Positions 1 to 38,017 of a DNA stretch of 38,017 bases are shown piece after piece. The stretch is from an uncultured Lachnospira sp. (GTDB lineage: Bacteria > Bacillota > Clostridia > Lachnospirales > Lachnospiraceae). A model generated the notes under the pieces. The model was not told the DNA's origin and ran no database searches. It worked only from the letters and a program-made list of their open reading frames with translations. The first letter of the stretch is position 1. Every line of letters begins with the position of its first letter. Both the position numbers and the translations under genes were made by a program. The stretch lies in NCBI GenBank assembly GCA_944381165.1, contig CALWKC010000027.1, positions 1-38,017 of the forward strand. The letters are read 5' to 3'.

Positions 1-1
1 A

Positions 2-61
2 TATCATTGGAAGTACAAGATGGACGACTTTGGCAGCAAATCAATTGGTCTAGCTAATTAA
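2..61 (+). CDS. Possible 3' end of a plus-strand gene entering from the left
   Basis: One frame is open from the window edge to a TAA at 59-61 and reads as a mixed, protein-like C-terminus ending in GSKSIGLAN. It converges on the truncated minus-strand gene ending at 63. It is too short to identify; a chance open frame of 19 codons is entirely possible. Confidence 0.2.
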   Translation, partial: YHWKYKMDDFGSKSIGLAN

Positions 62-62
62 T

Positions 63-224
63 TTATATTCTACTAGGTGGAACAAATTGCATAAAATCAA
101 CTCGCTTTACATCTCTTGTTCCATAGTCAATGCTGACTTCTCTCGCCCAGTATTTCCCCATTCCGTTAAATTTTTCTTTCACAAGTAATTTGCTTAGAAA
201 CTCTGTTGTTTCACGTCTGTTCAC
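63..224 (-). pseudogene. Truncated element gene (MNRRETTEFL family)
   Basis: A GTG start, preceded by AGGTGG and overlapping the upstream gene by 14 bases, opens a 53-codon frame beginning MNRRETTEFLSKLL and containing GMGKYWAREVSIDYG and KRVDFMQF. I recognise this from memory as the N-terminus of a longer hypothetical protein common in clostridial mobile elements. Here the match stops after VPP, and three unrelated residues lead to a TAA. No other frame downstream resumes the expected protein, so a deletion or insertion joint near position 75 is more likely than a point frameshift. Function unknown. Confidence 0.55.
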
Positions 225-507
225 CTGTGCCACCTGCCTTTATGATTTCGATTGCCTTTTTGTAAGCATCAACCTTTGCCTCTGCCAACTCCATGAAATG
301 TTGTTTGCCTTGTTTATCATACTCTGATGCTAACTCTACGTTATATCTTTTGAGAAACTTTAATTCCTCAAGGGCTTTTTTCATATCGCAGACAGTTGGC
401 TGCGCGTCTATTATTTTACAAAATGTCATTCCCTCAGATGCCATATTAATCTCGGTGGCTGCTGCCGTTATCTGTGTTTTAAAATAATCTGCGTCAATTA
501 GTCTCAT
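211..507 (-). CDS. Hypothetical element protein, 98 aa
   Basis: Begins MRLIDAD, a start typical of small proteins in clostridial phages and ICEs. The rest is mostly helical and charged, with a long predicted helix (residues 40-90) rich in Lys, Glu and Ala. No catalytic motif or membrane segment is visible. The start overlaps the stop of the upstream gene by 4 bases and its end overlaps the next small gene by 14, so it is translationally coupled within the minus-strand operon. No function can be assigned. Confidence 0.6.
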   Translation of the reverse strand: MRLIDADYFKTQITAAATEINMASEGMTFCKIIDAQPTVCDMKKALEELKFLKRYNVELASEYDKQGKQHFMELAEAKVDAYKKAIEIIKAGGTGEQT

Positions 508-938
508 TTTCCTGTCTCGCTTTCCTTTATGTTCCTCAACGCTTCCTCGGCTTCTTCTTGCGTGAGGAATACGGTTTTGCCAAAATCAGAAATATCCGGC
601 TCTATTTCATCTAAACATTCACTCGGGCAATCTCCAATCAGATTAGAATGCGCGCTACATTGATATGTTATTTCGTTATCAATGACAACTGAATCCACAG
701 TGTATGACAAAATACCAAGCACGCCGCAATATGCATACACCGTACTACCAACCTTACACGGCAACCGCAGGAGCAAGCCCTGTTTCTCTAAATCCCTATA
801 CTTTTTCAATTCTTCAAGTGCTGCGGTTATAAGACTATCCGCCTCGAGTATTTGTCCGTAACGATTTGCATATATTGACATGTATTTTTTTTGAAAACAT
901 ATCAATTCCGACAATACCTCATCACTTATTTTTATCAT
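504..938 (-). CDS. Hypothetical phage/ICE protein, 144 aa
   Basis: I place the start at the internal ATG at 938 rather than the longest-frame start at 1004, because GAGGAGG lies 8-9 bases upstream and the longer version would overlap the DUF551 gene. The N-terminus is an amphipathic helix. The middle carries LPCKVGSTVYAY, a short beta-barrel-like motif seen in many hypothetical phage proteins, and the C-terminus has FGKTVFLTQEEAEEAL, also common in that group. Four to five cysteines are scattered without a clear zinc pattern. It is coupled to the next gene by a 4-base overlap. Function unknown. Confidence 0.65.
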   Translation of the reverse strand: MIKISDEVLSELICFQKKYMSIYANRYGQILEADSLITAALEELKKYRDLEKQGLLLRLPCKVGSTVYAYCGVLGILSYTVDSVVIDNEITYQCSAHSNLIGDCPSECLDEIEPDISDFGKTVFLTQEEAEEALRNIKESETGK

Positions 939-957
939 ATACGCCCTCCTCAACTTT

Positions 958-1329
958 TTAAATTCCTTTGTATGCCGCCGGCAGTGACTGCCATGCGATA
1001 ACATATGTAGTTATGTCGTTCATCCAGTCATCTTTAAATATATAGCCGCCTTGATACTTTTCAAAAGTTGCGTCTTTTGTCTCGTAAATAGGCTTTCCAA
1101 CATCCATATCGTATTTTACAGTTACTCTGCACCTTGATACATTCGGTAATCTCTCGCTGCATGGAATCCATCCGCTGTTGTACTCGGCAGCTATCTGTTC
1201 TACGGCTTCTATCGCGTTATTACACCGTATATAATTATCCGATTCCCTATCTCCTTCATATATTGGGGCATCTTCCTGTATAGCAATTTCTTTCAATTTT
1301 TTAATAATCTTCTCAAATACTTCCTGCAT
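958..1329 (-). CDS. DUF551-type protein, 123 aa
   Basis: The core WIPCSERLPN (residues 53-62), followed about 50 residues later by TYVIAWQSLPAAY, is the signature of DUF551, a small domain found almost only in phages and integrated elements. The N-terminal 45 residues form a helical region. The biochemical role of DUF551 is not known. The gene lies in the minus-strand operon, 20 bases ahead of the next start. The 58 bases upstream contain the divergent promoter of tRNA-Ala, so the operon mRNA must read through that region antisense. Confidence 0.75.
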   Translation of the reverse strand: MQEVFEKIIKKLKEIAIQEDAPIYEGDRESDNYIRCNNAIEAVEQIAAEYNSGWIPCSERLPNVSRCRVTVKYDMDVGKPIYETKDATFEKYQGGYIFKDDWMNDITTYVIAWQSLPAAYKGI

Positions 1330-1351
1330 GCTATCCCTCGCTTTCTTCCTA

Positions 1352-1379
1352 TTGATTTTATTTTGTATAGTGTTATACT
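1352..1379 (+). promoter_or_regulatory. Promoter for the tRNA-Ala gene
   Basis: TTGATT at 1352-1357 and TATACT at 1374-1379 are separated by 16 bp, a good sigma-A promoter on the plus strand. The expected start point, about 7 bases downstream, falls at the first base of the tRNA. The tRNA is therefore an independent unit facing the surrounding operon. Prediction from motif match only. Confidence 0.6.
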
Positions 1380-1387
1380 GTCCTCAT

Positions 1388-1460
1388 GGGGCATTAGCGC
1401 AGTTGGGAGCGCGTAACATTCGCATTGTTAAGGTCACGGGTCCGAATCCCGTATGCTCCA
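1388..1460 (+). tRNA. tRNA-Ala (anticodon CGC)
   Basis: A 73-base gene folds as a full cloverleaf: a 7-bp acceptor stem, D stem GCGC/GCGC, anticodon stem TAACA/TGTTA with loop TTCGCAT (anticodon CGC, codon GCG), and T stem ACGGG/CCCGT. The acceptor carries the G3-U70 wobble pair, the known identity element for alanyl-tRNA synthetase, which confirms Ala. CCA is not encoded: the gene ends in CC plus discriminator A, followed by a T-rich run (TTTTTGTTTTT) that could end transcription. Position 55 is C in place of the usual T. It is on the strand opposite its neighbours and overlaps a small protein gene. Accessory tRNAs on mobile elements are thought to support translation of element genes or to protect against tRNA loss. 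Confidence 0.93.
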
Positions 1461-1606
1461 TTTTTGTTTTTATCTATATTTCTTTTACAAAATTCTTTAC
1501 TTCCGCAGCCATACACCTGCTGCCCCTTGCTGTTAGTTCCAAGCAAAACTCCAAACTCACACTTGTCGCACTGTTTATCTGATATGCTGTTGATGTTGAT
1601 TGACAT
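1394..1606 (-). CDS. Small Cys-rich protein overlapping tRNA-Ala antisense
   Basis: The start codon overlaps the preceding stop (TAAATG), with GAGGAGG in front, so translation is likely. Residues 1-48 are protein-like and carry CDKC (14-17), GCG (around 34) and FC (around 40), a possible metal-binding set. From about residue 50 the frame reads antisense through tRNA-Ala and yields the tail GAYGIRTRDLNNANV, which is the familiar reverse translation of a tRNA gene and not an evolved protein tail. Either the gene once ended before the tRNA inserted, or the protein really has an antisense-tRNA tail. Function unknown. Confidence 0.55.
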   Translation of the reverse strand: MSININSISDKQCDKCEFGVLLGTNSKGQQVYGCGSKEFCKRNIDKNKNGAYGIRTRDLNNANVTRSQLR

Positions 1607-2959
1607 TTAATCCTCCTCAATATTCATATCATTAAAATTCATCTGGCCTTCAAGCTCATCATCTGTCATTAGATTTCTTATATTCTTAAGTTCTTCAAGA
1701 ATTGTCCTTGCGTTTGCCTCAGCTGCTGCCACATCATGCATTTGCGATGTAAGTGGCGATAATGGAAAATCATTAGCTGTGAGATATATCTTTTGAGCTG
1801 CCTCTTTAATCAGTCTCCAGCTTTCGGTTATCTCCTCGTCTTCAGTCTGATTGTCAGTGGCTTCTTTAAAATCGCTTCCGCATTGAGTATTTACGGCGTT
1901 TTTCGGCATTTCAGGCATTGAACTGTTTGGCGTATTAAAATCGCTCTCGCACTGAGTATTTATCACGTTTTCCGGCTCTTTCGCCTGCAAATCTTCTCCC
2001 GCTGTCTCGGAATTGCCCTCACATTTAGTATTTATCGCGCTTTCCGGCATTTTTGGCTCTAAATCGTCTCCTGCTGCCCCGGAATTGCCCTCGTATTTAG
2101 TATTTACCGCGTTTCCTTCGGTTTTGGGTGGCTTTGCTTTAACTACCTTCTTGTCTTTTCGCTTCTTTTCAGTCTCTTCTTTTTGCTCTTCAGGAAATTT
2201 TTCGCCGTATTTATCCTCCCACGCTTTTTTTAAGTCCTCCGGTGTACCGATTTGATTTTTTACCGCCTCAGTGACCGAGGCAGCGTCATATTCTGTTTTT
2301 TCCATGCTCCGCACGTTTGTAAGCGTTACTTTCTGAAGTTCTGCTTTTACTGACATCATTACTCTTCCAACACCCTGTATTCTTATCGAATATATCATCT
2401 CGCCCGCAGGGGATAGCGTTTCAAATAAGTTGTCAGTCTTGGACAGGTTAAGATACAGCTCAGGCTCGTCATGTAAGAGCTGATGAAACGCCTGCTCAAG
2501 CTCGTTTAATCCGGCCATGGCCCCGTCTGTCCCCTCGGCAAGGATTTCAAGGTCAGATACTTTCCGCTCCTCATCAAATTCCTTTTTTAAGTCCTCTATC
2601 TCTGCTCTGCTGTAATCCGATGAGAGCTCCTCGTTAATCTCATCGGGAAGCTGGAGCATGACCGCAAGTTTTGAGTATCCAAAGCCTCTGTATTCTGTTT
2701 TTAAGTACTGTGAGTTCCCTCCTTCCGAAAATCTGTCGTTAATGTTTATAAACCTTGATACCATGGTCTTGTCTATGTTGTATTCGGCGCGCGCAAATTC
2801 GTTTACATTCGTGTATCCGGAGCCGGAGAGTATGTCTGTGTCCCTGGCCTGCTTTAAAAGCCAGCCTATACGTACAAACCCTTCGGCGGACTCAAGCATC
2901 TGCTTGTCCAGCTCTTGCTTGAAGGTTTTAAAGTCTTTTATAGATGCTATCTCGCTCAT
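1607..2959 (-). CDS. DUF3102-like element protein with tandem repeats, 450 aa
   Basis: The N-terminal 130 residues include EGFVRIGWLLKQARDT, NVNEFARAEYNIDKTMVSRFININDRF and a helical stretch resembling DUF3102-type domains (a helix followed by a helix-turn-helix-like part), found in element proteins near replication and partition genes. The middle (about 130-255) is helical. Residues 255-370 are low complexity and hold four degenerate repeats built on the motif [AV][VI]NT[KQ][YC]. The C-terminus (375-450) is helical and acidic. The start overlaps the end of the PcfJ gene by 4 bases. A role in element replication or maintenance is suggested by position only. Confidence 0.6.
   Translation of the reverse strand: MSEIASIKDFKTFKQELDKQMLESAEGFVRIGWLLKQARDTDILSGSGYTNVNEFARAEYNIDKTMVSRFININDRFSEGGNSQYLKTEYRGFGYSKLAVMLQLPDEINEELSSDYSRAEIEDLKKEFDEERKVSDLEILAEGTDGAMAGLNELEQAFHQLLHDEPELYLNLSKTDNLFETLSPAGEMIYSIRIQGVGRVMMSVKAELQKVTLTNVRSMEKTEYDAASVTEAVKNQIGTPEDLKKAWEDKYGEKFPEEQKEETEKKRKDKKVVKAKPPKTEGNAVNTKYEGNSGAAGDDLEPKMPESAINTKCEGNSETAGEDLQAKEPENVINTQCESDFNTPNSSMPEMPKNAVNTQCGSDFKEATDNQTEDEEITESWRLIKEAAQKIYLTANDFPLSPLTSQMHDVAAAEANARTILEELKNIRNLMTDDELEGQMNFNDMNIEED
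1860..2115. repeat. Four degenerate 69-72 bp tandem repeats inside a CDS
   Basis: Four copies of a unit of about 70 bp lie in frame in the 450-aa gene. Each contains a version of (C/T)GAGTATTTA or TTAGTATTTA on the plus strand and encodes [AV][VI]NT[KQ][YC]E[GS] with a variable linker rich in Pro, Glu and Ser. The unit is a multiple of three, so copy-number change would keep the frame. Confidence 0.7.
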
Positions 2960-4887
2960 GCTATCCTCACCCTTTCTTTTCTGTTTAAATACTCTGTATA
3001 ATCTTTTAAAAATTTCTCTATAAGCTCATAGTCAGGCTTTGTGTCGTTTTGCCCATACCACTGCATTACTTTGTCACCTGAAATTTCTACCGTGATGTAT
3101 GGTATTTGCGGCTCTCTTGTTTTCCTTAAGACAAGTATGTATGCTTTACCGGCGTTGTAGTTTGACATGTATCTTTGATTGTCACTGCCAACGCAGTGAT
3201 GAAGCGTTTTACCTTCAAGTACAATCTCCTCCGCGTTGTGCGCCGGGCGGATTATATAATCTGACTGCTGCCATGTGTATTTTTTTTCTATTCTCCTGCA
3301 TACCTTAGGTATATCCGGATATTTTTTTAACATGTCTGTTATATATGTCTTGTTTTTTAATTTCTCCTCCTGCTGTCTCAACTCAGACCATTTCTGCCTT
3401 AAACTTTTCGGGTGCAGATATACTTCGTTTGTAAGATCGTCCCCCCTTGCAGCTCTAGCTCTTATGTAGTCCGAATATTCTGTTAAAGTGTTTGGAATGC
3501 TGCCGCTGTATTCGTTCCTGGCTTTTTCAAGATAATTCCAAAGTCTTACAATACTTTGATATTTAAGAGGCACTTCGGTATCTTTTTTCCACATGTAATT
3601 CATGCATCTTTTCAGTTTGTGCAGCGTTTCTATATTTTTAAGCGGCACGTTGTTTCTCTCTGCACACTTTAATGTCTTCAGCCGGCTGTATGCATCGCTT
3701 TTATCTTTAATAAGCCAGTTGTACTCGTTTTTTGATATACATAAAAAATCCGTAAGCCTGTCTGCTTTTTTGTTAAATTCTCTTATATGTCCGCTCTTGA
3801 AATAAATTTGCCTTGCTATTGTTGTAAGCTCTGCTTTTATCACGCTTTCAATCTGAGGACAGTTTGCGTATGTCTCAAGTTCCTTAAGTGCTTTAGTATC
3901 ACTGTAATAATTAGTTTCAAGCAGCCTGAATTCTTTTACAGGAAAGTATCTTAAGTCGGATGATAAAAGAGCATTTTCAAAATTAAAGCTTGCGTCAAAC
4001 GGATATTCGTTTGCATACGGAAGCCAATGCTCGCGTTCGCCCCCCGTATTTTCATAACTTTTGAAGAAATTTCTTCTGAAAAACTGTCTCAAAACCTCTC
4101 TTGTCTTTATTGACATCTGTGTATCTGTATATCTTGAAATCCACGTCTGGTAGCCTCGCGCTATAAGAGTGCCGTCGGGAAGCGTCTGGTATACTAAAGC
4201 GTTAAATATTGTGCATGTGTTTTTTGCTCTGCCGGATTGAACGAGTTGACCCGTACATCCGCACAGGCAGCATTTTTCAAAATTTCCCCTGTGCGGAGTT
4301 TCGTGCACAGGATAAGTAGGATAATCAATACAGGCTTTTATTCTTTTTTCGTATATTCCGCCGCACTGACAGCACCGGTATTCTGCCTTCGTTCCGTGCC
4401 TCTTATAAAGAATTACATTGCTTTTATCCGCATACTCTTTTATTTTTTTCTTAAGATAGTCCGGCTCCGGAGGGACTGCTGCCATGAGCTTCTCCATTTC
4501 AGTTTGTTTTTTTATTCTCTCTTTTTCTGTTTTGGCTGAATCGATCCTGTTTTCTAAGGCGTAGATATAGTCAGCCTCATCGTCCAGTATCCTTTTTCCT
4601 GCCGGTCCGTAAAATTCTTTTATCGCTTTAAAACTTTTGTTTGAAAATACAGCCCTTTCTATCTGTGTCCAGTGATAATTATTATATTTTTGCCTTTTAT
4701 CCCACTGTTGTGTTCCGTAGTCGTAGTGTGCAAATTCATTTTCGGTGTACGCCATGCGGTATAATGCGTCGCCGTGTATGTCTATTATCAGATGTTTTAC
4801 ATTGTCTATTGTCACAATCACAGCCGAAGCATTTTTACCGCGCCCATGTCTTATCTCCGGAAGCTTCAGTATTTTTGCTTTTTTCAT
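2956..4887 (-). CDS. PcfJ-like protein, 643 aa
   Basis: The C-terminal region (about 550-630) has the PcfJ-family pattern: EGKTLHHCVG, RYMSNYNAGKAYILVLRK, PYITVEISG, then MQWYGQNDTKP. Residues 170-215 add a Cys-rich part (CCQCGG and CCLCGCTG) that could bind zinc. The centre is helical and unassigned. PcfJ was named from the pCF10 conjugative plasmid and is common in Firmicutes ICEs and phages; its biochemical role is not established. The PcfK gene lies one base upstream, the usual pairing. Length is in the range I expect for long PcfJ members. High confidence in family, none in mechanism. Confidence 0.85.
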   Translation of the reverse strand: MKKAKILKLPEIRHGRGKNASAVIVTIDNVKHLIIDIHGDALYRMAYTENEFAHYDYGTQQWDKRQKYNNYHWTQIERAVFSNKSFKAIKEFYGPAGKRILDDEADYIYALENRIDSAKTEKERIKKQTEMEKLMAAVPPEPDYLKKKIKEYADKSNVILYKRHGTKAEYRCCQCGGIYEKRIKACIDYPTYPVHETPHRGNFEKCCLCGCTGQLVQSGRAKNTCTIFNALVYQTLPDGTLIARGYQTWISRYTDTQMSIKTREVLRQFFRRNFFKSYENTGGEREHWLPYANEYPFDASFNFENALLSSDLRYFPVKEFRLLETNYYSDTKALKELETYANCPQIESVIKAELTTIARQIYFKSGHIREFNKKADRLTDFLCISKNEYNWLIKDKSDAYSRLKTLKCAERNNVPLKNIETLHKLKRCMNYMWKKDTEVPLKYQSIVRLWNYLEKARNEYSGSIPNTLTEYSDYIRARAARGDDLTNEVYLHPKSLRQKWSELRQQEEKLKNKTYITDMLKKYPDIPKVCRRIEKKYTWQQSDYIIRPAHNAEEIVLEGKTLHHCVGSDNQRYMSNYNAGKAYILVLRKTREPQIPYITVEISGDKVMQWYGQNDTKPDYELIEKFLKDYTEYLNRKERVRIA

Positions 4888-4888
4888 A

Positions 4889-5371
4889 TCACGCCTCCAG
4901 ATAATATTCTCTTATGATTTCGTAAGCGCGGCCCATTCCGGGTATTCCCATCTTCACAGATGCATTTACTCCTGCTGCCTTAACGATGTCTTTATCAATC
5001 GTATATGAATTTTTCCAGCTCCATTTAAGGATTTTTCCTATACAGCCCTTTATGCTCTTTCCCTTCTTCCTGACCGCCTCGGCCATTTCGGGATGCTCGG
5101 TGCACTGAGCGGTTATGTAGTTTACCCAGTCCTCTACTATTTCAACAGGCTTGAGCTCGTCGGTTTCAACTTTAATCTTACCCAGCGCGGCTATGAGCGG
5201 AGTAGCGAGCTCGCTTACAGCGCCGTCTATGTAATCCTGAACGTCCTCTTTATCTATTCCGTTTTCAGCGGCAAGCTCGAACAGCGCCGCTGTATCACCT
5301 TCTTTTAGCTGCCCGGCTGCTGCCGCGTTAAGCTCCTGTGATGAATTAAATTCTCCGTATTTGTCAAACAT
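4889..5371 (-). CDS. PcfK-like protein, 160 aa
   Basis: The order PcfK then PcfJ, the acidic helical sequence, and the motif KGKSIKGCIGKILKWSWKN near residue 110 match the PcfK-like family. Two ATGs lie six bases apart. I prefer the second (5371), giving an MFDKYGEF start, because AAGGGG then sits 8 bases upstream; with the first ATG (5377) the spacing would be only 2. Function is unknown in the family; co-occurrence with PcfJ in conjugative elements is the main clue. It is an abundant-looking small acidic protein without membrane segments. Confidence 0.8.
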   Translation of the reverse strand: MFDKYGEFNSSQELNAAAAGQLKEGDTAALFELAAENGIDKEDVQDYIDGAVSELATPLIAALGKIKVETDELKPVEIVEDWVNYITAQCTEHPEMAEAVRKKGKSIKGCIGKILKWSWKNSYTIDKDIVKAAGVNASVKMGIPGMGRAYEIIREYYLEA

Positions 5372-5390
5372 ATGCATTCCCCTTTCAATT

Positions 5391-5579
5391 TTAAATTTTT
5401 CTTGTGTTCCAAAGCTCTATGACTTCCTCTGGTGTGATTAAATCCGGTGTCCTGCTGCCGCACTCTTCACATATAACCGTATATTTATCCCCGAAGCGGC
5501 TTTCTTTGTTTATGTAAAGTTTTCCTGCTCCGGAGCAGAACGGGCAGTTAAGAAGTTTTACCTCGCCTTTGCTAAGCAT
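5391..5579 (-). CDS. Lar-like restriction alleviation protein
   Basis: This 62-residue protein has the Lar-type layout: LLNCPFCSGAGKLY (C12, C15), a beta strand, then ICEECGSRTP (C37, C40) and a closing helix EEVIELWNTR. The two CxxC pairs form a zinc ribbon. The prototype Lar of the Rac prophage reduces type I restriction by favouring modification; many phage and ICE members are annotated by similarity alone. On a mobile element, helping incoming DNA avoid host restriction is a sensible role. It lies between PcfK and an HNH-like gene in the operon. Confidence 0.78.
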   Translation of the reverse strand: MLSKGEVKLLNCPFCSGAGKLYINKESRFGDKYTVICEECGSRTPDLITPEEVIELWNTRKI

Positions 5580-5589
5580 TTTTCCTCCT

Positions 5590-5907
5590 TTACAGATAGT
5601 TTTTCATGAACGCGCTCATCCACTCATCACGTGAATGCAGCTCTTCAAATTTCCTCTGACCGTCTTTTATAAGCTCAAGGTCAATATTCCTGTTTACATG
5701 AACAGCTTCCGGTCCTTCCCTGTGATGCCTTATACAAAGCCACACTTTAAGACCGTATTTTTCGGATATTTTTCTGTTTGCGGTGCCGTGCATTATGTGG
5801 TGTTGCTCAAGCCCTGCTGTGGAAAGGGGGCCATAATACCCCGACCGGGCAGCCTGTTTCCTGCACAGGTAGCATTCTTTATTTTTCTGCATTATACTTT
5901 TAGCCAT
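5590..5907 (-). CDS. HNH-like nuclease, Ref (RecA-dependent nuclease) type
   Basis: The protein has 105 residues with CYLC (C12, C15), LEQHHIMHGTANRKISEKYGLKVWLCIRHH (His36, His37, C58, His61, His62) and a distal His70 (AVHVN). This Cys4/His pattern is typical of phage HNH proteins, and the segment GTANRKISEKYGL is shared with the family annotated as recombination-enhancement RecA-dependent nuclease (phage P1 Ref). The family name is from memory. If correct, it would nick or cut DNA at RecA-bound sites during recombination. Its start overlaps the end of the RNase H-fold gene by 8 bases. Confidence 0.65.
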   Translation of the reverse strand: MAKSIMQKNKECYLCRKQAARSGYYGPLSTAGLEQHHIMHGTANRKISEKYGLKVWLCIRHHREGPEAVHVNRNIDLELIKDGQRKFEELHSRDEWMSAFMKNYL

Positions 5908-6346
5908 TGTCTGCCTCCTGCATTCTGTTTAGTATCTGCTCCTGCTCTGCAAAATATTTTCCGGTGTCTTTAGTAAACTTAACAACATGCTCTGTGGACA
6001 GGTTTATAAGCTGCTGCCACAATAGAGCGTTTTTTACGGGTCTGTTTCCTGATTTTATCCAGTTATTCTTTTTCCACTGATAAACCCATCCATTATTTAC
6101 GCTGTTTAAAATGTGCTCGCATTGAGTAAATACTCGTACTGAGCACGGTTTTGTAAGTCTTTTAAACGCCGCTATGATAGCTGTTAATTCAGACTGATTT
6201 TCGGTTGCATCCTTAAGCATTCCAGTTCCGTCACGCCGCACAGTTTTACCGTTCAGCTCGCACTCAAGAATGTATGAATAGTACGCATGCCTGTTTACCC
6301 TCGGTCCTCTTGCTGTTGTCGCTATGTAAATATTGACTTCCTGCAC
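5900..6346 (-). CDS. RNase H-fold protein lacking catalytic residues
   Basis: The RNase HI outline is visible: a beta strand NIYIATTARGP (5-15), an ELTAIIAAF helix (53-61), a strand RVFTQCEHILNSV (71-83), and WKKNNWIKSGNRPVKNALLWQQL (91-113), which matches the conserved handle region. The catalytic set is largely gone: the first Asp (normally in TDG) is Thr, the Asp of the usual TDS is Gln in TQC (74-76), and no C-terminal HxG...D is seen; only Glu53 fits. Nuclease activity is unlikely. The fold may have been kept for nucleic-acid binding. It sits directly after the HUH initiator gene, with one base between them. Confidence 0.7.
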   Translation of the reverse strand: MQEVNIYIATTARGPRVNRHAYYSYILECELNGKTVRRDGTGMLKDATENQSELTAIIAAFKRLTKPCSVRVFTQCEHILNSVNNGWVYQWKKNNWIKSGNRPVKNALLWQQLINLSTEHVVKFTKDTGKYFAEQEQILNRMQEADNG

Positions 6347-6347
6347 C

Positions 6348-7235
6348 TTATTCCCTCCTTCTCATCCTTGCGTTTATGTAGAAAAATCCGTTAAAATCGT
6401 TAAAATATACATTTGACTCCAAGAACTCATAGTCTGGGTACCATGAGCTTATTTCTTTTTCGCGCTCGGGCTTGTCCCGCACAAATTTGTCTATAAATTT
6501 TCCCACCGGGGCATAGTTTCCCTTACCGCCTTTCCTTTTGTTGTATACTTTCCTTACCCGGAACTGCTCAAGACCTGTCGAACAGTTCCAGCGCTTCTCG
6601 TATTTTGCCCTGTTTTTGTTCTTGGTTATGTAATTAGCCATTCCGGTAAGACCGTATCTGTCCTTCTGAAGCCGGCGCACCTGATTCCGGTTTCCGCATT
6701 TCCATAAGCTCTCCACAATATCCATATCCATATGTCCATCTATAATTAAGTGATAATGCCACCTGACTTTTGCATCATCATCATGCTCTATGACATACAA
6801 ATATTTTGCTTTGGCAAGACCGCGCTTTTTACGGTGGTAATTGATGCGGCGGATATAGTTGCTCATGATTTTTACTGCCTCTTTCATGTCAGCCGGCTCT
6901 CTTTCGTCCTCGCACGTGAGTGTCAGCCAGATGTCGTCATTGGTGAAGTTGTGCGTTATAAGTCTCTGGCAATATTTCACCGCATTTTTGTTGTTTAAGT
7001 TTTTCTGTGTCTCTTTGTTTTTTATCCTTCCCTCCGGAGGTACTTCGTCCATTGAGCGAAATTCGGGGAAGATTTCTATTTCAAGCTGCTCCCCGGCACG
7101 GATTTCTTTGCAGGCATATATTGATTTGTACCTGTTCTTTAACATGAACTCCAGGAAGAACTCATTTAAATCCTCTATGCTTTTGTTGTATGCAGCCTCA
7201 TAGTCATACTCGATGTAATTCATTCCCCGTCTCAT
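6348..7235 (-). CDS. HUH replication initiator (ORF2/G2P-type)
   Basis: The sequence around 147-168 reads YVIEHDDDAKVRWHYHLIIDG, with His160-Tyr161-His162 as the HUH metal-binding motif, and a downstream ANYITKN places Tyr202 as the likely nicking tyrosine. The arrangement matches replication proteins of the ORF2/G2P type used for rolling-circle replication by filamentous phages and many clostridial elements. It would nick one strand at an element origin and stay joined to the 5' end. I use the first ATG, with AAGGGGTAAGG upstream. The 175 bases in front hold a plus-strand hairpin with a T run and a promoter-like pair, possibly regulatory. Confidence 0.8.
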   Translation of the reverse strand: MRRGMNYIEYDYEAAYNKSIEDLNEFFLEFMLKNRYKSIYACKEIRAGEQLEIEIFPEFRSMDEVPPEGRIKNKETQKNLNNKNAVKYCQRLITHNFTNDDIWLTLTCEDEREPADMKEAVKIMSNYIRRINYHRKKRGLAKAKYLYVIEHDDDAKVRWHYHLIIDGHMDMDIVESLWKCGNRNQVRRLQKDRYGLTGMANYITKNKNRAKYEKRWNCSTGLEQFRVRKVYNKRKGGKGNYAPVGKFIDKFVRDKPEREKEISSWYPDYEFLESNVYFNDFNGFFYINARMRRRE

Positions 7236-7294
7236 GCCTTACCCCTTTTTCGCAGAGTTGTTAATATTTATTACAAGCCCGGAAAACAGTTATT

Positions 7295-7390
7295 TTGTGC
7301 CTCTTTTATGCTGTTTATGTAATAAATAAATGTTTGGTAAACTCCGTGTTTTAATTTTTTGAGAGGAGACGGCGCTCCTCTCATTTTTTT
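7295..7390 (+). ncRNA. Candidate antisense RNA opposite the rep leader
   Basis: On the plus strand, TTGTGC (7295-7300) and TGTAAT (7318-7323) are 17 bp apart. About 40 bases further on is a perfect 8-bp hairpin, GAGAGGAG/CTCCTCTC (arms 7361-7368 and 7375-7382), followed by ATTTTTTT: a sound intrinsic terminator. The unit would give an RNA of about 60 bases complementary to the mRNA leader of the replication initiator. No plus-strand protein explains the terminator. Rolling-circle plasmids often control Rep with such countertranscripts, but that link is inference. Confidence 0.4.
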
Positions 7391-7410
7391 GTGATATATA
7401 TTTAAGATGC

Positions 7411-7584
7411 TTATAAAAGCTGGGCGTTCTGCCGCCTGTCTATGTCGAACTTAAGCTGTCCTCCCGGCTCTTCCCTTATCTTTTTTATGTATCCGTTTTC
7501 CGCTTTCTGCCTTTGCGTCTCGCAGTCGCAGCGCTCCCCGGGGTCGAGGTGTGAGCCGCATCGCGGGCATATGTGAAAATACAT
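7411..7584 (-). CDS. Small zinc-ribbon-like protein, 57 aa
   Basis: AGGAGG stands 9 bases before the ATG, so translation is well supported. The N-terminus reads MYFHICPRCGSHLDPGERCDC: two CxxC/CxC pairs (C6, C9, C19, C21) that would bind one metal ion. The remainder is charged (QRQKAENGYIKKIREEPGG). Small proteins starting this way are frequent in clostridial integrative elements and phages, without a known role. It lies upstream of the replication initiator, in the same direction, separated by 175 bases. Confidence 0.7.
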   Translation of the reverse strand: MYFHICPRCGSHLDPGERCDCETQRQKAENGYIKKIREEPGGQLKFDIDRRQNAQLL

Positions 7585-7675
7585 TTGCTTTTACCTCCTG
7601 AGTGTGTTATATTTACATTGTATTTTTTAAATTTTTACCCCCTTGACCGGCTAAAAGAGCCGGTCTTTTTCTTTT
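7585..7675 (+). ncRNA. Second promoter-terminator pair opposing the operon
   Basis: TTGCTT (7585-7590) and TATATT (7608-7613) with a 17-bp spacer precede a perfect 8-bp hairpin, GACCGGCT/AGCCGGTC (7645-7652 and 7658-7665), with TTTTTCTTTT after it. This is a strong plus-strand intrinsic terminator overlapping the last codons of the 66-aa minus-strand gene. A transcript of about 55 bases antisense to the gene junction is possible. Alternatively, the terminator only blocks plus-strand read-through. On the minus strand the stem is followed by AAGGGGG and would not terminate. Confidence 0.4.
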
Positions 7676-7851
7676 ATGATGCGCGTAATCCTTCCGTCGT
7701 TTATCTCGTAACGGTATCCTTCAGCTTTACTGAATGCATACAGACCCGTAAGCGTCATCTCGTTGATGTCTGATTTGTAACATCCTTGTTTTATAGTGCA
7801 GAGCTGATGTCTTCTGCCTGCTGCTTTTCTTATTAAATCTTTGATTTTCAT
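7651..7851 (-). CDS. Hypothetical element protein, 66 aa
   Basis: ATG with GGAGG upstream (spacing 6). The sequence MKIKDLIRKAAGRR, then ALYAFSKAEGYRYEINDGRITRIIKE, looks like a small alpha/beta protein of the kind often found between an excisionase-like gene and the replication gene in clostridial elements. No motif allows a function. It sits 8 bases downstream of the upstream HTH gene, so they are cotranscribed. Its 3' end overlaps the plus-strand terminator at 7645-7665. Confidence 0.6.
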   Translation of the reverse strand: MKIKDLIRKAAGRRHQLCTIKQGCYKSDINEMTLTGLYAFSKAEGYRYEINDGRITRIIKEKDRLF

Positions 7852-7859
7852 ATAGCCTC

Positions 7860-8051
7860 CTATCTTGTGAGCATCTTCTGCCGCTCTTTTTCAAATTTCT
7901 CTGTATCAAATAAAATTGTGCTTTTTTTGCTTTGGCTCTGTCTTGTTGCGTATTTTTGACCTCTGCGGTGTGCCATTTGTCTTAAATAGCCATCTGTAAA
8001 TCCAAGCTCTTTAAGCTCCTGTATTGTCATAATAGGCTTTGGGTATTGCAT
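7860..8051 (-). CDS. Excisionase-like small HTH protein, 63 aa
   Basis: Start taken at the ATG at 8051, since GAGGTGAG lies about 5 bases ahead; the upstream GTG at 8060 has no site. The sequence MTIQELKELGFTDGYLRQMAHRRG (residues 8-31) has the look of a winged-helix excisionase/MerR-type recognition unit, and STILFDTEKFEKE is the following wing and helix. Such proteins direct excision or repress element genes. The integrase is 3 kb away on the other strand, so the pairing is not close. Assignment is by pattern only. Confidence 0.55.
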   Translation of the reverse strand: MQYPKPIMTIQELKELGFTDGYLRQMAHRRGQKYATRQSQSKKSTILFDTEKFEKERQKMLTR

Positions 8052-8126
8052 TTCTCTCACCTCGCATTCTTTAATTATTAGGCTGACTGTTTTGGCGGTT
8101 TGCTAGGTTGTTTAGATAGTTCAAAC

Positions 8127-8288
8127 CTACTGTAACTTTATTAAATATGAGAGAGGCGACCTGTCATCCCGTTTTCTCTCATATTTTATTCTCCGCATTG
8201 CATCACCAATTATTTCCCTTTCTTTTTTATTCAGGCCCACGGATTTGATTTTCAATCCCTGTTTTGCCTTAATTCCTCTAATTTTCAT
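8127..8288 (-). CDS. Small basic protein, 53 aa
   Basis: An ATG after AAAAAGGAA opens a 53-codon frame that is strongly basic (MKIRGIKAKQGLKIKSVGLNKKEREII, then MRRIKYERKRDDRSPLSYLIKLQ). Basic composition and an internal helix suggest nucleic-acid binding. The last third overlaps a perfect 12-bp inverted repeat (8143-8186), which is unusual inside coding DNA. Moderate support: good initiation context and a protein-like sequence, but no family is recognised. Confidence 0.45.
   Translation of the reverse strand: MKIRGIKAKQGLKIKSVGLNKKEREIIGDAMRRIKYERKRDDRSPLSYLIKLQ
8143..8186. repeat. Perfect 12-bp inverted repeat
   Basis: AAATATGAGAGA at 8143-8154 is matched exactly in reverse complement at 8175-8186, with a 20-base loop. 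There is no T run suited to termination of the minus-strand operon. It could be a protein-binding site (for example origin or transfer-related) or an mRNA hairpin; nothing decides this. Confidence 0.6.
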
Positions 8289-8303
8289 TTCCTTTTTCAC
8301 CTC

Positions 8304-8330
8304 TTAAACATCTTTCTTTTGAATTTTCAC
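8304..8330 (-). CDS. Possible 8-codon leader peptide
   Basis: GGAGGAGGTGAT, a near-complete match to the 16S anti-Shine-Dalgarno sequence, precedes a GTG that opens a frame of only eight codons (VKIQKKDV) before TAA. The 53-aa gene starts 16 bases after the stop. So strong a ribosome site before so short a frame suggests a leader peptide or a decayed gene start. No attenuator hairpin is evident next to it. Confidence 0.3.
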   Translation of the reverse strand: MKIQKKDV

Positions 8331-8376
8331 TTTTAAATCACCTCCTCCGCTAATTTGGTTGTTTCTGTAATCGCCA

Positions 8377-8395
8377 AAATCCATTTTAATTTGAT
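8377..8395. promoter_or_regulatory. Operator-like 19-bp repeat, distal copy
   Basis: AAATCCATTTTAATTTGAT here is identical to 8637-8655, 260 bp away. It overlaps the stop codon of the Cro-like gene. No promoter elements surround this copy, so it may be a remote operator for looping, or a roadblock. Confidence 0.5.
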
Positions 8396-8604
8396 TTAGT
8401 AGGCAAAAAAATATAGTCTAATGGCATCTCGTACAAAGCACTTAACTCCATTGCTTGGGAAGTTTTGGGCTCAGAAATACCCTTTTCCCAATTAACTACA
8501 GTCTGCTTACTAACATGCATAGCTTTTGCAACGCTATCCTGTGTCATACCGGCATTTACTCTCGCTGCTGCAAGACTTATTTGTATTTCTTTCTTCTTAC
8601 TCAT
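8386..8604 (-). CDS. XRE-family repressor, Cro-like, 72 aa
   Basis: Start set at the ATG at 8604, after AGGAG; the longer frame back to 8700 would read through the promoter. The helix-turn-helix is ISLAAARVNAGMTQDSVAKAMHVSKQTVVNWEKGISEPKTSQAMELSALY (about residues 7-57), followed by a short tail and no oligomerisation domain. It heads the minus-strand operon and faces a second XRE gene, as Cro faces cI. Its own promoter (8632-8660) is near perfect and holds one copy of a 19-bp repeat; a second copy overlaps its stop codon. Confidence 0.85.
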   Translation of the reverse strand: MSKKKEIQISLAAARVNAGMTQDSVAKAMHVSKQTVVNWEKGISEPKTSQAMELSALYEMPLDYIFLPTKSN

Positions 8605-8631
8605 ACTAGCTCCTTTTGTTTTAATGTCCAC

Positions 8632-8660
8632 ATTATAAATCCATTTTAATTTGATGTCAA
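8632..8660 (-). promoter_or_regulatory. Consensus promoter of the minus-strand operon
   Basis: Read on the minus strand, TTGACA (8660-8655) and TATAAT (8637-8632) are separated by exactly 17 bp: a perfect sigma-A promoter. It drives the Cro-like gene and probably the operon beyond. The spacer is the 19-bp operator repeat, so a bound repressor would occlude RNA polymerase. Confidence 0.85.
8637..8655. promoter_or_regulatory. Operator-like 19-bp repeat, promoter copy
   Basis: The second copy of AAATCCATTTTAATTTGAT fills the spacer between the -10 and -35 boxes of the Cro-like promoter. Related sites lie at 8666-8684 (15 of 19 bases) and, inverted, at about 8699-8712 within the opposite promoter. 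The layout fits repressor operators governing both directions. Confidence 0.6.
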
Positions 8661-8690
8661 TACTAAAATCTAATTTTATTTTATTTTCAG

Positions 8691-8719
8691 TTGCAAACAA
8701 TCAAATTTAGATGTATTAT
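8691..8719 (+). promoter_or_regulatory. Promoter of the second repressor gene
   Basis: TTGCAA (8691-8696), a 17-bp spacer and TATTAT (8714-8719) on the plus strand, about 25 bases before the ribosome site of the XRE gene at 8749. The spacer contains an inverted partial match to the 19-bp operator repeat. Confidence 0.65.
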
Positions 8720-8748
8720 TGTTGTACAAATAGATGGAGGTAAATTGC

Positions 8749-9132
8749 ATGTCCGATGAATTACAAAAAAAGATATTTTCACGTAATCTTAATAAATATA
8801 TTAATTCAAGCGGTAAAAAACAAAACGAAATTGCTGCTGATATAAATGTCATCCCTCAAACTTTAAACTCTTGGTGTACTGGTCAGGCAATGCCGAGAAT
8901 AGGAAAAATACAATTATTAGCAGATTATTTTGGAATTAATAAATCCGATTTATTAGAAGATAAAGACGATAGCAATGAAGATGATTACTACCTCAACGAC
9001 GATGCTCGTGACATGGCTCAGTTCTTATATGACAATCCTGATTACAAAGTTCTATTCGATGCATCAAGAAAGGTTAAAAAAGAGGATATTGAATTTGTCA
9101 AACAGATGTTAGACAGGTTCAATAGAGAATAA
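8749..9132 (+). CDS. XRE-family repressor (cI/ImmR-like), 127 aa
   Basis: The ATG at 8749 has GGAGG 9-10 bases upstream; the earlier ATG at 8734 overlaps that ribosome site. The helix-turn-helix covers about residues 5-60 (FSRNLNKYINSSGKKQNEIAADINVIPQTLNSWCTGQAMPRIGKIQLLADYFG). An acidic linker and a C-terminal helical domain of about 50 residues follow. It lies directly upstream of an ImmA-like gene, the arrangement of ImmR/ImmA in ICEBs1, where damage or quorum signals lead to repressor cleavage. It likely keeps the element quiescent. Confidence 0.85.
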   Translation: MSDELQKKIFSRNLNKYINSSGKKQNEIAADINVIPQTLNSWCTGQAMPRIGKIQLLADYFGINKSDLLEDKDDSNEDDYYLNDDARDMAQFLYDNPDYKVLFDASRKVKKEDIEFVKQMLDRFNRE

Positions 9133-9157
9133 TTGCATATGGGAAAGGGGGACGAGC

Positions 9158-9370
9158 ATGGAAACAACCGTAATATATGCAGATATGCCTACTACCATTA
9201 AGGCATACACAGTAATTAACAGCGATAATACATACACAATAGTGTTGAACTCTCGGTTGAGCAGAGAGCAGCATCTTCTGTCATACTATCACGAAATGAA
9301 GCACATTGAAAATAACGACTACGATAAAAAATGTGATGTAAATATTATTGAATTTGAAGCACATAGTTAA
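9158..9370 (+). CDS. Short ImmA/IrrE-like metalloprotease
   Basis: YYHEMKHIENNDY contains the zinc motif HEXXH (His45, Glu46, His49), and a possible third ligand Glu65 follows in IEFEAHS. The N-terminal strand pattern IKAYTVINSDNTYTIVLNSRLS matches the entry of ImmA/IrrE domains. At 70 residues it is much shorter than ImmA and ends right after the third ligand position, so it is either a minimal family member or a truncated one. It follows the cI-like repressor by 25 bp with its own GGGGG ribosome site. A role in cleaving that repressor is the natural guess. Confidence 0.65.
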   Translation: METTVIYADMPTTIKAYTVINSDNTYTIVLNSRLSREQHLLSYYHEMKHIENNDYDKKCDVNIIEFEAHS

Positions 9371-9389
9371 ATACAAGGGGGATATTCAA

Positions 9390-9875
9390 ATGAATACTAA
9401 TTCTGATAAAACGCTAAAAATTTTAATGTGGATATTGCTGATATTTTTTCCGCCCGTTGGGCTTTTTATTATGTGGTTGAAGCAGGATGAAATAGGCTTC
9501 AGCAAAAATAAAAAAATAATTATGACTGCTATTTTCAGCGTTTATACTGTAATTTTATTTATAGCAGTTATAAATCAAAATCCTGAAGACGTTGCATCAA
9601 ACAATATTTCTAATGTGCAGGCTACATATTACAGTGACAGCGAAACTGCTTCTCCAGATAATGAAGCAACGCAGCCTGAAACTATAGGACAAAACTTGCA
9701 AACGACTATCAGCGCGGAGACTACATTTGTTTTGAACAATTCAACCAAAAAATATCATAAACAGACATGTTCTGAGGTTGAGAGAATAAAAGAAGAAAAT
9801 AAGTCATATTACACTGGAACATCTGACGAAATTGAGAACATGGGATATTCTCCATGTGGAAAATGCAATCCATAA
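9390..9875 (+). CDS. Two-TM membrane protein with Ada-like zinc tail, 161 aa
   Basis: Start at the ATG at 9390 (AAGGGGG upstream), giving MNTNSDKTLKI; the frame also opens at 9348 but without a site and inside the ImmA-like gene. Two hydrophobic segments (about 9-28 and 40-58) form a short hairpin with a linker containing WLKQDEIGFSKNKK. A low-complexity linker rich in Ser, Thr and Glu follows. The last 50 residues (FVLNNSTKKYHKQTC...YSPCGKCNP) carry His, Cys, and CxxC in the pattern of the Ada metal-binding domain, seen at the C-termini of many Firmicutes surface proteins. Function unknown; it may sense metal or bind DNA at the membrane. Confidence 0.65.
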   Translation: MNTNSDKTLKILMWILLIFFPPVGLFIMWLKQDEIGFSKNKKIIMTAIFSVYTVILFIAVINQNPEDVASNNISNVQATYYSDSETASPDNEATQPETIGQNLQTTISAETTFVLNNSTKKYHKQTCSEVERIKEENKSYYTGTSDEIENMGYSPCGKCNP

Positions 9876-9882
9876 TTAATTA

Positions 9883-9918
9883 TAATAACGAGCGCCCCCG
9901 TGCTGGTAAGCAAGGCAT
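9883..9918 (+). terminator. Degenerate terminator-like element, copy A
   Basis: The segment CGCCCCCGTGCTGGTAAGC followed by AAGGCAT is a diverged version of the element just after the BRO gene (10891-10917). Its stem is weakened (GCT/AGC core) and it lacks a T run, so termination here would be poor. Confidence 0.4.
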
Positions 9919-9976
9919 ATAGGGTATATATCAATAAGACTACAAAAAACTTTAGATTATAAAAAGTAGAAGGAAG

Positions 9977-10885
9977 GTGGAAATTTTCTTTTTTTATGAG
10001 TTCGATGAAGATACTGGTATAACAACTCCGTACCAGGTCGATGAACAGGATTTAAGTCCAGAGGAGTTTGAGTTTTTTAACGACACCGTACGCAAAGTAT
10101 GGAGTTCGAAAGAAGAAGAATGGTATTTCTCTATCCAAGATGTCTTAAAACAACTTACAGATAGCACAGACGTTAAACAATATATTAAAAAAATGAGAAG
10201 CCGAGACCCTGTATTAAACGCCAACTGGGGTACAATTTGTACCCTAGTTGTTATGCCTGCTTCTGACGGAAAATTACGACATATTCAAGCAGCAACTACT
10301 GAGGGTATTCTTCGTATCATTCAATCCATTCCATCCAAAAAAGCTGAGCCATTCAAAATATGGCTTGCTAAAGTCGGAAAAGAACGCATTGATGAAATGG
10401 CAGACCCTGAGAAAGCTCTCGACAGAGGATTATCGTACTACAAAGAAAAGGGATATTCGGACGAATGGATTCGGCAGAGGTTACAATCAAAAACAATTCG
10501 AGATGAGCTTACAGATGAATGGAAGCGTGTTGGCATATCCGATTCTAAAGATTATGCTATGCTAACGAATATTTTAACTGTTGCATGGTCAGGCAAGACT
10601 GTTCAGAAGTATAAGCAATATAAAGGATTACATAAAGAGAACTTACGCGACAATATGACGAATATTGAACTCACTCTCAATCAGCTGGCCGAGGTTTCAG
10701 CTACAGCTATTTCCAAAGCCAAAAATCCTTCCGATATTTCTGAAAGTAAACAAGTTGCTCGTGAAGGCGGTAATGTTGCTAAGACAGCCAGGAAAGAACT
10801 TGAGTCTCAGCTAGGATACAGTGTAATATCTCCTTTAAATGCATCTGACCCGGCAGCATTAGAAATTAAAGATAATGATAAATAA
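9977..10885 (+). CDS. BRO-N domain protein (antirepressor-like), 302 aa
   Basis: Residues 45-125 fit a BRO-family N-terminal domain: EEEWYFSIQDVLKQLTDSTDVKQYIKKMRSRD, then LRHIQAATTEGILRIIQSIPSKKAEPFKIWLAKVG. The rest (130-300) is helical, with DEWIRQRLQSK and LTDEWKRVGISDSKDYAMLTNILT, resembling the long phage antirepressor/DinD-like group. Such proteins bind DNA or the repressor and can relieve repression. Start is a GTG at 9977 after AGAAGGAAG; no good ATG precedes it. It is flanked on both sides by related terminator-like sequences, so it is transcribed as its own cassette. Confidence 0.75.
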   Translation: MEIFFFYEFDEDTGITTPYQVDEQDLSPEEFEFFNDTVRKVWSSKEEEWYFSIQDVLKQLTDSTDVKQYIKKMRSRDPVLNANWGTICTLVVMPASDGKLRHIQAATTEGILRIIQSIPSKKAEPFKIWLAKVGKERIDEMADPEKALDRGLSYYKEKGYSDEWIRQRLQSKTIRDELTDEWKRVGISDSKDYAMLTNILTVAWSGKTVQKYKQYKGLHKENLRDNMTNIELTLNQLAEVSATAISKAKNPSDISESKQVAREGGNVAKTARKELESQLGYSVISPLNASDPAALEIKDNDK

Positions 10886-10890
10886 TAAAC

Positions 10891-10920
10891 GCCCCCTGTG
10901 CTGGTAACACAAGAGGCATT
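10891..10920 (+). terminator. Terminator of the BRO gene, copy B
   Basis: GCCCCCTGTG, loop CTGGTAA, CACAAGAGGC, then ATTTAA. The TGTG/CACA core plus the outer GCC/GGC pairs form a typical short stem. It begins six bases after the BRO stop codon. The same design is found in a weaker form before the gene. Confidence 0.55.
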
Positions 10921-10933
10921 TAACCGATACTTA

Positions 10934-11026
10934 CATAAGCGGTGCTTACGATATAATATCGCCTTCGACAAGCCATATTATATCACCAACAGCGCCACTT
11001 ATGCAAGTAGGCGCTACTTTTGCGCC
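10934..11026. repeat. Nested inverted repeats between BRO gene and integrase
   Basis: Outer arms CATAAGCGGTGCT (from 10934) and AGCGCCACTTATG (to about 11003) pair with one mismatch and one G-U. Inside them GATATAATAT (10950-10959) pairs exactly with ATATTATATC (10975-10984). A third small hairpin GGCGC/GCGCC follows (about 11010-11026). Together they could form a cruciform DNA site or a structured RNA about 90 bases long. No protein frame accounts for the region. Confidence 0.6.
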
Positions 11027-11034
11027 CTAAATTG

Positions 11035-11055
11035 AGTTGCACCGGTGCAACTTTT
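11035..11055 (+). terminator. 18-bp palindrome with T run before the integrase
   Basis: AGTTGCACCGGTGCAACT is a perfect palindrome, folding as a 7-bp stem with loop CCGG and followed by TTT. It fits a plus-strand terminator that insulates the integrase from upstream transcription. As DNA it is also a symmetric protein-binding site 40 bp before the integrase start. Confidence 0.5.
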
Positions 11056-11093
11056 AACTTTGTAATCGAATTTTTACAGGAAGGATGATTTTT

Positions 11094-12182
11094 ATGGCTA
11101 AATACACTAAAAGGAAAGACGGACGATATTGTACACATATAGATACCGGAACATATGATGAAAATGGAAAACGTATACGAATCACTGTGTATGCAAGAAG
11201 TATTCGAGAACTTGAGGAAAAAATTGCCCTTGCCCGCTATAATGCGCTTTCTGGCACTTTTTTAAAAAATCCCAATATACCATTCATAGAGTATGCAAAA
11301 ACATGGCTTAATACTAAGAAATCACTCTCAAACGCAACTTACAACGGTTATAAAAACATAATTTATAACCATTTTGATACAATAGGCCATATTCCTGTAT
11401 CAAAACTTGTCAAATCAGACATACAGGACTGCATTGCTGAGTTAAACGGACATTACGACCTGCAACAGCGCCTTAAAATTACTATAAACCAGATTCTTGA
11501 CGCAGCAGTAGAAGATAATATTGCCACCAAAAACGTATGCAGAGGAGTAAAACTTCCTCCTCGTAATGCTCTTCAAAAAAAGCGCGCGCTTACTCAAAGT
11601 GAAATATCTGCAATCAAAAAATGTTCATTAACAGAAAAAGAACGTGCTTTTATAGACATATTATACTACACAGGAATGAGGCGAGGAGAGGTGCTTGCAC
11701 TTACTGTATCAGATATTAACTTCAGCAAGAAAGAGATTACAGTTAATAAATCAGTTGCATTTATAGACAGCAATCAGCCTGTCATAAAACAACCAAAGAC
11801 AAGAAACGCATGCCGGACAATTACAATGCCTATCGCGCTCATTTTGAGTTTAAAACGCTATATTCCTACAATTAATACTCCTTATCTGTTTACGCGCCAA
11901 AATGGGGAAATAATGAGCGAGGGAAGCTATAAGTGTTTTTGGAGAGGCATATATAATAAAATCAACGCTCAGCTTGGCGGCAATAAAAATATACACGCAA
12001 CAGACTTAACCGTTCATATGTTCAGACATAATTACGCTACTATGCTTTATTATAATGGAATTGATGTAAAACAAGCTCAACTCTTGCTTGGTCATTCAAA
12101 CATAAAAACCACTCTTGAAATTTATACGCATTTTATTTCAAATGAAAGCACAAAGAAAAAGCTTCTTGAATTAAGCATGTAA
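11094..12182 (+). CDS. int: Tyrosine integrase, 362 aa
   Basis: Catalyses integration and excision of the element. Start set at the second ATG (MAKYTKRKDG), about 9 bases after AGGAAGG. Residues 1-50 form an arm-binding AP2-like domain (YTKRKDGRYCTHIDTGTYDENGKRIR), 60-150 the core-binding SAM-like domain, and 165-360 the catalytic domain with Arg196 (TGMRRGEVL), Lys235, His308, Arg311 (HMFRHNY), His334 (LLGHSN) and the nucleophile Tyr344 (EIYTHF). All key residues are present, so it should be active. It ends 151 bp from the 3' end of tRNA-Thr, with repeats of TGACTACCA directly after its stop, as expected for the attachment end of an element. Confidence 0.93.
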   Translation: MAKYTKRKDGRYCTHIDTGTYDENGKRIRITVYARSIRELEEKIALARYNALSGTFLKNPNIPFIEYAKTWLNTKKSLSNATYNGYKNIIYNHFDTIGHIPVSKLVKSDIQDCIAELNGHYDLQQRLKITINQILDAAVEDNIATKNVCRGVKLPPRNALQKKRALTQSEISAIKKCSLTEKERAFIDILYYTGMRRGEVLALTVSDINFSKKEITVNKSVAFIDSNQPVIKQPKTRNACRTITMPIALILSLKRYIPTINTPYLFTRQNGEIMSEGSYKCFWRGIYNKINAQLGGNKNIHATDLTVHMFRHNYATMLYYNGIDVKQAQLLLGHSNIKTTLEIYTHFISNESTKKKLLELSM

Positions 12183-12184
12183 TC

Positions 12185-12245
12185 TGACTACCATTTTGAC
12201 TACCATTCTCTTAAAAAACTGTCTATGAACACCATTTGACTACCA
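12185..12245. repeat. Three TGACTACCA repeats, possible integrase arm sites
   Basis: TGACTACCA occurs at 12185-12193, 12197-12205 and 12237-12245, all in the same orientation and directly after the integrase stop. Two are 12 bp apart. Short direct repeats beside an attachment core are typical arm-type binding sites of tyrosine integrases. That use is inferred from position. Confidence 0.55.
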
Positions 12246-12282
12246 AATAGCACACAAAATAAGACAACACCACATATGCAAA

Positions 12283-12325
12283 AATAGCCGTCAAACCAGC
12301 ATATTTACTGTGTTTAACGGCTATT
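12283..12325 (-). terminator. Terminator downstream of tRNA-Thr
   Basis: Arms AATAGCCGTCAAAC (12283-12296) and GTTTAACGGCTATT (12312-12325) pair with one mismatch around a 15-base loop. Read on the minus strand, the stem ends in CTATTTTT. It lies just beyond the 3' end of tRNA-Thr and would end its transcript. Its presence so close to the tRNA bears on where the element boundary lies. Confidence 0.65.
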
Positions 12326-12333
12326 CCTCTTTA

Positions 12334-12405
12334 AGCTGATGGGGGGAGTCGGACCCCTGACCTCTTCATTACCAATGAAGTGCTCTACCACTGAGCTACA
12401 TCAGC
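12334..12405 (-). tRNA. tRNA-Thr (anticodon GGT)
   Basis: A 72-base cloverleaf: acceptor GCTGATG/CATCAGC, D stem GCTC/GAGC, anticodon stem CTTCA/TGAAG with loop TTGGTAA (anticodon GGT, codons ACC/ACU), discriminator T. The T stem has an A-C mismatch at its base and the T loop begins TCCGA, with C at the usual T55, as in the element tRNA-Ala. CCA is not encoded. Its 3' end faces the integrase, so it is the probable insertion landmark. Confidence 0.92.
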
Positions 12406-12485
12406 AGACAACAAATATAATATTACACCATTTTACATTTGTCAAGAAAATCGTATACCTCAATGCACAATTAAGGGCGTCTGTT

Positions 12486-13094
12486 TCAACGCTTCTCCAG
12501 CGCAAATGCCTTTGAGCGTATTCTCTGCAGCGCGTTGTCTATCGACTTGGGCGTTTTGTTCATTATACGCGCGATTTCTCTGTAATCTTTGTCCTCTATA
12601 TAGAGCTTTAGCACCTGCTTTTCAAAATTGCTGAGGCTTTCAAAGAGCTTTTCCTTAAAATCCTCTGTATATTCCCGGTCAATAAGAAGCTTTTCAGGAT
12701 TTTGTTCCGTCTCCGGCTTTAAAACATCCACAAGCCGCATTTCGTTGTCCTCATCCGTGTATGCAGGCAGGTCAAAGGAGACGTATGTGTTTAGCGGCAT
12801 GTTTTTTTTGCGGTTGGAAGCCGCAACTGCCGTTATAAGCTGCCTGTTGATACACATACTGGCAAATGTCTTAAACGAGGCTTCCCTGCTCTCGTCAAAA
12901 TCGCGCACCGCCTTATAAAGACCAATCATGCCCTCCTGGATTAAATCATCACTGTCTCCTCCGGCGAGATACATTGCCTTAGCCTTCTTTTTTACAAGAT
13001 TTTTATAACGCTCAAATAAAACTTCTATCGCCGCTTCATTTCCGACGCGGTATATATCAATAAGAGTCTCGTCGCTGCACCCTTCAAAATCCAT
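12486..13094 (-). CDS. sigH: Sporulation sigma factor SigH, 202 aa
   Basis: RNA polymerase sigma factor for the transition to sporulation in Bacilli and Clostridia. Region 2 is clear (DSDDLIQEGMIGLYKAVRDFDESREASFKTFASMCINRQLITA), followed by the SigH-typical PLNTYVSFDLPAY and a region 4 with DYREIARIMNKTPKSIDNALQRIRSKA. I take the start at 13094 (GGAG upstream); ATGs at 13106 and 13127 have no clear site. It lies 59 bp after rlmB in the same direction, the conserved clostridial order. A TATAAT (13135-13130, minus) and a small hairpin (13107-13124) precede the gene and may give it a separate promoter or translational control. Confidence 0.9.
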   Translation of the reverse strand: MDFEGCSDETLIDIYRVGNEAAIEVLFERYKNLVKKKAKAMYLAGGDSDDLIQEGMIGLYKAVRDFDESREASFKTFASMCINRQLITAVAASNRKKNMPLNTYVSFDLPAYTDEDNEMRLVDVLKPETEQNPEKLLIDREYTEDFKEKLFESLSNFEKQVLKLYIEDKDYREIARIMNKTPKSIDNALQRIRSKAFALEKR

Positions 13095-13153
13095 ATTAAT
13101 CTCCATCGCTTTCGCGCAAAAGCGCATGCATTATATACCGTAAAGCTTTCCCA

Positions 13154-13894
13154 TCACATCATTCTCTGCCGCACTATCTCATATGCCATAACGCCCGCCG
13201 CCACCGAAGCATTCAGTGAATCAATTTCACCTTTCATCGGAATTGAGGCAACAAAGTCGCATTTTTCCTTTACAAGACGGCTTACGCCGCTTCCCTCATT
13301 CCCTATTACAAGTCCAATAGGTCCCGTAAGGTTAAGCTCATACATGCTTGTTCCGCCCATATCAGCGCAGACAAACCAAAGTCCCTTGTTTTTAAGCTCC
13401 TCTATTGTCTTTGAAATGTTAGTAACCTTTGCAACCGGAGTGTAATTAATTGCTCCCGCAGAGGTTTTTGCAACTGCCGCCGTAAGACCAACAGCCCTCC
13501 TCTTCGGTATTATAACCCCATGTGCGCCCGCCAGATTGGCGGTACGTATAATAGCTCCGAGATTGTGAGGGTCCTCTATCTCGTCGAGTATAAATATAAA
13601 CGGCTCCTCGCCTTTAGCTGCTGCCGCCTCAAGAATATCATCAACCTCCGCATACTCGTATGCCGCGGCCTGAGCGACAACTCCCTGATGATGTCCCGTA
13701 TTTGAAAGCCTGTCAAGGCGCTCCTTGTCAACGAAATTAATAATCGTATCAGTTTTTCTGGCTTCTCTGATTATGCTCTTAACAGGTCCGTCCTGGCACC
13801 CGTCGAGTACAAACAGCTTATCAATCGTTTTTCCGGAGCGAAACGCCTCAAGCACAGCATTTCTTCCCTCTATTGTAAATTCCTTATACCTCAT
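13154..13894 (-). CDS. rlmB: 23S rRNA 2'-O-methyltransferase RlmB (TrmH family)
   Basis: SPOUT methyltransferase expected to modify 2'-O of a 23S rRNA guanosine (G2251 in E. coli). The N-terminal substrate-binding domain has IEGRNAVLEAFRSGKTIDKLFV (8-30). The three SpoU motifs are present: DPHNLGAIIRTANLAGAHGVIIP (about 107-129), GPIGLVIGNEGSGVSRLV (about 190-207), and SLNASVAAGVMAYEIVRQR at the C-terminus. Length 246 aa is normal. The start overlaps the mrnC stop by 4 bases (ATGA-type coupling) and GAGGGG precedes it. The gene is within the mrnC-cysS-cysE run. Function at the RlmB site rather than a related site is by family and neighbourhood. Confidence 0.9.
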   Translation of the reverse strand: MRYKEFTIEGRNAVLEAFRSGKTIDKLFVLDGCQDGPVKSIIREARKTDTIINFVDKERLDRLSNTGHHQGVVAQAAAYEYAEVDDILEAAAAKGEEPFIFILDEIEDPHNLGAIIRTANLAGAHGVIIPKRRAVGLTAAVAKTSAGAINYTPVAKVTNISKTIEELKNKGLWFVCADMGGTSMYELNLTGPIGLVIGNEGSGVSRLVKEKCDFVASIPMKGEIDSLNASVAAGVMAYEIVRQRMM

Positions 13895-14334
13895 TTTATC
13901 CCCTCCACTGACCAGTTATCCAGCGCAGCCTTTATCAGCACCAGCATTCTCTCGAACTCTCCGTTCAGATACAGATACCCCATTAGAGCCTCAAAGCCTG
14001 TGGCGCGCCTGTAATCGCTTATGGACGCATTTTTGGCGGAGGTATATGACTTGGCGTTGCGCCCTCTTTTATACACCGCCTCCTCTTCCTGTGTAAGCTG
14101 CGGCTCGATAAAACCTATAAGCTTTGACTGAGTCTCCGCTTTGACCAGACCGCTCGCAAATCTGTTGAGTTTATTCACCTGCATATTTCCCTTTGTGTCG
14201 ATAAGATATGTCTTTATTACCAAATCAAAAATGCTGTCTCCTATATACGCAAGCACCAGCGGCGAGAGCTGCGATGGATTTGCCGGCTTAAGTTCAAGCA
14301 CCTCCTGCATACACTGTGTCAGGCTCTTTTCCAT
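13891..14334 (-). CDS. mrnC: Mini-ribonuclease 3 (MrnC)
   Basis: A lone RNase III catalytic domain without dsRNA-binding domain, known in Bacillus to mature 23S rRNA. Signature: [23 protein letters not shown] (residues 22-44), with the conserved Asp, then [32 protein letters not shown] with the second acidic cluster (EALMGYLY). Length 147 aa fits. The start lies 16 bases inside the 3' end of cysS, and its stop overlaps the rlmB start, so the three are translationally linked. The cysS-mrnC-rlmB order is the standard one in Firmicutes. Confidence 0.93.
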
Positions 14335-15725
14335 CTTACGCCCTCTCTTGTGTCTTCAAGAACAATACCCTTTGCAAGCAGCTCATCTCTTATTTCATCA
14401 GCGCGCGCAAAATTTTTTTCCTTCCTTGCCTGCTGGCGCTGTTCTATCAGAGCCTCAATATCAGCATCCAGAATCTCATCTTTCTTTTCAACCACAAGTC
14501 CAAGTACATCTGTGAGAGTTGTAATCTTTCCGGTAAGCGCGTCAATGTATTCCTTCGTATTGTCCGCGCTGCTGTTTGAGTTGGCGAATTTTACAAGCTC
14601 AAATACCGCAGCGATTGCGTCTGCCGTATTGAAGTCATCATCCATTGACTGCTCGAATTTATCATACATCTGCTTTGTGGCAGCGAGCTTTTCAGCCTCT
14701 TCTGCCGTCATTTTGCCCGGTTTTGCATTCTCTGACAGGTGCTTTAAATTAGAAACCGCCGTTACAATTCTGTCCAGACCGTTTTTGGCTGACTCCATCA
14801 ACTCATGGCTGAAATTAATCGGATTGCGGTAATGTGCTGAAAGCATAAAAAATCTTAACACCTGCAGGTCATATTCCTTGCTTATGTCACGCACAGTAAA
14901 GAAATTACCAAGCGACTTTGACATCTTTTTATTATCTATATTAAGGAATGCATTATGCATCCAGTATTTTGCAAAAGGAACGCCGTTTGCCGCCTCTGAC
15001 TGAGCTATCTCATTTTCATGATGAGGGAAAATCAAGTCCTCCCCGCCCGCGTGAATGTCAATTTCATCCGCGAGATATTTTTTTGCCATAACCGAACACT
15101 CTATATGCCAGCCCGGTCTTCCGTCACTCCACGGAGACTGCCATGAAGGCTCGCCCTCCTTTTTCGGCTTCCACAGTACAAAATCAAGCGGGTCTTCCTT
15201 CTCGTCCTCACCTGCGACCTTTATATCGCGGTGTCCCGCCTCCAAATCGTCGATATTTTTCTTGGAAAGCTTTCCGTAGCCCGAAAATTTTCTTGTTCTG
15301 TAATACACAGTTCCGTTGACATCATAGGCATAACCCTTTTCTATGAGCTTCTTTATCATATCTATCATGCCGTCAATTTCCTGTGTAGCAAGAGGATGCG
15401 TAGTTGCCGGCTTAATATTCATGCCCTCCATATCCTTTTTGCACTCAGCTATATAACGTGTCGAAATTTCTTCTGCTGACACGCCCTCCTCAATAGCTTT
15501 TTTTATAATTTTGTCATCAACATCCGTAAAATTAGAGACGTAATTTACTTCATAGCCCTTATACTCTAGGTATCTTCTGGCTGTGTCAAAGCAAATCATA
15601 GGTCTTGCGTTTCCTATATGAATAAGATTATAGACAGTCGGTCCGCACACATACATTTTCACCTTATTTTTCTCAAGCGGCTCAAACTCTTCTTTTTTCT
15701 TAGTCAATGTATTATAAATCTTCAT
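14319..15725 (-). CDS. cysS: Cysteinyl-tRNA synthetase
   Basis: Class I synthetase charging tRNA-Cys. I start at 15725 (MKIYNTL) after GGAGGG at 5 bases; the longer frame to 15821 runs into cysE. Motifs: [19 protein letters not shown] with HIGN (Cys is a zinc ligand), [10 protein letters not shown] and [11 protein letters not shown] supplying the other zinc ligands, and [11 protein letters not shown] (KMSKS loop). The C-terminus has the helical DALR-like domain and ends in RWKRA. 468 aa is standard. The start overlaps the end of cysE by 14 bases, which couples cysteine synthesis to its use on tRNA. Confidence 0.96.
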
Positions 15726-16455
15726 GTTTCCCTCCATTTCGCTGCGGCTCATTACTTTCGTCCACGCACGGTTTATTGCCTTTACCGTTATTCTTTCTGC
15801 ACTCTGCAAGCTTTTCCTCAAGCTGCTTTACTCTGCCTCTCAGGCACTCATTTTCAGCTTTGAGTTCATCTATATCATTCATAACAGGGTCTGGCAGATG
15901 AACCTGGTCTAAATCATTTGCGTCCGTAACACGAACGTCATTTAACACTACAACTCTTCCCGGAACACCGACAACAGTTGCGTTGTCCGGAACATCTCCC
16001 AGCACCACCGAGCCGGCTCCTATCTTACAGTTATTGCCTATTGTGACCGAGCCTAAAACCTTTGCCCCGGCTCCTATCATTACATTACTGCCGACTGTCG
16101 GATGGCGCTTTCCGTGCTCCTTGCCTGTCCCTCCGAGCGTTACGCCCTGATAAAGGGTGACATTGTCGCCGATAATAGTCGTCTCACCGATAACAACGCC
16201 GTGTCCGTGGTCGATAAAGAGTCCCTCGCCTATCTGTGCTCCCGGATGTATTTCAATCCCCGTCTTTCTGGCAGTCTTTTGAGATATTCTTCTTGCGCGG
16301 TAATAATGCTTTTTCAAAAACAGCTTATGCGCTTTTCTGTATTTTAAAATTGCTTTAAAACTCGGATATAGAAAAACTTCCATCGTCGATTTAATGGCAG
16401 GGTCCCTGTCCTTAATAACTGCGATTTCCTGTTTTACATATTTAAAAAATTCCAT
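15712..16455 (-). CDS. cysE: Serine O-acetyltransferase with C-terminal coiled coil
   Basis: Makes O-acetylserine, the carbon skeleton for cysteine, in the cytoplasm. Features: N-terminal helical domain, then left-handed beta-helix hexapeptides with the active-site histidines in [31 protein letters not shown] (about 73-103), [23 protein letters not shown] and [17 protein letters not shown]. After the catalytic end (VVVLND, about 173) there are 75 extra residues: a coiled coil ([29 protein letters not shown]) and a polar tail. The tail is longer than in CysE of E. coli and replaces the usual CysK-binding end. Operon: ispF-cysE-cysS. Confidence 0.93.
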
Positions 16456-16469
16456 TTTTACTCCCGATT

Positions 16470-17030
16470 TCAGTCTGTTTTAATATTATTATCCCTCTCA
16501 CATCCTGTACAGCCGGAACAACAATTTTTCATATCCGCCTCTCCGTAAATATAATTAGATACCGAGGACAGGGCGCAGATTGCCTGTGACGAAATTCCCT
16601 CTCCGCTCCCCGTAAAACCAAGTCCTTCCTCGGTCGTAGCTTTCACGTTTATTTGATTTAATTGTATTCCCAGAGTCTGCGCTATATTCCCACGCATTTC
16701 AGGAATATGCGGAAGCATCTTAGGTCTCTGGGCAATAATTGTCGCATCTATATTTTCAATTATATAATTATTTTCATCAAGAAGCTTTCCGACTTCTTTC
16801 AAGAGCTCAACGCTCGAAATTCCCTTGTATCTGTCGTCTGTATCAGGAAAATGTTTTCCGATGTCACCCAGAGCGGCAGCCCCCAGCAGCGCATCCATAA
16901 TCGCATGGAGCAGCACGTCCGCGTCCGAATGACCGAGAAGTCCCTTCTCATACGGAATTTCAACTCCTCCGATTATGAGCTTCCTGCCCTCCACCAGTTT
17001 ATGAACATCATAACCCATTCCAACTCTCAT
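16470..17030 (-). CDS. ispF: IspF, 2-C-methyl-D-erythritol 2,4-cyclodiphosphate synthase, Cys-rich tail
   Basis: Fifth step of the MEP isoprenoid pathway. The metal site is visible in MGYDVHKLV (Asp8, His10) and the conserved [33 protein letters not shown] (about 33-65); the substrate loop [22 protein letters not shown] lies near the end of the usual domain. Normal IspF ends near residue 158. Here 28 residues follow, containing [12 protein letters not shown], with four cysteines in a tight cluster. The tail may bind metal. It is first in the ispF-cysE-cysS-mrnC-rlmB run; a TATAAT-like box lies at 17056-17051 on the minus strand, but a good -35 is missing. Confidence 0.94.
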
Positions 17031-17113
17031 GCGCCCGCACCTTTCTATATATTATATACTTTAATAGTCTGAATACCTTTTTAAGTAAACCATACTTTAG
17101 TACATTTTACAAC

Positions 17114-17144
17114 AAAAAAATGATGCGCAGACCGCATCATTTTT
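17114..17144 (-). terminator. Terminator of the tRNA-Val/tRNA-Met unit
   Basis: TGATGCG (17121-17127) pairs with CGCATCA (17133-17139), extended by A-T pairs. On the minus strand the stem is followed by seven T residues. It lies 7 bases after the 3' end of tRNA-Met and insulates ispF from tRNA transcription. Confidence 0.8.
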
Positions 17145-17150
17145 AAACAG

Positions 17151-17224
17151 TAGCGAGAGAGGGACTTGAACCCACGACACCACGGGTATGAACCGTGTGC
17201 TCTAGCCAGCTGAGCTATCTCGCC
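17151..17224 (-). tRNA. tRNA-Met (anticodon CAT, elongator type)
   Basis: A 74-base cloverleaf: acceptor GGCGAGA/TCTCGCT with the G1-U72 pair typical of elongator tRNA-Met, D loop AGCTGGCTAGAGC, anticodon stem CACGG/CCGTG with loop TTCATAC, T loop TTCAAGT, discriminator A. It lacks the three G-C pairs of an initiator stem. A tRNA-Ile2 with a modified CAT anticodon is less likely from the acceptor sequence. CCA is not encoded. Confidence 0.92.
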
Positions 17225-17239
17225 AGATATTAAATTCTA

Positions 17240-17312
17240 TGGGACCTATAGGGCTCGAACCTATGACCCTCTGCTTGTAAGGCAGATGCTCTCCCAGCTG
17301 AGCTAAGATCCC
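17240..17312 (-). tRNA. tRNA-Val (anticodon TAC)
   Basis: A 73-base cloverleaf: acceptor GGGATCT/AGGTCCC, D stem GCTC/GAGC, anticodon loop TTACAAG (anticodon TAC, reading GUN), T loop TTCGAGC, discriminator A. It stands 15 bases upstream of tRNA-Met in the same direction and shares its terminator. CCA is not encoded. Confidence 0.94.
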
Positions 17313-17419
17313 ATATTTTATGCTTGTCCTCGCGAACTCGCTTTGCTATTATAATATAGGATTATAAATGTGTCAAGCATAAATTTTAAAAATATTTACA
17401 ATTTTAAAAATATTTACAA

Positions 17420-18448
17420 TTACCATATTCCGAGCACATGCTGCATAATAAGACTTACCGCCGTTATTCCAACCCAGCAGCAAAAACCCATTAAAATAGG
17501 TTTTCCTCCTGTCTTTACGAGCTTCACGATGTTTGTGTTAAGTCCGATAGCACACATGGCAAGTACAATAAAAAACTTGCTGAGTGTCTTCAGCGGCGTA
17601 AAAATTTCCGCAGACGCACCCGCATTTACAGCTATTGTAGTAATTACAGACGCGAGTATAAAATATAAAATAAAGAACGGAAATATCTTTCTGAAATTTA
17701 CTTTCTTTCCGTCGGTTTTTGCATTTTTAGTACGCACAAATGCCAGTACCAGTGTTATCGGAATTATCGCAAGAGTACGCGTCAGCTTAACAGTAACAGC
17801 TTTATCCAATGTCGCCGTTCCCAGACCATAGAGGGAATCCCATGTAGAAGCGGCGGCAGTCACGGAAGACGTATCGTTTACCGCTGTTCCGGCAAAAATA
17901 CCGAAAGCTTCTCCGCTTGAGGTTGAAAATCCAAGTAAAGCTCCCAATGTCGGAAACAGAAGCGCCGCAATCATATTAAAAAAGAAAATTACCGAAATCG
18001 ACTGCGCCACCTCTTCATCGTCCGCATCTATAACCGGCGCTGTCGCGGCTATAGCCGAGCCTCCGCAGATGGACGAGCCCACTCCTACCAGAGTGGAAAT
18101 TTTCCCGGGTATACGCATTACTTTATGTAATATCCATGCTATGAGCAATGAAGTAAAAATCGTTGCTATGATAATAGGAAGCGACTGCTTTCCCGTCTCA
18201 AGAATAACCGACAGATTAAGTCCAAAACCAAGCAGTATTACGGCATACTGAAGAATTTTTTTCGACACAAAGGTTATTCCGTCATTAAATTGAGACTTAT
18301 CTCTGATAAACAGCGTGATAATCATTCCCGCCAAAATACCGAACACCGGTCCTCCGATTATCGGAAATCTCTGTCCCAAAAACCAGCACGGAATTGAAAT
18401 AATCAGGCATAATAAAGCGCCCTTCCAGTTTTTTGCCAAAAAATTCAT
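17420..18448 (-). CDS. yeiH: YeiH-family (UPF0324) putative sulfate exporter
   Basis: A 342-aa membrane protein with about ten hydrophobic segments. Family-typical parts: [79 protein letters not shown] (signature with ICGGSAI), [19 protein letters not shown], and LCAIGLNTN near the end. Members are annotated as sulfate or sulfonate exporters, but direct evidence is thin. The divergent LysR regulator 170 bp away supports control of sulfur-related transport; the nearby cysE fits that theme. AAAGGA precedes the ATG. Confidence 0.88.
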
Positions 18449-18531
18449 TTGTTTAATCCTTTCTCTCTCCGTTTTAAATAGAATATTTAATTTGTACGGC
18501 GTTATATTACCACAGCTTTTTGATAATTAAA

Positions 18532-18571
18532 AATTATTTATCTTTATCGAACAATAAATTTTTGTTATAAT
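18532..18571 (+). promoter_or_regulatory. LysR promoter and candidate operator
   Basis: TATAAT at 18566-18571 is a good -10; a weak TTATCG stands 16 bp upstream. AACAA(N7)TTGTT at 18550-18566 is an inverted repeat overlapping the promoter, a plausible LysR autoregulation site. The 170-bp divergent region serves both the LysR gene and the yeiH-like gene. Confidence 0.5.
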
Positions 18572-18618
18572 TTAACAGATGAGCCATATCTTGTATTACA
18601 AAAGAAAGGGAGATATAA

Positions 18619-19500
18619 ATGCAGGACTTTCGAATGGAAACATTTCTGGCCGTGTGCAGAAATATGAATTTTACAAAAACAGCAAAAGAATTAAATATCA
18701 CACAGCCGGCTGTATCACAGCACATTCATTATCTTGAACAGTACTATGGCGTACCGCTTTTCTCTCATAAAGGAAAAAAGATAATACTCACGGAAGCAGG
18801 GGAAATTCTTAAAAACTCAGCTCTCACCATGAAACACGATGAATTTCATATGAAACAGCGCATGGAGCAGACAATAAACGGCACAAGTAGCTATTCATTC
18901 GGGGCGACCTTAACAGTAGCCGAATATATGATAGCCGAAAATTTGTGCAGATTTATCTCCACACATCCGGACAGCCACATTCAAATGCTTGTGGGAAATA
19001 CAAAGGAGCTTCTAAGAAAGCTTGATACCGGGGAATTAGATTTCGCTATAGTAGAAGGGGATTTTCCAAAAATCGAATATGATTATTTTCTCTACAGCAC
19101 AGAAGAATATGTGGCTGCCGCTGCTCCCGAAAAGGCAAGGCTCTATAACGGCTGCCCTGTAAACAGCCTTTTGCCGGAATTTTTGCTTGTACGTGAGGAG
19201 GGCTCAGGAACAAGAGAAATTTTAGAACAATATTTAAAAAACCACGGGCTCTCTTTAGCTGATTTTTCAAATTTGAACGAAATAGGCAATATAAACGTAT
19301 TAAAACGCATCATAACAGCCGGACAAGGTATTTCTTTCTTATACCGCGCCGCAATAAAGCAGGAAGAAAAAGACGGTAAACTTGCGGTTATCGAGTTAAA
19401 AGATTTTAAGCTCACGCATGAAATTATGTTTATTTTCCGCAAAGACAGTATTTTTAAAGAGGATTATGAAAAAATATTTTATGAGCTTAAAACTCAGTGA
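18619..19500 (+). CDS. LysR-family transcriptional regulator (CysL/YeiE-like)
   Basis: 293 aa. The N-terminal winged helix-turn-helix is standard: METFLAVCRNMNFTKTAKELNITQPAVSQHIHYLEQYYGVPLFSHKGKKIILTEAGE (about 5-62). The effector domain starts near residue 90 (YSFGATLTVAEYMI), with IVEGDFPKIEYDYFLYSTEEYVA and REEGSGTRE, a loop shared with regulators of sulfur metabolism and of the yeiH neighbour. The family divergent to yeiH-type genes is typically YeiE or CysL. Ligand unknown. GGGAG precedes the ATG. It converges on the P-loop kinase with 6 bp between stops and no terminator. Confidence 0.85.
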   Translation: MQDFRMETFLAVCRNMNFTKTAKELNITQPAVSQHIHYLEQYYGVPLFSHKGKKIILTEAGEILKNSALTMKHDEFHMKQRMEQTINGTSSYSFGATLTVAEYMIAENLCRFISTHPDSHIQMLVGNTKELLRKLDTGELDFAIVEGDFPKIEYDYFLYSTEEYVAAAAPEKARLYNGCPVNSLLPEFLLVREEGSGTREILEQYLKNHGLSLADFSNLNEIGNINVLKRIITAGQGISFLYRAAIKQEEKDGKLAVIELKDFKLTHEIMFIFRKDSIFKEDYEKIFYELKTQ

Positions 19501-19506
19501 AACAGT

Positions 19507-20001
19507 TCACAGCGACTTTATTTCCTCTGCAATCTCCCGCACAGCCCTGCCGCTTGTATCTATTCTAACTGTATTCAGGATTTTGCACATCTCGTTTCTT
19601 GCCATGCTTCTGTCTATTACATCGGGCGTACGTATGCCTTTTAAAATGTCAGCCGTAAGTCTGCTTTTTAAATTTGTCTCATCCGCAGTGAGAGAAATAA
19701 TTTTTGTAATACATTTTTCTGTATCTAATTTGCTTAAAATTTCATCAATAATTGCCTGCTCGTGCATCACCCAGCAAAAGATAATATTCTCATAAGCCGA
19801 ACAATGTATGAAATTATTAAGCAGATAACAGATATTATCCAGCACCATCCTTTTCGTCTCGTCTGTAACCTGAAAAGGGCTGGCGTCCCAGCACCAGTCT
19901 CCGTCAAGAAATACACTGTTATTCAGCTCTTTTTTGAGATGCTGGCACACCGTTGTTTTGCCGACGCCCATTGCACCTCCGATTAAATATAGATTTTTCA
20001 T
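19507..20001 (-). CDS. P-loop small-molecule kinase-like protein
   Basis: 164 aa starting with a beta strand and Walker A motif, LIGGAMGVGKTTVCQHL (6-22). DGDWCWDASPF (34-44) looks like the acceptor-binding Asp-rich segment found in chloramphenicol phosphotransferase- and shikimate kinase-like proteins. A lid region with LKSRLTADI and RTPDVIDRSMARNEM follows, holding Arg residues that could contact phosphates. Substrate not determinable. It lies downstream of rloB-like and ATPase genes, 21 bp away in the same direction, and could be cotranscribed with them; its base composition is less AT-rich. Confidence 0.7.
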   Translation of the reverse strand: MKNLYLIGGAMGVGKTTVCQHLKKELNNSVFLDGDWCWDASPFQVTDETKRMVLDNICYLLNNFIHCSAYENIIFCWVMHEQAIIDEILSKLDTEKCITKIISLTADETNLKSRLTADILKGIRTPDVIDRSMARNEMCKILNTVRIDTSGRAVREIAEEIKSL

Positions 20002-20022
20002 ACATGCACCTGTGTTTTTATA

Positions 20023-20661
20023 TTATGAGATTTCAGCCATAAACTGTTCTATTAATTTATAAACACTTGTAAACGGATTCATATCTTTAATATTTACGAG
20101 TATACTTTTACCTTCATCCATATAACGTTTTTCCAAAGCTCTTGCATTATCAATAGCTTTTTCTATATTACCGTTATTTACTATTTCACGAATTTTACCT
20201 TTATGCCCTTTAGAATAATTATTATGTAAATATAATGATAAACGGCGGTAAATTTCCCTCTTTGAAATTTTGTTCTCAACATTCTCAAAATGCATCAGCA
20301 GCCATGTTTCAAATAAATAATTAGAAATAAGCAATTCATAACCGGCAGCCTTCAGCACCACAGATTGAATATCCGGAGGAGCGTCGCAATCAAACGCTAA
20401 ATATTTACCATAATTACTAAATTTCTTATTATGTTCCTCATCTGCCATAAATTCATTTGCATAATTTAGAACTGCCTGAGCATTTCCATTAGCGCTCTCC
20501 AAAACAACCTCTACATCAGAATACTTATTTTTATTAATAATCTCCGCAAAATAATCAAAATAATATTTTTCGGTTTTCCCTTCACAAAATATAATTATAT
20601 TACCTATATTAATTTTCTTTGTTTGTGTAAGCCGCTGCGGTGATAATTTTGTTTTACCCAT
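20023..20661 (-). CDS. RloB-like TOPRIM protein (AbiLii-like)
   Basis: 212 aa. IIIFCEGKTEKYYFDYF (22-38) gives the TOPRIM Glu27; LAFDCDAPPD (88-97) gives the DxD pair Asp91/Asp93. SNYLFETWLLMHFENVENKISKREIYRRLS is the conserved segment of RloB-like proteins. TOPRIM domains in this family are thought to cut nucleic acid. Its ATG overlaps the stop of the AAA ATPase gene by 8 bases, so both are made together. This pair matches the AbiL abortive-infection system (AbiLi ATPase, AbiLii RloB). The pair is distinctly AT-rich compared with purB and cysS, which suggests transfer. Confidence 0.85.
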   Translation of the reverse strand: MGKTKLSPQRLTQTKKINIGNIIIFCEGKTEKYYFDYFAEIINKNKYSDVEVVLESANGNAQAVLNYANEFMADEEHNKKFSNYGKYLAFDCDAPPDIQSVVLKAAGYELLISNYLFETWLLMHFENVENKISKREIYRRLSLYLHNNYSKGHKGKIREIVNNGNIEKAIDNARALEKRYMDEGKSILVNIKDMNPFTSVYKLIEQFMAEIS

Positions 20662-21928
20662 TCAATTCACCACCCATAATTTCATCATAATTAAATATAG
20701 GAATGGCTCCATATTTGCCTTGAAGATAATCTTTATTAAATGTTGCATCCTCTCGAACTTTTAAATCAGACAGAGCGTATAAACTCGATTCTCCGCGTTC
20801 ATTTTTGTCTACAAACACAACCTCATCACGCCTAAACTGATTGTTATTGAGAAGTGAAATATCATGTGTAGTAAAAATCAACTGAGCTTTTTTATTATGA
20901 CTGGAGCCAAAAATATCAACAATCAGCTTAGTTAATAACGGGTGCAGTCTTGCAGACATTTCGTCGACTATAAACACGCCTCCGTCTGAAATCATCTCAA
21001 TCACACTTTGAATATATGCAAGAAAACGCAGCGTTCCTGTAGACTCCTGACTCAGAGAAAATAACTTTTCTCCAACTATATTCCCGTCTTCATCGTAAAT
21101 ATCATGTACAGTACGTACAATTTTTTCTTTTTTCTTTTTACCTGTGCTTTTGTCAAAAACCAATTCAGTCTGCACATCTAATCTTTTAATTCCAACATCA
21201 ATCAAACGAAGATAATGCTCCACTTTTTTTCTATACGCCTTATTATTAACAAGTTTTTTTGAAAGCCCAACCATTCCCGCCAAGCCTTTTACAGAAGATT
21301 CAAAAAGGATTTCTGTGAAAACATTGTATTCTTTTAAAAAAAAAGATATAAAATCTCCAAGCACATACTGTTTTACTTCTTCATCAAGAAAATACTCAAG
21401 CACAGCAATATAAAGTCTCTCCTCAGGTATTTTTTTATAATCACTTAATAATCTTTGATATTTGCTTCCATATGAAAGTTCGATTCCGTTTCGTTCAAAA
21501 ACCTTTTTATCGTCAATATACAGCCATTCATTTAAAACTTCTTTCGGAGCACACTCAAAACCGTACTGTATCTGTTTACCGTTGTGCAAAAAAATAATTT
21601 CAAACTCCGAACCATTATTTATATCATCTGACAGGGCAAACGGCTCCAATTTAACCTTCATGCCAATATCGTCAGTTTCAAAATCATCATTTTCTTTTTT
21701 ATTAATAAATTGAGAAAATATATATTGCTCGAAAAAAAACATTGCAGAAATCAAATTGGACTTTCCTGATGCATTTGCACCATATAAAGCCGTTGTTTTT
21801 AACAGACTGAGTTTATTATTTACATGTATAACATGGGAGGGATGCTGCACATATGAAGTTGCCCTCATATCAAGTATAGCTTCATTCTTAAATGAGGCAT
21901 AATTTTTCACCTTAAACATTAATAACAT
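20654..21928 (-). CDS. AAA ATPase of an AbiL-like pair (AbiLi/RloA-like)
   Basis: 424 aa from the ATG at 21928, 8 bases after GGAGGG; the longer frame has no site. Begins with the OLD/ABC-type FKVKNYASFKNEAILDM, then Walker A LYGANASGKSN (48-58), signature-like SLSQESTGTLRF, Walker B GVFIVDEMSARLHPLL and switch His in FTTHDISLLN. An insertion of about 150 residues between Walker A and the signature is helical and lineage-specific. Such ATPases sense phage infection and control a partner effector; here the RloB-like gene overlaps. AbiL function is from literature on Lactococcus; this pair is assigned by architecture. Confidence 0.85.
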   Translation of the reverse strand: MLLMFKVKNYASFKNEAILDMRATSYVQHPSHVIHVNNKLSLLKTTALYGANASGKSNLISAMFFFEQYIFSQFINKKENDDFETDDIGMKVKLEPFALSDDINNGSEFEIIFLHNGKQIQYGFECAPKEVLNEWLYIDDKKVFERNGIELSYGSKYQRLLSDYKKIPEERLYIAVLEYFLDEEVKQYVLGDFISFFLKEYNVFTEILFESSVKGLAGMVGLSKKLVNNKAYRKKVEHYLRLIDVGIKRLDVQTELVFDKSTGKKKKEKIVRTVHDIYDEDGNIVGEKLFSLSQESTGTLRFLAYIQSVIEMISDGGVFIVDEMSARLHPLLTKLIVDIFGSSHNKKAQLIFTTHDISLLNNNQFRRDEVVFVDKNERGESSLYALSDLKVREDATFNKDYLQGKYGAIPIFNYDEIMGGELNG

Positions 21929-22087
21929 TATTTTCGCCCTCCATAATAAAACATTCCTATTAAATAGAGTATAGCCATTAGCATAAAAAATCAACATAAT
22001 TTTTGAAATTTTCGTAAATCAGTGTTAATTTGTATTATTTTTCAAATTATACATTTAATATTTCCGCATATATCGTTTTATTAATAA

Positions 22088-22185
22088 TCGGCACAGCCCT
22101 TCAAAAGCATGTTCCCAAAAAATCGCCGATAAACAGCTCATTTTAAATCACATGCCCCTCCGAACTGTGCCGACAGCATTTTTTA
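22088..22185 (+). ncRNA. Possible structured RNA between ATPase and purB
   Basis: TCGGCACAG (22088-22096) pairs exactly with CTGTGCCGA (22165-22173). Inside, GCATGT (22107-22112) pairs exactly with ACATGC (22150-22155), leaving matched internal loops of 10 and 9 bases that both start CCCT. On the plus strand a T-rich run follows (22179 onward). No gene or frame occupies the 285-bp gap. It might be a small RNA or the shared 3' region of purB. I recognise no known family. Confidence 0.4.
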
Positions 22186-22213
22186 TTTTATATATCAAAC
22201 ACTGATGCTATAA

Positions 22214-23644
22214 TTAAACATTAATTTCAGCAGTCATTCCAAGCTCTGAAGCATTTTCAGAAAGTATCGGAGCGATAACCTCAGAAAGATACTCCTCAAC
22301 CTGCTCCTTTGAACGCCCGACGTACTTTGAAGGCTCAAGCTTAGCCTGAAGCTCTTCAAGCGTAACATTAAACATAGGGTCTGCCGCAATAAGCTCTAAC
22401 AGATTATTGTCAAGCCCCTCCTGCTTAACTCTCTTTCCTGCCTCCATTGAAAGCTCACGTATGCGCTCGTGAAGTTCCTGCCTGTCCCCGCCTGCTTTTA
22501 CGGCGTCCATCATAATATTTTCTGTCGCCATAAACGGAAGCTCTGACATAAGTCTTCTGTTAATAACCTTCTCGTATACTACAAGACCGTCAACTACATT
22601 TAAGTACAGATCAAGAATACCGTCTACCGCAAGGAAGCCCTCAGGAACAGACATTCTCTTATTTGCAGAATCGTCAAGCGTTCTCTCAAACCACTGTGTA
22701 GATGATACAATAGCAGGGTTTAACGCGTCCGCTATAACGAAATCGGCAAGTGAGGCCATTCTCTCGCTTCTCATAGGATTGCGCTTGTATGCCATCGCTG
22801 ATGAGCCAATCTGTGATTTCTCAAACGGCTCCTCAACCTCCTTTAAATGCTGCAAAAGACGAATGTCATTTGAGAACTTATGGGCACTCGCTGCTATTCC
22901 CGCAAGAACATTGAGAACTCTCGTGTCGACCTTTCTGGAATATGTCTGTCCCGACACCGGAACGCACTCGTCAAAGCCCATTTTAGCCGCAATCTTTCCG
23001 TCTATCTGACGGATTTTTTCATGGTCTCCGTTAAAAAGCTCGAGGAAAGAAGCCTGTGTTCCGGTTGTTCCCTTACAGCCCAAAAGCTTCATTGTAGAGA
23101 GAACATAATCCACGTCCTCCAAATCCATTACAAGCTCGTTGAGCCAAAGAGTCGCACGCTTTCCCACAGTTGTAGGCTGAGCAGGCTGAAAATGAGTAAA
23201 CGCCAGAGTAGGCAAAGCCTTATACTTATCCGCAAATTTTGAAAGCTCGCTGATTACATTAATCAGCTTTTTGCGGACAAGCTTCAATGCCTCTGTCATT
23301 ACAATAATATCCGTATTGTCTCCTACATAGCATGAAGTCGCTCCCAGATGAATAATCCCCTTAGCCTTAGGACACTGAAGACCATATGCGTACACATGAG
23401 ACATTACATCGTGTCTGACTTCCTTTTCACGCTTTTTCGCGTCCTCATAATTGATATTATCTTTATTAGCCTTGAGCTCTTCTATCTGCTCGTCAGTTAT
23501 GTCAAGCCCAAGCTCCTTCTCTGTCTCCGCAAGCGCAATCCACAGCTTTCTCCATGTCTTGAACTTCATATCCGGTGAAAAAATATACTGCATCTCCTTG
23601 CTGGCATATCTCTCCGCAAGAGGTGTCTGGTATCTGTCGTTCAT
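22214..23644 (-). CDS. purB: Adenylosuccinate lyase
   Basis: Cleaves SAICAR and adenylosuccinate in purine synthesis. 476 aa from the ATG at 23644 (MNDRYQTPLAERYAS) with AAAGGCGG upstream. The longest frame reaches 23842 but runs through the hairpin-rich leader and promoter. Signature loop GSSAMAYKRNPMRSERM and the preceding THFQPAQPTTVGKR and GATSCYVGDN are all present; the ending VIAPILSENASELG is usual for the long Firmicutes PurB. Transcribed alone, with a leader of about 140 bases, and a consensus-like promoter (23789-23817). Confidence 0.95.
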   Translation of the reverse strand: MNDRYQTPLAERYASKEMQYIFSPDMKFKTWRKLWIALAETEKELGLDITDEQIEELKANKDNINYEDAKKREKEVRHDVMSHVYAYGLQCPKAKGIIHLGATSCYVGDNTDIIVMTEALKLVRKKLINVISELSKFADKYKALPTLAFTHFQPAQPTTVGKRATLWLNELVMDLEDVDYVLSTMKLLGCKGTTGTQASFLELFNGDHEKIRQIDGKIAAKMGFDECVPVSGQTYSRKVDTRVLNVLAGIAASAHKFSNDIRLLQHLKEVEEPFEKSQIGSSAMAYKRNPMRSERMASLADFVIADALNPAIVSSTQWFERTLDDSANKRMSVPEGFLAVDGILDLYLNVVDGLVVYEKVINRRLMSELPFMATENIMMDAVKAGGDRQELHERIRELSMEAGKRVKQEGLDNNLLELIAADPMFNVTLEELQAKLEPSKYVGRSKEQVEEYLSEVIAPILSENASELGMTAEINV

Positions 23645-23788
23645 GCTTAAATCCGCCTTTCGTAAATAAAAATTATTGTTCCGGCAATACACCGGCACTG
23701 CTGACGCTGTTTTCCATGTTTTTGACAATATTTTTGTCATCTCAGGTTTGCCTTCGGCAAACCTGCATGCGTCAGCTTTGCTGACGCT
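23645..23788 (-). promoter_or_regulatory. purB leader with four hairpins
   Basis: Four hairpins lie in series: CCGG/CCGG (23681-23695), TGACAA/TTGTCA (23723-23739), a perfect 10-bp stem CAGGTTTGCC/GGCAAACCTG (23743-23765) and a perfect 8-bp stem GCGTCAGC/GCTGACGC (23769-23787). GCTGACGCT occurs twice (23700 and 23780). The promoter would start RNA at about 23782, so all but the last hairpin lie in the 5' leader. No purine riboswitch consensus is recognised. Confidence 0.65.
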
Positions 23789-23817
23789 ATTGTAACATAC
23801 CGCCCCTGGTATTTCAA
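23789..23817 (-). promoter_or_regulatory. purB promoter
   Basis: On the minus strand TTGAAA (23817-23812) and TACAAT (23794-23789) are exactly 17 bp apart, a strong sigma-A promoter about 145 bases before the purB ATG. Confidence 0.75.
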
Positions 23818-23862
23818 TTATCCATTTACAATACCTGTACAATATTTACGCCTCATATTTAA

Positions 23863-25020
23863 TTATTCTTTTGAAAACCTGTATTTACCTTTTCCGTAAC
23901 CTGATACAGGTTTGATAATTTCTGCCTTCACCAGTTTAGAAATCAGCTTTGAAGCACTTGAATTCTGAAGTCCAAGAAGCTCGACGACGGCACTTCTTCC
24001 AAATATTTCACCATAACCAAACCTTTCAAACATTTTATGGATATGAGCGATTGTCTTACTTGAGAAAAACTTTGATTTTTCCAAAATTATACTCTCAATG
24101 TCTGATTTCGTTTTTTGAAAATCTACTTTTTGATCTTCAATATATGCTTTTTCGCTTTGAATGTCTACTTTTTGCTCTCTAATAACTACTTTTTTTGCAG
24201 CTAAAAGTCCACTTATGTGCAGATGTCGATTATGCAATTCATTTTTCTCATTCAGAAGCATATTTCTTAAAAATACTTCAAGATACTCCGTCGTTTCATA
24301 AACACCTTTTTGAAGGTTGGTATAATTTGCACGAACAAGCGCATTTCTGAAATACCACGCATTTTCTGCAAAAATATCATTGTTCGCTGAAAATCCAAGC
24401 GTTCTCAGGTACTTTATAAAAAATACGGCAGTTGTTCTTGTATTGCCCTCACAAAAAATATGGATTTGCCATAACCTTGAAACAAATAATGCAAGATGAC
24501 GGATAATATCTTCCATTGAAAGCCCTTTATAACTAAAGCTCTTTTCCTGCTCAAAATCGTATTCAAGGGTTGCTCCCAATTCGGAAGCGCTTCCGTATAA
24601 AACAGTTGCGCCGTCCAAAACCCATTCTTTTTTCGTGATATTATAATCTCTTATTTTTCCTGCATGCTTGTATATACCTTCAAACAATCTGCGATGAATA
24701 GCTATATATTCATTTGGCGAAAATGTAAAAGCTGTTTCCGACAAAATCTGTGTAATTCGTACAGATACCTTATCTGCTTCTTCAGTGCGCTCACCGTCAG
24801 CAGTCTCAGGTCTTTCATCATAATAACCGTCAATAAGATTTCGGGCTTCCTGTAACGATATTTTCCCTTCAATATTTTTAATAGCAGTATTAATCAGATA
24901 TTCAGAGGGCTTTAATCCGTCTACTGCCTGTAATCCGATAGCCGTTCCCCATGCATAGCCACTACTTACCTTATCGGCTTCAACCTCTCTCAAATACTCC
25001 TTAAATGGGTCTTTATCCAT
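23863..25020 (-). CDS. Fic-domain AMPylase-like protein, 385 aa
   Basis: Transfers AMP (or related) to hydroxyls of target proteins. Start at 25020 with GGGAG upstream. The Fic motif is HIFCEGNTR (His187 to Arg195), with the catalytic His and the anion-binding GN and Arg, close to the HPFxxGNGR consensus though the last GR has become TR. An N-terminal segment AIKNIEGKIS (46-55) recalls the inhibitory helix ([ST]xxxE[GN]) but has Ile at the Ser/Thr position. The C-terminus has a coiled part (REQKVDIQSEKAYIEDQKVDF) and a winged-helix unit (335-385). Such Fic/DOC-HTH proteins may be toxins or regulators. Independent gene upstream of purB. Confidence 0.88.
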   Translation of the reverse strand: MDKDPFKEYLREVEADKVSSGYAWGTAIGLQAVDGLKPSEYLINTAIKNIEGKISLQEARNLIDGYYDERPETADGERTEEADKVSVRITQILSETAFTFSPNEYIAIHRRLFEGIYKHAGKIRDYNITKKEWVLDGATVLYGSASELGATLEYDFEQEKSFSYKGLSMEDIIRHLALFVSRLWQIHIFCEGNTRTTAVFFIKYLRTLGFSANNDIFAENAWYFRNALVRANYTNLQKGVYETTEYLEVFLRNMLLNEKNELHNRHLHISGLLAAKKVVIREQKVDIQSEKAYIEDQKVDFQKTKSDIESIILEKSKFFSSKTIAHIHKMFERFGYGEIFGRSAVVELLGLQNSSASKLISKLVKAEIIKPVSGYGKGKYRFSKE

Positions 25021-25183
25021 ATATCTCCCACTACCTTCGTTAATTTTAATTACTATTATTATAAAATCGGGGATAAAAATATACAATCCATTATTATAAT
25101 ATTATCTATTTTTATTTCGTTTAAAATCACCGCCAAAACAATCGCAGCAGTTACAATAAACCCAATCCAAAACTTTCCCGCTC

Positions 25184-25666
25184 TCAAAATGTTAATCTCA
25201 TCTGATACCAAACGGCATTGCCGTGCGAGGATTTTGAAATTCCCTCACTTACAAAGCCAAACTTTGCATAATAATGCACCAGCTTGTCTTTACAGGTTAG
25301 GACAACGCCCTTTCTCCCCTGTTCTTTTGCGTCAGATACAGCTCTTAAAATCAGCTCGCCGGCATACCCTTTCCTTCTGTACTCCGGGATTGTATTAACG
25401 CCGAATATCATCTGCCAGTCTCCGCTTTCATCGTGCAACGCGGCATTCTCATACATTTCATCTGCCAAATCCCGCTCATTTGTAACCATTCCGTCGACAA
25501 ACGCAATTAACCTGTCACCATCAAACATAAGCCAGAAATGATTTGCATAAAATTTCAATCTGTCCTCAAGCTCATCTATTGTCGCCGCCTCAGCCTCAGG
25601 AAAACATCTTCTCTCAACGTCAGCAAGCTTGTACGCATCTTCCAGCACCGCATTTCTAATAAACAT
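25184..25666 (-). CDS. GNAT acetyltransferase, 160 aa
   Basis: The acetyl-CoA loop is IPEYRRKGYAGELILRAVSDAKEQG (motif RxxGxA), preceded by a beta strand WQMIFGVNTI. The N-terminal FIRNAVLEDAYKLADVERRCFPEAEAATIDELEDRL matches the amine/aminoglycoside-type GNATs, as does the ending LVHYYAKFGFVSEG. I use the ATG at 25666 (CGGAG 9 bases before); 25672 is the alternative. Substrate unknown. It is followed by Fic 163 bp downstream and divergent from GH43 with 202 bp between; I see no clear promoter in that AT-rich gap. Confidence 0.85.
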   Translation of the reverse strand: MFIRNAVLEDAYKLADVERRCFPEAEAATIDELEDRLKFYANHFWLMFDGDRLIAFVDGMVTNERDLADEMYENAALHDESGDWQMIFGVNTIPEYRRKGYAGELILRAVSDAKEQGRKGVVLTCKDKLVHYYAKFGFVSEGISKSSHGNAVWYQMRLTF

Positions 25667-25868
25667 TCTCATACACTCCGTTTCATTTTTAAAATATTTT
25701 ATTGTTAAATTACAAAAAGTTTTTCTGTAAAAAATATTTTTCAGACAACCTTTTGCCTTGCAAATATGACGCAGAATTTCTATCATATATCCCGGATATA
25801 CAAAACAGACTCTATATACTTCAAACAAGAAAAATTTTAGACATAATTATTTAAGGAGGTCAAAACTT

Positions 25869-27491
25869 ATGCTTTTTAAAAACCCAATTATTCCGGGCTA
25901 CAACCCTGACCCCAGTATTTGCCGTGTAGGCAAAGATTTTTATCTGGTCAACTCGACATTTGAATTTTTCCCGGGAGTTCCGATATACCACAGCCAAAAT
26001 CTGGTGAACTGGAAATTAATCGGTTATTGTCTTACCCGCCGTTCTCAGCTTGAGCTCGAGGACTGCCGCAATTCCGGCGGAATTTACGCTCCTACAATTC
26101 GCTGGCACAACGGAATTTTCTATATGATTACCACAAACGTAACCGACAAAGGAAATTTTGTTGTACACACTGACGATATTAACGGAGAATGGTCGGACCC
26201 TGCCTGGATTGACCAGGGCGGAATAGACCCGTCGCTTTTCTGGGATGACGATGAGCGCTGCTATTACTGTTCAACCGGCACTCTTGACGGAGTGCGAGGC
26301 ATTGTCGCATTTGAGATTAATCCTCTGACAGGTGAAATTCTGTCGGACAAGCACCTTATAAGCACGGGCTGCGGAGGCCAGTGCGCAGAGGGACCCCATA
26401 TATACAAAAAGGACGGCTGGTATTATCTGATGATTGCCGAGGGCGGCACCGAGTACGCTCACCGCGAGACAATACAGCGCTCCAAAGCAATTTACGGACC
26501 ATACACACCATGTCCTCATAATCCTATTATATCACATAAAGAATATAAAAAATCTGAAATTCAGGCCACGGGGCATGCCGATCTGGTATCGGATGAAAAC
26601 GGCAACTGGTGGCTTGTATTCCTGGGAATCAGGCGTTTCAGCCATGCCCTGCTTCACAATCTCGGCAGAGAGACATTTCTAGCACCTGTCTCATGGGACG
26701 AGGACGGCTGGCCGGTAGTGGGCTACAACGGAAACGGAACAATAGAGCTCATTATGGACGCTCCTCTTCCAGGAGCTGACTGCGCAGATACGCTCGCAAA
26801 CACCCGTATCGACGAAAAGACCGGACTGCCTATGCTTTTTGCCGACCACTCGGTAAACATTGATTTCCACAGTGCAGAGCCTGACAAACGCCTGCAATTT
26901 ACAAGAAATCCCGACATGTCGCACTATAATTTCAACAGCAGCGACGGGACATTAACGCTTACAGGCACAGATATAACCTTAAACGAGCCGGGAAAATCGC
27001 CTACTATTCTCTCGTTTAAACAGCCGGAATTTACTACAACACTCACGGCGTGCTTAAATATAGACAAATCCGATGCCGGGCGTGCCGGAGTCGCCGCATA
27101 TTACAACAACGATTATCACTACGAAATTTATATAGGAAATGACGAAAACGGAAAATATATCGGCTTTTATAAGCATATACACGACATGGGAGCAGAGATT
27201 GCGCACATTCCCATGACAGCAGGGGACAACAGCTCTCACCTTCTTGTAAAAATTGATACTGACCGCGAAAAATACACGTTTTCATATGCGCTATCAGACA
27301 CTCCAAATTTAAATGCCCGCATTGCGTATAAAACCATCGGCTCAGGTCTCAACGCAGGCTTAAGCACCGAGGGCACGCGAACAATGACCTTTACGGGAAC
27401 ACTGTTCTCGCTTTTTGCCGAAAACGGTCTCGGCACATTTGAAAACGGAGTGCAGCTTGTCATAAATCCCGATGAAAATTATAAGCTGTGA
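25869..27491 (+). CDS. GH43 glycoside hydrolase, likely beta-xylosidase/arabinofuranosidase
   Basis: 540 aa without signal peptide, so cytoplasmic. A five-bladed beta propeller spans about 1-310, with the nucleophile-side Asp14 in NPDPS, the pKa-modulating Asp120 in GGIDPSLFW and the catalytic acid Glu174 in CAEGPHIY. A C-terminal beta-sandwich (330-535, ending VQLVINPDENYKL) is the extra domain of intracellular xylosidases. It would act on imported xylo- or arabino-oligosaccharides. AAGGAGG precedes the ATG at 8 bases. No transporter or regulator lies beside it. Terminator directly follows. Exact specificity cannot be read from sequence. Confidence 0.92.
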   Translation: MLFKNPIIPGYNPDPSICRVGKDFYLVNSTFEFFPGVPIYHSQNLVNWKLIGYCLTRRSQLELEDCRNSGGIYAPTIRWHNGIFYMITTNVTDKGNFVVHTDDINGEWSDPAWIDQGGIDPSLFWDDDERCYYCSTGTLDGVRGIVAFEINPLTGEILSDKHLISTGCGGQCAEGPHIYKKDGWYYLMIAEGGTEYAHRETIQRSKAIYGPYTPCPHNPIISHKEYKKSEIQATGHADLVSDENGNWWLVFLGIRRFSHALLHNLGRETFLAPVSWDEDGWPVVGYNGNGTIELIMDAPLPGADCADTLANTRIDEKTGLPMLFADHSVNIDFHSAEPDKRLQFTRNPDMSHYNFNSSDGTLTLTGTDITLNEPGKSPTILSFKQPEFTTTLTACLNIDKSDAGRAGVAAYYNNDYHYEIYIGNDENGKYIGFYKHIHDMGAEIAHIPMTAGDNSSHLLVKIDTDREKYTFSYALSDTPNLNARIAYKTIGSGLNAGLSTEGTRTMTFTGTLFSLFAENGLGTFENGVQLVINPDENYKL

Positions 27492-27502
27492 TTTAAAATT
27501 AA

Positions 27503-27538
27503 GCGGACTGCACAATTTAATGCAGTCCGCCTATTTTA
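27503..27538 (+). terminator. Bidirectional terminator between GH43 and purF
   Basis: GCGGACTGCA (27503-27512) and TGCAGTCCGC (27521-27530) form a perfect 10-bp stem with an 8-base loop, followed by CTATTTTATTT on the plus strand and TTAATTTTA on the minus. It serves GH43 and the converging purF. Confidence 0.85.
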
Positions 27539-27589
27539 TTTCATATATTATTTTTATTTAAACATGTGAGCATGTGAAATTCTTTTTCA

Positions 27590-29029
27590 TCAGCCCATCT
27601 CTCCGCGAATATCCTGCGTAGGCGGCTCCATCGGATAATTTCCCGTAAAGCACGCATCACAGTAGCCTGTCTGACCGCAAATCATCTCGCTTAATCTGTC
27701 CACTTCAAGATACCCCAAAGAATCGGCTCCTATCTTTTTGCAGATTTCATCAACCGAATTGCCCGAAGCAATAAGCTGGTCCTCAGAAGGAATATCCGTT
27801 CCGAAATAACACGGATGCTTAAACGGAGGCGAGCTTATGCGCACATGTACCTCCTTCGCGCCTGAATTTTTAAGAAGATTAACAATCCTCGCGCTTGTGG
27901 TACCGCGAACAATAGAATCATCAATCATAATGACACGTTTTCCGTCCACAGCCTCCTTCAGGACATTAAGCTTTACCTTAACGCTGGATTCCCTCTGCTC
28001 CTGTCTCGGCTTAATAAACGTTCTTCCAACATAATTATTTTTTATAAACGCATTTCCGTAAGGTATGCCGGATTCAAGCGAATAACCGAGAGCCGCAGGA
28101 TTACCGGATTCCGGAACTCCAACAACAATATCCGCGTCTACCGGATGTGTCTTTGCGAGAATTCTTCCGGCATTTATTCTTGACTCATATACTCCCATAC
28201 CGTCAATTTTGCTGTCAGGCCTTGCAAAATAAATATACTCGAATATACATCTTGCTTTCTTTTCCTGGCAAAGCGATGTGTCAGACTCAATTCCTTTGCT
28301 TGTAATAGTTACAATCTCGCCCGGAAGCACATCTCTCACAAATTCAGCGCCAACAGTATCAAGAGCACATGTCTCTGATGAAAGAAAATATGCGTTATCT
28401 CTCTTTCCGATACAAAGCGGCTTAAATCCGAACGGGTCTCTAGCACCTATAAGCTTTCTCGGGCTCATAACAATGAGAGAATATGCGCCCTTTATTTTAA
28501 GCATGGCATTTTTGACAGCTTCCTCAACAGTACCAACCTTCAGTCTCTCTCTTGCAATAAGATATGCTATAACCTCAGAGTCAATAGTTGTCTGGAAAAT
28601 CGCGCCCGTATAAGACAGCTCCTCACGGAGTTCAACCGCATTGAGCAAATTTCCGTTGTGCGCCATTCCGAGCGTTCCTTTAACATAGTTAAGAACAAGC
28701 GGCTGTGCATTCTCGCGAATGCTGCCTCCCGCTGTCGAATAACGAACATGTCCTACCCCGATATTTCCCTTTAACTTTTCAAGATTTTCAGGGTCAAACA
28801 CTTCATTTACCAGCCCCATATCTTTATAGGACAGCACCTTGCCCTTAGGTCCCTCGGTATCACTCACGGCAATGCCGCAGCTCTCCTGCCCTCTGTGCTG
28901 AAGCGCAAATAAACCATAATATATAGTAGACGCCACATCATGACCGTCAAAATCATACACGCCAAAGACTCCGCACTCTTCATGCAGTCCGTCATCTTCA
29001 ACATTTCTCGTCAGATTATTGTTATTCAT
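27590..29029 (-). CDS. purF: Amidophosphoribosyltransferase (PurF)
   Basis: First committed step of purine synthesis. Residues 1-18 form a propeptide removed to expose Cys19 (HEECGVFGVYD), the glutamine-amidotransferase nucleophile. Four cysteines for the 4Fe-4S cluster of Bacillus-type PurF are visible: KARCIFEYIYF, FKHPCYFG, and GYCDACF. The phosphoribosyl motif VIMIDDSIVRGTTSARIV is intact. 479 aa. It lies 44 bp after purC in the same direction, so purC-purF are cotranscribed. Feedback by purine nucleotides is expected from the family. GGAG precedes the ATG. Confidence 0.96.
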   Translation of the reverse strand: MNNNNLTRNVEDDGLHEECGVFGVYDFDGHDVASTIYYGLFALQHRGQESCGIAVSDTEGPKGKVLSYKDMGLVNEVFDPENLEKLKGNIGVGHVRYSTAGGSIRENAQPLVLNYVKGTLGMAHNGNLLNAVELREELSYTGAIFQTTIDSEVIAYLIARERLKVGTVEEAVKNAMLKIKGAYSLIVMSPRKLIGARDPFGFKPLCIGKRDNAYFLSSETCALDTVGAEFVRDVLPGEIVTITSKGIESDTSLCQEKKARCIFEYIYFARPDSKIDGMGVYESRINAGRILAKTHPVDADIVVGVPESGNPAALGYSLESGIPYGNAFIKNNYVGRTFIKPRQEQRESSVKVKLNVLKEAVDGKRVIMIDDSIVRGTTSARIVNLLKNSGAKEVHVRISSPPFKHPCYFGTDIPSEDQLIASGNSVDEICKKIGADSLGYLEVDRLSEMICGQTGYCDACFTGNYPMEPPTQDIRGEMG

Positions 29030-29073
29030 TTACATCTCCAAATTATATAATTTCTAAATTCAATCCAGTTAAT

Positions 29074-29949
29074 TTATTTAGAAAAAGGTGTTCCTGTCAG
29101 CAGCTCATATGCTTCCTTATACTTGTCAACAGTCTTTGCAACTACCTCCTCAGGAAGCAGCAGGTCATTGTCAGGATTTGCCTTAAGCCAGTCTCTCACA
29201 AACTGCTTGTCAAACGAAGGCTGTCCCTGACCAGGCTTGTATCCCTCTAACGGCCAAAATCTTGAGCTGTCAGGTGTGAGCATCTCATCACCGATAACTA
29301 CATTATCATTTTCATCAAGACCAAACTCAAACTTTGTATCAGCTATAATAATTCCCTTGCTGAGCGCATACTCGGCACACTTCTTGTAAAGTTCTATTGT
29401 GCAGTCCTTAATCTTTGTAGCATAATACTCGCCCTTTCCAGGATAAACCTTTTCAAGCACCTCTATACTCTTCTCAAAAGAAATATTTTCGTCATGGTCA
29501 CCTATTTCAGCTTTAGTGCTAGGAGTATAAATCGGCTCAGGCAGCTTATCTGACTCAACAAGACCTTCCGGAAGCTTAATTCCGCACACTGTACCGTTTT
29601 CCTTATAGCTTGCCCATCCGCTTCCCGTTATATATCCTCTGACGATACATTCAATAGGAAGCATCTTGAGCTTCTTGCACATCATGCTTCTGCCCTTATA
29701 TTCATCGCTGCGGAAAAACTCCGGCATATCATTTACATCCACGGAAATCATATGATTAGGTACAATATCCTTTGTAAAATCAAACCAGAACTTAGACATC
29801 TGTGTAAGAACAGCTCCCTTGTCGGTAATTTTATTTTTAAGAATATTGTCAAATGCAGAGATACGGTCAGTCGCAACCATAATCAGGCTGTCGCCGTTGT
29901 CGTACACCTCTCTTACTTTTCCCTCATAAAGCAGTTTCAAGTTTTCCAT
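29074..29949 (-). CDS. purC: SAICAR synthetase (PurC)
   Basis: Phosphoribosylaminoimidazole-succinocarboxamide synthase, 291 aa, start at 29949 (MENLKLLYEGKVREVY) with GGAGG 7 bases upstream; the longer frame to 30030 has none. The ATP-binding opening YEGKVREVYDNGDSLIMVATDRISAFD, the IECIVRGYITGSGWASY segment and IIADTKFEFGLDENDNVVIGDEMLTPDSSRFWP are all diagnostic, and it is of the longer (eukaryote/Clostridium-like) class. purF follows. The 146-bp upstream gap is AT-rich with no clear riboswitch. Confidence 0.96.
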   Translation of the reverse strand: MENLKLLYEGKVREVYDNGDSLIMVATDRISAFDNILKNKITDKGAVLTQMSKFWFDFTKDIVPNHMISVDVNDMPEFFRSDEYKGRSMMCKKLKMLPIECIVRGYITGSGWASYKENGTVCGIKLPEGLVESDKLPEPIYTPSTKAEIGDHDENISFEKSIEVLEKVYPGKGEYYATKIKDCTIELYKKCAEYALSKGIIIADTKFEFGLDENDNVVIGDEMLTPDSSRFWPLEGYKPGQGQPSFDKQFVRDWLKANPDNDLLLPEEVVAKTVDKYKEAYELLTGTPFSK

Positions 29950-30095
29950 TATAATCCTCCGTTTCTGTACATGCCTTGTCCTGTTACACATGTTTAAAGG
30001 ACACATGGCGTTTTCCGTTAAATTTTTCAATTAAAAATTATTTTACAAAATACAGACAGATTATATAACAAATATACTCCAAAATCAATATGATT

Positions 30096-31481
30096 TTACC
30101 CGGGCAATGCATGGCACACATCCACATTTTCAATGCGTATATTTTCACCCGAAACAACATTCTCTTTTTTTGCCGTAAACACGGAATTTTTAATTGTAAT
30201 ATCTGAAATTGTCTCCGGACGTCCGTTTATAGGCTCAAGCTTTATAGCGGTCTCGCAGCCTGAACAGGCAACATTTTCAATATTAATATTTTTAAAATAC
30301 GGAACGTCGCTCTCGTCAACCTGCTGTATTTTCTCATTTTTATCAAGAGAATTGAGCACATAGCCCATTGTCATTATGACAGCCTCCGCCTTTATGTTTA
30401 CCATATTAATGCCGCGCACCGTTATGTCCTCAACTACTCCGCCGCGTCCCATAGCACTTTTTATGCGGACGCCAACGTCGGTACCCGTAAACGTACAGTT
30501 TTCAACAAGAATATTCTTAACTCCGCGCGACATCTCGCTGCCGATAACAAAACCGCCGTGCCCGTCGTTTACAAGACAATCGTGAATATAAAGATTTTCG
30601 CACGGGGCGACAAAAGTCCTTGCCTCGGCATTTTTGCCGGATTTAATACATATAGCGTCGTCCCCGGTCTCAAAAACACTGTCGTAAATCTCGACATTGT
30701 GGCATGACTCAACGTCAATTCCGTCTCCGTTCTGTGCATGATAAGGATTGCTTATCTTTACATTTCTCACAGTGAGATTTTTACAGAAAATCGGATGTAT
30801 GTTCCACGCCGGAGAATTCATAAACGTAGCGTTCTCCAATAGAACATTTGTACAGTTCTTAAGCTCAACCATAACAGGTCTGTAAAAATCATAGAAATCC
30901 TCAGCCTGCTTCAGCACCTCCTGCTGATTTCCCTGAATATTATTTTTGTTGCCCAGATATGCGCTCTCTGTAGGAAGCCATATACCTCCCTCCTTAGTGT
31001 CTATAACATAACTGCTTTTCTCAAGCAGCGCTTTCCACTGTCTGTCTGTAAGCTTAAATTGCTTAACCGGTCTCCATAAATCGCCGCTTCCGTCAATCAC
31101 TCCATAGCCGCTTATGGCAATATCAGAGGCTCCCTCTGCAGATACCGGAGAGACTGCACGAATACACTCCTGCCCTTCATAGTTTGTTATAACAAGAGGA
31201 TAGTCCTCCATATTTTTTGTGAATTTGAGCACCGCTCCGCGCTCAAGATAGAGACGCACTCCCGACAGAAGCTTTATCGGAGCGCTCATCCATATTCCTG
31301 ACGGTATTACAACTGTTCCGCCGCCCTGATTTGATATTCCCTCTATCGCTCCGTTGATAGCCTTCGCATTTGTCCGCCCTGTGTTATCGTCAAACACATT
31401 TTTCACAGCACCGTACTCTGTAATAATAACCTTTCTGTCCGGGAATTCCGGAACAACAACCTTAAAATTTTCTTTTATCAT
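30096..31481 (-). CDS. GH28 polygalacturonase-type hydrolase
   Basis: 461 aa with a right-handed beta-helix. GH28 catalytic residues are clear: NGDGID (Asp253), TGDDAI (Asp274, Asp275), NDGHGG (His308) and RIK (Arg339-Lys341). The N-terminal part (EYGAVKNVFDDNTGRTNAKAINGAIEGISNQGGGTVVIPSG) is the usual pectin-lyase-like entry. No signal peptide: it likely acts in the cytoplasm on imported oligogalacturonides, maybe as an exo-enzyme. GGAG precedes the ATG. It follows gatB in the same direction after a long hairpin at 31511-31554. Confidence 0.93.
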   Translation of the reverse strand: MIKENFKVVVPEFPDRKVIITEYGAVKNVFDDNTGRTNAKAINGAIEGISNQGGGTVVIPSGIWMSAPIKLLSGVRLYLERGAVLKFTKNMEDYPLVITNYEGQECIRAVSPVSAEGASDIAISGYGVIDGSGDLWRPVKQFKLTDRQWKALLEKSSYVIDTKEGGIWLPTESAYLGNKNNIQGNQQEVLKQAEDFYDFYRPVMVELKNCTNVLLENATFMNSPAWNIHPIFCKNLTVRNVKISNPYHAQNGDGIDVESCHNVEIYDSVFETGDDAICIKSGKNAEARTFVAPCENLYIHDCLVNDGHGGFVIGSEMSRGVKNILVENCTFTGTDVGVRIKSAMGRGGVVEDITVRGINMVNIKAEAVIMTMGYVLNSLDKNEKIQQVDESDVPYFKNINIENVACSGCETAIKLEPINGRPETISDITIKNSVFTAKKENVVSGENIRIENVDVCHALPG

Positions 31482-31510
31482 AGAATCTCCATTCCGCCAT
31501 TCCTGCCTTG

Positions 31511-31554
31511 TCGCACAAAGCCGGACTGCTTGGCAGTCCGGCTTAAATGTGCGA
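31511..31554 (-). terminator. Long hairpin after gatB
   Basis: AGCCGGACTGC (31519-31529) and GCAGTCCGGCT (31533-31543) form a perfect 11-bp stem with loop TTG, extended after small bulges by TCGCACA/TGTGCGA. No long T run follows on either strand (CTTTG on the minus), so termination may be partial, allowing some read-through into GH28. Its core matches the terminator at 27503. Confidence 0.55.
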
Positions 31555-31567
31555 GCCGGTAAGTCAA

Positions 31568-33001
31568 TTATAACAGCTCTTTTAAAATTTTATTTACAAG
31601 TCCCGGATTAGCCTTTCCTTTCATCGCCTTCATTGTCTGTCCCACAAGAAAACCGATGGCCTTATCCTTGCCGTTTCTGTAATCCGCTACAGACTGAGGG
31701 TTGTCCGCTATTACCTTTTCCACAACTGCACGCAGTTCTCCCTCATCGCTGACCTGGGCAAGTCCCTTCTCCTTTACATAGCTTTCGGGGTCAACGTCCT
31801 CATCAAATATAACCGCAAATATATCCTTTGCCACCGAGCCGTTGATAGTTCCGGCTTCGACGAGCTTGATAAGCTTCGCAAGATTTTCAGGCGAAAATGT
31901 AATATCCTCAGGCTCCATTTCCTTTTCCTTTAAAATTCTCATTGTCTCACCGAGAATCCAGTTGGAAACCTTTTTAGGCTGATTGCAGAGCGCCGTAGTC
32001 GCCTCAAAAATATCAGCCAGCTTTTTCGAATCCGTAATGATATTAATGTCATATTCAGGAATGCCGAATTCCTCGCTGTAACGCTTCATTTTTTCCGTCT
32101 TAAACTCAGGCTGACGGCTTCTTATCTCATCAAGCCACTCATCGCTTATATTCAGAGGAACAAGGTCAGGGTCAGGAAAATATCTGTAGTCCTGAGCGTC
32201 CTCCTTTGAACGCATAGCATATGAATACGCCTTGTTGTCATCCCAGCGTCTCGTCTCCTGAATTACAGGCTCGCCTGACTCTATCAAATCAATCTGTCTG
32301 TCTCTCTCCGCCTCTATTGCTCTCGCAATGGCAGAAAACGAGTTGAGATTTTTTGTCTCCGTCCTTGTTCCGAACTCACTGCTTCCGACCTCTCTCACCG
32401 AAAGATTTACGTCGGCTCTCATTGAGCCCTCCTGAAGCTTGCAGTCAGACGCGCCCAGATACTGGATTATGAGCCTCAGCTTTTCAAGATATGCTATAAC
32501 CTCCTCAGCGCTCCTCATATCAGGCTCTGAAACTATCTCGATAAGAGGAACTCCCGAACGGTTAAAATCCACATAAGATACATCTTCCCAGTCATCATGA
32601 ATAAGCTTTCCCGCGTCCTCCTCCATATGAATTTCATGTATTCTCACAGACTTAGTCGTACCGTCCGCAAGCTCAATATCAACATGGCCGTTGCGGCAGA
32701 TAGGAAGATAGAGCTGTGAAATCTGATAGTTCTGAGGATTATCCGGATAGAAATAATTTTTTCTGTCAAACTTACAGTGCTTTGTTATTTCACAGTTAGT
32801 CGCAAGCCCCACAGCAGCCGCATACTCCACAACCTGCTTATTTAAAACCGGAAGCGAGCCGGGCATACCTGTGCAGACAGGACATGTATGTGTATTCGGT
32901 GCGCCTCCGAAAGCTGTCGAACAGCCGCAGAAAATTTTTGTCTTGGTCGCAAGCTCCACATGTACCTCAAGACCGATAACTGTTTCGTATTGTTTTGCCA
33001 T
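31568..33001 (-). CDS. gatB: Asp-tRNA(Asn)/Glu-tRNA(Gln) amidotransferase subunit B
   Basis: Kinase subunit that activates misacylated tRNA with ATP. 477 aa. Starts YETVIGLEVHVELATKTKIFCGCSTAFG; zinc cysteines in CGC and HTCPVCTGMPG; conserved DRKNYFYPDNPQNYQISQ and FNRSGVPLIEIVSEPDM; C-terminal YqeY-like domain ending GLVNKILKELL. It is last in aspS-gatC-gatA-gatB, 14 bp after gatA. GGAGG precedes the ATG. Coupling to aspS suggests production of Asn-tRNA(Asn) from Asp-tRNA(Asn), though both substrates are possible. Confidence 0.97.
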   Translation of the reverse strand: MAKQYETVIGLEVHVELATKTKIFCGCSTAFGGAPNTHTCPVCTGMPGSLPVLNKQVVEYAAAVGLATNCEITKHCKFDRKNYFYPDNPQNYQISQLYLPICRNGHVDIELADGTTKSVRIHEIHMEEDAGKLIHDDWEDVSYVDFNRSGVPLIEIVSEPDMRSAEEVIAYLEKLRLIIQYLGASDCKLQEGSMRADVNLSVREVGSSEFGTRTETKNLNSFSAIARAIEAERDRQIDLIESGEPVIQETRRWDDNKAYSYAMRSKEDAQDYRYFPDPDLVPLNISDEWLDEIRSRQPEFKTEKMKRYSEEFGIPEYDINIITDSKKLADIFEATTALCNQPKKVSNWILGETMRILKEKEMEPEDITFSPENLAKLIKLVEAGTINGSVAKDIFAVIFDEDVDPESYVKEKGLAQVSDEGELRAVVEKVIADNPQSVADYRNGKDKAIGFLVGQTMKAMKGKANPGLVNKILKELL

Positions 33002-33015
33002 ATGTCCGGTCCTCC

Positions 33016-34461
33016 TTACTCAAATTTGCCGCGCGCCTGTTCATAGGTGTAGGCAGTCTGAATCAACTTTTTCTCATTAAAGCAGTCACCAATCAACTGA
33101 ACGCCGATAGGCAGACCGTTTTCATCTTTTCCGCACGGAACACTCATTCCCGGAAGTCCCGCAAGATTTACGGAAATAGTATAAATATCTCCGAGATACA
33201 TCTTTATCGGGTCTGCAAGAGACGAGCCAAGCTCAGGCGCCGTTGTCGGCGCAACAGGTCCCAATATTACGTCATATTTTGAAAATGCCTCGTCAAACGC
33301 CTTCTTAATCATCGCCTTTACACGCAGCGCCTTAAGATAATAAGCGTCGTAATAGCCCGAGCTTAAAACGAACGAGCCGAGCATAATTCTGCGCTTAACC
33401 TCCGCTCCGAAGCCCTCGGAACGCGTCTTTTTATACATGCTGTGAAGTCCCTCGTAATCCTTTGCGCGATATCCGTACTTAACCCCGTCAAATCTTTCAA
33501 GATTAGAGCTTGCCTCCGCCGCCGCAATAGTGTAATAGGCAGGAATGGCATATTCTACAAGACTCAAGTCAAACTCCTCCACAACTGCGCCCTTTGACCT
33601 TAAAACCTCCGCAGCGTCCAGCACAGCTTTTTTTACCTGCGGGTCAAGCCCGTCTCCGAAATAATCTCTAGGAATACCGATACGCATTCCTGTTACATCA
33701 TTTACAAGCGCAGATGTAAAATCTGTATCCTTTCTCTCAACCGATGTAGAATCCTTAGGGTCGTGCCCTGCCATAACCTCCATTATCACTGCGCAGTCTG
33801 TTACATCCTTGCAGAGAGGTCCAATCTGGTCAAGCGATGAGCCGTATGCAATAAGACCGTAACGCGATACTGTTCCGTAAGTAGGCTTCATCCCTACCAC
33901 GCCGCAGTAAGAAGCAGGCTGACGGATTGAGCCGCCCGTGTCGGAGCCAAGCGCACAAAAACACTCTCCTGCCGCAACAGCCGCAGCAGAGCCGCCGGAA
34001 GAGCCGCCCGGAACATGCTGCGTATTCCATGGATTTTTTGTGGCTCCGTACGCCGAGGTCTCCGTTGTAGAGCCCATCGCGAACTCATCCATATTTGTTT
34101 TTCCTATCATAACAGCGCCCGCCGCCTTAATTCTTTCAACCGCATCGCTCGAAAACTGCGGAACAAAATTCCCCAATATTTTTGAAGAACATGTTGTAAG
34201 AACATCTTTTGTGCACATGTTATCCTTAATCGCAACAGGCACGCCGGCAAGAGGTCCGTCAAGTTCTCCCGCCTCTATCTTTTTCTGTGCTTCCCTTGCT
34301 GCCGAAAGTGCCGCTTCCCTGTCAAACGTAACATAACAGTTAAGCTCTTTTTCTTTGCTGTCTATGTTTGCGATAACCGCCTCCATAGCCTCCACCGCAG
34401 TAGTTTTGCCCGCCTTAATCTGTCCGGCAAGCTCTGCCGCTGTCAAATCCAACAATCCCAT
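33016..34461 (-). CDS. gatA: Amidotransferase subunit A (GatA)
   Basis: Amidase that releases ammonia from glutamine for GatB. 481 aa. The Ser-cisSer-Lys triad is in VAIKDNMCTKDV (Lys), PGGSSGGSAAAVAAG (cis-Ser) and GSDTGGSIRQPASYCGVVGMKPTYG (nucleophile Ser in TGGSIRQPA). The gene lies 12 bp after gatC and 14 bp before gatB. AGAGAGGAGCGG precedes the ATG. Length and order are standard. Confidence 0.97.
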   Translation of the reverse strand: MGLLDLTAAELAGQIKAGKTTAVEAMEAVIANIDSKEKELNCYVTFDREAALSAAREAQKKIEAGELDGPLAGVPVAIKDNMCTKDVLTTCSSKILGNFVPQFSSDAVERIKAAGAVMIGKTNMDEFAMGSTTETSAYGATKNPWNTQHVPGGSSGGSAAAVAAGECFCALGSDTGGSIRQPASYCGVVGMKPTYGTVSRYGLIAYGSSLDQIGPLCKDVTDCAVIMEVMAGHDPKDSTSVERKDTDFTSALVNDVTGMRIGIPRDYFGDGLDPQVKKAVLDAAEVLRSKGAVVEEFDLSLVEYAIPAYYTIAAAEASSNLERFDGVKYGYRAKDYEGLHSMYKKTRSEGFGAEVKRRIMLGSFVLSSGYYDAYYLKALRVKAMIKKAFDEAFSKYDVILGPVAPTTAPELGSSLADPIKMYLGDIYTISVNLAGLPGMSVPCGKDENGLPIGVQLIGDCFNEKKLIQTAYTYEQARGKFE

Positions 34462-34473
34462 AGCCGCTCCTCT

Positions 34474-34767
34474 CTAGTCAACAGTCTTTGGCACAACAAA
34501 TGCCGTATCTTTTCTCTCAGGTGCGTTGAAAAGCGTCTGCTCACTCATATCGCCGTTTGTAACCACATCCTCACGCATGACGTTCTCAACAGGAAACACG
34601 TGAGACATCGGCTCAACCCCCGTAGTATCAAGCTCATTTAACTGGTCTATATAATCTAACATGCTCGCCATATCCTTTTTGGCCTGTTCCTTCTCCTCAT
34701 CAGAAAGCTCAAGCTTGGCAAGAATTCCGACATAATCAATGGTTGCATCATCAATCACATTTGCCAT
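34474..34767 (-). CDS. gatC: Amidotransferase subunit C (GatC)
   Basis: 97 aa, the small subunit that wraps GatA and GatB. Typical parts: [48 protein letters not shown] and the C-terminal REDVV...[21 protein letters not shown] precedes the ATG. It lies 24 bp after aspS and starts the gatCAB part of the operon. Confidence 0.95.
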
Positions 34768-34791
34768 AATTATCCTCCTTTTCAGAAGCGT

Positions 34792-36537
34792 TTAGTCACG
34801 CACCTTTATGTGCACCTCTCTAAGCTGCTGTTCCGTAACCTCATTAGGCGCTCCGCACATCAAATCCTGGGCTGTTCCGCTCATAGGGAACGCAATTACC
34901 TCGCGGATATTTTCCTCGTTTGTCAGAAGCATAATCATTCTGTCAATACCAGGAGCCATTCCGGCATGAGGAGGCGCTCCGAACTGGAAAGCATTATAGA
35001 GGGCGCCAAACTTTTCTTTTAATACCTCTTCATCGTATCCGGCTATCTCAAATGCCTTTACCATTATCTGCATGTCGTGATTTCTAACGGCGCCCGATGA
35101 AAGCTCAACACCGTTGCATACAATGTCATACTGATATGCGAGAATGTCAAGAGGGTCCTTTGTATTTAACGCCTCAAGCCCTCCCTGCGGCATAGAGAAC
35201 GGATTGTGTGTAAAACCTATCTTCTTTGTCTCCGGATCCTTCTCAAACATCGGAAAGTCATTTATATAGCAGAAGCGGTATGCATTTTTCTCGATAAGCC
35301 CAAGTTTTTCTCCGAGCTCCGTGCGTATCATTCCCGCATAGTAGGCAGCCCTGTCCTCCTTGTCCGCCATGAAGAAAATAGTATCTCCAACCTCAAGTCC
35401 CGCGAGTTCAAGAAATTCCTTTTTCATATCATCCGGAATAAACTTGTCGATAGGTCCCTTGTAAGACATATCCTCAAGCACCTCAAGATAACCGAGTCCA
35501 CCCATGCCTATACCGGTAGCAAATTTCAAAAGCTTTTCATGGAAGCCCTTTGACATGTCAGCATGCACCTTTATTGCACGCACCGTCTTTCCGATAAACG
35601 GTTTAAATGTACATCTCTGGAAAAATTCGGTCACATCTATAATTCTTAACGGATTTCTTAAATCAGGCTTATCCGTTCCAAACTCAAGCATCGCCTGCTT
35701 ATAGCTTATAACCGGATACGGCGCCTTTGTAACCTCAAAGCCCTCAGGCGCAAACTTTTCAAAGGTTGCAGAGAGCACTTCTTCGCCGACACGGAATACA
35801 TCCTCCTGTGTTGCAAAGCTCATCTCAAAGTCAAGCTGATAAAATTCGCCCGGAGAGCGGTCCGCTCTTGCGTCCTCATCTCTAAAACACGGAGCCACCT
35901 GGAAATATTTATCAAAGCCCGATACCATCAAAAGCTGTTTGTACTGCTGCGGAGCCTGAGGCAGTGCATAGAATTTCCCCTTATATTTTCTTGAAGGTAC
36001 AATATAATCTCTTGCTCCCTCAGGAGATGAAGCACACAGAATTGGCGTCTGAATTTCCAAAAATCCCATTTCCGTCATTTTCTGTCGGAGGAATGAAATT
36101 ACCTTTGAACGGAAAATAATATTATCCTTTACCTTTTGATTTCTCAAATCAAGATAACGATATTTAAGACGAACGTCCTCACGCACCTCCTTTGAAGTCA
36201 TAACCTCAAACGGAAGCGTCTGGTAAACCTGACCAAGCACTGTTATCTTCTTTGCCTCAAGTTCGATTGTACCTGAAGGAATTTTCGGATTGTAGGTATC
36301 CTCATCCCTCTTTTCCATAATTCCCTCAACGCTTATGCAGTCCTCCTTCTTAATTCCCTTTAAGAGTTCTGCGTCTCTTATTACAATCTGAAGCACGCCG
36401 TACATATCTCTCAAATCAATAAAAGATACTCCGCCGTGGTCACGGATATTTTCAACCCAGCCTGCTACTCTCAGACTGCTGTCAATATCCTGCTCACTGA
36501 CCTGATTTAAAGTTCTGTCTCTGTAAATGTTTGACAT
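34792..36537 (-). CDS. aspS: Aspartyl-tRNA synthetase, bacterial type
   Basis: 581 aa, class II. N-terminal OB-fold anticodon-binding domain (VAGWVENIRDHGGVSFIDLRD), motif 1 near FLEIQTPIL, the aspartate-binding SSPEGARDYIVPSR and QAPQQYKQLLM, motif 2 (FRDEDARADRSPGEFYQLDFEMSF), the GAD insertion domain of bacterial-type enzymes (about 290-420) and motif 3 GMAPGIDRMIMLL. With gatCAB directly downstream, it may be non-discriminating, charging tRNA-Asn as well. A T-box leader precedes it by 70 bases. AAAGGAG stands before the ATG. Confidence 0.97.
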   Translation of the reverse strand: MSNIYRDRTLNQVSEQDIDSSLRVAGWVENIRDHGGVSFIDLRDMYGVLQIVIRDAELLKGIKKEDCISVEGIMEKRDEDTYNPKIPSGTIELEAKKITVLGQVYQTLPFEVMTSKEVREDVRLKYRYLDLRNQKVKDNIIFRSKVISFLRQKMTEMGFLEIQTPILCASSPEGARDYIVPSRKYKGKFYALPQAPQQYKQLLMVSGFDKYFQVAPCFRDEDARADRSPGEFYQLDFEMSFATQEDVFRVGEEVLSATFEKFAPEGFEVTKAPYPVISYKQAMLEFGTDKPDLRNPLRIIDVTEFFQRCTFKPFIGKTVRAIKVHADMSKGFHEKLLKFATGIGMGGLGYLEVLEDMSYKGPIDKFIPDDMKKEFLELAGLEVGDTIFFMADKEDRAAYYAGMIRTELGEKLGLIEKNAYRFCYINDFPMFEKDPETKKIGFTHNPFSMPQGGLEALNTKDPLDILAYQYDIVCNGVELSSGAVRNHDMQIMVKAFEIAGYDEEVLKEKFGALYNAFQFGAPPHAGMAPGIDRMIMLLTNEENIREVIAFPMSGTAQDLMCGAPNEVTEQQLREVHIKVRD

Positions 36538-36608
36538 TCGTAATCTCCTTTCTTAGCTGCCTCACGGCTCTTATTTTTGCAGAAAATATTTTAAAAGACT
36601 TATTTTTG

Positions 36609-36939
36609 CAAAAACAAAAACCCCGGAATACATCGCTTGTATTCCGGGGCGAATAAACTTTTTATCCGCGGTACCACCCGCCTTGAACGAACCAATCAGC
36701 CGCATACCCAAAATAAACATGGCTCTGTCCGCTCCTCATTAAACACTTAACGCGTGCAACGTGACAGCCTACAATATCCTGTATATTCAGCTGCCCGACT
36801 CCGGAGCGTTCCCTTTGACAATTCCCTGCGCGCGCTCTCAGTCGATGACGCAGCCTTCCTGTCAGGTTCCATGAGAAAGAGTCTCCTTCACAGTCTTTAA
36901 ATATTTTACGCCTCACAGACAGCAAAGCGCACTTTTGAT
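36609..36939 (-). promoter_or_regulatory. T-box leader of the aspS-gatCAB operon
   Basis: A riboswitch that pairs with uncharged tRNA and then prevents termination. The T-box motif GGGTGGTACCGCGG is at 36679-36666 on the minus strand, and the terminator stem CCCCGGAATACA/TGTATTCCGGGG (36621-36632, 36638-36649) is followed by TTTTTGTTTTT. Length from the predicted start point is about 330 bases, enough for a full stem I. I could not place the specifier codon with certainty; GAC (Asp) or AAC (Asn) is expected. Confidence 0.9.
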
Positions 36940-36945
36940 ATTGGT

Positions 36946-36974
36946 ATCATAACATAGGAAATTATTTTATTCAA
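36946..36974 (-). promoter_or_regulatory. Promoter of aspS-gatCAB
   Basis: TTGAAT (36974-36969) and TATGAT (36951-36946) on the minus strand are 17 bp apart. Start point expected near 36939, just ahead of the T-box leader. It directly abuts the lipoprotein gene stop at 36977. Confidence 0.75.
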
Positions 36975-36976
36975 GA

Positions 36977-37390
36977 TTATTCCGATATTTGTTCCACAAA
37001 TTTTTTCAGCTCGTCTGAGTTACATATAATATTAAATTTTTCTTCTCCTACACTGCTGTTTTCACCCGCAAAAGTAACTTTTATTGCAGCGCCGTTTATA
37101 TCCTCATACTCAAACGCATATAACCATCCTGTCGCTTGCCCGTTTTCAGTCCTTACAGCTTTAAGCTGTCCTGAAAACTGCATTATGCTTTTTATTTTAT
37201 CCAAATCTGTTATTTTTATTATGTCTCCGCTGCTTCCATTAATAATGTTTACCCTGGCAACATTTTCAACATCTATACTCTTTGATATTTCTTCGGATAA
37301 AGGCGAGCCACTGCCCTGCTTTCCTGCATTTCCGTTTCCGCAGCCCGCACACAGTAAAAATGCAGCAGATAATATTAAAAATTTGACCAA
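36977..37390 (-). CDS. Small lipoprotein, 137 aa
   Basis: Signal peptide with lipobox LLCAGC (Cys17) after a hydrophobic core, so the mature protein is lipid-anchored on the outer face of the membrane. A short Gly/Ser linker follows. The folded part (about 40-137) reads VARVNIINGSSGDIIKITDLDKIKSIMQFSGQLKAV, WLYAFEYEDINGAAIKVTFAGENS and ICNSDELKKFVEQISE, a small beta-rich domain resembling lipoproteins of unknown function in Clostridia. The upstream gene ends 5 bases before its start, so they are cotranscribed. No named function. Confidence 0.8.
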   Translation of the reverse strand: MVKFLILSAAFLLCAGCGNGNAGKQGSGSPLSEEISKSIDVENVARVNIINGSSGDIIKITDLDKIKSIMQFSGQLKAVRTENGQATGWLYAFEYEDINGAAIKVTFAGENSSVGEEKFNIICNSDELKKFVEQISE

Positions 37391-37394
37391 TAAT

Positions 37395-38017
37395 CTATTT
37401 ACTTCCGTCAGGACCGTCCCAATCAGAAAAATCCGTTCTTTTTATGCATAAATAATATTTGTCGTGTTTATTTTTATATATTACAATATAACAACGCTGT
37501 TCTTTTCCTCCCGGGGCGTCCTGAAATAACGTCACCCCTTCTATATATCTCGGATTAGTATAGTAATATGCGCAAAGCTCTGCATCCTCCTCAACCATCC
37601 AATCCTCCGGATATATTTTTTCCGGCTCAATGTCATCTCTGTTTACAATAGTTTCTCCTTCCGTTTCCACAAGTAAATTTACCGTGACAGTTGCATTTAA
37701 TATCTCATCTTTCAAATCTTTAAGGTATCGTCTTTGGGTATATTTAAGCATTGCATTCTGTGCCGATGCTGCTCTGCTTTGAGCAGCATCAAGTTTTTCC
37801 AAAAGCCTGTCTTTATCCTTTTCGCTGATTTGAAACTTTCCCGCATAATTGCCGTTTTCCCTATTATACTTAAATATGAGTTTTTTGCAGAAAAGCGGCA
37901 ATGTAAAATCCTTTTCATACCACATTACTGTATTTTTTATTATATAGTGCGGGCTGTTAATATACATAAACGTCCCCGACATTATCAGCAGAAGCACAGC
38001 CGCCGCAGTGCATATTA
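37395..38017 (-). CDS. Membrane-anchored protein of unknown function (5' end missing)
   Basis: The frame is open past the right edge, so the start is outside. The first visible residues, AAAVLLLIMSGTFMYI, form one membrane segment; the rest (about 180 residues) is extracytoplasmic by topology guess. It contains a helical part (SEKDKDRLLEKLDAAQSRAASAQNAMLKY), then VTVNLLVETEGE and a C-terminal part with YIVIYKNKHDKYYLCIKRTDF. No family is recognised. It precedes the lipoprotein by 5 bases, and the two probably form a unit at the cell surface. Confidence 0.7.
   Translation of the reverse strand, partial: ICTAAAVLLLIMSGTFMYINSPHYIIKNTVMWYEKDFTLPLFCKKLIFKYNRENGNYAGKFQISEKDKDRLLEKLDAAQSRAASAQNAMLKYTQRRYLKDLKDEILNATVTVNLLVETEGETIVNRDDIEPEKIYPEDWMVEEDAELCAYYYTNPRYIEGVTLFQDAPGGKEQRCYIVIYKNKHDKYYLCIKRTDFSDWDGPDGSK

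What the first reader, a model, noticed from the sequence alone, without database searches (positions are those of the whole stretch)
1352..1460. Element-borne tRNA-Ala(CGC) with its own promoter, antisense to the operon
A complete tRNA-Ala with the G3-U70 identity pair, a promoter placed to start at its first base, and a T run at its end sits against the direction of all nearby genes. The operon mRNA passes it antisense. Host Clostridia normally read GCG with a UGC tRNA, so the CGC tRNA may be cargo that aids translation of GCG codons or resists tRNA-cutting defences.
Basis: partly seen in the sequence, partly recalled or inferred. Interest (0 to 1): 0.7.

Follow-up and report, generated by a model that had tools for sequence, protein, structure and literature searches.

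The report
Prophage-borne alanine tRNA, anticodon CGC
A dormant virus in a bacterium's chromosome carries one complete alanine tRNA gene with its own promoter, apparently taken from a relative's chromosome; phage-borne tRNAs are a known kind of thing, and this one is modestly interesting because close relatives of the bacterium seem to lack that tRNA.

Summary
A complete tRNA-Ala(CGC) lies at 1388-1460 (+), with G3-U70, a sigma-70-like extended -10 promoter ending 8 nt upstream, and a T run after it; neighbouring genes run the other way. It lies in the early region of a temperate prophage integrated at tRNA-Thr(GGT), with attR on another contig and unoccupied sites in relatives. A sister prophage in the same genus carries it at the same spot. 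The same backbone with CGC is common on chromosomes of related bacteria. One Roseburia copy equals the sister-phage tRNA 73/73 and lies 120 bp from tRNA-Thr(GGT), the attachment gene. In 22 genomes of the host genus a loose alanine-tRNA pattern finds only the two prophage copies. Codon compensation is contradicted for the genes seen: GCG is 17% of the element's alanine codons, 31% in host neighbours. Anti-defence was not testable. Best reading: a captured, probably functional tRNA 'moron' expressed in the lysogen; a passenger gene is the main rival. New member of a known kind.

The parts
1388..1460 (+). tRNA-Ala, anticodon CGC, G3-U70, A73, no encoded CCA, T-loop TCCGAAT (C55)
   Evidence: ARAGORN; Rfam; fold; comparison
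1352..1379 (+). sigma-70-like promoter with extended -10 (TTGATT-N16-TATACT), -10 ending 8 nt before the tRNA
   Evidence: same arrangement upstream of homologous tRNA genes
1461..1471 (+). T run after the tRNA (TTTTTGTTTTT), possible end of transcript; no separate hairpin called
   Evidence: sequence
1394..1606 (-). 70-aa ORF with GAGGAGG shortly before its ATG; its last ~22 residues are the antisense of the tRNA; kept in the sister phage
   Evidence: no Pfam or PHROG match
1607..2959 (-). 450-aa early phage protein, matches phrog_15077 (unknown function)
2956..4887 (-). PcfJ-like early protein
   Evidence: Pfam PF14284; phrog_8470
6348..7235 (-). replication initiation protein (REP_ORF2-G2P)
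8386..8610 (-). HTH regulator at the head of the early operon
8734..9132 (+). phage repressor-like HTH protein
11085..12182 (+). tyrosine integrase
12334..12376 (.). attachment core: at least 43 bp identical to G000:C30:3192-3234 (attR)
12334..12405 (-). tRNA-Thr(GGT), the attachment gene, intact at the integrase end

Best explanation
A temperate phage carries a captured chromosomal tRNA-Ala(CGC) gene with its own promoter, placed between early genes and against their direction: a tRNA 'moron'. Shown: the gene, the promoter match and its conservation in homologues, the prophage, the attachment site, the sister phage, and near-identical chromosomal genes. Inferred: that it is transcribed from its own promoter while the early operon is repressed (lysogeny); that early lytic transcription runs over it antisense and lowers its output; that the host's CCA-adding enzyme and alanyl-tRNA synthetase (which recognises G3-U70; established knowledge, recalled) mature and charge it; and that it adds a dedicated GCG reader to a cell that otherwise would read GCG through a wobble tRNA. 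Any benefit is then to the tRNA pool of the lysogen, or as a spare when host tRNAs are depleted, rather than to the phage's own codon bias. The benefit may be small, and the gene may be partly a passenger.
For: Complete tRNA. Promoter position conserved with the tRNA in homologues. Prophage with integrase at tRNA-Thr(GGT), attR on C30 beside a GH25/LysM lysin and an AntA antirepressor; both chromosomal flanks found on opposite sides of tRNA-Thr in 12 of 19 other genomes of the genus in which the locus was found. Sister prophage in G020 with a large terminase gene downstream and the tRNA at the same spot. tRNA differs at 1 of 73 positions against 34 of 427 in its flanks (1 gapped column left out), one-sided Fisher p = 0.024. 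Only CGC alanine tRNAs found in 22 genus genomes. Sister-phage tRNA 73/73 identical to a gene in a Roseburia MAG.
Against: The window copy has C55 where all 120 readable homologues of 126 have T, and its Rfam score is 63.3 against 67.5 for the sister copy, so it may be decaying; however the host's tRNA-Thr(GGT) also has C55, as do 8 of 14 tRNA-Thr(GGT) compared, the host's included. The low change rate may reflect the overlapping ORF instead. A related prophage at the same site in G014 has no tRNA-Ala in the 19.5 kb read, so the gene is dispensable to such phages. No expression data; no terminator hairpin called.
Confidence: 0.6

Rival explanations
1. Passenger: the tRNA was picked up by chance with its promoter, may be transcribed but gives no advantage, and is drifting; C55 in the window copy is a first sign of decay.
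For: The one change between the two phage copies falls on a position that is T in all 120 readable homologues. No tRNA-Ala in the related G014 prophage stretch; a tRNA near the 450-aa protein in 1 of 21 loci scanned, the G020 one. GCG is under-used in the element.
Against: Fewer changes in the tRNA than in its flanks (1 of 73 against 34 of 427); both promoter hexamers intact in both phages; C55 also occurs in the host's own tRNA-Thr(GGT).
Confidence: 0.3
2. Counter-defence: the tRNA replaces alanine tRNA that host anticodon nucleases or toxins destroy during infection, as reported for tRNA-Tyr and tRNA-Lys in other phages.
For: Precedent only: PMC11555353 (abstract) and PMC10264068 (abstract).
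Against: No defence that cuts alanine tRNA was sought in this host. The gene is antisense to the early operon, so early lytic transcription would tend to silence it (inference). It is a single tRNA, not an array.
Confidence: 0.15
3. Codon compensation for phage genes rich in GCG.
For: The anticodon was not found elsewhere in the genus.
Against: GCG is 41 of 236 alanine codons in 20 element ORFs against 178 of 576 in 24 host ORFs; 13 of 75 in six further ORFs of the sister contig; 11 of 51 in three prophage ORFs on C30. Most late genes were not available.
Confidence: 0.05
4. tRNA-dependent lysogeny: the phage tRNA replaces a host tRNA broken by integration.
For: The phage does integrate at a tRNA gene and does carry a tRNA.
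Against: The core of at least 43 bp leaves an intact tRNA-Thr(GGT) (66.1 bits), and the carried tRNA is alanine, not threonine.
Confidence: 0.01

Closest known systems
Chromosomal tRNA-Ala(CGC) of related bacteria, nearest: Roseburia sp. isolate SUG84, a MAG (JALEKJ010000014.1, L206)
   Same: tRNA 73/73 identical to the sister-phage copy and 72/73 to the window copy; 32 of 42 upstream bases shared with the sister phage, including TTGATT and TATACT
   Different: There it lies between tRNA-Thr(GGT) and tRNA-Val(CAC), near thiC and a sigma-factor gene; the phage copy stands alone in an early operon
Prophage accessory ('moron') loci antisense to lytic genes (PMC7067206, passages read)
   Same: Own promoter and opposite to the lytic operon, as that paper describes for one Salmonella prophage gene; the paper also mentions two tRNA genes in the centre of prophage BTP1
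   Different: Encodes a tRNA, not a protein; expression in the lysogen not measured here
Phage tRNAs that evade tRNA-cutting defences (PMC11555353, PMC10264068; abstracts read)
   Same: Phage-encoded tRNA
   Different: The tested cases in PMC11555353 are tRNA-Tyr and tRNA-Lys; no alanine-tRNA defence was identified here
tRNA-dependent lysogeny (PMC10865867; abstract and section list read)
   Same: Tyrosine integrase, attB in a tRNA gene, phage-borne tRNA
   Different: Here the host tRNA is left intact by a core of at least 43 bp (about 10 bp in that paper) and the isotypes differ

Membership tests
tRNA-Ala(CGC), Rfam RF00005 | Covariance-model score above gathering | tested here: met
   63.3 bits, cut-off 29
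tRNA-Ala(CGC), Rfam RF00005 | G3-U70 identity pair and anticodon CGC | tested here: met
   Sequence, ARAGORN anticodon
tRNA-Ala(CGC), Rfam RF00005 | U55 in the T loop (a hallmark recalled from general knowledge, not a strict requirement) | tested here: not met
   C55 in the window copy; T in the 120 of 126 homologues readable there. C55 also in 8 of 14 tRNA-Thr(GGT)
Temperate prophage | Integrase, repressor, attachment repeats, unoccupied site in relatives | tested here: met
Temperate prophage | Structural and packaging genes | tested here: inconclusive
   Large terminase in the sister contig, with a weak small-terminase match; lysin on C30; the middle of the window's own prophage was not found in the assembly
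Moron locus | Own promoter, between phage genes, absent from some relatives | tested here: met
   Promoter by sequence comparison only; absence
Moron locus | Own terminator and expression in the lysogen | not testable with these tools
   T run only; no hairpin called; no RNA data
tRNA-dependent lysogeny | Short core that fails to rebuild the host tRNA | tested here: not met
   Core of at least 43 bp, tRNA-Thr intact
[quoted passage not shown]
   Alanine against threonine
Defence-evading phage tRNA | Protects against a host tRNase | not testable with these tools
   Needs infection assays

The most novel reading that the evidence does not exclude
Lysogenic conversion of decoding: a phage whose attachment gene, tRNA-Thr(GGT), sits next to tRNA-Ala(CGC) in a Roseburia-like host picked up that neighbour and carried it into a genus that lacks it, giving lysogens a dedicated reader for GCG, which is (by a small margin) the most used alanine codon of the host genes seen; the antisense layout would switch the tRNA off when the lytic operon fires.
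Probability: 0.15. Interest if true: 0.6.

Novelty: new member of a known kind. Interest (0 to 1): 0.3.

Why it matters
What phage tRNAs do is still described as unclear, and many large surveys are of Mycobacterium phages (PMC13015707, abstract). Here is a single tRNA in a temperate phage, with an identical chromosomal relative of its sister copy, in a genus that seems to lack the tRNA, and with the matching codon under-used by the phage genes seen. That makes it a clean case for testing what a phage tRNA does when codon compensation does not fit.

Tried and rejected
Codon compensation: rejected for the genes available. tRNA-dependent lysogeny: not met. Chromosomal gene misjudged as element-borne: rejected by att sites, unoccupied sites and the sister phage. 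Chance tRNA-like sequence: rejected. The CGC tRNA in 'Bacteriophage sp.' record MT837637 (85% alike) was set aside because I read its other ORFs as cellular; no family search stands behind that. Of the 7 phage records (of 50,697) with a tRNA similar to this one, I scanned four for anticodons: one CGC, two GGC, one UGC. The 70-aa ORF as a known protein: no match at E 0.001 in Pfam or PHROGs or at E 5 in Pfam; its first 49 residues were found in 1 of 299 family genomes, the window's own, so G020, which has the ORF, was not in that sample. Relatives of two early proteins in IMG/VR: none confirmed. The tRNA pattern in IMG/VR: 0 stretches. Nucleotide search of 1-12400 in the phage records: no match. 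Donor by upstream sequence alone: not decisive, since L223 (33 of 45) and L065 (32 of 45) match the window's upstream as well as L206 does (32 of 45). The synonymous/non-synonymous counts for other genes were not used (the PcfJ one is out of frame); the 70-aa ORF gave 3 synonymous and 4 non-synonymous codon changes in its first 49 codons, which decides nothing.

Limits. In one search only 150 of 165 candidate tRNAs (G002) and 150 of 210 (G007) were scored; only G002 was then read around all its hits (42 tRNAs, 32 kinds, no alanine). In one search 40 of 57 candidates were scored. Two stretches of 5,000 N beside tRNA clusters in G002 are probably masked rRNA operons, so an alanine tRNA there could not be seen. 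In the genus search 13 of 22 genomes are at least 90% complete and at most 5% contaminated; the pattern allowed 3 mismatches, so a strongly diverged alanine tRNA could be missed. Six of 126 homologues could not be read at position 55.

Full report
What is there. A complete tRNA-Ala with anticodon CGC lies at 1388-1460 on the plus strand (ARAGORN; Rfam 63.3 bits). The minimum-free-energy fold is a cloverleaf; the centroid is not, and the energy is not exceptional (8 of 200 shuffles as good). G3-U70 and A73 read directly from the sequence. It lacks an encoded CCA, as do the other distinct tRNAs found in this genome (31 in all). TTGATT-N16-TATACT at 1352-1379, with TG before the -10, ends 8 nt before the gene. 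The simple scan finds such sites at about chance rate (4 against 2.4 +/- 1.7), but an extended -10 ending within 15 nt of the gene is found upstream of 55 of 121 homologous tRNA genes (window and sister phage included), against at most 4 in 300 rounds of shuffling. A T run follows the gene; no terminator hairpin was called there.

Setting. Minus-strand genes from about 8.6 kb down towards the start of the window include a replication initiator, an RNase H-like protein, a PcfJ-like protein and a 450-aa phage protein. A repressor-like protein, a Bro-N protein and a tyrosine integrase run on the plus strand up to 12182. tRNA-Thr(GGT) follows at 12334-12405. An exact copy of at least 43 bp of its 3' end lies on contig C30 at 3192-3234, between a GH25/LysM lysin, an AntA antirepressor and an HTH gene on one side and chromosomal genes including purA on the other. 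In 12 of 19 other genomes of the genus in which the tRNA-Thr locus was found, matches to the two chromosomal flanks lie on opposite sides of it. So 1-12333 is one end of a prophage. The middle was not found in the assembly: DNA of the sister contig beyond this point matches only window 72-263.

Sister phage. Contig C345 of G020, same genus, matches in pieces of 89-97% identity, goes on to a large terminase gene, and carries the tRNA at the same place with one difference in 73. Another G020 contig has the integrase end next to tRNA-Thr (96% over 534 bp). Between the two phages the tRNA shows 1 change in 73 and the flanks 34 in 427 (one gapped column left out; one-sided Fisher p = 0.024); both promoter hexamers are unchanged. 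A related prophage at the same tRNA-Thr in G014 has no tRNA-Ala in the 19.5 kb read. Of 21 loci around relatives of the 450-aa protein, one (G020) holds a tRNA.

Where it came from. The same tRNA backbone with CGC is common on chromosomes of relatives: of 98 genomes searched (own included), eight had a CGC copy at their fetched best locus, two of them these prophages; the six others lie among genes that I read as cellular. A pattern scan of named genomes gave at least 120 stretches. Apart from the G020 contig itself (L202), none of these encodes a relative of the ten early proteins tested, other than matches of the 70-aa ORF to the antisense of the tRNA; one of 125 loci has an integrase-like match, at 25% identity. 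Of 28 further loci drawn from 397 family genomes (one of them seen before), 27 have CGC and none matches the early phage proteins, one having that 25% integrase match. The sister-phage tRNA is identical, 73/73, to one in a Roseburia MAG (L206), the only identical copy among the 120 stretches besides L202, and not found among the 28. There it lies 120 bp after tRNA-Thr(GGT), with thiC and, within 3 kb, a sigma-factor gene 49% identical to the one beside this prophage. It was the only locus with tRNA-Thr(GGT) within 1.5 kb, of 126 scanned, in 119 of which ARAGORN called the alanine tRNA (several loci are short). That the phage picked up the neighbour of its attachment gene is therefore attractive, but it is an inference: the tRNA now lies about 11 kb from the attachment end, and upstream similarity alone does not single out this donor.

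Host gap. In 22 genomes of the genus a loose alanine-tRNA pattern finds only the two prophage copies. The 33 tRNA hits in the window's genome include no other alanine tRNA, and the 42 read in G002 include none. Stretches beside tRNA clusters in G002 read as N, so the expected UGC alanine tRNA could not be seen. The genus does have tRNAs with C34 for other amino acids, for example threonine, proline, lysine, glutamine and glutamate.

Function. GCG makes up 41 of 236 alanine codons in 20 element ORFs and 178 of 576 in 24 host ORFs of the window, ORFs picked by me (p = 6e-5); the lower G+C of the element (39.4% against 42.1%) may explain part of this. So the tRNA does not follow the codon need of the element genes seen. 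Its own promoter, its direction and its patchy presence fit an accessory (moron) locus expressed in the lysogen; a study of Salmonella prophages calls a region antisense to the lytic genes characteristic of such loci, and mentions two tRNA genes in one prophage (PMC7067206, passages). Protection against tRNA-cutting defences is reported for other phage tRNAs (PMC11555353 and PMC10264068, abstracts) but was not testable here. tRNA-dependent lysogeny (PMC10865867, abstract) is excluded by the long core and the different isotype. Base 55 is C in the window copy and T in the 120 homologues readable there; this may be early decay, but the host's tRNA-Thr(GGT) also has C55, as 8 of 14 tRNA-Thr(GGT) compared do.

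Overlap. A 70-aa minus-strand ORF (1394-1606) starts directly after the stop codon of the 450-aa gene, behind a GAGGAGG, and ends inside the tRNA, so its last residues are the antisense of the tRNA. It is kept in the sister phage with 94% identity. No family matches it.

Literature. I saw these listings: phage tRNA, prophage and codon usage (14 of 14 papers); phage tRNA and anticodon nuclease or host defence (20 of 65); tRNA, moron, prophage, lysogen (15 of 145); Lachnospiraceae, prophage, phage-encoded tRNA (0 papers); tRNA-antisense ORFs (2 of 3). None of the titles and abstract openings shown reports this gene; the unlisted papers were not seen. A broad computational study (PMC13015707, abstract) says that the function of phage tRNAs is unclear.

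Noticed in passing
window 12334-12405 and L047, L048, L052, L057, L058, L060, L061: tRNA-Thr(GGT) has C55 instead of the usual U55 (recalled as near-universal) in 8 of 14 genes compared, from the genus, family and order of the host (sequences).
   Followed up: partly
window 1394-1606: A 70-aa ORF with a good ribosome-binding site ends in the antisense of the tRNA (tail with GIRTRDL) and is kept in the sister phage.
   Followed up: partly
L062 5997-6365: The sister phage has an extra ORF between the 450-aa gene and the 70-aa ORF, so this spot gains and loses genes.
   Followed up: no
window 1866-2114: Internal repeats in the 450-aa gene, seen as off-diagonal matches to the sister contig.
   Followed up: no
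window 9977-10885: Bro-N domain protein between the immunity region and the integrase; phrog_15286, function unknown.
   Followed up: no
L360 (G014:C4), tRNA-Thr at 18990-19061: A related prophage at tRNA-Thr(GGT) in the same genus shows no tRNA-Ala in the stretch read.
   Followed up: yes
L332 (MT837637.1) 5914-5987: A record labelled 'Bacteriophage sp.' holds a tRNA-Ala(CGC), but its other ORFs look cellular to me; possible mislabelled contig.
   Followed up: partly
L297 3001-8001 and L298 2501-7501: Two 5,000-base stretches of G002 next to tRNA clusters read as N, probably masked rRNA operons.
   Followed up: no
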